Source of the DNA: Undaria pinnatifida
Taxonomy: Eukaryota; Sar; Phaeophyceae; Laminariales; Alariaceae
Assembly (NCBI GenBank): GCA_012845835.1
Contig: JABAKD010000026.1
Location: 11,222,334-11,286,333, forward strand
Length of the DNA stretch: 64,000 bases
Direction: 5' to 3'
Positions 1 to 64,000 of the stretch are shown here, piece after piece. Below the pieces are notes generated by a model, which did no database searches, was not told the origin of the DNA, and saw nothing but the letters and a program-made list of their open reading frames with translations. Position 1 is the first letter of the stretch; each line of letters begins with the position of its first letter. The translations under genes and the position numbers were made by a program.

Positions 1-1294
1 ACGGCAATGCGCGGCAGTTTAAAGATATTCGGCGGTATATGGGAATTCAGCTCTGGACGGATGCCGACGACAATTTATTGTTGGAGTCTAGATAGAGTTA
101 TGCACATCTGGGTTAACGTCATAGACTAAGCATGAACTGACAAATACCGTAGGGCAGCAGCAAAAGTGTGTCATAGATAGCCTGTCGTACTGGAGCCTGT
201 CTTGTGACCACGCGTTAAACCATCGCGCCCATACAACGCAGTCCACAACAGCTATGATACGTCAGTCCAATATATACAATCGCGCGCAATATGACGCCCC
301 AGTAACCCCCCCCCCTCTGCCCGAGTGCCTATCGACCGCTGCTGCAATATATAATAACCAAGGATCCTCGCATGAGGAGCTCTATATACCTGACCCAACC
401 ATTCCAGCTAGGTATACACGGGATATGTACTTGTACCCCAATCAATCCCATTGATTGGTTATTTCTCGCGCAGGGTATAGCAATAGCAGACAGGATTGTC
501 CGATGCAAACGATAAAGGGTGGTGCCCCATTGAGCCCAACCGGGCATGAACAATAAAGCATGAGTAGGGAAGGATCGGATTTATTCATGTGTTTTTTATT
601 ATTTTAAACGGGATAGGGATACCAGAGGTAGCCGAAGTAACGGTTTCTCCGTAGGTGCAGCCACCGGCAAGTAACGGTTTATGGTAGAGATAACTAGGCA
701 TGCATATATCAAGCTCGGGGGGGTTAGGGCTTGGGGTCAGACAGGCGCAAAAACAGGCACTCTTCGTCCCTTACACTTGGGAAAAGACCTCGCGAATTGA
801 TAGGTTAGCAAGATCAAGGCGAGCAACAAACGAGTTGGGTTTCTTGCCGGGAACGGCAGCAAAAAGATGTTGTTACTGGGTCCGGCAACAAAGGCACAAG
901 TCTGTGCCTCTCCCTTCGTTCCTCTTGCTACTACTACTTTCTGCTGACGCTGTGAAAGGATCCTGATATATGGTGGCATTTTAGTTTATCTCGATCTCCG
1001 TATCATACAGCTGCTGCTGCTGCTGCTGCACATGAAGCCCACAGTAAGCTACATGCGGCCAGGCGAAAACAAATTATCACATTGTATGGTGATGAGAAAT
1101 GAGTCGCGTGATAGGTCGTGCGTGGTGCGTGCTGTGTGTTCCCTTCATACGGCGGGGGGAAACGAATCACCACGATTAGTTTTGATCAAATTCCTCTTTG
1201 GTCGATCTCACAGCTGAATTGAATCTTTTTATTATTTAAAAAATAATGCGGATGAAAAATAGTCTTGAGATATTTTTTTGCATGGCAACTGCAA

Positions 1295-2258
1295 GGCGGT
1301 GTCATTTCGCGTGAAGTCCGAACATCCCCCCTTGTTTATTCGCCAGAGTGTGCGGCTTTGAACACCTAGACCACTTCCCACGGACTTCAGCCGGGGCTGC
1401 ACAGCACACAGCTCGCCGTAGATGCAACGTTCAACCCAGCTACAGCAGGCCGCTTGGTGTGTTGCGAATCACAAACCGGCAGTAATAAGCCTAGTCTATG
1501 TGTACAACACCAGCAACGTTGGCGGTGGTCGAGGCATCCCGCTCTCGTGCTTGGACGGCGTGTCTCTTAGAGACACCCCTCTCTCGTGCTCCCGTGCTTG
1601 AGCGGCGCGTCTCCCTAAACTATTCTAATAAGGAAACCTCATTTCCTCCGATAATGGTGCACACATCGAGCTTGCACCGAGCAAGCACAAACAGCATGAT
1701 AATGGGCAGCGCAAGAAGAGCAGCGCGTGGCAAACGTTTCAAAACCAAACAAAACGGTCCGTCAATTGTAGTAAAAACCACCACAACAGACCACGGCGAG
1801 ATGTGGAGCCCCCAAGAAAAGACAAGGTGGCAAAGTGCATATTTTGATGCAAGTTTCGTGGTATTTTCCAGCACACAAAAAATGAATATTGACTCTCGTG
1901 CGAATGAATGCCTACATTTTCGGACATTGAGAAATGAACCGGGTCGAGGGCCAGTCTTGCCGAGCTGCTGTACTGGCTGCCAGGCTGAGGCGCACCGAAG
2001 GCGGTGGATGCGCGCGAGTTATCTATTTGAAACAAGTCTGGAGTACAGCTTTAGACTGGACTAGGTACTGGAGTACGAATCACTCGTCAGTTTTGGCCGC
2101 TTGTCCATCGCAACGTCGTGCGAGGGCAGCATGCAGAGATGCAGAGCTTCCTCAAAGTTTCTACGACTGGTTTTGCTTGAGCCGCGAGGCGGTGTCAACT
2201 CGTGTGAAGTCGGAACGTCTCCCCGTAGTTGGTTATTCGCCTGAGCTGGCGGCTTTGC
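1295..2258. repeat. pair of ~70 bp direct repeats, 890 bp apart
   Basis: Bases 1295-1361 and 2188-2258 share GGCGGTGTCA, CGTGTGAAGTC-like and TTATTCGCC blocks in the same order and orientation, with roughly 20-25 percent divergence. The interval has no recognised gene. The pair may be the ends of an old element or a simple local duplication; I cannot decide between these. Confidence 0.5.
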
Positions 2259-2629
2259 AGGCCCAGAGCACGCCTCACAGACGTCGACGTGGGCCCACGC
2301 TTGAACTGTGGTGTGCACTCTGGTCCCCTGCGTGCCCCGCGGCCGCAGAGATATGCATTATTGTGTTTTTTCAACCATTTCACTTCAGTAACGTCACTGT
2401 GTGTGTGTTCTTCACATTAAACCGTTCTTCTACTCGTCGACATCCAGCACACCCAGTGTCCGTACTGATTCTTCACCTTAGAAAGATCAGCTCTGTGGTC
2501 ACAAGCTACGACACAGAGATAATGCACCGTAATGCATTCGACAACGCAATGTCATGCCCTAGTACTGGGTACGACAGGCACAACATACATACGTCAGCAA
2601 CAGAAATACATTGGAAGAGAGAATACGAA

Positions 2630-2820
2630 ATAAACAAAAACAAAAACAAAAACAAAAACAAAATAATAATAAGAAAACAAATAAAAAACAAAGATAAAAA
2701 TAAAACAAAAATGAAACAAACAAAATGAAGGGGAAATCGAGGAAACAACCCAACCGGAAAGGAGAGCCAAAGCTCGGAAAAGAAACATAATAAAATAAAA
2801 TAAAATAAAGTAAAGTAAAA
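2630..2820. repeat. AAAAC / ATAAA low-complexity tract
   Basis: The + strand is almost entirely A with periodic C or T (repeats of AAAAC, then of ATAAA). The frames read through it on either strand are low-complexity artefacts. Confidence 0.85.
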
Positions 2821-3373
2821 CCAAAATAAGATACTCCGAACACGAGCCAAAAACCTGGACACGCAAGGAGGGAACAAAGGGGAAAAGAATGCCCCAGAAA
2901 AAGAAGAAAAGTGCTACGTACCTACTAGTCGGCCTGGTACCTTGCTACCCTGTCTGCCATCTCCTTCCTGCCTTCGTCCACCGCGGTCTCCCTTCTATTC
3001 CTCCTGTTGCCCCCCCTGCCCCCACTCCCTTGGACGGCTTTCCTTCTACTCCTCCTGTTTCCCCCCCACCCCCCTTTGTGTTCTTCTCATTAAACCAAAA
3101 TCACTAGGGGGCACTGATCGGTACATCTACACTCATCGGTATATTTCGTACGGGCTAGGGTTAGGGTTACTGTTGTAGTAGGACATCCCGCGGCCGAGAG
3201 CACGAGACAAAAAACCTTTTGCCGGAAGAGAAAGAAATGCCGAAATACGAAATGGGTCGATTGTTATATAGTCTATATAGTAATATGTACCTGGTACTAC
3301 AAACAGCATCACCTGGCAGCCACACCTGACATCAGGATCGATAGTAGTAGTGTACTTTTTTCTTTTTCTTTTT

Positions 3374-3487
3374 TTATCCTCCGGCGGATGGGGAAAAATA
3401 AAGCTTAAGCTCACCACACACTTCCACGCATTTTCATACGCGTCGTGTGTCGATTTAACTCAGTTGCTTTCGCATCCCAACGCGATA
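3374..3487 (+). repeat. dispersed repeat copy with empty TTAA site
   Basis: This roughly 115-bp sequence is a diverged copy of 56805-57008. Shared blocks are TATCCTCCGGCGGATGGGG, AAAGCTTAAGCTCAC and a later GATTTAACTC word. At 3405-3408 it has a single TTAA, exactly where the 56.8-kb copy carries an 82-bp insertion between two TTAA copies. It therefore represents the pre-insertion allele of that repeat family. Confidence 0.8.
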
Positions 3488-4014
3488 GTGTACTATTAAT
3501 AGTTAATAGTACTGCAAACAGTGTAAATAGTACTACTAGTCTAGACTACAAGTACACACAGAGACATGGATAAATTCAACCATGTTCCGAAACACGTTTC
3601 TACACTGACACGCTATGATATACTTCGAAGTACATGATGACAATGATTCCAAAGCCGAACTACTACCACTTTCTGCTGTACTATTTTTACTACTACTGTT
3701 ACCAGCCTGGTCGTGCGATAAAAAAAGGAAGAGCACTACAGTAGACTAGACCTAGACTACGTAGTCTATGGTACGTAAAAGGAGAGGCCACCCCGTAACA
3801 CGCGTTGTACAGGGTACATAAAGGAATTATTGCAAGGTACGTCGTACAACAATGTAGCACGTAGTCAATGTAGTAGAATGAACCAGGAACAATTAATGCA
3901 TGGTTTCTACGCTGACGCGCATCGATTAATGAAAATGATTCCAAAGCTGAACTAGGCGCAAGACGGCGTGGTAGGTGTACCGCAACAACACGATCATCGA
4001 CGGCGGGATCCACG

Positions 4015-4240
4015 CGCCAGGGTGTCTCTGTGGCACGCACAATCTGCTGCCACAGCTGTTGTTTAGGCTCGGGGAGGGCTTGCTGCTGGCGGTCGGCCGG
4101 GAAAAAAATGCAAAGTGGGCCGGGGTGTGTCTCTGGGGCGCGCACACTCTGCAGCCACTGCTGTTGCTGTGTATAGACTGCCTCTGGAGGGGGTTGCTGC
4201 TGGCGGTGCGGTCAGCCGACAAAAAATATACAGACTGGGC
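4015..4240. repeat. two-copy tandem duplication, period ~105 bp
   Basis: Two diverged units start near 4022 and 4127. Each begins GTGTCTCTG and continues with a GGC.CGCACA..CTGC block, a TGTTG word and TTGCTGCTGGCGGT, ending in an A-rich stretch followed by GGGC(C/G)GGG. No gene is recognised in either unit. Confidence 0.75.
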
Positions 4241-4761
4241 GGGGCCGACCGCTCTATCGTCGGTCCACCCTCGCGGTGACAGATCGCAGGATCCGATGTA
4301 CCCAACTAGCCATAGTGCAGCGCGGGTGTATCGCCACAGGTGCATGGTGTTGCGCGCTGCTGAGCTGCAGAGACGATTTTCGCTGCTCCTCCTGTTAACG
4401 GGCTGTGAGAGCTCTCGCCGCAGCAGTGAACGGTGGGCGGCGAGACTAATGACCAATCACGGCCAAAGTGCAAGTCATACTGCCAGTCAAGTCTCAAACT
4501 CGAATTTGAAATTTGATGGATCCTTTTGACATGGCATGCCGCACATAATTTTCAAAAGAAAAAACCAGGCGTTTTCCCTGTCCTCTGGCCCAGTTATTAT
4601 TGGTTATTATGTGCCCTCGGTTGTGTTTTATGAAACGGAAGTGAAACCGTCACCACAGTAATAAACATGCTACCGCGGGTTTTATAAACTCTAACATGGC
4701 GTAGTGAGCGCAAGCTTGGAAAGGCTTTGTTTGTACCCGTGACAAACAGAGTGAGACAGCC

Positions 4762-4986
4762 ATGGGGAGACCAACACTCGCCGCGATCGGTACATTGACC
4801 ATCGCAGCGGGAGCATCGGGATTTTTAAGTCCCTCGTCGACGCTGAAGCTGGCGACAAAGCACACCCATCGAGCATCATGTTTTGGCAGTTCCGCCAATC
4901 ATGATCTTTCAATGACGAGCGAAGCTAGCAGCACCGGGCAGCTCGCGGGGCAGGCGAGGCAACTGACTCGCCAGGGGTGGCTGCAG
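4762..4986 (+). CDS. first exon of a plastid-targeted protein (body not found)
   Basis: An ATG at 4762 opens 75 codons ending at a plausible phase-0 donor (CTGCAG|GTGGGG). The N-terminus MGRPTLAAIGTLTIAAGASG is a short hydrophobic signal peptide followed by the junction ASG|F. After it comes a Ser/Thr/Lys/His/Arg-rich stretch poor in acidic residues. This is the bipartite presequence with a Phe at +1 known for nucleus-encoded plastid proteins of heterokonts (the ASAFAP-type motif). The mature part is not encoded here. The frame stays open into 5220 but becomes low-complexity, so an intron is more likely. I could not identify the downstream exons, and no product is proposed. The exon may belong to a long-intron gene or be a stranded fragment. 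Confidence 0.5.
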
Positions 4987-5382
4987 GTGGGGGTGCGAAG
5001 AGGAGGGTATGGGCAATGGCTTCGCTTGATGGTTATCGTGGTAGTTGCTGTGCTGCTTTCGTCTGGAGCACCAGAAAGAACATGCTACTCGTTGTGGCGT
5101 AGCAGTTTGTATGGCATTTCAAGGGCTCCGCTCCGCGGGCGGCAGTCGCCCACCTCGCTCGCGTACGGAAGAATGCAACCAACACATACACAGCGCCAAG
5201 AGCTGCTTGTGCAGAGCTAATTGCCCTGTGCTGTGCTGTGTGCTGTGTGCTTGTTGGCGGTGTCATGTTCTGATCTGCAGTACGGGTGTAATTTGCGTGG
5301 GGGGGAAAACATGGGGACCGAGAGAGATCGATTTAAAAAAAGCAGCTGTTAATAGACGAGTACACAACACGTAAATACCGAT

Positions 5383-5402
5383 ACCTGGTACCAGGTACCT
5401 GG
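5383..5402. repeat. overlapping palindromes of the TACCTGGTAC word
   Basis: TACCTGGTACCAGGTACCTG is a near-perfect palindrome built from the ten-base word TACCTGGTAC. The same word or its complement recurs in scattered places in the window (see findings). No function can be read from it. Confidence 0.6.
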
Positions 5403-5639
5403 GGCTTCGCTTCGTTTGTTTTTTTTTTTCTCACACTTCTACTTTTCGTCTTCTGAACAAGCCGTGGTCACAGGTGTCGTCCCTTCTCCCTCCCGGTTCT
5501 TGCCTTCAACTTTTATCGCGCATAGGGTTCAGCAATCCAACTGCTCGTCGATTTTCATCGAGTGTTGCTAACTCACGCTCTCGCGCTTTCCGCAAGTCAA
5601 TTTGTGCACCAGAAAAAGTTCCAACGAATTTATACGAGT

Positions 5640-5728
5640 ATGCACTCGGCGGGGCTCGAACTCACGAAACTGACCTATACCAGGCTCGAGGATAACCTGA
5701 TACGCCACCGGGGCGACCGGTCATACCT
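5640..5728 (-). repeat. tRNA-like (SINE-type) sequence, not a functional tRNA
   Basis: On the minus strand an A-box-like TGGCGTATCAGG is followed after about 45 bases by a B-box-like GAGTTCGAGCC. The flanking T-arm and acceptor arms do not pair as a real tRNA requires. I read it as a tRNA-derived repeat head or tRNA relic. Fold scoring with a tRNA model would settle it. Confidence 0.35.
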
Positions 5729-6001
5729 GATACTGACGTATGCTCGAAAGAAAGCACAGCGTAGCACGACACAGCACCGCAGCGCAGGGTAAGCACGGCA
5801 CGGCACTGCACCGCACCGCACCGAACGGCGCTGCGCTGCGCTGCTGAGCTATATATAGCTGGGCTGATCTGAGCTGGGCGTGCATTGTGATTAAACAACG
5901 TTATACCTTGTACGTACAAACCTGGTGTAGCAGTACCGGTACGTGGTGTAATGAATTTTGAATAAAAGAAATCAAATATTGTGGCATGCGAATATAATAC
6001 A

Positions 6002-6130
6002 GTAGCGGCTACGGTTTAAGAGGACTTTTTTTTGAGAGAAAGTACGGATTTAAGAGAGAGGAATTGGCTTGTACCAATCAAAATCGATTGAATAGAGAAT
6101 TACTATTGCTTCCGAGATTTTCTCTTGAAT
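6002..6130 (+). mobile_element. MITE of the CAGT...ACTG family (copy 1)
   Basis: The copy starts TA|CAGTAGCGGCTACGG then TTTAAGAG. This is the exact inverse of the right end of the copy at 8121-8274, so the two share a terminus. The internal words CGGATTTAAGAGAGA and AATTGGCTTGTACC are also common to both. The TA flank and CAGT/ACTG ends fit a Tc1/mariner-like non-autonomous element. The right end is not clear; it probably decays near 6130. Confidence 0.6.
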
Positions 6131-6982
6131 CGAACAATTTGGAAACCACGTGGACACACACATCACACACACAGATTGTGTTCAGGCTGACAGGTCGCGA
6201 GGGTAGCGTTAGTTTCTTGGGTTTGTGTTATTTGTAGGGCGAGTGATGCCTTGATAATGTGAAGTTATTTTTTTTCGTTGACTCGTGTTTTGTCGGGGGT
6301 TTAAATCGATGGGATGAGAGGTTGAGGGTGTTGTGTTGAGGGTACGGTGGGAGAAAGGGGTGCAGTATGTAAACGGGTGCGTCTTTCTTGAGTGCTGGTG
6401 CATTCGTAGCCTCGTGTTGTCCTTCTAGAAGAGGTGCGAGCATGAAACACACCTATTAAACAACAAAACCACTACTGTTAGGTCTGGGACTGGAAGTCGA
6501 TTTGACCCAAAAAAATGGCAGATCTATTCGGCGAAAACCACCAAAAGATCCGAAAAAATGTCTCGGAGAAAAAAATTGCAAACACTGTTTTTACTTGGTT
6601 TTAGACTGAAATAATGTTTGACAGGGTATCACGAAATACGCAACACAGGAGGCGAGTTGGATCCTGAAATTCAACAGACACGTGTAATCAGTGTAAACGG
6701 AGGGAAATACGGATTATTCTGAATTTTCCGTTGTATTTTGAAGTCTAATCGGACGGAAATGTGCGGGAAAACTCGTGTTTTCTGCTTATATTCGTCTCTT
6801 GCTCAATGGGGTCGAACTAATGCAACTGGGTATTGGTAAAATACCCGTATTTCCCTCCGCCGAGACTTGGAGGAGACAGCAAAGCAATCCGCTCTTAAAT
6901 CGAGTAAATAGCCGGCGAGAAATTCGAAAACAAAGTTGGCCCCATTGGGTCATTCTGGCAGAGTAATCGTGCAAAATTAGCC

Positions 6983-7547
6983 ATGGGCAACTCGAAAAAA
7001 CCTGAAGGCACGGGACCGAAAGGAAAAAAAAAGTTTGCAAAGGTCAAGGAGGCTTATCGGGCGCGTACCGGGACCACGACGGCAGACGCGGGCGTGGCTG
7101 CACGCCGGGCGCTTGCCATCCAGCGCGGCGGTGTCGAGGCGGCCGAGGGCATCCGTGACCGGGTCGTGAAGAAGCGCGACGAGAGCCGGGTCGAGGCCGC
7201 TGAGGCAAAGTCTTTGCTGCAAGATGTCTCTCAACAGTTGTCCGAGGAGGAAGGCAAACTCAACCTGGAGCAGGGACCTCCGACACGAGTCAGATGCAGC
7301 CTTGGCCCAAACCCGAGTCGAGCTAAACGCACAGCAGCAACTTTCCCGCGAGCTAGAGGTGAAGCGTGCTGCATCGGAGGCACGCGAGATAGAGTTGGGA
7401 AAGACGCTGGAGCTTCGCAAAAAAGGAAAAACTACGGCACTGCTGCTGCATAATATCACCATCTTGGAGGAATTCAGATGCATAGGAGGTCTGCTGTCGG
7501 CCATCTTGCCGGAGGGTCCCCCAGAATATGTGTTCCGCCTACGCTAG
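6983..7547 (+). CDS. unrecognised charged coiled-coil reading frame, not intact
   Basis: An ATG at 6983 opens a frame of 156 codons. Its first part is Lys/Gly/Pro-rich (MGNSKKPEGTGPKGKKKF) and its middle is rich in Ala, Glu, Arg, Lys and Val with heptad-like spacing (EAAEAKSLLQDVSQQLSEEE). Heptad-like character continues in a different frame over about 7275-7470, so the region is either spliced or decayed. No domain is recognised. It could be an orphan host gene or an accessory frame of a mobile element. A (CAG)n tract follows at 7590-7650. Confidence 0.35.
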
Positions 7548-7587
7548 CTGTCCCTTGAGTACGCTGCTACACGCGGGGGGTAGAGCA

Positions 7588-7613
7588 GCACCTCGGGCAG
7601 CAGCAGCAGCAGC

Positions 7614-7647
<34 letters not shown>

Positions 7648-7650
7648 TAT
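7588..7650. repeat. (CAG)n microsatellite
   Basis: Nearly uninterrupted CAG/AGC triplets. Reading frames across it are homopolymeric Ser, Ala or Gln/Cys and are artefacts of the repeat. Confidence 0.9.
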
Positions 7651-8120
7651 TTTTTCTACACACGCTCCCAACTTTTTTTGCCGCAGAACAGCAGCAAGCG
7701 GCACAGGCTTTGTTTTCACGAATAATTTTTTGTAGGTGATGTGGGGCCTTTCCCCCCATCGCTGATTGGTTGATTTCCTAAAGAGTTTTTTTCCCAGAGA
7801 ACGACCATGGGACATTTTTTTTCCAAATTCTACGTCTAAAATTTTGCCAGTCCCAGGCCTAACTGTATCGACTTTGCGTGTCCACGTGCAAAATGTGCAT
7901 CGCATGACACGACGATGGTTTATTTTCCAAGCGCAGATCCACCAAAAGCGCACCACGTACTTGGGTCCACGTGCTCGCCAACCAAGAGAATGAGCGGTGC
8001 TTGGAGGTAGCCCGACGTTGTAACGCTTGCTGCATTACGCGACATTGAATGATACACTCTCTACGACCTCCTACGCCATATAGTTCGGACAAGAACGTCT
8101 CTCTCTGGCGCGCTTTCGAT

Positions 8121-8274
8121 TTGGCTACGGTATGAGAGAATATTCTCTTAAATTCGTATGTCATTTTAGGAGAATATTTTCTTTTACCGTAGCCGAGACG
8201 GTATAAGAGAAAGCCGGATTTAAGAGAGACAAATTGGCTTGTACCGACCCTCTCTTAAACCGTAGCCGCTACTG
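8121..8274. mobile_element. MITE of the CAGT...ACTG family (copy 2)
   Basis: The left end carries GGCTACGGTATGAGAG and the right end CTCTTAAACCGTAGCCGCTACTG, followed by TA. The ends are inverted copies of each other over roughly 15-20 bases. The internal sequence matches the copy at 6002. The TA directly after ACTG fits a mariner-type target site. Confidence 0.65.
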
Positions 8275-8276
8275 TA

Positions 8277-8630
8277 CAGGGCTTTTCACGGGTCATGACC
8301 CGACCCGCGGGTCGGGTTGGGTCGGGCCATTGTGTTTTTAAATCTCACGGGTCGGGTCGAGTCGGGTCGAGAAGTTTAAAATCTCGCGGGTCGGGTCAGG
8401 TCGGGTCAAGGAGTTTTAGAATCTCGCGGGTAGGGTAGGGTCGGGTCGGAACGACTCGAAATTCTCGCGGGTCGGGTCGGGTCGGTTCGGGTGAAGACAT
8501 CTCGAAATTCTCGCGGGTTGGGGTGGGTCGTGACCCGCGAAATACGGGTCACTCGCGGGTCAAGCCACCATCACCCGCGGGTTGTTTCGGCTGACCCGTG
8601 GGTCGAACCCGCGGAGCTGGCCTGCGGGTT
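8277..8630. mobile_element. hAT-like element with GGGTCGGGTC minisatellite core (copy 1)
   Basis: It begins CAGGGCTTTTCACGGGTC, the inverse of the end of the related element near 20495 (CCCGTGAAAAGCCCTG). The body is about six units of 50-55 bp, each with TCGCGGGTCGGGTC followed by an A/T-rich TTTTAAAATC-like word. A CAGGG terminus and a subterminal array of short repeats is the pattern of non-autonomous hAT elements. It starts two bases after the end of the neighbouring MITE. Confidence 0.6.
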
Positions 8631-9198
8631 CGCCTTTTTCAAACTTACAGCTGCCTGCCGGAGGGTCCTTGTCGTGCAGGCGCCTCGAGGCGGCTCCGAC
8701 CCGCGGATCCGAAAATGATACAAAACTTTCCGCTTCCTGCATGAAAGCCTCTCCCGTCCCGATACTCCGATCGTATGTTATCACATAGCGTCCAGAAACG
8801 TCAACCAAACAGGAAAGTTCTCGTACCAGGCATAAAAGTATTGCTACGCGAATCCCCGTGTCGGATGAAGCCGCAAGAATTACTGGGGAACTAACTGTCC
8901 CTCCTCCCCACGGCGGCAGGGCCAGATGGAGAAGTAGATGAACTTCACAGTTTAAATCATGATGTGCATATATGTTTAGTTGACGTCAGGCGTAGATTAC
9001 GACACCCTTGTCACCGCTTGAGCACCTGACACTCTTGCCGTGGGGGGTGGAGGGCCGTTTTAACTTAGTGTAATATTGGTAGTAGTATACGTCTGACGAA
9101 AAATAAGCGAAGTTAGCGCCCGTATATATATAACTAACTTGGAAAAAAAAAAAAAAAAAACGCCAGCTGTGAGTATGAACTATATATTATGAAGAATG

Positions 9199-9352
9199 AA
9201 AATATACTCCAGCTGTGAGATGGGAGATTTTGTCGAAACTCATCTTTGCAAGCTGTGTGTGATACTCCGATCGCGCGTATCACGGGTTGTGTGTCCTCAT
9301 TAAGGATATAGGTCGGCGACTCCCCTTGTAACTACAGTGTAGCTACTATATA
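9199..9352 (-). repeat. MSFDEIF-family inverted repeat, reverse copy
   Basis: On the minus strand this reads as a GCTACACTGTAG palindrome, AAGGGGAGTCGCCGACC, then TCCTTAATGAGGA (a short hairpin), CACACAGCTTGCAAAG, ATGAGTTTCGAC and CTCACAGCTGGAGTATATTTT. It is one of about a dozen family members in the window. The ATG opens the short conserved peptide typical of the family, slightly diverged here. Confidence 0.85.
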
Positions 9353-10270
9353 TATGGAAAAGAAATCGTAAACCAACGTATGTGTAGATATGTGGGTTTC
9401 GTACATGTTATTGTTTTTGGTCTACGTCGCGGTACTGTTCATGATTGACACATGTCAAATATGAAGGAATAACGAAAGCCCCAAGACGTAATATTGCGAT
9501 AGCCCCAATCCTGTCGTCGAAAGAAGGGGCAAGTTCGAAGTCGAGACTGGGATGCCCTGTTTAGAAAAATATCTGGAATTAGTACGAAGACAAAGAGACG
9601 TAGTTTGTATAACGAAGGCGCTCGATAGTGTTCAAAATGGTTTTCGACGACTTTTTTTATGTATGTCTCATGTGTCTTTTTTCATTGAATGCATGATGTT
9701 TTCTCTTAAATCTCTCGCTCTGTCCGTTGCAATTGTAACCGAGAAACGGGGGTAGACAGCAGTATGTCTCCCGCCACACCCATGACGGTGCGTGTTATCG
9801 GTTGCGTGGACACAGCATTGGTAATGTCAGAAATAAACAAAGCACGTGTACAAATGAAACGAAAGAGGAAGCAGCAGACCATTGAACATATGCCACGGTA
9901 CGACCGGTCTTAAATTACAAGAAATGTTCCCGGCGTTTACACATCCCCTCTGATGATACGCCGTGTATGCTGCACCCATTAAACGCGCGCGGTAATATGG
10001 CACATAAACTTTTTATTGTAAATCAACCAACTCAGGAAGTAAAAAGGGGGTAATCGACGTTGACGACAGCCTTAGCACAGAGGTTGGAGGGGCACATCCT
10101 TTCCTTGTTAGTCAAGACTACAATGTTCGCGGAATTGCGAACTCTAGGCATCACGAGAAGGTTTAAGCCTTGCTTAGAGCAGGCTTTTCTTGTAGACGGG
10201 GGCTCGTACTGTACTCAAGCGATATTAACTCCGCTGGAGCAGCGAAAGTTATGCCACAATACTTCCTACC
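9353..10270. other. no gene seen
   Basis: A+T-richer sequence with only short unremarkable frames. A frame of 67 codons at 9552-9755 has no recognisable family signature. Confidence 0.5.
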
Positions 10271-10280
10271 AAATATGCCA

Positions 10281-10525
10281 TGAGACGGTCAGTCATTGGA
10301 ACACGTCCAGCGGTCAGTCAAGGGTGTCAAACCGATCGTTCCACACTAAAACCTAGCAGTTTGGCGCCAGCCAAGGTAAATGGTTGGAAAATTGCCGTCG
10401 GTCAAGGGAAAACGTCCAGTGGTGAACGGGTGTCAAACCGATCGTTCCTCACTAGAACCTACCTGGTAGTAGTTCGCGTCAGTCAAGGTAAACTATTGGA
10501 ATATTGCCGTCGGTCGAGGGATCAA
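10281..10525. repeat. two-copy tandem duplication, period ~109 bp
   Basis: Units start near 10302 and 10411. Both contain ACGTCCAG.GGT, then GGGTGTCAAACCGATCGTTCC, CACTA.AACCTA, and GTCAAGGTAAA..TTGGAA.ATTGCCGTCGGTC. Divergence is modest, so the duplication looks fairly recent. Confidence 0.75.
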
Positions 10526-10609
10526 AGTGCTGTCCCCAGACATTATTCTTCCTAGCAGTGTCTCCCTGAATATGTATGCACAGTTCGAGATGGGATAAAA
10601 CATGCAGCA

Positions 10610-11130
10610 CGTGAACTTCCATATGGTGGCGCGCATTCACATCCAACCTCTGAGTGAGGTGCAAAGCCACCCACCCGAGTAGCCTCAAGACGGGCAGCAC
10701 AACAGCCTACGGTAGTACGGGTCTCCCGGTGGGAATTCGGGGTAGGGTTGGCTCCACGTGTGTTACAGCATGCTTGGCATGATGGCAAGAAGAAGTGTCA
10801 TGTAGCAGTACACGTGATGTTTGTCGCTTTCTGCGTCTTGTGTGCAGTACGTGCAAGATAGCTTTCGGCGATCTTCGAGGAGAAGAGTACGCAATCGAGT
10901 GCATGGTGTGAAGTGGAATAGACGACGTAGGGAAAACATGGTGAGGGGGGGATGTGTGTCCTACAGAACTTCCAATATGGTGGCGCGCATTCACATCCAA
11001 CCTCTTGGGTGAGGTTCAGAGCCACCTGCCCGAGTAGCCTCAAGGCGGGCAGCACAACAGCATACCGTAGTACCGGTCTCTCGGTGGGAATTCGCGTTGG
11101 GCGTTGCTTCAACGTGTACCAGGGTATTGA
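10610..11130. repeat. two ~155-bp direct repeats, 357 bp apart
   Basis: Bases about 10610-10765 and 10967-11125 match closely: GAACTTCCATATGGTGGCGC, CATTCACATCCAACCTCT, GAGTAGCCTCAAG.CGGGCAG, and GTGGGAATTCG. Both are followed by a diverged ACATGCTTGGC / GCATGCTTGGC word, so the original unit may have been the full 357 bp. No gene is recognised. Confidence 0.8.
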
Positions 11131-11383
11131 CCAAAAATATAAACGCTTGCGTGACAACATGCTTGGCCTGTACTTCATGAAGCGAGAATAGGGTAATGAC
11201 AAGTCTGTCAACTACGAATACTCGCGGCAACTGTAGGCCTACATCTGTAGCGCAGTGCAGTTTCAAGTTCAGTTTCCTACGAAAAGAACCCTCTTCACGG
11301 TACCATCACCGACCGTAACCAATTGTTGGTTTATGTAGATAGACAAGCTCTGTGGTCATTTACCCATCAGAACAAAAATAACC

Positions 11384-11412
11384 CTGCCCTAACCCTAACC
11401 CTTACCTTAACC
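11384..11412. repeat. short interstitial CCCTAA-type telomere-like tract
   Basis: CCCTAACCCTAACCCTTACC is about three and a half units of the CCCTAA telomere repeat. A shorter hint (GGGTTAGGG) occurs at 3158-3170. It is too short to indicate a chromosome end. Confidence 0.6.
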
Positions 11413-11419
11413 GAAACCA

Positions 11420-12110
11420 AAACTTCCGCGGACTTCAGTGGTAATTGCCGCGTACCGGAGGATTGCCGTAGCAATGGCTGGGGAATGCGGCGAATGGCTG
11501 TGGGAACTGCTGCGGTTGGACGTCCGCGGAAACTGCCGTGTCAATTGCCGCTGACTTCCGTGCCACGCAGTTTCCGCGGCAATTGCAGCGGACCTTCGTG
11601 GGTGGCCATGGTTGGTACGACGGAGTTGCCACGGACAGAACCGCGGCACGTGCTGTGGCAATTGCCGCGGACTTCCGTGATAATCGCCGCGTATCGGAAG
11701 ATTGCCTTGACAATGACCGCGGACGGCCGCGGATGGCCGTGGAAAATGCAGTGGACGGACGTCCGCGGAAACTGCCGTGGCAATTGCCGCGGACTTCGGC
11801 AAACTCCCGTGGTGATTGCCCCGTTGCCGTGGCAATGGCCGCGGATGGCCGTGGAAATTGCCACAACAGTTTATGCGGAAACTGCAGCGGCAATTGCCGC
11901 GAACTCCCGTGGGTTGCCATGGTTGGTACGACCGAGTTTGCCACGGACATAACTGCGGCACGTTCCGTGGTCACAACCATGGCATTTACCGTACAGATGC
12001 CATGAGCCGTGGCGCATGCGATACCTGCGGATTTCCACGGTAGCCCATGGCAATACCCACGGAAGTCCACGGAAGTTCCGCGATCATTGCCGCGGACCTC
12101 CGCCAAAAAG
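11420..12110. repeat. degenerate CCGCGG minisatellite, ~0.7 kb
   Basis: A run of degenerate units of about 25-30 bp built from CCGCGGACTTCCGTGG and CAATTGCCGCGG. The units are themselves partly palindromic, so both strands carry long open frames (up to about 220 codons) rich in repeated R/G/N/C words. Those frames are by-products of the array, not genes. Confidence 0.8.
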
Positions 12111-12790
12111 TCAAATAATGTGCATCGGTGCCTATAGGGGGCACCTGGCGCTTAAACACGTGCTCATGGTCTCCGGTCATTCGGTTGATAGCTGCGCTGT
12201 TACCCGTCCAAACATTTATATCAGGCATCGGTACTCGTATAGCAGCAGTCTTTCTAACAAAAATATGCTCAGACTCACCTTGGGGCATAAAATGCGCCGT
12301 TTGAAGACTCAGAGCAATTTCATGAGCGGACACTTTTTGCCGGCCGAAATTGCCTCTACCACGACCAGCGACGCGGGTCCCGTGCCACTCTGATTGCCAC
12401 TGGTGTTGGCCATCACAACTCCTATCTCCTCCATGCTGCTGCTGCGAGTACTGCTATGGATACTGCTGCTGCGAGTATTGCTGTGCATGCTGCTGCTGCT
12501 GCTGCGAGTACTGGTGCGACCACTGCTGCTGGGTAGACCATCCGTTCCTCTGTTCTCTCCTTCGGTACCGTCCAACTGCTTCCTGCTCACTTCCCTGCAT
12601 ATTCCGCTCCATATCACAACCAACCTCTGCACTGTCGCGTATCCGAGAGGCTCGCTCGTCTTCCAGCACCTTCGTCGAGAGCGTGATCGCTCGTACGACC
12701 AAACTGGCATAATTCGCAATCTCTCTTCCATCTTTTCCTTCATCTTTTCGAGGTGGGAATCGCTTTAACTGCTGCCCCTTGCCCATTCAT
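12080..12790 (-). mobile_element. Ty1/copia-like fossil, gag-protease part (broken)
   Basis: The minus strand carries pieces of a Gln-rich gag tail (QYSQQQQQHAQQYSQQQ) and, further along, a segment with MTGD followed by a short VPP word, in the arrangement of the copia gag-protease junction. The fossil is broken in several places and its pol part is not attached. It abuts the CCGCGG minisatellite. The family call rests on motif order only; age is old to intermediate. Confidence 0.5.
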
Positions 12791-13089
12791 ATGACGTCTC
12801 GACGTATTTCATGCTAGCGTGATCGTGAGTCTGCGGCTTGTCAGGTCTTCCGCAGTTAGGCGGGATAAACAGCACTCATGCTGGTTGACAGAACTCTTGT
12901 TGTATTTTCATCAGCGAGAGAACAGAGTGGAGACGTCCACCTCGGTCGTCGAGACGTCGGTTCGTCACGGCAGTTACGGTAATGGAGATAACATTACTTC
13001 TACTCATATCTACTGTACGTATCACACCGCACAAAACTGTGTCACGCCTCACGGCCTTGCTCCGAGGATACTCAACCCGTGGTGATTAA

Positions 13090-14862
13090 ATGCGAAGGTC
13101 ATGCGTGACGTATCTGTGATATGTTACTCGTGCAACTTAATATCACACTGTTGACCCTGGTACGAGCTACACTGTTTTTATGTTTCGCAATCTCTTTGTT
13201 ATAGTAGTAGAGAGTTTCGAACTCGATTATTTTTCATGTTTAATTAAGGTGAAAACACATAGGCTTTTCGACTCAAAAGTTATAAATAAGCCTCCGATCC
13301 ATCGACCGGTTCCCACAGTCCCCTGCAATTTCTGCTTAATACTGAGAGAAGGCGTCCAGATTTCGAAAAAAACATTTCACAAGCAGCTTTTTTCTAGGAG
13401 TTCAGGCACCTCTCAGAAATAGCCAGAGTTGACCTGAAAGGGGTCGTGGTCACACAAGCCTAGGAGCTGTTCTGCCCACCCAACAGCTCTGCCACCTCCT
13501 CGGCAGAGCGAAAGGTCTGCAGCCCCTAGTCTGAAGGCCCTGGCCATTGGTCGTGAACAGCAGCAGTCACGAAAGGCGGCAAAAGCCAAGACCCACGTGG
13601 GGTTCAAGGCTCTTGGCAATCTACACGCCCGACAGGTTCTTCAGTTGGCGGGAGCAGAGCCCTCGGATGATGTTAGCGGCACAGAACTCGTCGTGGGTCG
13701 ATGCCCAGGAAGGCAAACGAAGCAGGGCACAAGCAGGCAGCGAAAAGAACCAGCACCGAGTGGTTTGCGCGGTCTGACCTGACGCTGGCGATGACGGGCA
13801 AGGTTTTGTTGTCTTTGGTGAAGGCGCGCTTTGTGTCTAGAGTTCTAGAGGGTCTTGGTACTAATGTAGTTGACAGAGAGGCACCTGGCGGTGATATACA
13901 CACGCTGCCACTCCACAAGCCACAAGCTTCGATTTTGAATTTCAGCGGACGCAGTTTTGGTCGTATTTATTAGATGATATCACAGGGTAGACCACATGGT
14001 GCATGCAGATATGACATAGCTGGTATGCAAAGGCGTGCGTGCTCCGATTGTTGAATTTTTATCATACCAAAGATCGCGTACCACAGGAGTGGTCAAACAT
14101 CGCGTACCAAAGGACCAAAGCTCGCTTACACCCTAAGAGAGCCTCCCCTCGACCAACTTCTGCAAGAGGACTTGAGGGCGAAGGAAGTTTACGGAGCAAG
14201 GGATGGTTGTTGCCACATCTGAGGTCGGGTCCTCGAAAGTTGAATACTAGGGCTCTTAACACGAATTCGAATCAGACCATGAATATGATGTGCATATATA
14301 GACATGAACGCATTGAAAAAAAACATGATTCCTTTTTTGAACATTTCACCAATTGATTCCAACTCACGTCACCTGTGAGTTCGACTATTTAAGTGGTCTA
14401 TACTGTACTACTACGTTTCGAGCTTTAGAGTCGCGCTCTGCTTTCTGAGAGCAGACAGCTTCACTGGTGCAGGATCAACGCTGCACAGTGCAGCTGTAAA
14501 TGGGCGACGGTTCAACCTCGGGACTGGTACAAGAAACCCAGATTTTTTCTCAAAGTCTACATTCAGAATCTGGAAAATCACAAATCCGAAACTCTCCAGT
14601 GTCCCCGTATTTAAAAAGAAAGCACGCATACGACGTAGCCATTCGCTAATAGTGTCCACTGTATTCCAAGTAGACTGAACGGTAGTCATTTGGTTATAAT
14701 TTTGAAATCGTCTCCAATGCGGCGGAAAAGGTATCGCTTTTTACGGAATTGCGGCGTGAATAAATGAAATGCGAAGATTGTGCGTGAATCGACTGTGAGA
14801 TGTCACTCGCGCAATTTCATATCACACTGTTGACTCTGGTGCAAGCTACACTGTAGTTCCAA
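13090..14862. repeat. ~95-bp direct repeats flanking a 1.6-kb interval
   Basis: Bases 13090-13178 and 14764-14862 share AAATGCGAAG, a GTGA..TGT.ACTCG.GCAA word, TATCACACTGTTGAC.CTGG and GCTACACTGT. The right copy runs on into an MSFDEIF-family sequence. A copia-like fossil fragment lies between them. Confidence 0.7.
13430..13800 (+). mobile_element. possible Ty1/copia-like fossil, GAG-pre-integrase part (broken)
   Basis: A frame with ALGNLHARQVLQLAGAEP followed about 25 residues later by GRQTKQ resembles the GAG-pre-integrase region of copia elements. There is no intact element around it, and the strand is opposite to the 12-kb fossil. The family call is tentative. Confidence 0.35.
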
Positions 14863-14985
14863 GGGGAGTCGGTGACCGGATACACACCCAGTCGATCGGA
14901 GTGTATATAACACGCAGAGCTTACAAATATGAGTTTTGACGAAAAGTTGGATGTCACAATTCGAGCGTACCTCTTTATTTCGTAA
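14816..14985 (+). repeat. MSFDEIF-family inverted repeat, forward copy (diverged)
   Basis: The order is family-typical: CTGTTGACTCTGG, GCTACACTGTAGTTC, AAGGGGAGTCGG, CGATCGGAGT, then ATGAGTTTTGACGAAAAG. The end after the ATG is more diverged than in most copies. Confidence 0.75.
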
Positions 14986-15221
14986 TATAGGGTTTCCACG
15001 TAAAAATTATCAGGAAAATATATAAATATATATTTTTTTAATTTGGCGCCTTCTGTGTTTTTTTTTCACCCGGCTCTTGCGGGCTGTTCGAAAAATAACA
15101 AAAACTGTTCGTACGGGTACCAGGTAGCACCGCAGGCGAGAGGCGAGAGGCGAGAGCGCGAGGACTCACTCGTACCAAACTCTGTGGATTTCAAAGCACC
15201 GAGCTGTCTAGATACACACAA

Positions 15222-15720
15222 GAGCAAGACTGTCCCTACCCGCTTGGTGCAGCGGCGGCATTAGTAGTGCAAGATCGATGCTGCTAGTTCTCGATAGCTT
15301 TCGTGATCTCGACCAGCGCGAGCCTCTCCATCCAAAGCGACCTTTCTTTACTCGTACTCGTATTCAACCCAACGCCACCCAAGTTTGTTTATATTTTGAG
15401 AACCTCCAAGATGGCTTAAACACCACTCACACGGCAACACATCCCTTATCAGGGGGGGTGGGGCGGCAACATGAACAGTATACATGCGATGCTGCTTGTG
15501 TTTAACCGTGGCGAGTCCGGTAGCTACCGCAGTCGTCAACGGCGTGGGGTGACCTCTCAGAAAGAACTCGATTCTACCCCGCGAAGCAGAGCATATCCCA
15601 GGAGCTTGACTCAGCATTGTCAGAACAACTGAGTTCGCTCGAAAACCACACACAGGACAAGACGAGCCCTACCCGCTTGCTGCGGCGGTGAAATATGACG
15701 AGCACCAAGCACCATACGCT
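15222..15720. repeat. pair of ~60-bp direct repeats, 430 bp apart
   Basis: AGAGCAAGAC.GTCCCTACCCGCTTG at about 15222 and AGGACAAGACGAGCCCTACC at about 15653 begin two diverged copies that include a GC(A/G)GCGG word. Nothing coding is recognised between them. Confidence 0.45.
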
Positions 15721-15984
15721 GCTGAGTTTCATTTAAGGGTGTGATGATTGCCCTAATCTTGTGTGCTGCCTGCTACTGCTGTTGTCTGCTGCTGTTCTTG
15801 CTGGCCAAAAAGCAAATTATCTCGCATGTCATCGAGTGGGCTACTCGCACTGCTGTACCCTCTCAACTTAAGTTGTACGCAAGCAGTAAGCTCGTGATTT
15901 GTTATGCGACCTATCTCCCCTATACCCGCCCCCCTACCCTCACCGGTCATACTACCACTAAGTAACTACAGGATATACAAGATA

Positions 15985-16235
15985 AAGTGGTGCATTCCAC
16001 AGCTGTCAGCTTTGCTGTCCCCTTCGAAAACGGATTTTATAGTTTCCGTGCACAGATTGATGAACATCATCCTGTTGCCCCCGCTACACTGTAGTTCTAA
16101 GGGGAGTCGCCGACCTTTATCCTTAATGAGGACACACACCCAGTAGTACGCACGATCAGAGTATCACACACAGCTTGCAAAGATGAGTTTCGACGAACTC
16201 TTCGATCTCACAGCTGGAGTGTATTTTTATTTTAT
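15985..16235 (+). repeat. MSFDEIF-family inverted repeat, long forward copy
   Basis: This copy keeps the 5' block (CAGCTGTCAGCTTTGCTGTC and TTTTATAGTTTCCGTGCACA). It then has GCTACACTGTAGTTC, AAGGGGAGTCGCCGACC, the TCCTTAATGAGGA hairpin, CAGCTTGCAAAG and an ATG opening MSFDELFDLTAGVYFYFI. The short frame is intact. Confidence 0.85.
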
Positions 16236-16429
16236 ATAATATGTAAACGTGTAATTGTCCTCTTTTTATCGGGCACACCTCTTCGTGCTCGCACCTTTAT
16301 CCGAAACGTCAGATGGGGTGGGCACAATTCGACCGTTGGGGTCACGTTGCCGAAGGTTTGGGCGCGATCCGTGCATTTTGCCGCGCGTGGCAAGCCTTTC
16401 AAACTTTTTTGGCCTGGGGCATACTTAAG

Positions 16430-16562
16430 GCAAATCCCAGGGTTTCCGCAACATCCCCGGGGATGGTATTTCCGCATCCCGGGGGGATTGGGTTTCTTCA
16501 TCCCTCCGGGGATTGGGTTTACGCGTCCCCCCGGAGATTGGGTTTCCGCATCTCCTATCCCC
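16430..16562. repeat. ~28-bp minisatellite
   Basis: Four to five units of GGGTTTCCGCATCCC / CCGGGGATT type. The unit is GC-rich with a CCCGGGG palindrome. Confidence 0.75.
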
Positions 16563-16639
16563 GTGTACGCTCGTAAGATTTTTGATGCAAACCGGATTTT
16601 TCCGCTCGTAAGGTACACGTACATTTCCCTATTTTTGCA

Positions 16640-18720
16640 CAGAGCACCACGCTACGATCCTGCCGCCCAGCAGCAGTCCGGCTCCCTAGCAGCAGCAGCC
16701 TGCAACTCTATGCGCGTGTGACTGCTGTTGTAGTAGCTGATTGTTTTGGTCGGAGCGTGCCATTTGTCACCCCTCCATACCCCACATTTCTGCCGTGCTG
16801 CTGCTGCGTGTGCTATGCTGTAGCATGTCCATAGATCGCGCCAATTTAGGCGAAAATATAGGAATATTTTTTGTAGTAATTTATATACCAACCCTATACC
16901 AACCCATCCTTAAATTTACGTCCACATGTTATGCGTCTAAGATTTAGCCCACACTACAGATGACAGGCACCAGGCAACACGAGGACAGCGCAACGCTACG
17001 TGTACAACCCTGCCGCACAGCAGCAGTAGTAGGATATATCATGTACGTGAACGTGGCGAGTCGTCGCTATGCTGCGGCGAGTTGCTTTTGTCGGAGCCTG
17101 TCATCTGTCAGTCCACTATACCGCACATTTCTGCTGTGCTGCGGCTGCGTGGGTGTGCTACGATCCTGCCGCCCAGCAGCAGTCCAGCCCGCTTGCAGCA
17201 GCAGCCTGCAACTCTGTGCGCGTGTGACTGCTGTTGTAGTAGCTGATTGCTTTAATCGGAGCGTGCCATTTGTCACCCCACCACACCCCATATTTCTGCT
17301 GTGCTGCCGATGCGTGTGCTATGCTGTAGCATGTCCATAGAACGCGCCAATTTGGGCGATAATATAGGAACATTTTTTATATTAGTTTATTTACCCACCC
17401 ATCCTTACGTGTAAGTCCACATAGGCAGCATCTTTACGTACATACCAAGGGTAATGTTTCGTGTCGGAGATTTTGCCCACACCACAGATGACAGGCACCA
17501 GACAACATGAGGACAGTACAACGCTACGTGTACAACCCTGCCGCACAGCAGCAGTAGTAGGATACATCATGTACGTGCGCAAAGCGAGTCCTCGCTATGC
17601 TGCGGTTAATTGCTTTTGTCCTGTCATCTGTCAGTCCACCATACCGCACCTTTCTGCTGCGCTGCGGCTGCGTGAGTGTGTGCTCTAGCTCACAGCTCAT
17701 TGGTCGCGTAAATTTGGACGGAAATACAGGGACCTTTGGCATAGTAAGAGTCGTTTCTAACGACCAAACGAAATTGCCAAATCCTTACTATTTTGGCAAG
17801 AAAAATTGGCAACACTTTATAAAAAGGCGACAAAACTTTCTATCGCGAAACACCGCACATTTGGCAAGTTTTTGGAAATATTGGCAAGTTTTGTCATCGT
17901 AACGCCCTCATTTTTTATTCTAACCCCTCACATCAGCAGCAGCAGGGAGCCAACGGCACGCCGACGCTCTCTATGGGGTAAATGCTGGTGCAGAAAGGAC
18001 TCCAGGCACAGTCCATGTACCTCAGAGGTTGGCAGTCCTTCCATCCCGGCCAAATTCGCCTGGGAAAAGCTGGGGCGGCTGCTGTTTGTGATGATGCTTC
18101 AGCACCCGCTTAAAACGACGCCCATGTTGCATCCACGCGGGCCTCACGGCCAGTGTTGCCAGCCCTATCATAGCGGTTGCCAATGACACCGCGTATCCTC
18201 CGTACCTCCCTCTATTACAGAAGTTAGAGCAAGTCTAGCGTCGAGCGTCGTGGGGTGGTCTGGTTTATACAACCTTGCGTTGGCATTATTGGCCTAAAAT
18301 GGCAAAGGAAATGGCAAATCTCACTTTCCAAAAACTTGCCAACGAAGCGGAACGGAAACATCCAAAAAAAAAAAGGGCAAGTTTTTTGCTCTTTTGGTAA
18401 GTCCAAATTTCCAAAACTTGCCAAAGTGGCAAGAAACTTGCCAAAAAAGTGTCGTTAGAAATTACCCTAGTTAGATACAAACCAATCCTTACATTTTACG
18501 GGTAGTCCACAGAGACAGTTTTTTTTTACGCATATCAATTTTTGCGGAGATTTCTTGCCTACGTCACAGATGATGGCAAGACACCAAACAAAATGCGGGA
18601 AGCTCGACGCCGCCTGTACGACCCTGCCGCCCAGCAGCAGCAGCAGCAGGCAAGTCCATGTGCGCGTGCCGTATCCTCTCCATACTGCGGCGAGTTTATT
18701 TTGCCATAGTAGCCTGTCAT
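16640..18720. repeat. 516-bp tandem array, ~3 copies, interrupted by a transposon
   Basis: The landmark GCTACGATCCTGCCGCCCAG occurs at about 16645 and 17160. GATGACAGGCACCAG occurs at about 16968 and 17485. Each step is about 516 bp. A third unit starts at about 17660, is split by the element at 17752-18466, and resumes at about 18475 with AATCCTTACATTTTACG and the CAGATGATGGCA landmark. CAG/CTG tracts inside each unit give open frames that are not genes. Confidence 0.85.
17752..18466. mobile_element. non-autonomous TIR element inside the 516-bp array
   Basis: The left end has CGTTTCTAACGAC and the right end GTCGTTAGAAATTACCC, which are inverted copies. Next to each end the word TTGGCAAG (or its complement CTTGCCAA) is repeated several times with A/T-rich spacers. 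The element interrupts the third 516-bp unit at a single point, so unit sequence resumes on the other side. No transposase is encoded in about 715 bp. The superfamily is not determined. Confidence 0.7.
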
Positions 18721-19470
18721 GTATTGTCCCCTTGCTCCCTCGTTCTCAATATGTGCTCTTTTAATTTTGTGCTACAGGATTTGTAAGCCACGTCCCACGC
18801 CATCGGTATGGGCCTGTCACACCCTCCCAACAACACGTGCCGCTTCCTGGCAATCTCTATAAGTAGCTGGAGTTCAAAGCGTGGCCCTCTCTTCGGAATT
18901 ATCCATAGGTACCATACACACCGTCTAAGAATACGTAAGTGTTGTGTTTTGAGGCTCAATAACGATATAACAGATCGCGATCATGGGCACGTCTATCAAT
19001 ACCCAAAAGATATAAAAAGTACTGCTATTGAGCAAACCCAAGAAAGTACCGGTTAAACGCGAAATCGTTTTTTTTTTCGGGAAAGTTTTTTTTCGGCATG
19101 TACCAAAAATGGCCATCGCGTCCGGTGTAGCGATAATAATGTGTGTCCTTACGCCACTCTCCTACGAACTTCACGGAGGGGAACCTTGTATCTTCGTATC
19201 GTAGTGTCGCTGTATTAAAAAAAGAAAAAGAAAACGGTGTAATCAGTTGTTAGCAGTGTCTACTGTAGTCCAAGTAGTTAGTGGTCATCAGGCAAAATAT
19301 AAATAATACTCCGGAGTATAATAGATTTATCGCCATCCATCCAAGTCCACTAAAACAAGCCAGGGCACAAACTCTTGCTGCATTGCAGGGTGCAACAACA
19401 AAGACAAAAGGCAGCAGGAACCCATGCTCGACGTATACGTACACATTGGATACCTGGTAATAAATTGATC

Positions 19471-19930
19471 ATGCCAGTACGAAATGTGACCAAGCGTCAA
19501 AAGGCAAGGGCAGTCGTCGTCGAAGCAGCAGCAGCAGCACTGGCAGCAGCAAGCATCAGCAGCAGACCCCGGATCCTCGCGGATCGCAGCCCCTGCTGAC
19601 AGATCCACCGCCCCAGTTGTGGGCTTGCTGCCGGAGGCGGCTCAGCTAGGCTGCTTGCCGGGGCCGGAGAGTGCATAGATAGATACAGTGGCTATTAATA
19701 GCTCGAGAATATTCATACCAGTACGAAATGTGACCGAACTTAAAAAAGCAAGAGCAGTCGTCGTCGAAGCAGCAGCAGCAGCACTGGCAGCAGCAAGCAC
19801 CAGCAGCAGACAACGCATCCTCGCGGATCGCAGCCCCTGCTGACAGATCCACCAACCCAGTTTTGGGCTTGCTGCCGGCGGCGGCTCAGCTAGGCTGCTT
19901 GCCGGGGCCGGGGACTGCATAGATAACTAG
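19471..19930. repeat. two-copy tandem duplication, period ~244 bp
   Basis: Both units run CCAGTACGAAATGTGACC, GCAGTCGTCGTCGAAGCAGC, a CAG tract, CCTCGCGGATCGCAGCCCCT, GACAGATCCACC, GGGCTTGCTGCCGG and GGCTCAGCTAGGCTGCTTGC. The units are highly similar, so the duplication is recent. The frames within are CAG-driven artefacts. Confidence 0.85.
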
Positions 19931-20149
19931 GTCGCTCGTCGGATCGCTCGTCGGGTCGACCGGGTGGCCTAGCGCTACGAGCGTGGCTAATTGCCCATGC
20001 GTGGGTTGCGGTCTATTTCTCATTTTTGGCGCTCACACCTAATCATAATGCAGCAAACAATGCCGATATAAAAACCAGAGAGCACAACATCCTGTGGAAA
20101 GTACGAGGGACCAAGGACCAACCCGCCGAACAAGGTACATATCCAGACA

Positions 20150-20496
20150 TGTTTGACCCGTGCCTTTTCGACTTTGACCCGTGAGATATATCACGGGTCC
20201 AGTCGACCCGACCCGCATGAAACCCGCACCTCACGGGTCACTCGGAGTGTGGCGGGTCGGGTTGGGTCGGGTCAACGGGCTTTCAAAATCTCGCGGGTCA
20301 AATCGGGTCGGGTCAGGAAATTTTCAAATCCCACGGGTCGGATCGGGTCGGGTCAGGAGGTTTTAAAATCTCGCGAGTCGGGTCGAGTCGGGTCGGGTCG
20401 GGTCAAGACGCCTTGAAATTCTCGCGGGTCGGGTCATCTGACCCGACCCGACCCGGCCCGCGAGGCTTGACCTGGCCCGTGAAAAGCCCTGAAATG
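20150..20496. mobile_element. hAT-like element with GGGTCGGGTC minisatellite core (copy 2)
   Basis: The element ends GGCCCGTGAAAAGCCCTG, the inverse of the start of the element at 8277. Its body is the same 50-55-bp unit (TCGGGTCGGGTC, then TTTCAAAATCTCGCGGG-like). The left end near 20150 is degraded (ACCCGTGCCTTTTCGAC). It is non-autonomous. Confidence 0.6.
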
Positions 20497-20573
20497 ATGG
20501 AGGCCGCTCAGGAAATCGATATTGTATGTAGTGTTAAAGGACTGTCCACTAGATCACAGAGTCACTGTGGCTT

Positions 20574-20772
20574 TGTGGTCTTGTGGATTGACTGTCCGCT
20601 CCTGGGCCTGATGTGCGTGGGTTCGAATCCCAGCATCATCAGAAAAAAAATGTATATACAGGACTATCCACATGTGAGATATGAGACTTGTGACTTTATT
20701 GTTTATTAATAGTGGATAGACTGTCCGCTTCTGGGCCTGGTATACGTGGGTTCAAATCCAGGTATCATCGGA
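20574..20772 (+). repeat. two tRNA-like SINE-head sequences in tandem
   Basis: Two copies 132 bp apart (about 20574-20642 and 20706-20772) share GTGGAT.GACTGTCCGCT, CTGGGCCTG and a B-box-like GTGGGTTC(G/A)AATCC. D-arm, anticodon-arm and T-arm character is visible, but no pairing acceptor stem exists, so these are not functional tRNAs. A tRNA-derived SINE head is the likely explanation. Confidence 0.45.
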
Positions 20773-21479
20773 GGGAAATAAATGATACTATTATTACTAA
20801 AAAAAGAATTGATAGTATACTCATAAAAAGAGGAAACGGTAAGAAAAGCGCTGAAAAGCGCTGCTTCAGGCATCCGAGCCCGCTCAGCCGTCCGGTGAGG
20901 AGAATGTCTTGATGTTAGCGTGGAAAGCGAAAAAACTGGAGGTCCCTCAGGGCCTCTCTGGAAATCGATGTTTTGAAAGTACATACTATACATGATACTC
21001 CTGTGCATCTGTACCATGCTCACTTGCTGATATTTATAGTACCACGCAGAGACAGCGCACGCCCTGCCCGTGCGGATCGTGTATCGTAGCCTGACTATCA
21101 CTCTGGTGGTACACCATATATGTCAGGGCAGTGTAGGTGAACCGTCGTCTTACAATGCCGTAGTATGATACTATAGGCAACAACTTGTTTTGTAGTGCGG
21201 CCACATATGCACAGCAGTTACCGTTGTGAAATAGCTGGGCCTGCCTCCCGGGTGCGCAGTCGGGGCCAGGCGGCATTAGCTACTCACCCAAAAACAGCTA
21301 TATACCTGGTACGTGGTATGATGCACCAGTATCAAGCGTGTTGCTGCAAGGTTGCCGCAGTGCTTATGTACGCATACCCCTATACAAGGCGATAACGTCT
21401 TCTTCCCTGCCTCTCTAAGGTCCTTTTTTGGTGTCTGTCCAATGTTTTCATCGGCGGTCTCACCTCCTCCGGGCTGCAG

Positions 21480-24400
21480 ACAGCCACTGCAGTTGCGGCC
21501 GTGGCTGCGCAGACAGGGGTTGCGGTTTCAGTGTCCCCCGATGCGGCGTCGGCAGCGGCGACAGGGGGCGCTCCGAACGGGCTCCCGGCTTCGGGGTATT
21601 TCGTTCAACACGCCGTTTTCAAGGTGAGACCATTTTTGTCCGGTGGACAGTTTTTTACGTTTTGTGGCCGTTTGCTGCATACTGTACAGCTGTTGTCGCC
21701 AGGGCAGTCCTCGGGATTTTTGCTGCGGGCTTTCAAGGGAAGTGGGGTTTTTTTTCCCCCGTTCCCGTGCAATTATTTTTCCGGTAGTCCCATCCAAACC
21801 TAATCCAAACAGTACCAAGTTCCCAGGGAAATGTTGATTTCCCGTTCCAAATCCAACCCCCCCCCCACATCTTCATTTCACATTCTCAACTTCATGCCCC
21901 CGCCACCCCCAATCCTGCCCCTTTTCCTTCACCCCGTCACCCGAGAGCAGGTGCCGAATATTGACGAAGAGATTAAGTTCTACACACAGGGGTTGGGAAT
22001 GAAGGTCGTGCGACAGAGGGAAGTCAACGGTGCCCGAAACGTTTTCGTGGCGTACGGAGAGGAAAGCCTCCGTGCGAAGGACGGAGGTGGGTGACGAAAG
22101 AAAAACGTGCTTTTCTTAAGAGCCCCTTCCCCCCCCCCCCCCCCCCCTCCCCTCTAACCCCCCCCCCCCCCCTCTTCCCCCGTAAATATTGGGGGGGGAA
22201 AGGCTATTCATCCGTGTATCAATAGTTCGCGTCGCCTCTTTTTCGTTACGACGGATATTTCTTGTCCCAAGAGGATATTTCTTTTCCCAGTGGACATATC
22301 CCGCCCTAGCATAAACTGTTAGTCCCAAGTTACGATTTACGCCCCAAAACCTACCGCTTTTGTTCTGTTTTCGTCTCAGCGAACAGCTTCCGCCCGTTGT
22401 TTCCTCCCAACGTACGGTTTTCGCCACACACCATAGTTTCTATTTTTCGCCCCAAGTTCCTGTCTTCGCCCCAGCTGCCCGCATACATTTGTCGTCCCAA
22501 CGTTCTAAGGCATGGTTTCCCTTTTGTAAGTCCCACAATACATTTGGTCCCAGCTCACTTTTTTTTGTTTCATCGTACATTTTTCGTCCCACGTTACAGA
22601 GTGTGTGTCCCAACAACATACGTTTTTTTTCATCCCAACGTACCCATGTGTTCCGCCTACAGGTACCGTTGCATGTTTCCATCCCAACCTAAGAAATCTC
22701 CGCCCCAGATTATCCCAGTAATCCGTCTCAAACCGTGCATGTGTCATGCCAATGTGTACCTGGTGCAGTGGGTACCCCGGTTTAAGAGCGCCCTATGAGA
22801 AGCCGGAACAGGCGCTCTTAACTACACATTTTTGCTTACTGTGGTGTACGATATATGGCTTTTAGCATGGCGGGACACGACAATTTGACCGCTCGAAAAT
22901 CCCGAATGCTCTTAAACCGGTTTCTCTTAAATCCGGGTACTGACTGTGTACTTTTTTTGTTACCCCAGCTTCCAAAGTCTTGAAACACACAGAACGCAGA
23001 TTAGTTCTAATAAGGTGCTTTTTTTTGTATCCCCTACCTGAAAATCTCGAATATTCAACATCGTCGCCTTTTCGTTTAACCCGAGTACATACTTTCGTTG
23101 CGCCAACCACCTAAATATCTACAAACCAAAAACAAATGCCAGGTTTTTTCTCTCTAGAGCTGGTGTATGACCCCAAGGCTCCAGTAGCCTACCCTTCGGG
23201 GGGCGCGTTCCAGTACCTCGGCATCACCCTCCCTTCCACCCTCGCCATGGTGGCCTATAAGACCGACGATGCGGTAAGAAGAGAAAAAAAGGCGTTTTTT
23301 TGCGATATCATACGCACTATATACGAGGGTTGGGGCGGGGGGCGGAGGGGGGGGAGGGTCCCGCTAGAAGAAGAGGTAATGCGTCTATGTTGTGGTATGA
23401 GAATGGGGATGTGAGGGGGGAGGGGGGGAAGTTCATGTGTAAGTACGGTGAAGGCGTTTTTTGTGTACTCTAGACGGAAAATAAGGACCGCTCGGTATTT
23501 CATGTTCATACAACAACTGCCCCTATTGTTGCTTCCAGGGTGGTATGTTCCACAGGCAAATAAGGGGAGGGGGGGAGGGGGGGGTGGCGAGTGGAAGAAT
23601 TAGTTTGAAACATTCCACGGCTAGCGGACGCTACGTAGATGAGACGTAATGGTGTTGGTTGTATAGTTTTTGTTGCTGATTTCGTTGGCTTTGACTTTTA
23701 GTTGGTGACTGTAGTTGGTGATTTTTTGTCTCGTCGTCAGGGCGTGCGAAGAGCGTCGGTGGAGGGTTCCGTCTTAAGCTGTGGGGGCGAGGGGGGAGGA
23801 GGGTTCGTCGATGAGGCCGACAAGGGCAGTGAATCCTGAAAATCGCAGCTGTGGGTCCCCTCGCCCCACAACATTCCTTAGGACCACGCATCGCCCTCCC
23901 CCTCCTCCCCTCCCGTTCTTCGTCTTGGCACAATAAGGACGCGAGGGCATATGGTCTTACAGACCACGATGATGATGATGATAATGATAATGATTACAGT
24001 CCCCCCCCCCTTCATGCGACTCGCCGAACACCTCACGGCGCTTCGTGCTTGGTGCACCCAATGTCTGCCCGGTCGGTGAGAACCCAACGTGCTCCGTCCC
24101 GGTATTGCAGGGATGCAAGGGTTATGGCCATACGAACACGGCTGAGCATGAAATAAGTACCCCCCCCTCCCCTCCCCTCCCCCCCTCCCCCCCCCCCCCA
24201 TGGCCGCCTTCAGGGAGGCACCGTGGTCCCTCACTGGTTCGGAACGAAGGACTTTGTTGAGGTAACGTCACCATGCGGCACAACCATAAGGGTCAAGGAG
24301 GGGAAACGGCGGGATCCGTTTTCGGTGCTTGCGTTCGGCACCCAGTACCCGGACAAAGCCACAGCCTACTTCCATGTGAGATGCCGACCGAGTGTTTTCA

Positions 24401-26065
24401 TGTGTTGTGGCTCTCTCTCTCCCCCTCTCCTGTCCTCTCTCTTCTTCTCCATCTCTCTCTCTTAGTAATCTCCGTCTCTCGCATTGAGGGAAGGGTTTAC
24501 GGGGTGCTGGAGGAGGAGGTGGGGGAGGAGGGGCGGGAGAGGGAGGATATAGGGGAGGGAGGGCGGAAGGGAGGGGGTGGAGGGGGCGTACTCATTTCTG
24601 GCTTGCCTTAGTCGTTTGATCATTGACCACGCATCCATTTCGAGACGGAGCACCGTTCCACCTCCAATATTTGGGCGCTCATTACGCTTTTTTCATATAT
24701 TACGTACAGATTACTTGCTTATCCTACCCCCGTCCTGTTTCGCCGTCTGCGGCCACCGTCTATCTCCTAGGATAGCGATCGTTTTCTCGCTACTCTCTAG
24801 TCTATTAGCACCAAACTAATCCATGTCACATACGTCTAATTTCCTCATCCCCTCCTCTAACACATCCCATTCCTTCTTGTAGGTTTCATATTCTACCAGT
24901 TGAGTCCTACTCTCTAGTGTTGTACCACACGGGCACATATGTGCAACCACGTCCTCCTCCCGACTACTGGTACATCTCTTTCTTCCTTCTGGTTGGTCCA
25001 GGTCCCCTACACGAAATCGCAGTTTCAGCTTTTTCGCGTAGTCCATTGGGCCGTGCAAGTACGTTTTCATTCCGATATCTTCCCGCAACCCCCCGTATAT
25101 CTCCAAGTGCCTCTCCTCTTTCACCTTGTTTCTTAGCGCTTGCCCTTCCCTTTCTGCTATTCTTTATTTTACGTCTGTCTTGAACCCGCCAAGCTTATCT
25201 CTGGACAGTACCTCTTCTTGGTCTCCCCCTTATCCTTCCATGTTTTCCCGACTGCGTTGTCCCATCTTATTCCAGCTCACCCTTTTGTTATTTTGTCCTA
25301 TAGAGCCCTATCAGCTATGGCTGGCAACCTCTTTCCTGGTATACTCCTTACTTCATATTGCCATTTCAACTTTCTCACTTCTCTATTTTATAAATAATTT
25401 TCAAGGACGTCAGCCGTGAGTTCGACGAATTTCAGGTCAATACTCATCTTTGCAAGCTACGTTTGTTCTAGGTGGATATAGCCCTAGTTCTGCCCTAAAT
25501 ACTGTATTACTCTCCGTACTTAAGCGTCCTAGTATATGTTGAGCTGTTGTCATCTGCACTGTTTTCAGTTGTTTTTTTAACTTCGCGGAGGGGGGTGAGG
25601 GAACAGGTTGTGGAGTGCGAGCAACGGCGACCTTTTTTTCCCGATATGGGTGTGGCACCTGGTAGCCTGGATTGGTTTACCGCTTTTTTCGTGCCCCCTG
25701 TTTTTTTCGCGCGTTCTTCAAGAAAGGGCCCGTTTCTTTGGCCTCCGTCCGCTCGCTCGACAAGAGAAGTGATGTCGCCGCATTTTGTTTTATTCTTGAA
25801 TCTCTCATGTCCTTCCCTCTCTCCCTCCCCCTCCCCTCCCCTCCCCCCCCCTCCCTCCCTCTCTCCCTCCCTCGCCCTGTCGATCGCACCCATGCACGAC
25901 GACATTTCGGTGAAAAAGGATGTACTGGGCATGAAAGATCAGGACGCAGGACTGCTCAAAATCCTCGGGCCCCTCGCTGGCGAGGCTAACCGGCTGTCGG
26001 GTTACGACAGGAGCGGAGTTTCCGTGGCGCTCAACCCGGTGAAATCAAGAATCTCGGAGGTTTGA
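21480..26065 (+). CDS. glyoxalase/VOC-superfamily protein, spliced; 5' end and last exon unresolved
   Basis: Exons read from sequence are 21480(?)-21623, 21951-22086, 23143-23273 and 24214-24375, plus a last exon that certainly covers about 25910-26065. The first four join in phase at GT-AG sites. The product has a VOC start (YFVQHAVFK|VPNIDEEIKFYTQGLGMKVV), then FFSLELVYDP, YLGITLPSTLAM and a second half with VEVTSPCGTTIRVKEG. The His of QHAV and the Glu of LELVY sit where glyoxalase I metal ligands occur. The third expected ligand (a His in the GHIAI strand) is not seen, since YLGIT stands in its place. The last exon (DVLGMKDQDAGLLKILGP) looks like the beginning of a second VOC module. It stops at TGA after SRISEV, so that module is short. 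An Ala/Ser/Thr-rich N-terminus could be a targeting sequence, but no start Met is secured. The substrate is unknown. Confidence 0.8.
22130..22192. repeat. poly-C / poly-G tracts in VOC intron 2
   Basis: Long C runs are followed by a G run just after the second exon. Such homopolymer tracts sit close to exons in the VOC and proteasome genes of this window. Confidence 0.85.
22200..22745. repeat. ~30-bp degenerate minisatellite filling VOC intron 2
   Basis: About 17 degenerate units contain TTTCGTCCCAACGTAC-like cores. Every strand reads open across it, which produces several spurious frames. Confidence 0.7.
22767..22946. mobile_element. MITE of the CAGT...ACTG family in VOC intron 2 (copy 3)
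   Basis: The left end is CAGTGGGTACCCCGGTTTAAGAG. The right end has CTCTTAAATCCGGGTACTG, its inverted counterpart. The copy is about 180 bp with no coding capacity. It shares CGG-TTTAAGAG termini with the copies at 6002, 8121 and 54480. Confidence 0.6.
23965..23999. repeat. (GAT)n / (AATGAT)n microsatellite
   Basis: A short GAT-repeat tract within the third VOC intron. Confidence 0.8.
24085..24168 (+). repeat. ~80-bp dispersed repeat, left arm around a VOC exon
   Basis: The consensus order is ACGTGCTCCGTCC, GGTATTGCAGGGATG, GGCCAT, GCATGAAATAAGTACCCCCC. It lies 46 bp before the exon at 24214-24375. An inverted copy follows that exon at 24590-24662. Further copies are at 47569, 48035 and (partial) 33680. 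Confidence 0.7.
24590..24662 (-). repeat. ~80-bp dispersed repeat, right (inverted) arm
   Basis: The complement reads GGTGCTCCGTCTCGAAATGG, ATGCGTGGTCAATGATC, ACGACTAAGGC and AATGAGTACGCCCCC. This is the same repeat as 24085-24168 in opposite orientation, with its C-rich end again facing the exon. Confidence 0.7.
25405..25470 (-). repeat. MSFDEIF-family end, reverse copy (diverged)
   Basis: The minus strand reads GTAGCTTGCAAAGATGAGTA followed by a diverged TTCGTCGAACTCACGGCTGA block. It lies in the last VOC intron. It pairs by position with the forward end at 26258-26345. Confidence 0.55.
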
Positions 26066-26172
26066 TTAGTCCAACTGCTTTCTGTTTTTGGTGCACACTT
26101 AGCCCTGTCGGTTTCATGTGCTGGTAATAAATATGAACGAGTTTGGTTTGTGCGTGTCAAGCAGGTGTTTGC

Positions 26173-26232
26173 TACAGACCATGTTTTTTTTTCGAACGAG
26201 GAGTGTCCGTGGCTCTCAAATGGGTGGGCTCA
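26173..26232 (+). pseudogene. relic copy of the end of the last VOC exon
   Basis: CGAACGAGGAGTGTCCGTGG, CTCTCAAATGGGTGGG, CTCAAGAGGTTTGAT parallels CGACAGGAGCGGAGTTTCCG, TGGCGCTCAACCCGGTG, AAATCAAGAATCTCGGAGGTTTGAT at about 26004-26064. The relic includes the stop codon position and lies about 110 bp downstream of the real exon. It is not coding. Confidence 0.6.
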
Positions 26233-26257
26233 AGAGGTTTGATCATATATTTCAAAG

Positions 26258-26345
26258 TACAGTAGCACGAGTACGATCGGAGCACCACACGCAGCTTGCA
26301 AAGATGAATTTTGACCAAATCCTCGAGTCTCACTGCTAAAGGGTG
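26258..26345 (+). repeat. MSFDEIF-family end, forward copy
   Basis: GTACGATCGGAGCACCACAC, GCAGCTTGCAAAG, then ATGAATTTTGACCAAATC and CTCGAGTCTCACTGC. Encoded start MNFDQIL, a diverged form of the family peptide. Confidence 0.7.
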
Positions 26346-27244
26346 TTTAGTGTTCCATCTATAAAAGAGGGCTTCGCCGACGGCCTAGTAAAGACCGCCA
26401 ACGGAGCTAAGGCCTACAGTCTTAACAGTTCACGAAAGCTAACTGCAGAGAGCACTTTTCGTTGCCAAGGGCCCGTACAAAGTTCTCGATAAATCTCTGA
26501 CGCAATGAATAACCATCGAAAGAACGATACGAGATAAGTGAAAAAGAAGTTTGAAAGTCAAGAAGCGGCAGTGCCATCGACCCGTTGGACGCCGGCTGAC
26601 CGGCGCTGATGAACGCCGATACTGTACGTAGATTAATCCCTGACGGAACTGATTGTTATCGAAAGATAGAGCGTCGAACGGAGCAGTGGCTCTACGGCCA
26701 TGCCATGACAATGGAACCCATCCACATCAACTGACTTGCGCGGACCGACAAAAAACAGACAAGATGAAGACGAAAAAATCGAAGGCACTTCCGTGTGATC
26801 GGTGGCCGCCAAGCCGAGCACGTACATGCGATGACAAGATTGGTGACGTTGTTTGGCGCCCAACTTTTCATCGTCCGGGCGCGTACACTTTCGACTCTGA
26901 ATCCAACGACCACACGGAAGAGTGGGTGCATTTCTGGCGATTTTTGATCGCTCGACCCAGTCAAACGCCGGACGCAACGAAAATTTCTGCAGCGGCATCG
27001 GCAACTGCCGCAGCAGCCTCGTATCATGCCTTTGGATAGTAGAGCGTCCCTAACCTCCCCTTCTAAGCTGTTGGAAGGTTGTGCTATGTGCTATACAGGG
27101 TTCTCCAGTAAGACGCGTGCAAAGGTTGGGGGGTGATAGTTGTTACCGCTTCTCGCCCAACCGTCGTATATATAGATATGTGTTCCCGCGCGTGGATTTT
27201 TCGTGGAGGTCATACTAGTCAACCGAGATCATGGATAGTTGATA

Positions 27245-27330
27245 TCATAATTGAAAGGCACTCCAGCGGTGAGATCGAAGATTTCGTCGAAGCTCATTTT
27301 TGCAAGCTGTGTATGACATATTGTGCAATA
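27245..27330 (-). repeat. MSFDEIF-family end, reverse copy
   Basis: The minus strand reads ACAGCTTGCAAAAATGAGCT, TCGACGAAATCTTCGATC, CACCGCTGGAGTGCC. The short frame reads MSFDEIFDLTAGV when the first Met is taken at the family position. It lies in the first unit of the 1.58-kb array. Confidence 0.75.
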
Positions 27331-28114
27331 TGGTATATACTGTTGTGGTCGTGTGTGTTCCCTGAATCGTTTTACCGTTCCGGCCGATGCAATACCTTGC
27401 CCACGGGCAAGTATGACTGCCGCCATCCCAAGGTTCTTCTATTCCTAGGCAAGGCAGCCCTCTCACCACCACTCCTACTCTCGTCCGTGCGATCCGCCGT
27501 ATACGATCGGACGGAAACTTGGCGCGTACTCCAAGCTACCCAGACAGCGATGATAAGTGCTACAGACGCAAGTCGAACCCGGGGCCATCACCATACTGAC
27601 GTCGGGTAAGGCTGGCGCCCGTGACGGTTCACTGTGTTGCTCTTGAGCTTAAACGTTAACTGGGCAGAATAAGGGCCACATTCCCCGATGTTAATCCTCG
27701 GCCACCACCCCCCGAAAACGAAGTGGGTTCTGCTACCCCGCGCCCCTCTGACGAGGACAACGCGGTCCCGTCGGCATCATTGCCGGCAACAACGAGCGAG
27801 CCGACCGGGAGTCGCCGTCAAACGCGTACACAATAGCAGGTCAGGCCGAATTGGAGCCTTGCACGAAGTTGGATGGCGTTTCAAAGAGTATGCGGTAGCG
27901 AAACATGTGTGACGTCGCTTTGCTTGGTCAACAATGACCTCGGGGACAGAGATAATCTCTGTCAAGAATACGAACTAGCTATTCTCTGCCCCTGTAGATG
28001 CAGGCAACACCGTGTGGACCATCGCCGCGACAGCAAACCCATCTGTTGTGCTGAGCCCGGGAATAGAGAGCAAGATGTCACATGTCTTCATAGAGTAATG
28101 CATCTGTAGAAACG

Positions 28115-28240
28115 CGCGACGGAAGTATCACGCAGCTTGCAAAGATGAGTGCCGACCCTTGAATGTATCGCAACTCACAGCTGCAGATTACAAAGATGAG
28201 TACCGACCCTTGAGTCGATCGAGCTAACAGCTGGCGCATT
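28115..28240 (+). repeat. MSFDEIF-family end, forward, duplicated in tandem
   Basis: Two successive diverged ends: CACGCAGCTTGCAAAGATGA..CTCACAGCTGCAG, and after about 50 bp TTACAAAGATGAG..TAACAGCTGGCG. The short frame is degenerate. Confidence 0.6.
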
Positions 28241-30894
28241 TGAAACATATGTCTTCAAGCTCTCCTGGCTCCTCACCATAACGTCTTCGGTCCCTCCCCC
28301 GTTGCACGGAGATGCTAAGGCAGTCACCATTACCGCCACAGCTTTGCGTGGCGTCCCGTCTTTGACTACGGCGAGCGATCAGAATGATGTGCCTGAAGTA
28401 CTCACATTTTCGAGTGATCGTTGGCCTCAAAGCCGAGCGCGTACGTCCGAACGATGGCAAGTTGGGCGACAAAGAAAAAATGTCGCCCAATTAGTCATCG
28501 TTGGGATGCGCCCCTTCAGCTGTGAGGACAGCAATCACACGCATGTGCAATCGATCGATCGCTCAACTCAGTCAAAAGCAGGACAGCACGTAAAACTGCA
28601 TGGGTAACGACGACTGCCGAAACATCCCCGGTACCATGCCTTTGAATACTGACGAGCCAGCAACTTGTCTCCGTCTCGGTCTGAAAGGTTCGAACGCCGT
28701 ACTGTGCCTGCCAGTGATACATACTTATGCAACCATCGGAGGTGTGGTTCGCGGGTTCTCGCCCAACCATTGTATGGGTATGTCTTCCCGCGCGAAGATC
28801 TTCCGTGTCGTTCATACCATTTCACCGAGGTCACGGGTATTCATATGATATGCTATCTGCAGCTGTGTTCGTTTTTGGTCGAGAATCATTTTGCTGTTGC
28901 GATCGATGCACTACGTTACCCGTGGGAAACTAATGACAGTAGACACTACGAGTTATGCATAATAGTACTGCAGACAAGACATCCCTCTCGCCACACTCAT
29001 ACGCTCGCCCGTACGACGAGCCGTGTATGATCAGACGAAAGGCTGGCGCGTACTCCGCGCTACCCAGACAAGGAAGAGGAGTGCTACAGACATGAGTCGA
29101 ACTGGGGTTCATCCCTGTATATCGAGTAAGGCCTGCGCCCGTGGCAACCCGCTTTGTTGCTCTTGCCCTCAAAGCGTTTTCGAGATAGTGAAGGACAAAA
29201 GGTCAGGGATCGCAAGCCTCGACCCTGATCCTCCGCCGCCACCAGCCGAAGACAAGGTCGGTCTTGGTACCCCGCGCTCGGCTGACGAAGAGGACGCAGA
29301 TCCACACCCCACCACCGACAACAAGGAGGGTACCGACCCCGGGTCGTTGTCAAATGCGTATGATACCCGATGGCGGGATAGGCTCAGCTCGGGCCTTGTG
29401 TAAAGTTCTATGGGTTTTCAAATACACACAATAGCGAAACGCACGTGAGTTCGCTTGCTGTATCAACGGCAGTCTCTGGAATAGAGAGATCAACACTACC
29501 AGGGAAAATACTTAGCTCTTCTCTTTTTCTGTAGATGTAAACGCCGCCGTGTCAAACATCACGGCGGCAGCAAACTCGTATTTCGTGCTGATGCTTGACG
29601 GTAGCGAAGTAAACGGCTTACAGCTCTCCTTCCTCATCACTGCATTTTCTTATAGCCTTCCTATAGCTTCGTCGGTCACTCGCTCGTCATGCCGGGATGT
29701 TACGGCAGGTGCCGTTACCGCTGCAAATTTGCGTGGTGTCCCGCTGTTGGCCGGTTCGAGCGATCAAATTTTGTCCGAGAGACTCCTGCATCTCCGCGTG
29801 ACTACTGGCCTCAAAGCGGACGGTGTACGTCCGAACGATGAGAAGATGGGCGATATGTTGTCGTCCAGCTTGTCCTCGTGGGGATGCTCATCTTCAGCTT
29901 TGACGACAGCGATCACACGGAATTGCACGCGTTTTTTTAACGCATTTTGCTCGCTCGACCTAGCCACGGGCCAGACGGCAATATGCAAGAGCATTTCAGG
30001 CATATGACAAGTTTTGGCGACACCTTGGCGCGCAGCTTCCCGTCGCTCGTGCGTAATATCTCGACACCGAAGCTAACGGCCACTCGGAAATTGGATGTAT
30101 TCCTGATGCATCCTGATCGTTCGACCATGTCGAGGGTGGGACGCTGCGCAAATTAGCAGGGGTAAAGGCAACAGCGGCAACATCTTTGTACAAATGCCGT
30201 TGAGCAGCAACGAGCCTGGAACATTGCCCCCTCTTGCAGCATTCAATCGCTGTACTAATGTACTGTAAGGTTCTCCAGTGTTTTCGCGTGTGATTGTTCA
30301 AGGACGATGTTTCTCGTGATATTTGTGGTAGAGATATATCTTCCCGAGCGGGAATCTTCCGTGGCGGTCATTTCCAGTTCACCGAGATATAATCGATGCT
30401 TTGTAGATTATTGTACTGCTGTGGTCGTGTGTATTGCAAAATGTTAGTGCTGCTGCCGTCGATTAAACGTTTTGCCCTTGGGCAAGCAATGGCCTGACGA
30501 CATTCCAGCGCCCGTCGAATACTAGGTAAGCCTAACGTCTCGCCATGCTCATACCCTTCTTCGTGCGATCTGCCGTGTTTTATTGGACGAAATTATGGAT
30601 TGTACTCAGCGCTGTCCTGCAGACGCAAGCCGAACCAGGGGTCATCCCCGTGGACGTGTGGGAAACAAACACACATGCTTGCGTTATGTGCTCAGATGAT
30701 GGTTCATTATTTTCAGTTCGTTCTTGAGCCACTCGCCCCTACTGTAGGCACATGCCGGAAGGACACCTTGTCCTCAACAGCTATTTACGAAAACTGTCAG
30801 TGATGTTGACCTATTTCGTTGATACTGGTTTTCGTTTTTCTTCTCTTCTGTCTTAATGTATTAAACCTGCTTTTGGTCTGTATGTATTGCTTTT

Positions 30895-31085
30895 TTGTTT
30901 ACGTCGCTGCTTGCTCGAAACCGTGCTGGTTGCTCCCAGGGGGGAAGTTTTGGTAAGTTGGCGGTCTTGACGAACGACACGAAGGCTCTAGCGGGGAAGG
31001 TGACGGCGAGCGGGGGGACGAAGAACGGCACCGGAGGGGAGGTTCTTTTCGCCGGAGAGGTGCCGGGCATCGGGACAAAGGCAAG
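30895..31085 (+). CDS. possible exon of an unrecognised protein
   Basis: The frame contains FGKLAVLTNDTKALAGKV, then TASGGTKNGTGGEVLFAGEV and PGIGTK. A plausible acceptor (TTGCTCCCAG) precedes GGGGGAAG. It may end at GGGACAAAG|GCAAGA, which would be a GC donor. The composition is balanced and unlike the surrounding repeats. No family is recognised and the other exons are uncertain. Confidence 0.35.
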
Positions 31086-31717
31086 AAAGACTTGTACACG
31101 TCGGAGCTACTGCTACTGTACGATCACAACCAGCGGTTGCCTTTGTTTCGTATTAATAGTATGCGTGAGACATCCCTCGCTAGGGGTGCGGCAGATTCTA
31201 AGAAGTTTATGAGCTCCTAACAGAAAGAGCGCATTATCTCACCGGAAACATTACCTCGAAGAAGCTCATTCGCGTAGTCCGGCCAACCCTTCTATGCGCT
31301 AGTCCTGAAACATGTATGCTCTTTGAATTATCGTAATAACCGATAATTCCACACTCGAGGAGCTCAGCCGGCCAGAAGGTCACAAACGGTTGACCTCCAA
31401 AAGTGCGAACCCTACCGTGGGATGAGTCGCGTGTATGCTCCCTCGATACGTTAACACTTAGCGTCATTTTTTATTAACTAATTTCCTGCAATAGTTGTCC
31501 AACTCTACTGCCAGCATTTTGAACCTAATACAGGGCGGTAGTTATGAACGGTTTGACATCCGCGGCAGCAGCGAGGGCAGCGGTATTTTTAAATTGTTAC
31601 TCCTTAAAAAAAAACGTTTCTTGCGGGGCGTGTCGGCACGGCCCGGCCTCTATATCGTGTGGAAACCCCAGCGGAGCAAATAGGATGTGCCGCCTGGTGA
31701 AGTAATACACTTCGGTC

Positions 31718-31937
31718 GTGTGGATTTGGCTGAAACGTCGGCCTCATTATTGCTTGTCTGTGCCCCTTGAAACCACTGACAACACCCATTTGTGTGTAAT
31801 ACCCCCTCTCCCCGACGGAATCTGCCTCACGTGGTTGTTGTTCGACCAGGTTGCTAACACAATCGATTTCGAGGGGCGAGGGGTGGTGTTCGTCGACTAC
31901 GAGGATTTTGAAGGGGAGATGAAGCCACGCGAGTAGA
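31718..31937 (+). CDS. possible terminal exon of an unrecognised protein
   Basis: The frame ends GRGVVFVDYEDFEGEMKPRE and a TAG stop. Acidic and aromatic composition makes a real C-terminus plausible, perhaps of the same gene as 30895-31085. A longer opposite-strand frame over 31604-31981 competes with it, so this is weak. Confidence 0.25.
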
Positions 31938-32109
31938 TGGAAAGGTGTGAAGAATTTAAAATATCGAAAGAGCCGGAGCACGCCAGCAGGCCATAAGCAG
32001 CGAGCGGAAGTGCGGGTCGTCGTGATGTAGCCCCGCGCAGTCGTGTTTGTCGTTAGCCTGACAATCGCGACACGGTTGGCGGCCCCAAGGAATCATGAAC
32101 TCCGGCCCC

Positions 32110-32535
32110 GGGTGGTCCTGCACGGTGTTTTCCGTGCAAGTCGGCATTTGCCGTACAGTACGTGTGTTTGCCGTGCAGTTTGGGGTAGGCCGTATAGTGT
32201 ACGGTTTCACCGTACGGTGTTCATCGCACAGTACGGCAATTGCCGTGCGATATGGTTTTGCCGTACAGTTCGGTGTTTTCCTTACAGTACGGTATTTATC
32301 CTAGCGTACAGTACAGTGCGCTGTTTATCGTACAGAGCGGTTTTATCGCGCGGTGTGGTGTTTTCCGGACAGTACGGGGGGTTCCAATGCAGTACGGTGT
32401 TTGCCGTACAGTACATTGTCGTAAAGTGTGACCTTTTCCATATAGCACGATAATTACCGTGCAGTACAGTGTTTTGCCGTACAATACAATATTACTCGCA
32501 TAGTTCGACGCTTGTCGTACAGTACGGTGTCAACA
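32110..32535. repeat. CCGTACAGTACGG palindromic minisatellite
   Basis: About 18-20 degenerate units of roughly 20-24 bp with GCCGTACAGTACGGTGTTT as the core. CGTACAGTACG is itself an odd palindrome, so the array can fold into many hairpins. Frames through it are Val/Tyr/Arg repeats and not genes. Confidence 0.85.
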
Positions 32536-33084
32536 CGAGGTGACGGCACACAGAACATTAGGACTGGCCAAGCTTTGCCATAGGAGCTGGGCCGCTGAGA
32601 CAGGAGGTGTTGGCTCAGGGATCAGAGCACGGGTGGCAATTAGTCCGTCGCACGCCAACCGTTGAACTAAGAATAGCAGAGACCTGGTGACGTGTTCATC
32701 GTAAGGGGCAACTTCTGGCGTTGACTGGAGCATTTTGAAGGTTGAGATCGACGTAAAAGGCAGTCTCACTTGGGAAGTCTTGGTTCAATTTTTGTCATTT
32801 TTCCGTGCACATCCTTCCAAGGTATCCACCTGGTAGAGGCGTTATGCTGGTTGCTTTCCCTGGAATTTGGAGCGCACACATCATTTTGCTGTAAATCAAG
32901 TATTTTCGTCGACGTCGCGTGCATGATTTTTTGCTCCGCACACAGTCTAAGGTACATGTAGATCCCTTTAACGACAATCCCTGACGAACTTGCTTCTAAC
33001 AATTGGTCTTCCGCAGACATCCGTTGTGTTCATGTACTCTTATACTAGGATTCCACGGAGGCGTTTCTTTTACGGTGAACCTGG

Positions 33085-33560
33085 TGCCGTGGAACCAAGT
33101 ATACCATGTGTATTTCTGTAAGAACGTCGGGTGTCGAATTGTCTTCGTAAGACTCCGTCAGTATCGTAGCTTGACCGCCATCCGTCCAGCATCGCCCGAG
33201 CCTCCCCCAGTCCCTTGAGGAAACGCGTGCTACACGGTAGAGGTGCACTACTTTTTTCTGAGAAAGGTTCCTCAATTTGGGGGCTTAAGACCTCCCCCAA
33301 AAAATGATTTGGAGAAAAACCAAGGCTGATGCCGGATGAAAAATCCCATGGCCTAGGTACACAACGAGAGTCAGGCAAAAAAATGTCCTATTATTATTTT
33401 TTTTTCCCACGATTTTGGGTTAAGGAGTCCCGTCGTTCAGAAAACATTTCGGACGAAAACTGCGCCCTCTATCGTAGCACGCGCCAGGAGTCCCTCTTCT
33501 TCCGAGGCCGTTTCCGTCTTCGTTTGCCGGGGACGAACGCATGCATAGACCTTGCATAGG
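33085..33560 (-). pseudogene. relic of the last exon of the SAAL1-like gene, split in two
   Basis: On the minus strand 33470-33560 matches the acidic part of the real last exon (ACGAAGACGG..ACGGC.TCG.AAGAAGAGG.ACTCCT). Bases 33085-33225 match its end (GAGGCTCGGGCGATGCTGGA, GGATGGCGGTCAAG) and run past the stop into 3' flank (CCCGACGTTCTT against TCCGACGTTTTG). About 245 bp of unrelated sequence separates the two parts. It lies about 1.2 kb downstream of the gene, in the same orientation. Confidence 0.7.
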
Positions 33561-33679
33561 AGACCCATGCAGGCCCATCATAACGTCGATGCAGTTCTAA
33601 AGAGACTAAAACAAAATCAAGTTGCGTGTCCCCAACGACTTGTTGGGTTCCAAATTGTCCAGAGGTGATAAGGCCGCGG

Positions 33680-33735
33680 GGGATCAATGGTCTTAGGGCT
33701 CTAAGGCTATGCATGAAATGAACACCCCCCTATCC
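33680..33735 (+). repeat. partial copy of the ~80-bp dispersed repeat
   Basis: GGTCTTAGGGCTCTAAGGC, TATGCATGAAATGAACACCC matches the second half of the repeat at 24085 and 47569. It adjoins the SAAL1 exon relic. Confidence 0.55.
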
Positions 33736-34772
33736 CCGGGTTTCCGGCTACCCCTAAATATCTAGATACGTTTCTCGGTGCAGTCAATTTCGCCGCAGTT
33801 TTAACACGCTGCGTTTCGACCTTCGGCTGGTTCGTGCCTTTGCACAGGGCGGGGGTAGCTTTTTTGCATTGCATCCACAACAAACAGCTCGAGTGGTTCT
33901 ACTCAGATTGACCGTCCGCAGTTTTGCAACCGGGGTTTACACCTCGAATTTGGCCGTGCTGCAGTGGTCGAAATTGGTTGAAATTCGGAAGGCACCCAAA
34001 TGAGACAAACAAGCAACCGCCAATTGAATGTTTGCACTTTGCTCGTGGACAGCTACATCTTGCAAACAACCATAGCCCGCTAAATTGAGTCATCACGCTC
34101 ATTATGGGGTGTGAGGGCGTCGGGTGCGCCGGGCAACATTCGTCGTGCGGGCAGCTATAAATGACACGAGGTGACTTTGTGAAGTCGAAGTTACCTGTGA
34201 GCATGTCGAAAAAGTTGAGAAAAAAGTGGAAAAATGGAAAAAACAGTTGTTTGCACATCCAGTAGTACGTACCACCATGGCTACAAAGCGTGTGAATTAA
34301 CGGGTTTCACCACAAACGTCAACTGAGCATTTCGTGAATATTTTGAAATACTAACAATTCGTACCCCCCCAAAAAAGTGCGGACACAGACAAATCACGTT
34401 CCCGTCAAAAATCGGACTCAAAAAAAGGGCAAAAACAAGACGAAAATGCTCTGAAGTCTTGTACGACACTTGCATTATTTTTTCACCATCCGAAAGTTGT
34501 GGATCTTGCCTGCAAAAGTCTTACCTCTATTTCCAGGTCGTTAGCACACTTAAGCGAAACGCCTACTCGCGACTACTTGACAACAATATTACTTATTACG
34601 GAAGACCATAGTAAATAGAACCAAATATTCTTAGTAAAAATAGATAAATATCTACGTTTTTGTGAGTACCGTAGGTCCCATTTACTATGCTCCCCCGTAA
34701 TTAGGGGTCCATCCCCCGCGGCCTTCAAAACGTCGGACGTCGGCATATTCTGGTAAAACCACGTCATCGCTA

Positions 34773-37194
34773 CTACTGCCTTGACGGCCATCCCTCCAGC
34801 ATCGCTCGAGCGGCCTCCAGGCCCTCTAGGAGTTCCTCCTCTTCGACGCCGTCTTCGTCTTCTTCCCCCAGGGACGCGTTTCCTTTGGCCAAATCGGCCA
34901 TGTTGTCCAACAGTTCGTCCCTTGTCCCCGCCAACCTGCCGCGGGACCGGCAGCGGCGGCGCACCATGGCACATGCAGTAGAGTTTACCAATGACAAGAC
35001 ATTGAACAAATGAATTGCATGGAGAATTAATTGATGGAACGAAGAATGAAAAACGAATGAGTGGAAATAATAGATTAAAGTGATCTTGCAGCTGATACTT
35101 TTAGGCTTACAGCGCTCATTGGCTGGAATAACACGGGGGAGGGGGGGGGCGGGTAGATGTTTCTAACCGCGAAGATACTGGCAGCGTGCTTTGAACTATC
35201 GATTATACGCATGACTAAGGACGATTTTTTGTTAACTTTTGCAAAATGCGTTCACCATGGCATCGACTCGTCAAATGACCATCGGCGTGCTTAAGAGTCT
35301 CCTGTGCACGGCGCGTAAGGGGGCTTCATGATGAATATATGCCCACCCCGAAAGCGTCCGGAAAAGAAGGAACAAGGTTGGCGTTGCGAAAGAGAAACGG
35401 TTGGACCGCGACATTCTCGTCATCATCACCACGACTTACCACCGAAGTGTGTAAATTTAGCGTCTACGATGCACGCAGCCTCCACGACAAGGGTTACAAC
35501 GACTGCACTACGAAGCCACCACCTAGTCCCTCTTTACCGCCGACCCGCTCCCGTAACCAGCGTCGCAGACGTGGACCAGCCAAACAATAATCAAACAAGA
35601 CGACTGAAACAAGCAGGTGGCAACGTAATCTTGACTGCTGGTAGAACCACACTTCTATTTTGTGATACATTTTGGCGTGTTGTACTTTTTTCTCCAGAGT
35701 CATCGGAGCGTGTTCTGTGACCACGAAGTAGATTATGGCGATGCGTTACAACAACAAACCGACAGTCCAAACCTCAAACCTGACTCGCTCACTTTTCACG
35801 ACGATCTTGCTCAGACAGCTCCGCCTTCGCTTCCCCCTCCCCCCCGCCAGCCTCGGCCCAGCCCCCCTCGCCCTCGAAAGATCGGGCGGTGACTGCGCTC
35901 CTCAACTCCTTGGAACACATGCAGTACTCCGATAATTGTGCATCTCCGACACCTCCGCTGTCGCCCTTCGTTGTCTCCTGGAGAGCGTTTCCAAGAATAT
36001 TTCCCAAGACTAGTAAGGCTGCCCTCTGCGATCTCCTGGAGTGTTCCCACGGCGTGAGGATTTTGACCAGCCCTCGGATCACGCTTCCCCTCGTGCTCGC
36101 AGACACGCTAGCAGCGCTAGTGACGCTGAAGATGCCGACTCTGCCGCCGCTGCCACTAGCGCTGCTGTCGTTGCCAGCCGGTGTCGAGGTAGGCACGGGT
36201 GGAAGCGGCGGGGAGGGGCCAATGGAAGACAGCTCGCTCGTGGAGAGCACCTCCAGGCACCGCAGGAGAGCGTCCAGACCGGTCTCTGCGGCCCCCAACT
36301 ATTCGCATTCGCAGGGAACCAGAAAGAAAACGAAACAAGGAACAAGTAAAAAATAAAACGAACGAAGCAAATTTAGATCAGAATACATCCACTTGAAACC
36401 AAAAGAACAATAACACAAACAGTAGGCCAAACAACAAAAATAAAGCAGATAATGAAAAAAAAAAAAAAAACGCCCATCACTATAAATGGTAGAGGCGCGA
36501 AAACGATACGTATAATACATTACCAGCACTAGTCGCGAGCCCGCCCCTGTTCCAATCCGAAACCCAGCCGCGTCGAATCGCATAGCGTGCGGTTTCCCTC
36601 CATGTGCTAAGCTAACGCGGTGTTTGGTAGTTAAGCATGAGTGCTTCAATCGACCGCGAACGAGGGTCGAAGGGGCAGCACGGATCGATTCGCGAGAACA
36701 GTACAAGAAGCATCAAAAGTCCGAGCCCTGGAGATGCTTACGGGATGTCAGAATATTTGTAGCGCAAGAATATCTGAATATCAGGGGTGTACATTAAACC
36801 AATTAGATTTGACCAATACTACCGGCAATAAAAGAAAATCGCACATTTGGTTATGGTATCACTGCAGCGGCCGGGAACGGAAAAAACGCTGTACGCTATG
36901 TGAGATTTGTACATTATTGTAACGGCGGTTTACTCGGACATGAAGCCGCTCAAGTGCAACCAGGCTAAAACGTTTGCGGTGTGAGAAATAAAATTCGCTC
37001 TGTTTCTACCCGAACGTCTACTCAGCGCGACCCTAATATTTTTCCTGGGGTATTCTTCGACTCCAGCGGTGTTGGTGCCTGTTTTGTGAACACGAAATGT
37101 ATCATGGCGAAAATTATTCAAGTATGAGAACAGCAACAACACCAACGACAGCAACAACAACAACAGCAGCAGCACCACCACCACCACCACTACT

Positions 37195-37283
<89 letters not shown>

Positions 37284-39681
37284 CTGCGTGATCTACGGCT
37301 GCAGCGCCGATACGGGACGACCGACTACAATATACCTGCTCGTAGGAAAGGTCCAAGCTGCGAGTTTCGAGGAGTAGCGCCAGCGACTCTTCCAGCCGAA
37401 ACGCTTCGACCAGAGGACGGATAGCAACATCTCCGTGTCGATACATGATCGCGTGTGCGAGCGAGCACGCCTGGGGTGGCAACAGACATTAGTGGCACGC
37501 GGCAAGGCAACAAGGTAGTGCAGCATGCGCGAGAGGGACAGGGGTGAGCATGTGAGACCAGTAGTGTATACGGCTTGACCCAGCCGGCACGATCAGGACA
37601 GAAGCAAGCACCTTCCAGCACAGTCCAATTGGCCGTTCTATCGCCCCACGGGGCTTATGTCAAACTCCGTGTACACGTTCTTGTCCACCAGCTTGCGTGC
37701 GGCGGTGGCAGCGGTAGCAGCGGTAGCAGCGGCGGCGGTAGCGGCGGCGACAACGACGAGGTCTGCCAAAATCGTTCCAACAGTTCGCGAGGCAGCCGCG
37801 CCGTCAATTAACTACTCCGGAGTATTATTTTTTGTGGAACTCAGTCCTCGAAATGTCCATATTTCAAGGTGACACGCCAACGCAATAGAACAGGATCCCC
37901 CAAAGGAGAACAAAACCTACACAGTAGGACTACTGCTGCCTTAGAAGTGTGCAGCAACAACCGTGGTCCTCTTCCGTTTTTTTCTCTTTTTTTACTCGTC
38001 TTTTTCTCCCTCAAGTCCATAACGCGTTCTAACCCGAAACGTGGCCCGGCGCGAGCTCACCCGCGACAGAAGCTTCTCCTCCAAGCAGCTCTCCAGGAAA
38101 AACCCGAGCCTTTCCAACGTCTCCGCCGCCGCCATAGTTGGGGCGAGCCCAACTGCCGCCTCCGCCGGAACGGGTACCACGGAAGATTGCGAATCGGGTT
38201 CGCACTCCAGCGCAACCGCGGCAGGGGCAGTCTTGGCGGCGCTGCACAGCAGCCGAAGGATTTCCGTCAGGCTGATGGGGTCGTCGGTAGTGTGAAACGC
38301 TCGTAGGAGTTCCTGGCTCAGCAACGGGTCTTCGATTACCTGCCGTCTGGTGTCGAAAGGGTACGGGCGCATGGTACCCACGGGGGTCACTTGGTGATTA
38401 CAACAAAGAGTGTCTTACCACGCCAAGCACCCAAACCTGCTACCTCGTAGCTCAGGGGAAGGCACATCTCGCGTCCGAAGTTTACTGCAAGGAAGTTGCG
38501 GCGACAAGCGCGAGGCCTAATGCTACCCGAACGGTCGATTACGCCGAACGTTCTATACACATGTCGTCCACAAACCCTGGTCCAAAAAAAAAGGCAAACG
38601 TAAAGACAACAGCACAAGATCAGCCGTCCACAAAACCCCCGCGAGCCCGTACCAGCAGATTGTGCCGCCCGTTACCGAGCAGCAGCCTAGCGGCGCATCC
38701 CTCAAAACCTCAAACCGAACACCTTGCTTCTCCAAGAAAAACTGAATGGCAAGCTCAAAACACGCCCCGTTTCGCTCACCGCAAGCTCCGATGAACACAA
38801 ACGTTCGCCAGTAGGCCGCAAGTAATCTCCCGCAGTCTTTCCGCTTCCGCCACCCCCATTCCCTCCCCCGCGCAGCCACCACTCCCCTCCTCCCCCTCTC
38901 GCCGACCACTACACGCCTCCGCCACCCCGCCCCCCGGTTTCTCCCCACCTGCCCGCGGTCGCCCCTGCCCCCCGTCTTCTCTCCCCGCGAACGTCCCCTT
39001 CTCCCCATCTTCATCCGCCGCCGTAGCACGACCACCACCACCACCAGTGCAAGAAAAATCCTCTGCTTCTGCGCAGTGTCTAAGGACAGCGCTCGCCACG
39101 GGCGCTAAGCCGGCGTTGCACATGACTGCGGCCTCAGCCTCGGCCACGGACATGTCCCACAGCTCGCAGCCCGCTTCTATGCGCGCGTTCGTCGCCACCG
39201 TCGGTGCGTCTGCCACCACTGATGCAGCTTCTGCTATTTCTGTTGCTGCTGCTCCTGCTTCTGCTGCTGTAGCTGCAACTATAGTTGTCGCTCGTGCAGC
39301 TTCTCCTGTAGTTGCTGGCGTTGCTGCTGCTGCTGTTGCTGCTGCTCCTCCTTCTCCTCCCCCTCCTCCCCCCTCCCCGTGTCCTCCTCCCGCCTCTGCT
39401 CCTACTGCTGCTTCTGTACCTGGAGTTGCAGCTGCTGCTATTGTAGCGGCTACTGTAGCTGCTGCCGCTTCTGTAGCTAGTGCTGCTCGTGTAGCTGGCG
39501 CTGGTGCTGATGCTGAAGCAGGTGCCGGTGTTGCTGCTGTTGATGATGCTGCTGATGTTGCTGCTACTGCTGGTGCTGGTGCTGGTGCTGGTGCTACTGC
39601 TGCTGATCCCGGCGACTCCAGGACGACGCCATCGGTGGCGGCAGCGCTGGGCCTGCCGCGGCGGTGAACGGGTGGCTGCAC
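34773..39681 (-). CDS. SAAL1-like: SAAL1-like armadillo-fold protein, five exons; N-terminus unresolved
   Basis: Exons on the minus strand: 39681(or upstream)-38780, 38346-38034, 37470-37336, 36298-35793, 34935-34773. All junctions are GT-AG and the phases fit (2, 0, 0, 2). Exon 1 carries CELWDMSVAEAEAAVM..AGLAPVASAVL and then ERLREITCGLLANVCVHRSL. This matches, in order, the CRVWDMS...LREICVGILGNMAC region I know from animal SAAL1 proteins. Exon 2 follows with LLRAFHTTDDPISLTEILRLL and a later LERLGFFLESCLEEKLL, again in SAAL1 order. Exon 4 has RGLVKILTPWEHSRRSQRAA and exon 5 ends LLEGLEAARAMLEGWPSRQ. The family is ARM/HEAT-like; its molecular role is poorly defined, so none is claimed for this protein. 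Exon 1 begins with some 150 residues of Ala/Pro/Thr-rich sequence encoded by degenerate GCT repeats and has a Gly-rich insert before LREIT. No start Met is visible, so an upstream exon is likely. A copy of the last exon lies downstream. Confidence 0.75.
36360..36475. repeat. A-rich tract in SAAL1-like intron 3
   Basis: AAC/AAA-rich sequence ending in a poly-A run. On the gene's own strand this is a long pyrimidine tract ahead of the exon-4 acceptor near 36299. Confidence 0.6.
37121..37285. repeat. (AAC)n/(ACC)n microsatellite in SAAL1-like intron 3
   Basis: About 165 bp of AAC and ACC triplets produce pure Thr, Val, Leu or Asn frames. It lies just after the exon at 37336-37470 in gene orientation. 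Confidence 0.95.
39220..39610. repeat. degenerate GCTGCT-rich coding repeat
   Basis: Reads as Ala/Val-rich on the + strand (an open frame of 206 codons) and as Ala/Thr/Glu-rich within exon 1 of the minus-strand SAAL1-like gene. The minus reading is preferred because it runs directly into the SAAL1 motif CELWDMS. Confidence 0.65.
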
Positions 39682-39689
39682 AAGGCGCT

Positions 39690-40370
39690 CTTGCTCAGGG
39701 TCAGATTGTCGGGCCGCACCGAGAAATACACGAAGAAGTCGTATTATGGAGGCGTCGTCCTGTGCGACCGGGTTCGGGGTTCAGATTCAGGATTCGAGTT
39801 CATGTCGGGGTGGTCAAAATCGGTATTCAGTACTACAGCAAACCTATCCCATACTAGCCGCACGTGTGTCATCCCCAACAACATGGATACAGTAGTTGAG
39901 GGGCAAACATGTCATCACCCCGGCGAAACTCCTGCTACTATTGGAGTAGACTCGCCCTCGACAAGAAAACCACGCTGAGGCAACCCACACAGCAGAAGCC
40001 GCGCCTTATCATAGGTCCATACCGCTGAGAAAAATGTGTGCCTGGTAGAGGTGCACTAATGAGCTGACCGTCTCGTGGTCTCGTGGTTACCCACCACGAA
40101 CATCATAATCCATAACAAAATGCATACAAGCCGCCCCACGCACTTCACGCTTAATTCACCTCAGACGTATCGCGCAGATATAACGTTTCCCGTTGTACCG
40201 TTACTATGTCACAAGACGGTCCCATTGTATGGAAACCCCGAACGATTAACCAAATACCGTTCATAGTACGAATGCAGGGCTGTGAGTTAATAATAGAGAC
40301 TTCGCTGCTACCAGGTAGTGATTCGTTGGGTGGCGGTGTAGCTGACACGTCAGGTAGTCTTTATTATAAA
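39690..40370. other. intergenic, no gene seen
   Basis: Only short frames without family signature. The promoter and 5' end of the SAAL1-like gene should lie in or just before this stretch, but no element can be named. Confidence 0.5.
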
Positions 40371-40781
40371 AATTAAAATACACTCCAGCTGTGAGATCGA
40401 AGATTTCGTCGAAACTCATCTTTGCAAGCTGTGTGTGATACTCCGATCGCGCGCATTACGAGTTGTGTGTCCTCATTAAGGATATAGGTCGGCGACTCCC
40501 CTTACAACTACAGTGTAGCTATCAGGGTCAACAGGATGATTTTAGTCACTCTGTGCGCGGAAACTATGAAACCCGTTTCTGAGGGGGACAAAATCTGACA
40601 GCTGTGAAGGGAAAGGGGGGCCTGGTTTTGATCAAAAGCGAGCGGGTTTGGGGGGGGGCGGGGGGGGGGGGGGAAGGGGCAATTTGTGCATGTAAGCTAT
40701 AAATCCTTTCGAGGGGATAAATCTGACGGTTTTGGCACCAGTATATTATTGGGGGCGGGGGGGGGGGGGGGGGGGTTGGGG

Positions 40782-40825
<44 letters not shown>

Positions 40826-40862
40826 CGGGGGGGGGCGGGGGGGGCGGGGGGGGCAGTCTTTA
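40371..40862 (-). repeat. MSFDEIF-family long copy with poly-G tandem tail (copy a)
   Basis: The minus strand reads toward ATGAGTTTCGACGAAATC at the 40.4-kb end. Upstream of it lie the TCCTTAATGAGGA hairpin, GCTACACTGTAG, GTTTCATAGTTTCCGCGCAC and GCTGTCAGATTTTGTCCCCC. Beyond that (40600-40862) are at least two diverged units containing AACTATA/AGCTATAAATCC and GAGGGG.TAAATCTGAC, each ending in long G runs. The copy at 43010 is about 98 percent identical over the first 260 bp. Confidence 0.85.
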
Positions 40863-41763
40863 TATATCAACAACACAAGTCGAGCGGCACACGCGCCAGT
40901 CGGATGTAAAGAAGTCTAAACTCCGCAAATTGCCATGCGCAACTACAGAGTACTAGTATTAACAAAAACTGTACTTCCTAGCCGACAAATGTAACACTCT
41001 TGAGTTCCTCCGCGCGGGGAGAACGAGTATTTTTTAGTGATACGATGTCCCCGGGGGAAACAAAGATGTAGGGGGGTCTTCGTCAAAACTAAAACAAAAA
41101 GTCCCAGGAAAAAATCCCCGGGATGTTCTTCCGAAAGTACGTATTTTCGACAACCCCACAGTAGATGGTTGTGTGGCACACCTCCCCGCCGCCGAGCACC
41201 TCGCGCGAAATAACCCGCGATGTCTGGCCTCAACAGCAATATCCACAGGATCTACGAGCAAGCATGTCAGACGTAGATAATGGACAACGCTTTGCTTGGG
41301 CATGCTTGCACCCTTCCTTGGGAGTAGGTCTTACGTCAGGCATCACGGGTGGGGATGAAGGGAATACCGCAGATTTAGGTATGTTGTTCCCCTGCGGTGC
41401 GACATTGATTTTTTGTGTTGTCCCCCCGGGGATGATAGCGATTGATTTTGAGCATAAAAATTGTCCACGGGGATTCCCAATAGGTACGAAGAGGGGGCTT
41501 CGTCAACAAACGAAAATCTCCTGAGATAATAAACACGACGTTTTCACTACTGTTTCGGCCGTTAGGGGGAGGGGGGGGGGGGGGCAACACGGAGGATACT
41601 ACGATAATCACTATTAATACGATGGGCATCAATTTCAGTCGGCGACTTTCAGTCGGCCAGCGAACGTGCCAGTACCGCCCTACCAGTAACCTTTTGGCAC
41701 TCCGGTTGGTCGAAGCCAATTGGTCGAAGTTGTTGCTCGATTCGGGTGTCTTTTTTTTTTTCA

Positions 41764-42012
41764 AAAATTGAAAAACGTTTGCTGTGAGTGCGACTGATTG
41801 AATGGTTGAAGCTCAACTTTGCAAGCTGCGTGGTACAACTATATTTAGCAAATACGCAGCAGTAGTTGCACAAAATGTACGGAAGGTCGTTCGCGCGTGC
41901 TATATATTTGATCCTCACGAAAGATTTGCAAAAGCTGTGGCACGCAGCTTGCAAAGATGAGTTTCAACCATTCAATCGGTCGTACTCACAGCTGACGTTT
42001 TTCAATTTGTAC
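41764..42012. mobile_element. foldback element: two MSFDEIF-family ends in inverted orientation
   Basis: The left arm TTGAAAAACGTTTGCTGTGA..GGTTGAAGCTCAACTTTGC and the right arm GCAAAGATGAGTTTCAACC..CTCACAGCTGACGTTTTTC are inverted copies of about 68 bp. Only about 115 bp lies between them. This shows that the family motif behaves as a terminal inverted repeat. The subtype has TTCAACC in place of TTCGACG. Confidence 0.75.
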
Positions 42013-42059
42013 TATAAAAAAAAACTTGAAGGGGGCTGTACCGCAGCCACCAGGTAGGG

Positions 42060-43008
42060 CTCCTAGCGGAAATGAGCCTTGCCTCCATGTCTGCGTTCCT
42101 TTTGTGAAACTGCAGCGTTTGCCGTCGTGTGCAGCAGTATTGTATAGCATACCAGGTTCTTGGTGTACGTGCTCGTAGTCTGGTAGGTGCTACCAATGTG
42201 CTGAGTACAACAAACAAAAAAGCTGACAGTCCCGTGGATATTCCGCCGCGCGAACATCACGAATGCACCGATACTGCTTTATCGTCGTCGACCTCGACCT
42301 CACACCGCCCAGCCGCAACAGGTAGAGCGATCCGGGACAACCGTGAGAGGGCTAGAGAACCCCCTCCGTACATCCAGGCATGCAAAGTAGCACCCACAGC
42401 AGTAACACCATTCTACAGAGGCCCGCACCGAAGCGCTGTTGCTGGCACAACAAGCGGTCGCAGTTGTATACCAGTACTCATCGTCTATCAATATTCTAGA
42501 GGGCCTACTTGCACAGGATGCAATTTGCGGTACGTGACGAAGAAAACAATAAGGCGTGCTCACCAGTTGCCCAACTCTTCTATCATCTCACCACCAACTT
42601 CAAACCTTCCTCCTTGTCACCGCTGAGTGCACCCTCTGGACCCATGCTTGTCCAAACGACGGTCAGGGCCAGCGGAGTCCGACCTATGTCACGATGACCG
42701 TACCACACGGTTGAATTTTGAATTTTACGAAGTCAATAAAAGTTTTCCAGAGATAATGCTGGATGTGTGTGACGGGGGTGGCGTTAGTTCTACGGGCGCC
42801 CGGAGCCCGGAGCCCATAGTGATTGTTGTGCCACAGGCCGGTGCTCTTTGCTCGTGCTTGAGTGATCTTCCTCATACTACGTTAATTGATCGTATGCGAA
42901 AGCATCGCGTGTGAAGCTTAGTTGCGCATGCTGCTCAATAAAGGGTGCCATGTGTACCAAGCGTAATATTGTTGTTCAAATGCTAAATGGTTAGTCTATT
43001 AATATTAT
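42060..43008. other. no recognised gene
   Basis: Overlapping frames (42129-42626, 42509-42697, 42627-42914) have mixed composition and one CTGC...-type Cys pair (TCTGCNLRYV), but no family can be assigned. Confidence 0.4.
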
Positions 43009-43009
43009 A

Positions 43010-43505
43010 AAAATTAAAATACACTCCAGCTGTGAGATCGAAGATTTCGTCGAAACTCATCTTTGCAAGCTGTGTGTGATACTCCGATCGCGCGCATTAC
43101 GAGTTGTGTGTCCTCATTAAGGATATAGGTCGGCGACTCCCCTTACAGCTACAGTGTAGCTATCAGGGTCAACAGGATGATTTTAGTCAGTCTGTGCGCG
43201 GAAACTATAAAACCCGTTTCTGAGGGGGACAAAATCTGACAGCTGTGAAGGGAAAGGGGGGGCCTGGTTTAGATCAAAAGCGAGCGGGTTTGGAGGGGGG
43301 CGGGGGGGGGGGGGGGGGGGGAAGGGGCAATTTGTGCATGTAAGCTATAAATCCTTTCGAGGGGATAAATCTGACGGTTTTGGCACCAGTATATTATTGA
43401 GGCCGGGGGGGGGGGGGGCAGCTCGATATGTGCCTGGAAACTATACATTATTTCGAGGGGATAAATGTGACATTTTTGGAAATAATACATCAGTTTATCG
43501 TGTAT
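43010..43505 (-). repeat. MSFDEIF-family long copy with poly-G tandem tail (copy b)
   Basis: About six differences in 260 bp against the copy at 40371. It has one more poly-G-tailed unit (43420-43505, GGAAACTATACATTATTTCG, AGGGGATAAATGTGAC). It is followed by a G-rich stretch to about 43730. Confidence 0.85.
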
Positions 43506-43885
43506 ATCCTGGGGTAAGTCGTACAATCAGTGAGTAAAGAGAGGGTGGAGTGTTCGAGGGGGTGGGGTTGGGATGGGTTGGGGGGGGAGGGTGGGGGGTG
43601 GGAGCGGGGGCGGGGGGCGGGGGGGGGGGGGAAAGGGCTTTAGGTGAGGGGTTTGTTATACGTGTGGTGCTAGGTCTAGGCGAAGGTGCGGGTGATGGGG
43701 AAGAAAGGGGCGTTCGAGGCGGGGGGGGGGGGGGACACAGCGGCATGGATGGCTCTCGAAAGATAATGAGGTGATATCCTGTGCGTGAAGTGTTTATTAA
43801 TGTGGCGGATTTCGATATTTGGTGGGGCGTTTGAGTAAGGGAGAGCAATATCGTATAGTCAATCGTCCTCTGTTGATCTATTAAT

Positions 43886-44110
43886 AGGGGAGGCACCGAC
43901 CTATATCCTTCATGAGGGCAAAATATAGAACACGCGCGAACGACCTTCCGTAATAAATCGTGAAGCTGTGTATTAACAACCAGGTTTAATTCACAAACAC
44001 CATATCATAAATGAAACACAGATCTATTGTACCGCGCAGCTTGCAAGGTTGAGTTTCAACCATTCAATCGGTCGTATGCACAGCTGACGTTTTTCAATTT
44101 TCATGTAAAA
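43886..44110 (+). repeat. MSFDEIF-family forward copy, TTCAACC subtype
   Basis: 43886-43945 carries GGGGAGGCACCGACCTATAT, CCTTCATGAGGG and ACACGCGCGA. 44036-44100 carries CGCAGCTTGCAAGGTTGAGT, TTCAACCATTCAATCGGTCG, CACAGCTGACGTTTTTC. The middle is diverged or interrupted. Confidence 0.7.
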
Positions 44111-44825
44111 ATGCAATAATAACGGAACAGGGGTAGGGTTTCGACCAAAAGGAGCGCCCGCAGCTGGTGAGGGGTGGGGTGTGTGCGCTCAAAACGCCAC
44201 CATTGCTGTGAGAACTGAGACTGACTGACTTGACCGCGGGCGTGAACAGTAAATAAGACGATTACCGCGACATGATTTCCGCGAGGGTTGGCCCTATAGC
44301 CCAGCTATAATTTGATACAACATCCGGATTTACAGGACCAACCCTGTTTTTTTGTTGGTGTTGTAATCGTCTGTTTGTCCTCTCTTCCCACCGAGGTCCC
44401 AACGGGTCACGTACCGGTGTTGCTAGTGTATTCTTGCCGAAGGGGTCCCGGCGATTTTTGTTGCATACACTTGTGTACTGCTGAGCTGATGCCGTATCGC
44501 TCAACGGCGTCAAGGGGTGAGTGCGGGAATGGTGCCTGTGGTGAACATGAAGCTCGCATGAAGACGAAGAAAGACAATGATATCGGGAATGATTCTCAGA
44601 AGCAAAGGGAGATGTTCGCGGGGGGGCGTCAAGGGTTCAAAAAACACAACTCGTACTTTGAAGTATACGCGCGTATTAACAGCATCGAATGGTTCGTGGT
44701 CAAAACCACTTCATCAGATATGCTCCCACGTTTGCGGGCACAAAGTCCCTGGGAATCAGTGTGGACATTTCGGCAGAACTACGGTTGTAGTTACTGCTGT
44801 AGTGTAAAGCAGTGTAAACTTGAAC

Positions 44826-44886
44826 TTAAAACCCCTTTAGAAATTTACCCTTTTATAAACAAATTACTTGGAATTAATATTGGGTG
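44826..44886 (+). mobile_element. degraded copy of the 82-bp piggyBac-like MITE
   Basis: TTAAAACCCCTTTAGAAATT, CAAATTACTTGGAATTAATA, TTGGG parallels CCCCTTTAGAACTGG, AAAATTACCTGGATTTAGTA, TTGGG of the complete element at 56841-56922. The right end is lost. Confidence 0.6.
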
Positions 44887-45299
44887 TGTTTCGCAATACG
44901 GGTGGTGCACCTTGTACTGGGGTAAGGGGCAAAAAAAAAAACACGAAACAAATGTTGTACAACGGCTCAAGATGAAACAGAAGGAAGAACGATCTCGGCA
45001 TGCTTCCTGACGAAAAAAAAAACTCACACTTTCCGTGGGCATCGTGGAAGGACGGAGGTTCATCCTCTCCACCGCGGCTCCATAACTCCCTCCCTATACG
45101 CTCGCTAGAGCCGCGCCACAGCAGCAATGGGGAGGGGGTATCACAGGCCCATCCCTAATCCAATCCCAACCTACAGCACAGTAATATAGCTGTCGCTGCT
45201 CGCTCAGCAGGATATTTATATTTTCCGCGTCAACTTGTGTGAATTGTAGCGTATCGTGAAGATGAAAATAAAACGGACAACAACGCCGCTGGTCCGGGT

Positions 45300-45680
45300 T
45301 TATTTCAACTCGGAGAACAAGGTGCGCTGGTCGCAGATTTGACCTCTTCGGCGATCTGCATAGGCTTTTTTTTCGGCGTCGTCAAAATTAGAAACCCTCA
45401 TCTCGAGAAAAAAGAGAGCAGCGCTCGTCTGTCCGCAAACAGCCTGAAAAAAAAGAGGCCACCACAATTCGATCAGGACAAAGAGTCCACGATGATTAGA
45501 GCAGCAACTGCAACTACAATAGTTAACACGGAAGACGGCATTTCCATCCTTTGTCCCACCACCACCACCAGTTACTTCGAGATGGACAGGACCTCCCGTT
45601 GGCCTACCCCTGCAGGCAGCAGTTAGGTGCAGATAGGAGGCTATAATACCTCTCTTTACACGATCCGCCCGTGCCCTCAT
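45300..45680 (-). CDS. possible small unrecognised protein
   Basis: An ATG at 45680 opens 126 codons ending MRVSNFDDAEKKAYADRRRG, QICDQRTLFSELK. The last 40 residues have normal protein composition and a TAAA-rich 3' flank. The first 60 are Arg/Gly/Cys-rich. It lies downstream of the proteasome gene on the same strand. It may be a short gene, or a terminal exon whose partner exons I cannot see. Confidence 0.3.
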   Translation of the reverse strand: MRARADRVKRGIIASYLHLTAACRGRPTGGPVHLEVTGGGGGTKDGNAVFRVNYCSCSCCSNHRGLFVLIELWWPLFFQAVCGQTSAALFFLEMRVSNFDDAEKKAYADRRRGQICDQRTLFSELK

Positions 45681-45810
45681 AACATAGTTCCTAAGGTTTG
45701 ACTTCGAGACGTAGTGCTGAATGCTGCGACAACCATTGAGGCCTCCACCTCAAACGACCCCTCCCCCAACCCCCCCCCCCCCCCCGCCCCCCGCCCCCTT
45801 CCGGCCTCCT

Positions 45811-48800
45811 TTAGAGTTCCATGGGCTGCGGTGCATCTTCCACAGTGACTAGAGAGGACAGCGGCTCAAACCGCGACGCCAATATCTCCGTCGCCCCCTT
45901 CGGTACCTGAAAGCACACGAAAAAAAGGAACAAAACAAAAAATATGCGCGAGACGGAGCATGGAAAAGGTGCAAAAAATAAGAGCGCAACAAACGGCCAC
46001 GCAATAATTACACGCCAACATATGCAAACGAAAAAGATACATGAAAAAAAAAAACTACGAAGCGATACAAATAAACTGATACACGCAAACGGTGAACGGG
46101 TACCAACCACACACAAAACAATACTCGAGACAAATCATGAAAACGTACACAAGGTCAAGACTCTTCTCTCTTGCTGGTGGTGGTTGTGGTGGTGGGAGGG
46201 GTGGTGTTGGTGTTGTTGGTGGGATTGGTGGCGTTGATGTTGGTGGTGGTGGTGGTGGTGGTGGTGGTGGTGGTGGTGGTGGTGGCGTTGATGATGGTGG
46301 TAGTGTTGTGGTCGTGTTGGTGAGTATAGTGGCATTGATGGTAGTGATGGTAGTGGTGGTGACATTTCTACTGCTTCGAAGTGTATGTAAACAGTGGCGG
46401 AGCTCTTGGCAGAGCTCGGCGGACCGGAAAAAAAAAACGAAACCAAGTCCCACAAAAGCGTGGCCTATCATTTCATACACATCCACAGCCAGCAGCACAA
46501 ATATCATGAGTGCTTACGTTGAGGGCAGCAGGGCGTTCCAATGTCTTCCGAAGCTCCGACACCTCGTTGGGCTTCTCCACTCCCCTGAACCTGCGATATT
46601 CGATTGGAATTAGTTGAGAGGTTATTAACACGATCAGTTTTGGATTGAGCGAGAGCACTGGTGGTGGAGAACGAACGGCCCAGCGCATTCCGCGACGCAA
46701 ACATCTTACTCGCACGTAGCACGCCTGATACCATACCCAACGCTAACCCCATCGCGCTCCGCCCGCAAGGGAAGAGGTTCAGCAAGACAACCACTCGTCT
46801 ACAAGGCGTCGTGGTTGTCGCGGTAGACAACCTCCTACCAGCCCTTCTCCCTTCCTTTGTCCCTCCCTCCCCCCCTGCTTCCCCCCTTCTTTCCCTCCCG
46901 ACCTCTCTGCACTCGTAGCAGCCTCGACATTCACAGCTCGCCGCCTGGGTCTCGTCTAGCCAAACCTAAAAAAAACTTCAAGAGCCGGGGGGGACGGGGG
47001 GGCGCAAAGGGCGAGGCGGGCACTCAACGCCTCCACTACGCTCCATGACAAGTGACTCCATCGAAGCTCCTTCCTCGCCATTTGAGCAGGCATCCAACTT
47101 GCTCGCGCAGGACGTGGCCGCTTACCCTCGCTCATTCTTCCGCTTTCTCGCCTGTTGGCAAAGCAAACTCAAGCAAAGTCTACACCAGCTGAAGCGCAAA
47201 ACCACGCGCCGCAATATTAGCCGCAGCCCTATCGTAGACGCCGACCCCCCACACACCTTCCCCTACTCTCTTTGTGACCTCTTCCTCTCCCCCTATACCT
47301 GTCCTTTGTAAAATACCCCCCCCCCCCCCCCCCCCCCCGATCCCGTCCGTATCCTAATGACAGTCACGTCAACATTGCTGCCGGAGCCATCAACACTGCT
47401 GCCGGAGAGGTCGTTGCTTGAAATATTCCCCCTTCTTCTCGCCCCCCTCCCCCTCTCCACGTACATACGTTGCAGCTTAGCCGCCGACCCTAAGCGACAG
47501 TCACGTTAGCGTTGCTGCCAGAGCCACGCCCGTCAAAAGCCTCCCTCCCCGTCCACGTCGAAAACGCGACGTGCTCCGTCCTGGCATTGTAGGCATGTGA
47601 GGGTCTACGGTCGAACGACTAAGGCCATGCATGATAACGAGTACCCGCCCCGCCCCCCGTTCCCATCATTAAAGCCTCCTTAACACGAACACACCTTGCA
47701 GTTTCGCCGCCGACCCTAATGACAGTCACGTCCACGTTGCTGCCGGATCCTAGGTCGTTGAAAACACCGGAGAGAATGGCCTGCTTGACAAGCTCAACCG
47801 CCTCCGCCTCATCCATGTCATCCTTGAACCCGGTTTCGAAAACCTGAAAAAAAAAAAATTAAAAAGGGCGGGGGGGGGAGCGGGAGGGGGGGGTGGGGGG
47901 CTGTAAGCGTTGGGCGGTATAAAGCAGTTAGGCTAGAAAATTATAACATGTAAACCTTGAAGCTGGTTTCGTAAACGTATGACGTGTATCAGGAGAGGTT
48001 GACCGCGGGTAGGCGCGAGGGCGGGGGGGGGGGGGGGGGACTCATTTTGATGCATGGTCGTAGTCTTAGACCATTGACCATAGCATCCTTACAATGTCGG
48101 GACGCAGCACATCGAGTGATCACAGACCAAGCAGACATCGCGTGCACCACGCGCAGGAGGGGGGGGGAAGGGGGAGGGGCGGGTGGATCATATATCAGCG
48201 GGGTTCCGACTCAATCTGAAAGGCGTAATGACCGTCAGCGTGGCGCTGTTGCACCTCCCCCCCTTCAAACCCTAGCCTCCTTTTCCAAACTGGCATCACC
48301 GCGAGCGATGTAACGACCGCCAGTATGGTGATGCCCTCCCCCCCCCGCCCTTCTTCCAAAACCCTCTCCGCTTGCCCCTCTCACCGGCATTGATGTCAGC
48401 TACGTAATGACCGGCAGAATGATTTCGTTGCCTGCTCCTCCCTCCGCCCTCCCTCCTCCAACCTCCCCTCCAAACCCTAGCGTCCTGCCCCTTAGCGATA
48501 TCACCGTCAGCGATCGAACGACCACCAACGTGGTACTGCCCCCCCCCCTCCCCTTTCGACTTCCCTCTCAAACCCTTCCAACCTGCTCCGTACCGATATC
48601 GCTGCCAGCGATGTCATGACCACCAGCGTGATGCTGCCTGTTGCCCGTCCACCCCCCCCCGCTCTACCCTCCCTCTAAACTCTAGCCTCCTGCCCCTCAC
48701 CGACATCGCCGCCAGCGAGCCCGACCCCATGGTGAGGTACGGCAGCTTGTCCGAGCTCCCGTGCGGGTAGATGTTGTACAGGTGGGGCCCCGTGACGTCA

Positions 48801-51800
48801 ACGCCTCCAAGCACTAACGCCGCCGACACGTATCCCTAGCGGGTGAACAAAAATAACCATCCATTCAAGCAACGGGAGGACAAACAAGCAAATGTTTTTT
48901 AGGTGAAACAGGAGGGCGGGGACAGTGTGCCGTCGGTAATGAAATGTATCCAGACAGAAGCCGACAACTTATCAGCACAAGCGCTTCCAAGCATTAACGC
49001 CGCCGATACGTGTCCCCAAGGGGTGAACAAAAAATACATAATCAACCACCCAACCAACCAATCAGGGGATAGCCATACAAACAGGCAATTTTCGTGAAGG
49101 GGGGGCAGGAAAATGTAAAGGTAAAAGGCGTTGCAATTAAGGGAGGGGCGAGGACAGGTTGCCGTTGGTAACGGAATAGAGCCAGCATCGCATGAGGCAT
49201 GACAAGGGTGCCGAGGGGAGGCCCCGTGGCGTTAACACCTCCAAGCACGAACGCCGCCGACACGAGTTCCTAAGGGGTGTACAAAAACGGCAGAACCAAG
49301 CAATCAATGAATGGACGGGCATTCGAAGAGGTGGTTTTGCGAAGGGGGCGCGGAGATAAATTGCCGTCGGCATCGAAATAGATCCTGCGCGGAGGAGACA
49401 AAAAACAGGCCCTATCGCCCCCAAGAATTAACGCCGCTAACACGCCTTCCTGCTGGTTGAAAACACACAAAACCCATCAACCAACCTACCTACCAGCCAA
49501 ACAACCAGCCAACCAACGAAGCGACGGATAAGCACTGAGGCAGTTTTCGTTCACGGGGGGACGGGTAAAGGTTATGTTGCCGTCGGTAACGAACCGGCGT
49601 TGAATATAAGGGGGGGACGGGGACAGGTTGCTGTCGGTAACGAAATAGAGCCAGCGTCGGATGGGATATAACAAGGGTGCAGAGGTGAGGCCCGGGACGT
49701 CAACGCCTCCAAGTACTTCCGCCGCTGACACGTGCCCCTGCGAGGTGAAAAAGTCGCCCGATCCAATGAAAAACCAGCCAATCAACCCACCCACCAACCA
49801 ACGCACCAGCCAACAACCCAACCAACCATTTAATCAAGGTACCGAAGCAAGAGGTGGTAAAAATGGTATCGATCGTGTCCCCAAAACGGATAGGTCTTGA
49901 AAATGATGGGTACGATCGATGCCCCCAGAGTGGGTATGATCGTGTCCTTAAGGTGGGTATGATCATGTTCCACGATCTTGTTCCTAAAAGTGGTATGATT
50001 ATGTTCCCAAATTCGTGGATAATTTGGGATATGGCCATGTCCCCGAAATTGAAACGATCCTGGCCCATAATGGGTGTGGTCATCTCCAAAGGCGGTACAA
50101 CCATATCCCCAACGTACATACCAGGTATCAGGGTATGGTCATGTGCTATTTAAGAGCGGAACACGAGCGCAAAGTGGATACGACCATGTCACTGAAAAAC
50201 TTGTTGGTGTAATAAGGAATTTCTTCAAGATGGATACAATAAAGTGCATACATTGACGTATAATCACATCCAAAAGTGGACTTGATCCCACATTCGATAA
50301 AATCACCCACGAAAAAAGGTAGGTATGATATTTTCCCCAAGCTGGAAACAAAGCCGAGACTGCGCCACCGATTACAAGTAGCAAATAAGCCGAGAAACGA
50401 GACACCCACACCCAAGTGAACTCAACCACAGGCAAAAAGAGGCAAGCCACCCCAAATTGAGACCAGCACAGCCAAGCGTAGACACAGCAGAGGCAAAGAG
50501 AGACAAGCACAGCTAAGCAAACTAACTATTGCAAAGTCGAGCTCAGCTAAACAGAACCAAGCAAAAACGCGCAACCAAGCGAAGCCTAAATGAAGCTAAG
50601 CGGAGCAATAACAACTTGGTTTCGGTTTTGCTCGGCTTTGGTCGATTTAGCTTGATGTCGCTTGACTTTGCTTGGTTGCTGCGCACGAATTTACTTGGCT
50701 GCGCTTCCTTTGGGCTCGCTTCGTTTGGCTTTGCTCCGCATCTTTTTGGCTTGGCTTTGTAGGTGTCTGCTAGGACTTGCTTGTGTCCAATTGGTTTTGC
50801 CTGGCTTCGCCCGGCTCTTTGCTTCGTTTGGCTTTGCTTATCTTTGCGTGGATCCGATCTGCTTCGCCTCACCTGGTAGCGGAAGAGCATTCGCTTGAGC
50901 ATGGTACAAGCCGTGATCACCCGAGACTGGGTACCGGTAGACAGACGAAGCAAATCCAGCTGCGCGCATATCAAGGAAGGAATGGAGGGGGGGAGCGAAA
51001 GAATGGGGGGGGGGGGGGGAGGAGGAGGGGAGGGGAGGGGACGGAAGGTGATTAACTGTGGTGCACATTAAACTCGAGACTAATATACCTGGTCCAGCAT
51101 TTTGTTGACTCAATCGTAGACCCTAGAAAGAAGCACGACGTAGAGTAGGGGCTATATATAGCAAACCCCTACATCTATGCGACCTAAAGCCTCCCCCCCC
51201 CCCCCACACACACAAACACACACACATTCTCCCCCCCCTCCCCCACAAGAAGGATTTATAGTTTCCACGCACAAATTGAGCTGCCCCACCTGTCCCTCCC
51301 CCCCTCCCGCCCCCCCTTTTGATCAAAATCAGCCCCCCAAGTCCTTAAAAACTCCGCCCTCCCCTCACCGGTTATTCGACTTACAGGATTCACTTGATAA
51401 ACTGATGCATTTCCTTCCACAGCTGTCAGGTTTTGTCCCCCTCAGAAACGGGTTTTATAGTTTCCGCGCACAGACTGCCTAACATGACCCTGTTGACCCT
51501 GATAGCTACGCTGTAGTTGCAAGGGGGGTCGCCGACCTATATCCTTAATGAGGACACACAACCCGTAATACGCGCGATCGGAGTATCATACACAGCTTGC
51601 AAAGATGAGTTTCGACAAAATATTTGATCTCACAGCTGGAGAGTATTTTCATTTGTACTCGAGTATAATATAAGGCGGAATATGGTAGCACGAAGGAATT
51701 TTGGCCGTCGTATATCGAGAGGCCGCCCTACTCGTATAACACGCTTGCGGCAGTTTTTTCAGAGTTGCAGTCGTGGCAACCGGTTTTAGCCGTCCTACTT

Positions 51801-52180
51801 CGAGTGGCCGCCTAACATAGGCTCCACTTATGTATTCATGTATCCATACCTCCACAGCAAGTACCTACATCACTTGCGACGTCGCTCAAGAGATCCTCGC
51901 TCGAGAGGTCGATTTACGACTTCGATTGATAGCTGGAACCTAGCATCGACGTACGAAGAAGTGCAGTACCGGCATGACATACCCGTGTACCATTAATAGG
52001 ACTACAAGGAGCAGTACTGCAAGCAACGGCACTGCTGCTGTGCTGTACAGCAGTATCCGGTACGAGCGATGCTGTTTGCTGCAACAGACGTACAGCACCA
52101 GAACAACTGCTGTACAACATCAGAGAAGTACATCAGTTCAGCAGCACTACAGCTGCAAGACAGCAATACAGCTGCATTGT

Positions 52181-52230
<50 letters not shown>

Positions 52231-52656
52231 CACCATGGGCGCAGTCTACACAAGTGCACAGATTGAACGTTAACGAACCTGTCCCGAAATCATCTCTGTC
52301 GTCTTCTCTGTATCTGCCGCCGTGCCCGCCCCGCAGCAGTAGATGTTCGGCGCCAGGTAGTGAATCTTGTCGCAGTTCTTGTCCACAACCTCCGTACCCC
52401 CTGTGGCGCGAGTGTCCGCACCAAGCACCACCCCCCCCTTGAAGACGCAGCCGCAGATGGTGGTCCCTGTGAGCTTGGCTCGAGGCACGGTGCCCTCCTT
52501 GCCGGCTTTGGTTAGCTCCGCGATGATGCGGTTGTTGCGGTGGTGGTTTTCGAACCCGAAGCCACCAATGTTGGGCGCCGACGAGGAGGCGACGGCCTCT
52601 TCTCGGATGTGCGCGGGCACGCCGGATCCTCCTCCCATGCTGCTCAGCTCCGTCAT
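45811..52656 (-). CDS. PSMB7: 20S proteasome subunit beta type-7 (beta-2, trypsin-like), six exons
   Basis: Exons on the minus strand: 52656-52279, 50959-50873, 48835-48701, 47843-47695, 46590-46518, 45906-45811. All have GT-AG junctions with consistent phases (0, 0, 0, 2, 0), giving 305 residues. The ATG at 52656 is the first in-frame Met after an upstream stop. The N-terminal extension is about 25 residues longer than in animal homologues. The propeptide ends KLTG|TTICG, so the catalytic Thr is residue 65. It is followed by [78 protein letters not shown] and [15 protein letters not shown]. The product is predicted to be a catalytic beta ring subunit processed on assembly. Exons 3 and 4 are accompanied by relic copies of themselves, and intron 1 hosts an MSFDEIF-family element. 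Exon sequence itself looks intact. Confidence 0.95.
46222..46290. repeat. (GGT)n microsatellite in proteasome intron 5
   Basis: Almost pure GGT on the + strand; frames read Gly, Val or, on the minus strand, His/Pro/Thr. Located between exons 5 and 6. Confidence 0.95.
47339..47535 (-). pseudogene. two relic copies of the donor-side end of proteasome exon 4
   Basis: On the + strand, real exon 4 has CGCCGACCCTAATGACAGTC, ACGTCCACGTTGCTGCCGG (about 47707-47746). The relics are CGTATCCTAATGACAGTCAC, GTCAACATTGCTGCCGGAGC (about 47349-47390, plus GAGAGGTCGTTGCTTGAA) and GCCGACCCTAAGCGACAGTC, ACGTTAGCGTTGCTGCCAGA (about 47482-47523). They lie in intron 4, downstream of the exon in gene orientation. 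Confidence 0.75.
47569..47650 (+). repeat. ~80-bp dispersed repeat, left arm around proteasome exon 4
   Basis: ACGTGCTCCGTCCTGGCATT, GTAGGCATG, GGTCTACGGTCGAACGACTA, AGGCCATGCATGATAACGAG, TACCCGCCCC. It lies 45 bp from exon 4, with its C-rich end facing the exon. Confidence 0.75.
48035..48115 (-). repeat. ~80-bp dispersed repeat, right (inverted) arm
   Basis: The complement reads GTGCTGCGTCCCGACATTGT, AAGGATGC, ATGGTCAATGGTCTAAGAC, GACCATGCATCAAAATGAGT, CCCCCC. It lies about 190 bp from the other side of exon 4, in opposite orientation to 47569-47650. Confidence 0.75.
48205..48700 (-). repeat. array of copies of the donor-side end of proteasome exon 3
   Basis: About five units of roughly 100-115 bp end at about 48250, 48340, 48435, 48545 and 48640. 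Each has a CCTAGCCTCCTGCCCCTCAC-like word, then a CGATATCGC.G.CAGCGATGT word and CGACCACCAGCGTGGT-like bases. The first two words equal the end of real exon 3 and its donor (TAGCCTCCTGCCCCTCAC|CGACATCGCCGCCAGCGAGC). The donor dinucleotide is kept in some units and lost in others. Confidence 0.7.
48905..49750 (-). pseudogene. four relic copies of the acceptor-side half of proteasome exon 3
   Basis: Copies lie at about 48905-49028, 49145-49280, 49345-49460 and 49570-49750, all on the minus strand in intron 2. Against the real exon start ([17 protein letters not shown]) they read [41 protein letters not shown] and [16 protein letters not shown]. Each is followed by a shared LYFVTDGNLSP-like stretch and a similar piece of upstream intron. 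Three of the four retain an AG immediately before the exon-like start. Beyond about 15 codons they diverge from the real exon and cannot replace it. Confidence 0.8.
49850..50340. repeat. GGTATGATCATGTCCC minisatellite in proteasome intron 2
   Basis: About 17 degenerate units of 25-35 bp with AAAGTGGGTATGATCATGTC cores. It fills part of intron 2 next to the exon-3 relics. Confidence 0.8.
50350..50870. repeat. AAGC-rich / GCTT-rich mirror-composition block
   Basis: The left half (about 50350-50612) is full of AAGC, AGCAAAG and ACAAGC words. The right half (about 50630-50870) is full of their complements (GCTTTGCTTGG, TTGGCTT). The block could fold back on itself. It ends at the donor of proteasome exon 2. 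Confidence 0.7.
51170..51660 (+). repeat. MSFDEIF-family long forward copy in proteasome intron 1
   Basis: It has the same layout as 40371 and 43010 but inverted: C tracts, AGCTGTCAGGTTTTGTCCCC, GGGTTTTATAGTTTCCGCGC, CTGTTGACCCTGATAGC, GGTCGCCGACCTATATCCTT, then ATGAGTTTCGACAAAATA and CTCACAGCTGGAG. The short frame begins [15 protein letters not shown]. Confidence 0.85.
52180..52232. repeat. (CAG)n microsatellite in proteasome intron 1
   Basis: Pure CAG repeats about 45 bp from the donor of exon 1. Confidence 0.95.
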
Positions 52657-52769
52657 TGTTGTCGCTGGCGCTGCTGCTGCTGCTGCTGCTGCTGGTTGGG
52701 TGCTTGGGCTAGTTGAGAGAACAAGTTTGTTCGGTCTGCAGGGTACCACCGACGACAAAGTTGGATAAA

Positions 52770-54470
52770 CGATTTTAGGAGATGTTTCTCCCTGTCTGCT
52801 CTTGCTTGCTCTAGTACCGGTACACCGCTGCTGGCGTCTCTCCCCTCGAGACTCTTTTTCTTTCCAAGACTAGGCTGTCCTCGACAAGTTGCAACCCTTC
52901 GCCGTCAAGAGTTGAGAGAGTCAGGCGATGGGTTTGTTCTCCGGAGCTATCCTTCGAGCTCCCTAGAAATTCGCAAGGTTTCAACATCATGTCAGGCTTT
53001 TTTCAATCGGGACCGTTCTCAAGTATGGGATTCATGAAGCATGAAGCTCGACTGGCTAAGCTCAACCCCAGCCGAAGCAGAAAACGATCATGGGCTTGGC
53101 AGCAATTTTCGTGGTTTTGGCGATCGTGGGATATGCTTGCGCATTTACGGTGCCGGCATGTCCGCGTCTGAGCTCGCCATCCGTCACGAGGTGATCTAAC
53201 GTGTTCTAACCGGTGCTCCTTTTCACTGTTGCTGCCTGCTTAGTGAGGTAACGGCATGCACATCGGGGCTTTGCAAGAGCTCACGTTCGTCATGTATGCG
53301 TGCATCGGCAGTTAGTATGAAAGCTGCTGTAGCGATGGTGTCAGGTCGCGCGAGGTTTTGTGGCTGTCGGCTGTCCATGCTGCTCGTTCTGCTCGTTGAA
53401 GATTCGCCATAGTCAACCATGCTTTTCGGGCTATTAGCCCAGCAGATGTGGCGTTGCATGGTCGTGGGGTCGCCCCAACCGTCCAGATAGGCCATCCAGC
53501 TATGATCCCAGCTGCAGTATTAATAGTAGTATTATGCTATCAGGTGACAGCATACCAAGGTGCAAGCGTATTCCACAAGCAATCCCTTGTTGCGGTTGAG
53601 TTGCGTTACTACATGCTACTCTAGGTACCGGGTAGGTACACGAATCTTCTTGTATTTCTTCCTTGCAAGCAGTCTGGTGTGCTGGCATCCTAATCTCATG
53701 TTCCGCCCGTGGGTATTCAGTGCGTTTGGCGTTTGAGGCCAAGTCACTATCAATATCAGCAGCAACGAGGCACAAATAACCTCACCACAGCGGCTGTGCG
53801 TCCGTCTTCAGTTTGTGACCACAGAGCTCGTCTCTATAGGAGGAGGCATCGGCGCGGACACTGCTTGTGCGGGATGTAGATGGGTGGATTTATTGAGAAT
53901 ACACACCGTCGACTACTGTAGTTATGCCGTATTCGTATATGTGCAGAGCAAAGCAAGCACATACTAACAGCACAAATGCGCGGTCGGCCCAACCGCCGTC
54001 CAGCATCCAGCCATCTTATCTTCAATACGAGGAGTGTCATGCTGCGTGCTACGAGCGTGCACTATCATACAACTCCCTGCAGACTTGCATTGTTGTGGTG
54101 CGGTTGCGGTTCTAGACTTGTTAACCCCTAATACGCAGCAACGTCTAGTAACTGCTCGTGGCCGTCCTTTTCGATCGTGCCCCTTCGACGCTGCAAAATC
54201 CCCCAAAAGTCCCTTAGGACCAGCACCACCGCAGAATGATGGACGTTAGAGATTATTCTAGAAGTGGAGGGTATTGACTGCTGGCGTTTTGATACCCTTA
54301 GAATACCAACACCAGAAACACTGCAGCATGATACTGCTAGTGTTACACAGGCCAGATCGTCTGTGAGACGGGTATAGACAGACCCTCCAGCTACGTATCA
54401 TACTGGATGGAGTTGGAGTGGAAAGAGAACGGGGTGATGGAAAGCCCTACTGGTAGAAGGACCGCCCCCG
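52770..54470. other. intergenic, no recognised gene
   Basis: The proteasome promoter should lie just after 52656 in gene orientation, but no defined motif is recognised. Frames at 53223-53495 and 53500-53775 (-) have normal composition but no assignable family. Confidence 0.45.
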
Positions 54471-54479
54471 GATTTCCAT

Positions 54480-54688
54480 GACAGTGGGCTACCCGATTTA
54501 AGAGCCCCTCTGAACAGGCAAGTGTTCCATAGGCACCGCTCTTATCTCAGATTAGGTAGAATATCATATACCTGGTACTGATTGGTTGTTAGTATACGCG
54601 TCACAAGACGTGACAAGTGACAAGCCGATCTGACTTATCAGTTTCCTTTCGCTATGGACGCTCCTAAACCGGGGGGTCCCACTGTATC
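54480..54688. mobile_element. MITE of the CAGT...ACTG family (copy 4)
   Basis: Left end CAGTGGGCTACCCGATTTAAGAGC; right end GCTCCTAAACCGGGGGGTCCCACTG. The ends are inverted relative to each other, with TTTAAGAG as in the other family members. Non-coding. Confidence 0.6.
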
Positions 54689-55019
54689 TCACTCCGTTCT
54701 ATACGAAACCGTAACCTTCATACCAGAATTGAATAGGGGTGGGGATGGCTTACCGTTGCGTACCCTAGGTTTCTCGTGTAATTGTCGTCGCCCTTGAGAG
54801 GTACCAGATTGCTGTAAGATGCCTTGATTTCGCGTTAATTTATCTTACAACCAAGTATGTATGAATACACGGTTATGCACGCGTAGCGGTTGTCTCCTGC
54901 AGCGCTACGATGTGCAATATGGAATTCCTGAACTGGTCATGCATTGGGCACTCTCACGAACAGCTACAGAGGCTAATACCAGGTACCTGTTAGATGGCAG
55001 CGGTGCTGCCGGAGGCGTC

Positions 55020-55260
55020 ACTTGCGCAAGCAAAGCTGCGGTTGCTGCTGCTATTGTTACTGTTATTGCGGCTGGTGTAGGTGCCGCTGTTTGTACTGGT
55101 TGTTCCGCTGCTGCTGCTACTGCTGCTCCTGCTGCTGCGGTGCTACTCTTAATACGACTGCTGCTACTGCTGCAGTGCTACTACGGCTACTCGTGCCGCC
55201 GCTGCATGCTGCTCTTGCCCTTGCTCTCGTATGTTCTGTTGTTTTACGCCTATTTTATAT
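55020..55260. repeat. degenerate CTG-rich tract upstream of ispF
   Basis: GCTGCTGCTAC-type triplets give Ala, Leu or Cys frames. It may be non-coding or part of a presequence; I cannot tell which. Confidence 0.6.
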
Positions 55261-55282
55261 TTGTTTTGTTTTCGGCGCACAG

Positions 55283-57962
55283 AAGGCACCACAACGCGCG
55301 AGCAGCATGGGGACTGCCGCGGCGAGGAAGGGAAGGAAGGGCGACGGCCGGCATGGCGACGCCTTCCATGAACATGCTCGACACAGAGGTAAGAAGGGGA
55401 TTTAAGGGGCGAAACAAACAGATATCATGCTTTTCTTTGCTAGATAGGAGATGACGAAGCATCCATAGTCGCATACTAAGATGAAGAAACGGACTATTTC
55501 CACTTTCGAAGGACATTGCATACAGGGGATGTTATTGTGGGGATGAACACATTAAATTGCTGTGTTTTTGCGGCGGCTAGTCCCAATGAGCCTTTAATTT
55601 TCGTATTTTTCGGTTGTGTCATGGATGATTTCGTGTTTTTTTTTTGTGTGCACATGATCACATGACACGGAATGGTAGGGACATTCGTGTTGTCAATGTT
55701 CCCCCTCACAATCAACTATTCCATAGCCCGTATTGGCGTTTCTTTGCGTGCTAGACTATTAAAAGCACTGCGATATTTGTATCGCAGGCGTTTTATTTTG
55801 TACCAGGTACGTGCTTCTGTTCCATCGGGACGTTTTTTAGCCTATTTCGGTGGACACGGGCTAAATTCCAGGGAAATTGCCATATACCACAGCCCGTATC
55901 CGTTTCCTTGCGTACTAGACTGGTACAGCGATAGTTGCATCGCAGGCATTTCATTTGTACGTGCTTCTATTCCATCGGGACGATGTTTAGTCTATTTTGG
56001 TGGACACGGGCTAACTTCCAGGGAAATTACCTAATTTGCATTTTTGGCTTATTTTTATCGCCCGCGAATACTCGTTTGGATGGCAGGATCCTCCGATGCT
56101 GATTGGCCACGGGTTCGACATCCACCGCTTGGTTGAGGGGAAGGAGCTCGTGATTGGTGGGGTGAAGATCCCGTATGAGCTGGGTGCCGACGCTCACTCC
56201 GATGGGGACGTGATTTACCACAGCGTGGTCGATGCTATCTTGGGTGAGAGGTGGGGCGGGGAGGGAGAGAATGGGCGTTGTCAGAGATCAATTACTCAAA
56301 CAACCATATCAATAGTAACTTGTGGGGCGCCTGTCCGATTTGAATTAAGCATCTGTCAGTAAAGGGATGCCTACGAAGGGAAGGGTAAGTCAGCCCCCCA
56401 CCCACCCTGCTGTTTGAGGCGGAAGAAGAGTGGCTCCTCGCTCAACCGCTACTCGCTCTGGCGTCGCCACGCCGCGTTAAAACGGTGGTGCTGACCGGGG
56501 GGGGGGTTGGTTTCCGTCATGCCCCGTTCAAACGTGTTATTGTTTTTTTCTTGTTTTTTTGTTTTTCAGGGGCCCTAGGGTTGCCCGATATCGGCCAGAT
56601 TTTCCCCGACAACGACCCGGAGTGGTCGGGCGCGGACTCGAGCGTCTTCATGGAGGAGGCAGTCCGAAGGATGGAGAGCAGGTGGGAAGAGGGCGGACAT
56701 TTTTCGCGCTCGTTTGTTCTTTTTCTCTGTTCGTTTTTTAGTACTGGGCGACTACTACTTCGTATCTTTTTCATATCTTGTCCTGCTTTTTTTTAGTCAT
56801 GTTTTTATTCCTCCGACGGATGGGGAAAAACAAAGCTTAACCCCTTTAGAACTGGAAACCCGTTTTTGGGGACAAAATTACCTGGATTTAGTATTGGGAG
56901 GGGTTCGGGGGCTCTAAAGGGGTTAAGCTCACGACATTTCCAGGTATTTTCACACATGTACGTAGTCTGTCAATTTAACTCGATTGCGTTCGCAGTCCAG
57001 CGCTATCTGGCGTATCATTCAGTTCCCGTGGTAACCAAAGCGCGAGCTGTCCGTACCGGCGGTCACCGTTGCTACTCCAGCAGCGCAAGCTTGTATCATA
57101 GTTTGCGGTACCCGAAATATCACTCTTGTCAGTCGTATATATTTGAGGTGGGTGTTTTTGTTTATTAACACGAAAGTGGCAATGGCCAAACAGAACCGAA
57201 TCTACCGCTGCTGTGCTTCTGCACTGTTTTGGCGTCCTCGTCGTGTTCTACGTTTTTTTGGTGGTAATCATGTTTTTTTTTCGGCGTCTAAGAGGGACCA
57301 TGCTTGCCCGAGATGACTTCAAACTCGTTTCTCTTCGAGATTTAAGGCGTTCTACTGATGTAGACGGCGTTTCTCCCCCCCCATCCCCCCCATCCCCCCC
57401 CCCCTCCCTTTTTGTGGCCGGTTTTGTCTGTTGCCTGTTCCGATTAAGGGGGTTTCGAGTCGGCAACGTGGACGTTACCCTGATATTACAAAAACCGAAG
57501 GTAGGGATGGCGGGAAAAATACTTACTATTTAATAGGGTACAATTGTAAATCACAAAGTTGTGATGTCTTTATGCCTGCTTCTCGGCATTTCATGTCCGA
57601 GGCGGCAGGGAGGGGGACGGGGGGGGGTGCAGACGCCGTGGTGATACTGGACGCTAGCCGGTAATGGGGGGGCAGGTTTGGGTGCTACAAAAATGGTGGC
57701 CGCTGGGTGTGCAGATGCAAGTGGGTAGAAATAGCAGGGGATACAACACACACAAATCTCTCTTGTCTCCCAACCCTTTTTCCTGATCGTCTCCCAGGTG
57801 ATGGACATCAAGCCGCGGATGCGGGCGAACATCGTGCGCCTCCTGCAGACGTCTCCAGGCCGCGTTAACGTCAAGGCCAGGACTCACGAGAAGGTCGACT
57901 CTGTTGGGGAGGGCCGGGCGATGGCTTGCCACGTTGTCGTTTTGTTGGAGAAGATCCCTTAG
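55283..57962 (+). CDS. ispF: 2-C-methyl-D-erythritol 2,4-cyclodiphosphate synthase, five exons
   Basis: Exons 55283-55388, 56087-56243, 56570-56681, 57449-57500, 57798-57962, joined in phase at GT-AG sites. IspF converts CDP-ME 2-phosphate to MEcPP with release of CMP in the MEP isoprenoid pathway, in the plastid of algae. Visible family features are GHGFDIHRL (the metal-binding Asp and His), [21 protein letters not shown] (the third metal-ligand His), [31 protein letters not shown] and [19 protein letters not shown]. The last is the plant/plastid form of the C-terminus. The core from MATPSM (ATG 55353) is about 173 residues, close to bacterial length. The frame continues upstream of 55283, open to an ATG at 54861 through a hydrophobic Ala/Leu-rich and CTG-repeat stretch. 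The real presequence exon is therefore unresolved; I chose the acceptor after the T-rich tract at 55282. Intron 3 carries a repeat with an 82-bp MITE. Confidence 0.93.
55715..56034. repeat. two-copy tandem duplication in ispF intron 1, period ~171 bp
   Basis: Both units run ATAGCCCGTAT / CACAGCCCGTAT, TTGCGT.CTAGACT, ATCGCAGGC.TTT, GTACGTGCTTCT, TTCCATCGGGACG, GGTGGACACGGGCTAA and TTCCAGGGAAATT. The second copy ends about 50 bp before exon 2. Confidence 0.85.
56805..57008 (+). repeat. dispersed repeat copy in ispF intron 3, with MITE insertion
   Basis: Homologous to 3374-3487 on both sides of the 82-bp insertion described separately. The flanks carry CCTCCGACGGATGGGGAAAA and GCTCAC..CATTT / TCAATTTAACTCGATTGCG. 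Confidence 0.8.
56841..56922. mobile_element. 82-bp piggyBac-like MITE with TTAA duplication
   Basis: It starts CCCCTTTAGA and ends TCTAAAGGGG, a perfect 10-bp terminal inverted repeat. It is flanked on both sides by TTAA (56837-56840 and 56923-56926). The related repeat at 3374-3487 has one TTAA and no insert. TTAA target choice and duplication with CCC-type ends is diagnostic of piggyBac-superfamily transposition. No coding capacity. Confidence 0.85.
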
Positions 57963-57999
57963 CCGTGACTCCTCGTTACAACAGTAGAAACGTATCATA

Positions 58000-58840
58000 C
58001 GAGGGCACGCGAGTTTGTGCGGGTGACCTGCTTGAGATTTTAAGCTGGACGGTTTTTTGCAGGGGTCGAAATCCGTTTTTGTTTTCCAACTGCACAGCAG
58101 CCAAGTTTTGGCGTACGAAAGTTGTTGGAACTGTTGGTAGAGGTTGTTTCGCGGTAGCGTAGTACAATGGGTTGCAACTTCATAGCGCAATGGCTTGTAA
58201 CTGCAACTACTGTACGTTTCGGAGACAAGCCGTTAGAGTTAGTAATACGATATGTTTCCGTATCAACCCGTCTGAAACCCAGGTACAGCGAGCTAAAGGG
58301 ACTCGTGAGTGCCGTATTCTTATCAACCTTATACAAGAAACGCGTGCAACGATACAAATATCATGGTACCACGATACGCCAAAGCTGCGCGCGTATTGTA
58401 CATTGGTGTGCTTCCGTCGTGTACTTCGGATAATCCGCTACCCGTGCAGTCCAGTCCAGTCCAGCTTGTTGGTGCTGGCGATGCTGTGATTGCGTGATTG
58501 CCGCTGTATTTCGACACGTTTTCCCGTTCAGGTCTCGAAGGCATTTACTACTGTGTAGCTGTGAAAGAGGTAAACCGCCCCCTGTTTAACCGCCCCCTGT
58601 TCAACATCGCCCACGCTTTGGGTACAAACCACTTAGGAATTGAAGTGGGATACTTTTCGCAGTAGTACTTGGAGGGGGGAAAGTTCACCCCGTCCCAGCT
58701 GGCCCCTTGTTTCGACGACGGACTAGTAGTTGGGATCATGGTTGTCTTGCAGTTGTAGTGTCACACGAAATCCCAAGGACGCCTCCCATGGATACCAGCG
58801 CATCTTACCCGGTGTGGAAGATATCCAAAGCTAGCTATTC
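58000..58840. other. region downstream of ispF, no recognised gene
   Basis: Several frames of 60-105 codons on both strands show no family signature. Confidence 0.45.
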
Positions 58841-58842
58841 CG

Positions 58843-59075
58843 CAGTAGCCGGTTAACGGTAGCATTCCAACGGTAGCCAATCAATGGTAGCCATCCGACG
58901 GTAAAATCCCTAGGGTGTCGTTCGGTAGCCAACCTACAGCACTATCCAATTCCCATCAAACAAAAGCTATGTAATGGTAGCCCCCTACCCATCAAACGGA
59001 ACCCACCCAAAGGCAGCCATCCAATAGCAGCCATCCCCAGAAGCACCTGTCTAGCGACAGCCATCCAACGGCCGC
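58843..59075. repeat. CGGTAGCCATCCAA minisatellite, ~21-bp unit
   Basis: About ten degenerate units of GGTAGCCA(T/A)CCAA type. It lies between the convergent ends of ispF and the PPR gene. Confidence 0.8.
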
Positions 59076-59372
59076 CGCACACAAAAATAAGCTCTTTTAA
59101 CCCACTAACACCTGGGCCCCCTTTCGGAGGGACATTGCTTGGAAAAATATGGAGATATGTTCCCACTAGTAGGAGTGTTGGAAAAGCTCGCGTCTGCAAG
59201 AAAACGACTGGTTCATTTTGTTCCTGGCGAAGTGCACGCACCGCCGTCAACACCGCCAGTCACCCCAGTTGGAGAGACAACAAAAGACGTACCCTCGCCA
59301 ACAAAAGTTCGCAGACCATCGTCAAGGGCTGCCTTGCCCCCCTCCCCGCCAACAAAGCTAAAAGCCTCCAAA

Positions 59373-62300
59373 TCACAACGGCCGCCGCTTACGACAACAA
59401 TAACGTCCCCAAACTGCAACACGCGCCTCCTCCTCCTCCCGTCTTCGCGGCCGCTTCGCGCTTAACGCTTCGATCAGAGCATTGTAAACGCCAACATCCG
59501 GCGGCGCTCCCGACGCCCCCATCTCCTCCACCACCCCCAATCCTCCCCGCCAATCGCCCGCCCTGCCGCAAGCCGCGACGGTCAGGCGCGCGAGTACGGC
59601 GTCTTCCTTAATCTTTGCCCCCATATCTCTCAGACGGAGCAAAACCCGGTCCCAGTCTCCACCCCCCGCCTCACACGCGGCCAGCGTCAGGGTAAAAGTG
59701 AACGCGTCCGGCTTTAAACCTGAGTCGATCATCTCCTCGACGAACCCCAACGCGCGTCGCCAGTCCCCCACCCCACCTGCCCCACACGCCAATATGAGCG
59801 CGTTATATGTGACCAGGCTGGGGGTCACCCTCACGCGTTGCATCCCTTCTAGGACCTCCAGGGCGCGCTGCAACTGGCCGGACTTCGCGCACGCATCAAT
59901 AACCGAGGTGTAACTGTACACATCGGGCGGGGACAGTCTCATCGACCCCCTTGCATGCGCTGCGCCCCCCCTGTCTAACTCCCTATGACCTCGCGCGGTG
60001 CCCAGTCGGCTTAACTGGCTCCCGGCGCCCACCCACCCCGGCGGGGGGGGGGCGTGGGCGAGCTTGTGGCCGCGACGGGACGCCCAGCTCATCTCCCCTA
60101 ACAAGCGCTGAGCGCGCTGCCACTGTCCCGCTTTCCCCAAAGCTCCCAGAGTGGCATTATACGCGATGAAACTTGGTACCATTCCACCCCGCGAGGTTAA
60201 CCGGAGCGCTGCAAGGGCCTCCTTCCACCTCCCCGCCACGCCGCAGGCGGTGATAACCGAGTTATAGATAACCGGGCTACGGGAACTTTTTTCCACCCCA
60301 CGCGAGGTCATCCTCCTAAAGACGCGCCATGCCACGCGCCACTCCCCCGCGTTCGCCGCCGCTACTATCAGCCCCCGGTAGCTCCTCGCGTGGAGCTCAT
60401 GCCCCGCCTTCTCCATGTCTCTTATGACCTCCCCAGCCTTGAACCACTCTGTCGATTGCGCGAAAGCATCGAGGACACCGTTGTAAACCTTGGCGTCGGG
60501 AGTTAACCCGGCGCTTTTCATCTCAGAGAGGAGTTTGAGCGCCTGTGACCATTTCCCGGAGTTACCGAAGTGTTCTAGCTCGAGGCGGTAGCACGCTAGA
60601 GTGTGGGGCACTCCCGCAGAGGACATCTCCCGCCGGAGGGCGGGGACGTGGCGGTACTCCCCGCAGCGGCAGCAGGCCTATCATACCCACCAGAAGCATC
60701 AGGAACAGCAGCATAAATGGCAGCAGCACCAGCAGCAAGAACAGTAGCGAGAAGAGCAGTGCAGAAGCAGCATCAGGAAGCGCAACAGTCGTGACAGCAT
60801 CGGTATCACCAACAACAGTAAGAGGATACCAGAGGGGGCAAGGCGGGCGGCGGGTGAGGGGCGGAGTCGGAGGGGGGGCGACGTTCAAGGGTTCGAGCGA
60901 GATAGGAAAAAGAAAGAGGAGTACTCCTACAAGATATCATGGAAAGTCGGGGGAGACGTCGCGTAAAGGCAAAAGGTAGATATTTACATGTGTATATCAC
61001 CTGATACAACCTTCATATTTAGGTGCTGCCCGCTACATACCTGGATGGCGTTGGAGAAGCAGTGAGTATTCGGAGCGATCCCGGCTGCCCGCATGCGGCT
61101 CAGCAGCCCCAGCGCGTCCGCCCAGCGCTTAGCCTTGGCCATGCCTCCAATGCAGGCGTTGTACCCGTGCACGTCCACCCCCCCCTCCTTCCGCTCGGCA
61201 ATGGAGAGAGCGTTGAGCACGCCCACAATGTTCTTGTCCTGGGTGAGCTCTCGGATGTGGAGGACAAAGCGGAAGGAGTCAGACTGAGGGAAGACGAGCT
61301 TGCCGCGACCGCCCTTCCCGGTTGCCGGCGGGGGTACGGGGAGTCCGGCTCGTTCCGCGTGTGCTTGTTGGAGGTGTTGTTGCTGCTGGAGCGCGAGAAT
61401 GTGCTGGGGTAGAGGTTGCTGTGGTGGTGGTGGTGGTGGTGGTGGTTGTGGATGTAGTGACGGTGAGGGCTGCCGAAACCGCCATCCGGATGCCGCGCTG
61501 TGTAGGAATGAATGTCAGCACGGTCCCGAAGCGCATGGTACGGTGAGGTATCGGAGTCAAATATTAATAGTCTACCCATGGGTCACAGGTACACTTTCTA
61601 CCGTTACGTAGACAGATCTTCTCGTGAAGATTTGTATGAACGGTAGCCGTTCCAGAGGTATTGGATATCGTGTCTTGTTGTACTAAAAGTGGTCGTCGAG
61701 TCTCCGTAGATTCTGATGACAGAGAGGCGGGTAATGACGTTTCCCGCTGACAAGTAATCTTTGCCTGCGAAGCACCTTTCGTTGCCTCAAGGCACTTCTA
61801 TCGTTACCGTCGCTTGGTTCGCCGTCGAACCTTGCTCCAACCCGGCGTGTCCTCCACGCTACGAAGAACAAGAAGAGAAGTGGTTGCAAGTTGTGAGTCG
61901 AACCTGGGTTACCCCAATCCCTCATACCAGCTATTATTGATAGTACGATGCGGTAAGGTATGGTACGGTGGGGCGTAGGTTTATGACACACCAACGCACT
62001 ACCAACTAGAATAATACCAACACCAACACGAACACAATACACAACCAACTGCAACGACAACAAGCAAAACAATAATAACCACCCCTGCAACCATACTGCG
62101 CAACAGCCACCACCACCACCACCACCACCACCACCACCACCACCACCACCACCACCACCACCACCACTACGCCAACGACGACGACATTCAATAGGAACCG
62201 AACGTGCGTTGCTGTCTGCCTCTCACCCTCCTTGAGACGAGCCGGTGCTCGGCAACGGCCGCTTGTTGGCTGCCGACCCTGACGACGCTCTCCGCGGTGA

Positions 62301-62591
62301 CGACCTCCGACGCCCATCCTCCATCGCAACACCAGTAGTAGCAGTGGGTCCCCATGTGGCCTTCATGCCGTGGGCAGTGCTGCTTCTTGCGCTTGCATAA
62401 TCGGAATTGCTCCTCCTTGAGAGAGCAGCAGTGCTCGTAGCGGTGTGCGTTTTACAGCTTACAGATACCGGGTTACTCCTGCTCTCTGTGGGTGCCAATT
62501 GAGATGATGTCAAGGATCGGAGTGTGAGCGTACCTCCGGGTCTGATGCAGCAGAAGCGGCTGCTTCTGCTTGACCTTGTGAGGGTAATCAT
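59373..62591 (-). CDS. P-class pentatricopeptide-repeat protein, three exons
   Basis: Exons on the minus strand: 62591-62227, 61497-61041, 60677-59373. The junctions are GT-AG and the phases fit (2, then 0), giving about 708 residues. Exon 1 starts at an ATG and is Ser/Arg/Thr-rich (MITLTRSSRSSRFCC), as expected of an organelle presequence, probably mitochondrial. A Pro/Gln-rich linker follows, encoded by a CCA tract. From about residue 190 there are roughly eleven PPR units of about 35 residues, e.g. HGYNACIGGMAKAKRW, SNAIQ|ACCRCGEYRHV across the last splice, VYNGVLDAFAQSTEWFKAGE, YTSVIDACAKSGQLQRALEV and TYNALILACG. An insert of about 50 residues interrupts the array after RLLGEM. There is no E, DYW or SMR domain. 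Organelle RNA binding is the family role; the target cannot be read. Confidence 0.9.
61830..61935 (-). repeat. tRNA-like (SINE-type) sequence in PPR intron 1
   Basis: The minus strand has a B-box-like AGGTTCGACTC, flanked by words that also occur in each 1.58-kb unit (GTCGAACC..GG.TTA/CCAT...ATAC). Not a functional tRNA by arm pairing. Confidence 0.35.
62105..62166. repeat. (CAC)n microsatellite in PPR intron 1
   Basis: About 20 CAC triplets; the opposite strand frame is poly-Val. Confidence 0.95.
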
Positions 62592-62599
62592 GCTTTGCT

Positions 62600-64000
62600 G
62601 TCCTGCGTAGTGCGTCTAGTGCGTAGGTCGTGTTCTGCCACTGGTAGGAGTTCAACCCCTTGGATACGCATGTTTTTTCGGGGACTATACACAACCAAAT
62701 CAGCCAACGAAGCGCACAAAAGCGAGCCCGTCAAGCTCCAGCATCAAGCCGCCCGGGAGCTCCTTAATTTGTGCACACTTGTGGGAGACCTCCTGGTAAC
62801 TGCTAGGGTGGTTGTCTTCGGTTGGAAAAGCACAACGGTCAAGAACTTGCAAGTGTGCTCCATCTCATCTAAGACGCATCTTCGGATCACCCCGCCCTGG
62901 ATGCGGCGCAATTGTTTTTCCACCGACTCTGATCTCCTTGTAGTGCCACAAAGTGTCGACTATTGATAGCCGGGGCTAGCATCGCGTACGGGTTAAGTCC
63001 ATAGATATAGAGTGGGTAAATCTCTTCCTGGCGTGTATCCGCAACCGATCCTCGTTAGAAGTGGCTGTGGCGGTGGCAGTGCAGGAAAAAGGAGGAGCTG
63101 AGCGCGCTCCAAAGGTTCTGCACGGATTGCCGTACATCGACATGCGTTCTGCTCGACGAATCCCAGGCAAGCGTGGGAGAAAGAGACATCGTATTCACCT
63201 GGTATTACAATAGGCAGCAGTACGCGCAGCAGTGTTGTGTGCTGTGAACGCCCTGGTATTGCTGATAGCTGTAGTAGCCAGCAGCGGGAGAGTGCCTGGT
63301 ATCCGGTAATAAATGGTGCTGCTCTCAAATAATGCGATTTCCTTACCCTGTCCTTCTATAACTGGCCGTGTTGTAGAGCCGCTGTGCGTGCGGTCATCGA
63401 CGGAGTCACCTGTGTTTGATACCGTACACACTCCCACACATCAAACACGAAAGGCTTGCGGACATCACCGAAGGACACCGTTTCCCCGCTCCCCCCATCC
63501 CCCATCAACCAATCTCGCCTCCTCCCCCTACATTTTGAACCTCGCGTTCGGCGGTATACAAGACCACAAGGCACTCACACATTCCCCCTTTGCCGCAACA
63601 CAGCAGCTGGCCTGGCACTACCACCACCACTAACATCACCGCTGCCACTGCTGACTGCCGACAATACGATCAACACCAACGCCAACGCAAACTCCAACGC
63701 CAGCACTATCACATCCACCGCCCCCCGCCCCCTCCCCCAACCACCACCCCCAACCCCCCCACCGCACCCACCGCACCCACCACAACCGCAACCCCAACCC
63801 CCCACCCTCCTTTCGTCACTGGCCCAAAGCAACCCGCACTGATTTAAACGTGTTCGTCCCCTAAAACGCGTTTGCAGGTCTAAAGGAGTTTACCCGAGCT
63901 CCTCTTCTTTTCGCTGCGGTGGCGCTCTTGGCGCAGGTCGGTGGCGGCGGCAGCCGGGGCAGGGGCGGGGTCGCCGCCGCATCCCCCTCGGATAACGGGG
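62600..64000. other. right end, coding-like signals but no gene assigned
   Basis: The minus strand has VSFGDVRKPFVFDVWECVRY ending at a plausible donor near 63410, and a frame near 63886-64000 ending at GAGCTCGG|GTAAAC. The + strand has LAFGGIQDHKALTHSPFAAT (about 63535-63605) and an acceptor-like TTTGCAG at about 63875. I could not connect any of these into one gene. The window ends inside the region. Confidence 0.3.

Follow-up and report, generated by a model that had tools for sequence, protein, structure and literature searches.

Tandem exon duplication can lead to mutually exclusive exons. The introns around exons 3 and 4 of the PSMB7 (proteasome beta-2) gene resemble such genes in that exon sequence is repeated in the adjoining intron, whereas the PSMB7 copies are exon edges only and include no complete extra exon with both an acceptor and a donor. 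Internal tandem duplication (cf. Gao and Lynch 2009) likewise reshapes exon-intron structure, with the difference that the PSMB7 introns appear to have been lengthened rather than created. Introners are another source of repeated intron sequence (PMC9860276); in contrast, the PSMB7 copies are local, tandem and contain exon sequence. The nearest precedent is the potato RNA-dependent RNA polymerase gene, in which a tandem duplication crosses the boundary of intron 1 and exon 2 and the exon sequence of the upstream copy turns into intron (PMC4974935). There a single duplication gave a new intron and a new donor with RNA support, whereas PSMB7 carries several decayed copies, read from DNA alone. 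Unlike the potato gene, PSMB7 has copies flanking two exons on either side, and it can be read with no additional intron. The initial annotation of the locus knew of no description of such a two-sided geometry. The potato report documents one tandem duplication across a boundary of this kind; for an exon flanked on either side by arrays of its own edges, no description was found among the titles and abstracts that searches of the open-licence literature listed.

Exon 3 edge copies in introns 2 and 3

The PSMB7 gene (45811..52656) lies in a 64-kb window, the whole stretch of DNA analysed here, and all of its features given below are on the minus strand. The gene is complete, with six exons (52656-52279, 50959-50873, 48835-48701, 47843-47695, 46590-46518 and 45906-45811) of 305 codons plus stop, and its spliced reading frame runs through all six without interruption or any added intron. 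The top PDB match of the translation is Proteasome subunit beta type-7 (E 3.5e-94), and Pfam PF00227 was matched in three frames of the gene. Exon 3 (48701..48835; 135 nt, phase 0), with the acceptor ...cacccgctag and the donor gtgagg, is the sole full copy.

Intron 2, upstream of exon 3, contains four copies of the exon 3 acceptor edge together with adjoining intron. Searches with exon 3 alone matched 49733-49678, 49444-49416, 49264-49214 and 49015-48982 at 83-88% identity (scores 35.5-75, against a maximum of 32.5 in 100 dinucleotide shuffles). With the intron flank included in the query, the scores rose to 42.5-95, whereas none of 300 shuffles scored above 32; this bears out the four copies of the initial annotation. 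The outermost copy (E, 49678..49752) covers the acceptor side and exon 3 positions 1-61 (score 80.5, identity 0.85), and is followed towards the exon by copies D (49416..49485; positions 1-34, score 42.5, identity 0.73), C (49214..49321; positions 1-56, score 95, identity 0.79) and B (48982..49058; positions 1-34, score 78, identity 0.83). The AG is kept in three of the four, as first annotated, namely in E, D and C (49737, 49449 and 49269), and is replaced by GG in B (at 49015). The VSAA..LGG-like stretch reported earlier is legible in the copies.

Relative to the junction, the matches, taken by falling score, span -47..56, -15..61, -38..34 and -38..34, each running through exon and intron as one block. 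Since the copies include intron beyond the junction, they were made at the DNA level. They lie head-to-tail on the same strand as the exon, and the whole array (48780..49766, with the beginning of exon 3) has a regular spacing of 180, 254, 180 and 288. The array is a two-unit higher-order repeat, with E and C as long units and D and B as short units, and it matches itself (48780-49299 against 49214-49766) at 67% over 560 columns. The spacing and the self-match indicate tandem duplication followed by duplication of a block. Over positions 1-34 the divergence of the copies, from the exon or among themselves, is 12-26%. The relation between copies D and E is at odds with a simple star of copies around exon 3.

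Intron 3, downstream of exon 3, contains four clear copies of the donor edge with intron flank, scoring 38-73.5 against a shuffle maximum of 31.5. Exon and intron are needed jointly to recognize these copies, since with exon 3 alone just two score above the 95% shuffle level (27 and 25; maximum 29). The copies are located at 48542..48611 (ATATCG/GTACGG, score 54), 48440..48539 (exon 3 positions 93-135 plus intron, GT changed to CT, score 73.5), 48335..48400 (TGCCG/GTGAG, score 38) and 48257..48308 (ATGCCA/GTTTGG, score 45.5), so that GT is kept in three of the four and lost in one. Relative to the junction, and again by falling score, they span -43..56, -18..52, -18..34 and -16..52, as one block of exon and intron, head-to-tail on the same strand with a spacing of about 98-107. 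Of the "about five" downstream copies originally counted, these four stand; the fifth, at about 48223..48257, is a doubtful fragment that consists of an 18-nt repeat only (family D14).

Each side of exon 3 repeats the nearest junction only, as the initial annotation had proposed. At the 95% shuffle level, exon 3 positions 62-135 have no match in intron 2, positions 1-85 have none in intron 3; the intron ends around the exon, when swapped, are equally unmatched.

Exon 4 and duplication across the window

Exon 4 (47695..47843) also has copies on both flanks, weaker on the acceptor side, a pattern absent from the initial annotation. Upstream, positions 1-30 are copied at 47947..47976 without a preceding AG (score 37.5 against shuffle maxima of 29.5 and 27.5). 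Only the exon part of this copy is clear; the intron match at 48037-48005 is C-rich and confounded by a dispersed repeat that itself contains a C-run. Downstream, a donor-side copy at 47458..47525 holds positions 94-148 and 11 nt of intron (-56..11) with a GTATGT donor (score 78.5, identity 0.84). Further copies of the exon end lie at 47388-47353 (positions 94-129, score 58.5) and, marginally, at 47416-47390 (positions 84-113, score 27), for which the 95% shuffle level is 24.6 and the maximum 29. The far parts of exon 4 (31-149 upstream, 1-83 downstream) have no match on the opposite side, and the near parts of exons 3 and 4 are 80-92% identical in the copies.

Local direct duplications are common in the window, where 14 clusters were found, 11 of them without contact to a known exon. 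The initial annotation regarded the two-sided geometry as special. A scan of 1024 overlapping positions on one strand with a fixed length of 135 nt does not support this: at the 987 positions clear of exons 3 and 4, flanking that is two-sided and exclusive occurs at the rate of independent neighbouring duplications (6 vs. 5.9, 5 vs. 4.5 and 3 vs. 2.9 expected at three thresholds). None of the six positions was assigned to a gene. Over the whole window with the exons included there is a slight excess (12 vs. 7.9 expected), a count that 119 of 974 shifted controls equal or exceed.

Splice junctions within PSMB7 appear somewhat favoured, at a suggestive level. Tests of its junctions were positive in 4 of 10 cases, where the base rate is 11% (P 0.019), and in 3 of 10 at two stricter thresholds (P 0.058 and 0.033). 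All three local duplications found by BLAST in PSMB7 span a junction (P 0.007-0.015, detection-bias simulation). All these values are post hoc in that the gene was chosen for its arrays. The two results favour the idea that duplication is drawn specifically to splice junctions in the genome, for example by G-rich donor-side or TTGG-rich acceptor-side sequence, and that junction copying is a main route of intron growth. However, none of the eight junctions of IspF, whose exon 1 is guessed, was positive, and the sole IspF duplication is intron-only. With the junctions of both genes pooled, 4 of 18 were positive (P 0.13), or 3 of 18 at the stricter thresholds (P 0.23 and 0.145). Close to exon 2 lies a 33-nt repeat of intron sequence only, which the length filter of the BLAST count excluded. 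A genome-wide attraction of this kind is unlikely.

Origin of the copies and rival explanations

We consider the arrays to be relics of repeated small junction-crossing tandem duplications, the extra copies of which were absorbed into the introns (probability about 0.85). Repeated tandem duplication of exon-intron junctions as a way of lengthening introns, already suggested by the initial annotation, is well supported. Most likely this was ordinary local DNA duplication taken up harmlessly by introns, not a new kind of genetic element. Small tandem duplications with units of about 100-290 bp, arising perhaps by slippage or unequal exchange, would have had one end in the exon and the other in the neighbouring intron. 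The junction adjoining the rest of the exon would still yield the right mRNA, and the extra copy would be spliced out and drift as intron sequence, making the intron longer. Duplication on the acceptor side would leave the exon start repeated upstream, and duplication on the donor side the exon end repeated downstream; that each array is one-sided would thus follow from the location of the duplicated segment. A later exchange inside the upstream array may have copied the two-unit block, and duplicates of the whole exon were presumably purged by selection.

If exon 3 (and 4) had been duplicated whole, like mutually exclusive exons, and the duplicates had since decayed, exon sequence would also lie close to the exon. 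The far parts of both exons should then be recognizable, yet they are unmatched on the opposite sides despite the high identity of the near parts. This explanation was rejected on those far-part tests and is highly improbable. Still harder to credit is a dispersed repeat family that resembles exon edges by accident, or a fault of the assembly. Dispersed repeats do occur in the window and within PSMB7, where one lies in intron 1 and exon 4 has on either side a 95-bp repeat that contains a C-run. However, in the self-comparison of the window, proposed at the outset as a check against a dispersed repeat, the exon 3 arrays (48257-49766) have no matches beyond one another and the exon, and no exon-edge copies were found elsewhere in the window. 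Those exon-like copies of exon 4 that the self-comparison lists match exon 4 only, the repeats beside it adjoining them. The divergence among the exon 3 copies is too large for an assembly fault.

The copies might instead act as decoy splice sites or as elements controlling splicing and be under selection, for example producing unproductive transcripts that tune the proteasome level. Regulated unproductive splicing leads into a stop codon. In agreement with such a role, which the initial annotation had considered, AG and GT are each retained in three of four copies, and at all eight decoy positions of exon 3 that were tested, as at the one exon 4 donor copy tested, use would lead to a stop codon after 38-83 codons. 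However, retention in three of four is about what chance gives at 75-85% identity (2.3-2.9 of 4 expected by our own arithmetic), and one copy on each side has lost its dinucleotide. The exon 3 copies look neutral. Differences from the exon are spread over the codon positions without clear bias (9/61, 8/60 and 12/58), and copies C and E are no more alike in the exon-like part (42/55) than in the intron-like block (78/95). Neither comparison revealed selection holding the exon-like part; the copies decay like non-coding DNA. The stop codon behind every decoy site tested also fits neutral copies. A decoy role is unsupported and, judged from the sequence, improbable.

Under junction-crossing duplication, the exon-anchored duplicates reveal intron growth and roughly order it, because the constrained exon preserves the original sequence. 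The locus also puts splice-site choice to the test, with near-copies, some with an intact AG or GT, no more than about 1 kb from the sites required by the frame. If widespread, such duplication would add to transposon insertion a simple and measurable way for introns to lengthen; otherwise PSMB7 is a well-preserved anecdote. It is conceivable, if doubtful, that junction-spanning tandem duplication is a main, perhaps junction-biased, route of intron growth in the lineage, whose introns would then record their own exon edges and hold very many half-exon copies of splice sites that the spliceosome must ignore.

Other genes of the window

A codon-usage scan for further genes returned 118 segments, against 129 in the reversed-sequence control, and thus did not beat the control. 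Protein searches gave 3 pattern stretches for the viral contigs and 29 for the genome contigs, none of which was confirmed. Besides the proteasome gene, Pfam scans of the reading frames, which covered the two strands up to 29.8 kb, from 31.0 to 46.0 kb and beyond 54.0 kb, and the minus strand at 46.0-54.0 kb, showed an IspF-type (YgbB) gene, PPR models and a TFIIA match below the cut-off.

The PSMB7 gene and its neighbours

The six exons of the proteasome beta-2 gene (PSMB7) lie on the minus strand (52656-52279, 50959-50873, 48835-48701, 47843-47695, 46590-46518 and 45906-45811) and are spliced into a single open frame of 305 codons. The top PDB matches of the product are proteasome subunit beta type-7 (E 3.5e-94), with the alignment spanning residues 22-303. 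The translation of exon 3 (11 letters not shown here) runs on to SLAAMS. Close by are a plus-strand gene of IspF type (YgbB) and minus-strand pentatricopeptide repeats. The presence of IspF points to a eukaryote that bears a plastid, or to a related one. The pentatricopeptide reading frame (59373-60677, minus strand, 434 aa in the ORF list) is long and uninterrupted, whereas the PSMB7 and IspF genes are intron-rich. Going by the Ectocarpus autosomal intron median of 524 bp (PMC12477816), our guess is that the intron lengths here are compatible with a brown alga. A protein search of viral and genome contigs returned no relative.

Copies of exon edges at exons 3 and 4

With exon 3 alone as the query, intron 2 shows four matches, all inside exon positions 1-61, with scores of 75, 70, 50 and 35.5 against a maximum of 32.5 in 100 dinucleotide shuffles. 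The two matches in intron 3, to positions 93-135, score 27 and 25, above the 95% level and below the shuffle maximum of 29. When 60 nt of intron was included in the query, the upstream scores were 95, 80.5, 78 and 42.5 (maximum of 32 in 300 shuffles) and the downstream scores were 73.5, 54, 45.5 and 38 (shuffle maximum 31.5). The copies of the exon 3 edges noticed in the initial annotation are real, as all eight scores exceed the shuffle maxima. Intron 2 was matched neither by exon 3 positions 62-135 nor by the 5'-most 150 nt of intron 3, and intron 3 was matched neither by exon 3 positions 1-85 nor by the 3'-most 150 nt of intron 2. Therefore, each side of exon 3 bears its own junction only, as had been proposed from the sequence.

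The upstream copies, from the innermost outwards, are B (48982..49058), C (49214..49321), D (49416..49485) and E (49678..49752), with copy spacings of 180, 254, 180 and 288 along the array, which includes the start of exon 3. A two-unit block was probably duplicated later than the first duplications, judging from these spacings, from a long post-exon block common to units E and C and missing from D and B, and from a self-match of 48780-49299 to 49214-49766 (67% over 560 columns). In the downstream array (48542..48611, 48440..48539, 48335..48400 and 48257..48308) the unit measures ~100 bp, to which exon end and intron contribute about equally.

The pattern recurs at exon 4. Positions 1-30 of exon 4 are copied in intron 3 at 47976-47947, with a score of 37.5 vs. 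a shuffle maximum of 29.5. Joint alignment of the acceptor region with this copy scores 63.5 (shuffle maximum 40), but only the exon part was counted because much of that score comes from a C-rich stretch adjoining a dispersed repeat with a terminal C-run. Intron 4 holds copies of exon 4 positions 94-148, 94-129 and 84-113, scoring 68, 58.5 and 27 (shuffle maximum 29, the last copy being marginal); the first extends 11 nt into intron sequence. Neither PSMB7 exons 1, 2, 5 and 6 nor the five IspF exons (IspF exon 1 being a guess) showed an exon match above the 95% shuffle level in their adjoining introns. Intron 2 sequence just 3' of the exon 2 donor has a 33-nt near-exact (0.97), intron-only repeat at 50745-50713.

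Origin and decay of the copies

The arrays are most likely explained by junction-spanning tandem duplication with the innermost junction kept in use. If a segment with one end within the exon and the other in the intron were duplicated in tandem, one complete exon would remain, and the extra copy would fall on the intron side and carry no more of the exon than its adjacent edge. Correct mRNA would still be made from the innermost junction. Duplicates of the whole exon (135 nt, in frame) would put 45 extra residues in the proteasome subunit and should be lost. In the accessible parts of the open-licence literature we found no account of exon-edge arrays with several copies flanking exons on both sides, and we file the arrays as a variant of junction-spanning tandem duplication, a known process, here lengthening introns.

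Judged from their sequences, the copies have the look of neutral DNA. Comparison with exon 3 itself over positions 1-34 (B and D) or 1-56 (C and E, with one gap in E placed by hand) gave 9/61, 8/60 and 12/58 differences at the first, second and third codon positions. Across positions 1-34, exon 3 is 82-88% identical to B, C and E, which are 74-79% identical among themselves, the pattern expected of a constrained exon with drifting copies. However, copy D is nearer to E (25/31) than to exon 3 (26/34), against this simple picture. Between C and E, 42/55 positions of the exon-like part are identical, compared with 78/95 in an intron-like block. Used as acceptors, the sites of B, C, D and E would lead to a stop after 38, 75, 59 and 83 codons, and the AG of B is lost. 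With any of the four downstream sites as the donor, a stop would follow after 73 codons (for the third, the position used was off by 3 nt, with the outcome unaffected), and the GT is lost in one. For the copy of the exon 4 donor at 47469, the stop would come after 74 codons.

Junction placement and repeats in the window

The initial annotation knew of no described case of the two-sided geometry. A scan of the window at 1024 pseudo-exon positions (score at least 35) found the head copied upstream at 112 and the tail copied downstream at 116. The exclusive two-sided pattern occurred at 12 positions vs. 7.9 expected by independence, a count reached by 119 of 974 circular shifts; the numbers were 10 vs. 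6.2 at a threshold of 40 and 5 vs. 4.1 at 45. With exons 3 and 4 included, the excess is thus slight. Away from them, the frequency is that of independence (6/987 vs. 5.9 expected; 5 vs. 4.5 and 3 vs. 2.9 at thresholds of 40 and 45), so that two-sided flanking outside these exons is what the duplication-rich window yields by itself. Outside any identified gene there are more local direct duplications (19469-19925, 16651-17737 and 10288-11970; as much as 92% alike), showing that local duplication is common in the window.

Post hoc tests give weak evidence that duplication prefers junctions. Real junctions were positive in 4/18 tests overall (P 0.13) and in 4/10 for PSMB7 alone (P 0.019). The exon 4 acceptor was no longer positive when the threshold was raised to 40 or 45, leaving 3/18 (P 0.23 and 0.145) and 3/10 (P 0.058 and 0.033). 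All three local BLAST duplications in PSMB7, counted under a 50-nt, 700-bp filter by which the intron-only repeat was excluded downstream of exon 2, span a junction vs. 14-22% expected by placement (P 0.007-0.015 with easier detection allowed for). In IspF intron 1, a tandem duplication of ~166 bp (55717-56031, 79%) is wholly intronic and touches no junction.

A ~95-bp dispersed repeat ending in a C-run occurs on the plus strand (23915-24007, 24079-24170, 33658-33734 and 47561-47654) and on the minus strand (24658-24576 and 48119-48029). PSMB7 exon 4 is flanked by a pair of inverted copies whose C-runs face the exon. Two others likewise bracket an open stretch at ~24214-24376, a candidate exon with no convincing PDB match. 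The repeat is possibly a small mobile element favouring sites beside exons, or the placement is a coincidence. A ~160-bp dispersed repeat is present in both orientations at 9181-9345, 16083-16245, 40362-40521, 43002-43162 and 51503-51653, the copies being 88-93% alike to the first, with longer versions of ~250 bp at 40367-40614, 43008-43255 and 51410-51657; PSMB7 intron 1 contains one of the copies. Another repeat occurs at two distant places, 8306-8530 and 20252-20435, each internally repeated with a spacing near 80 bp.
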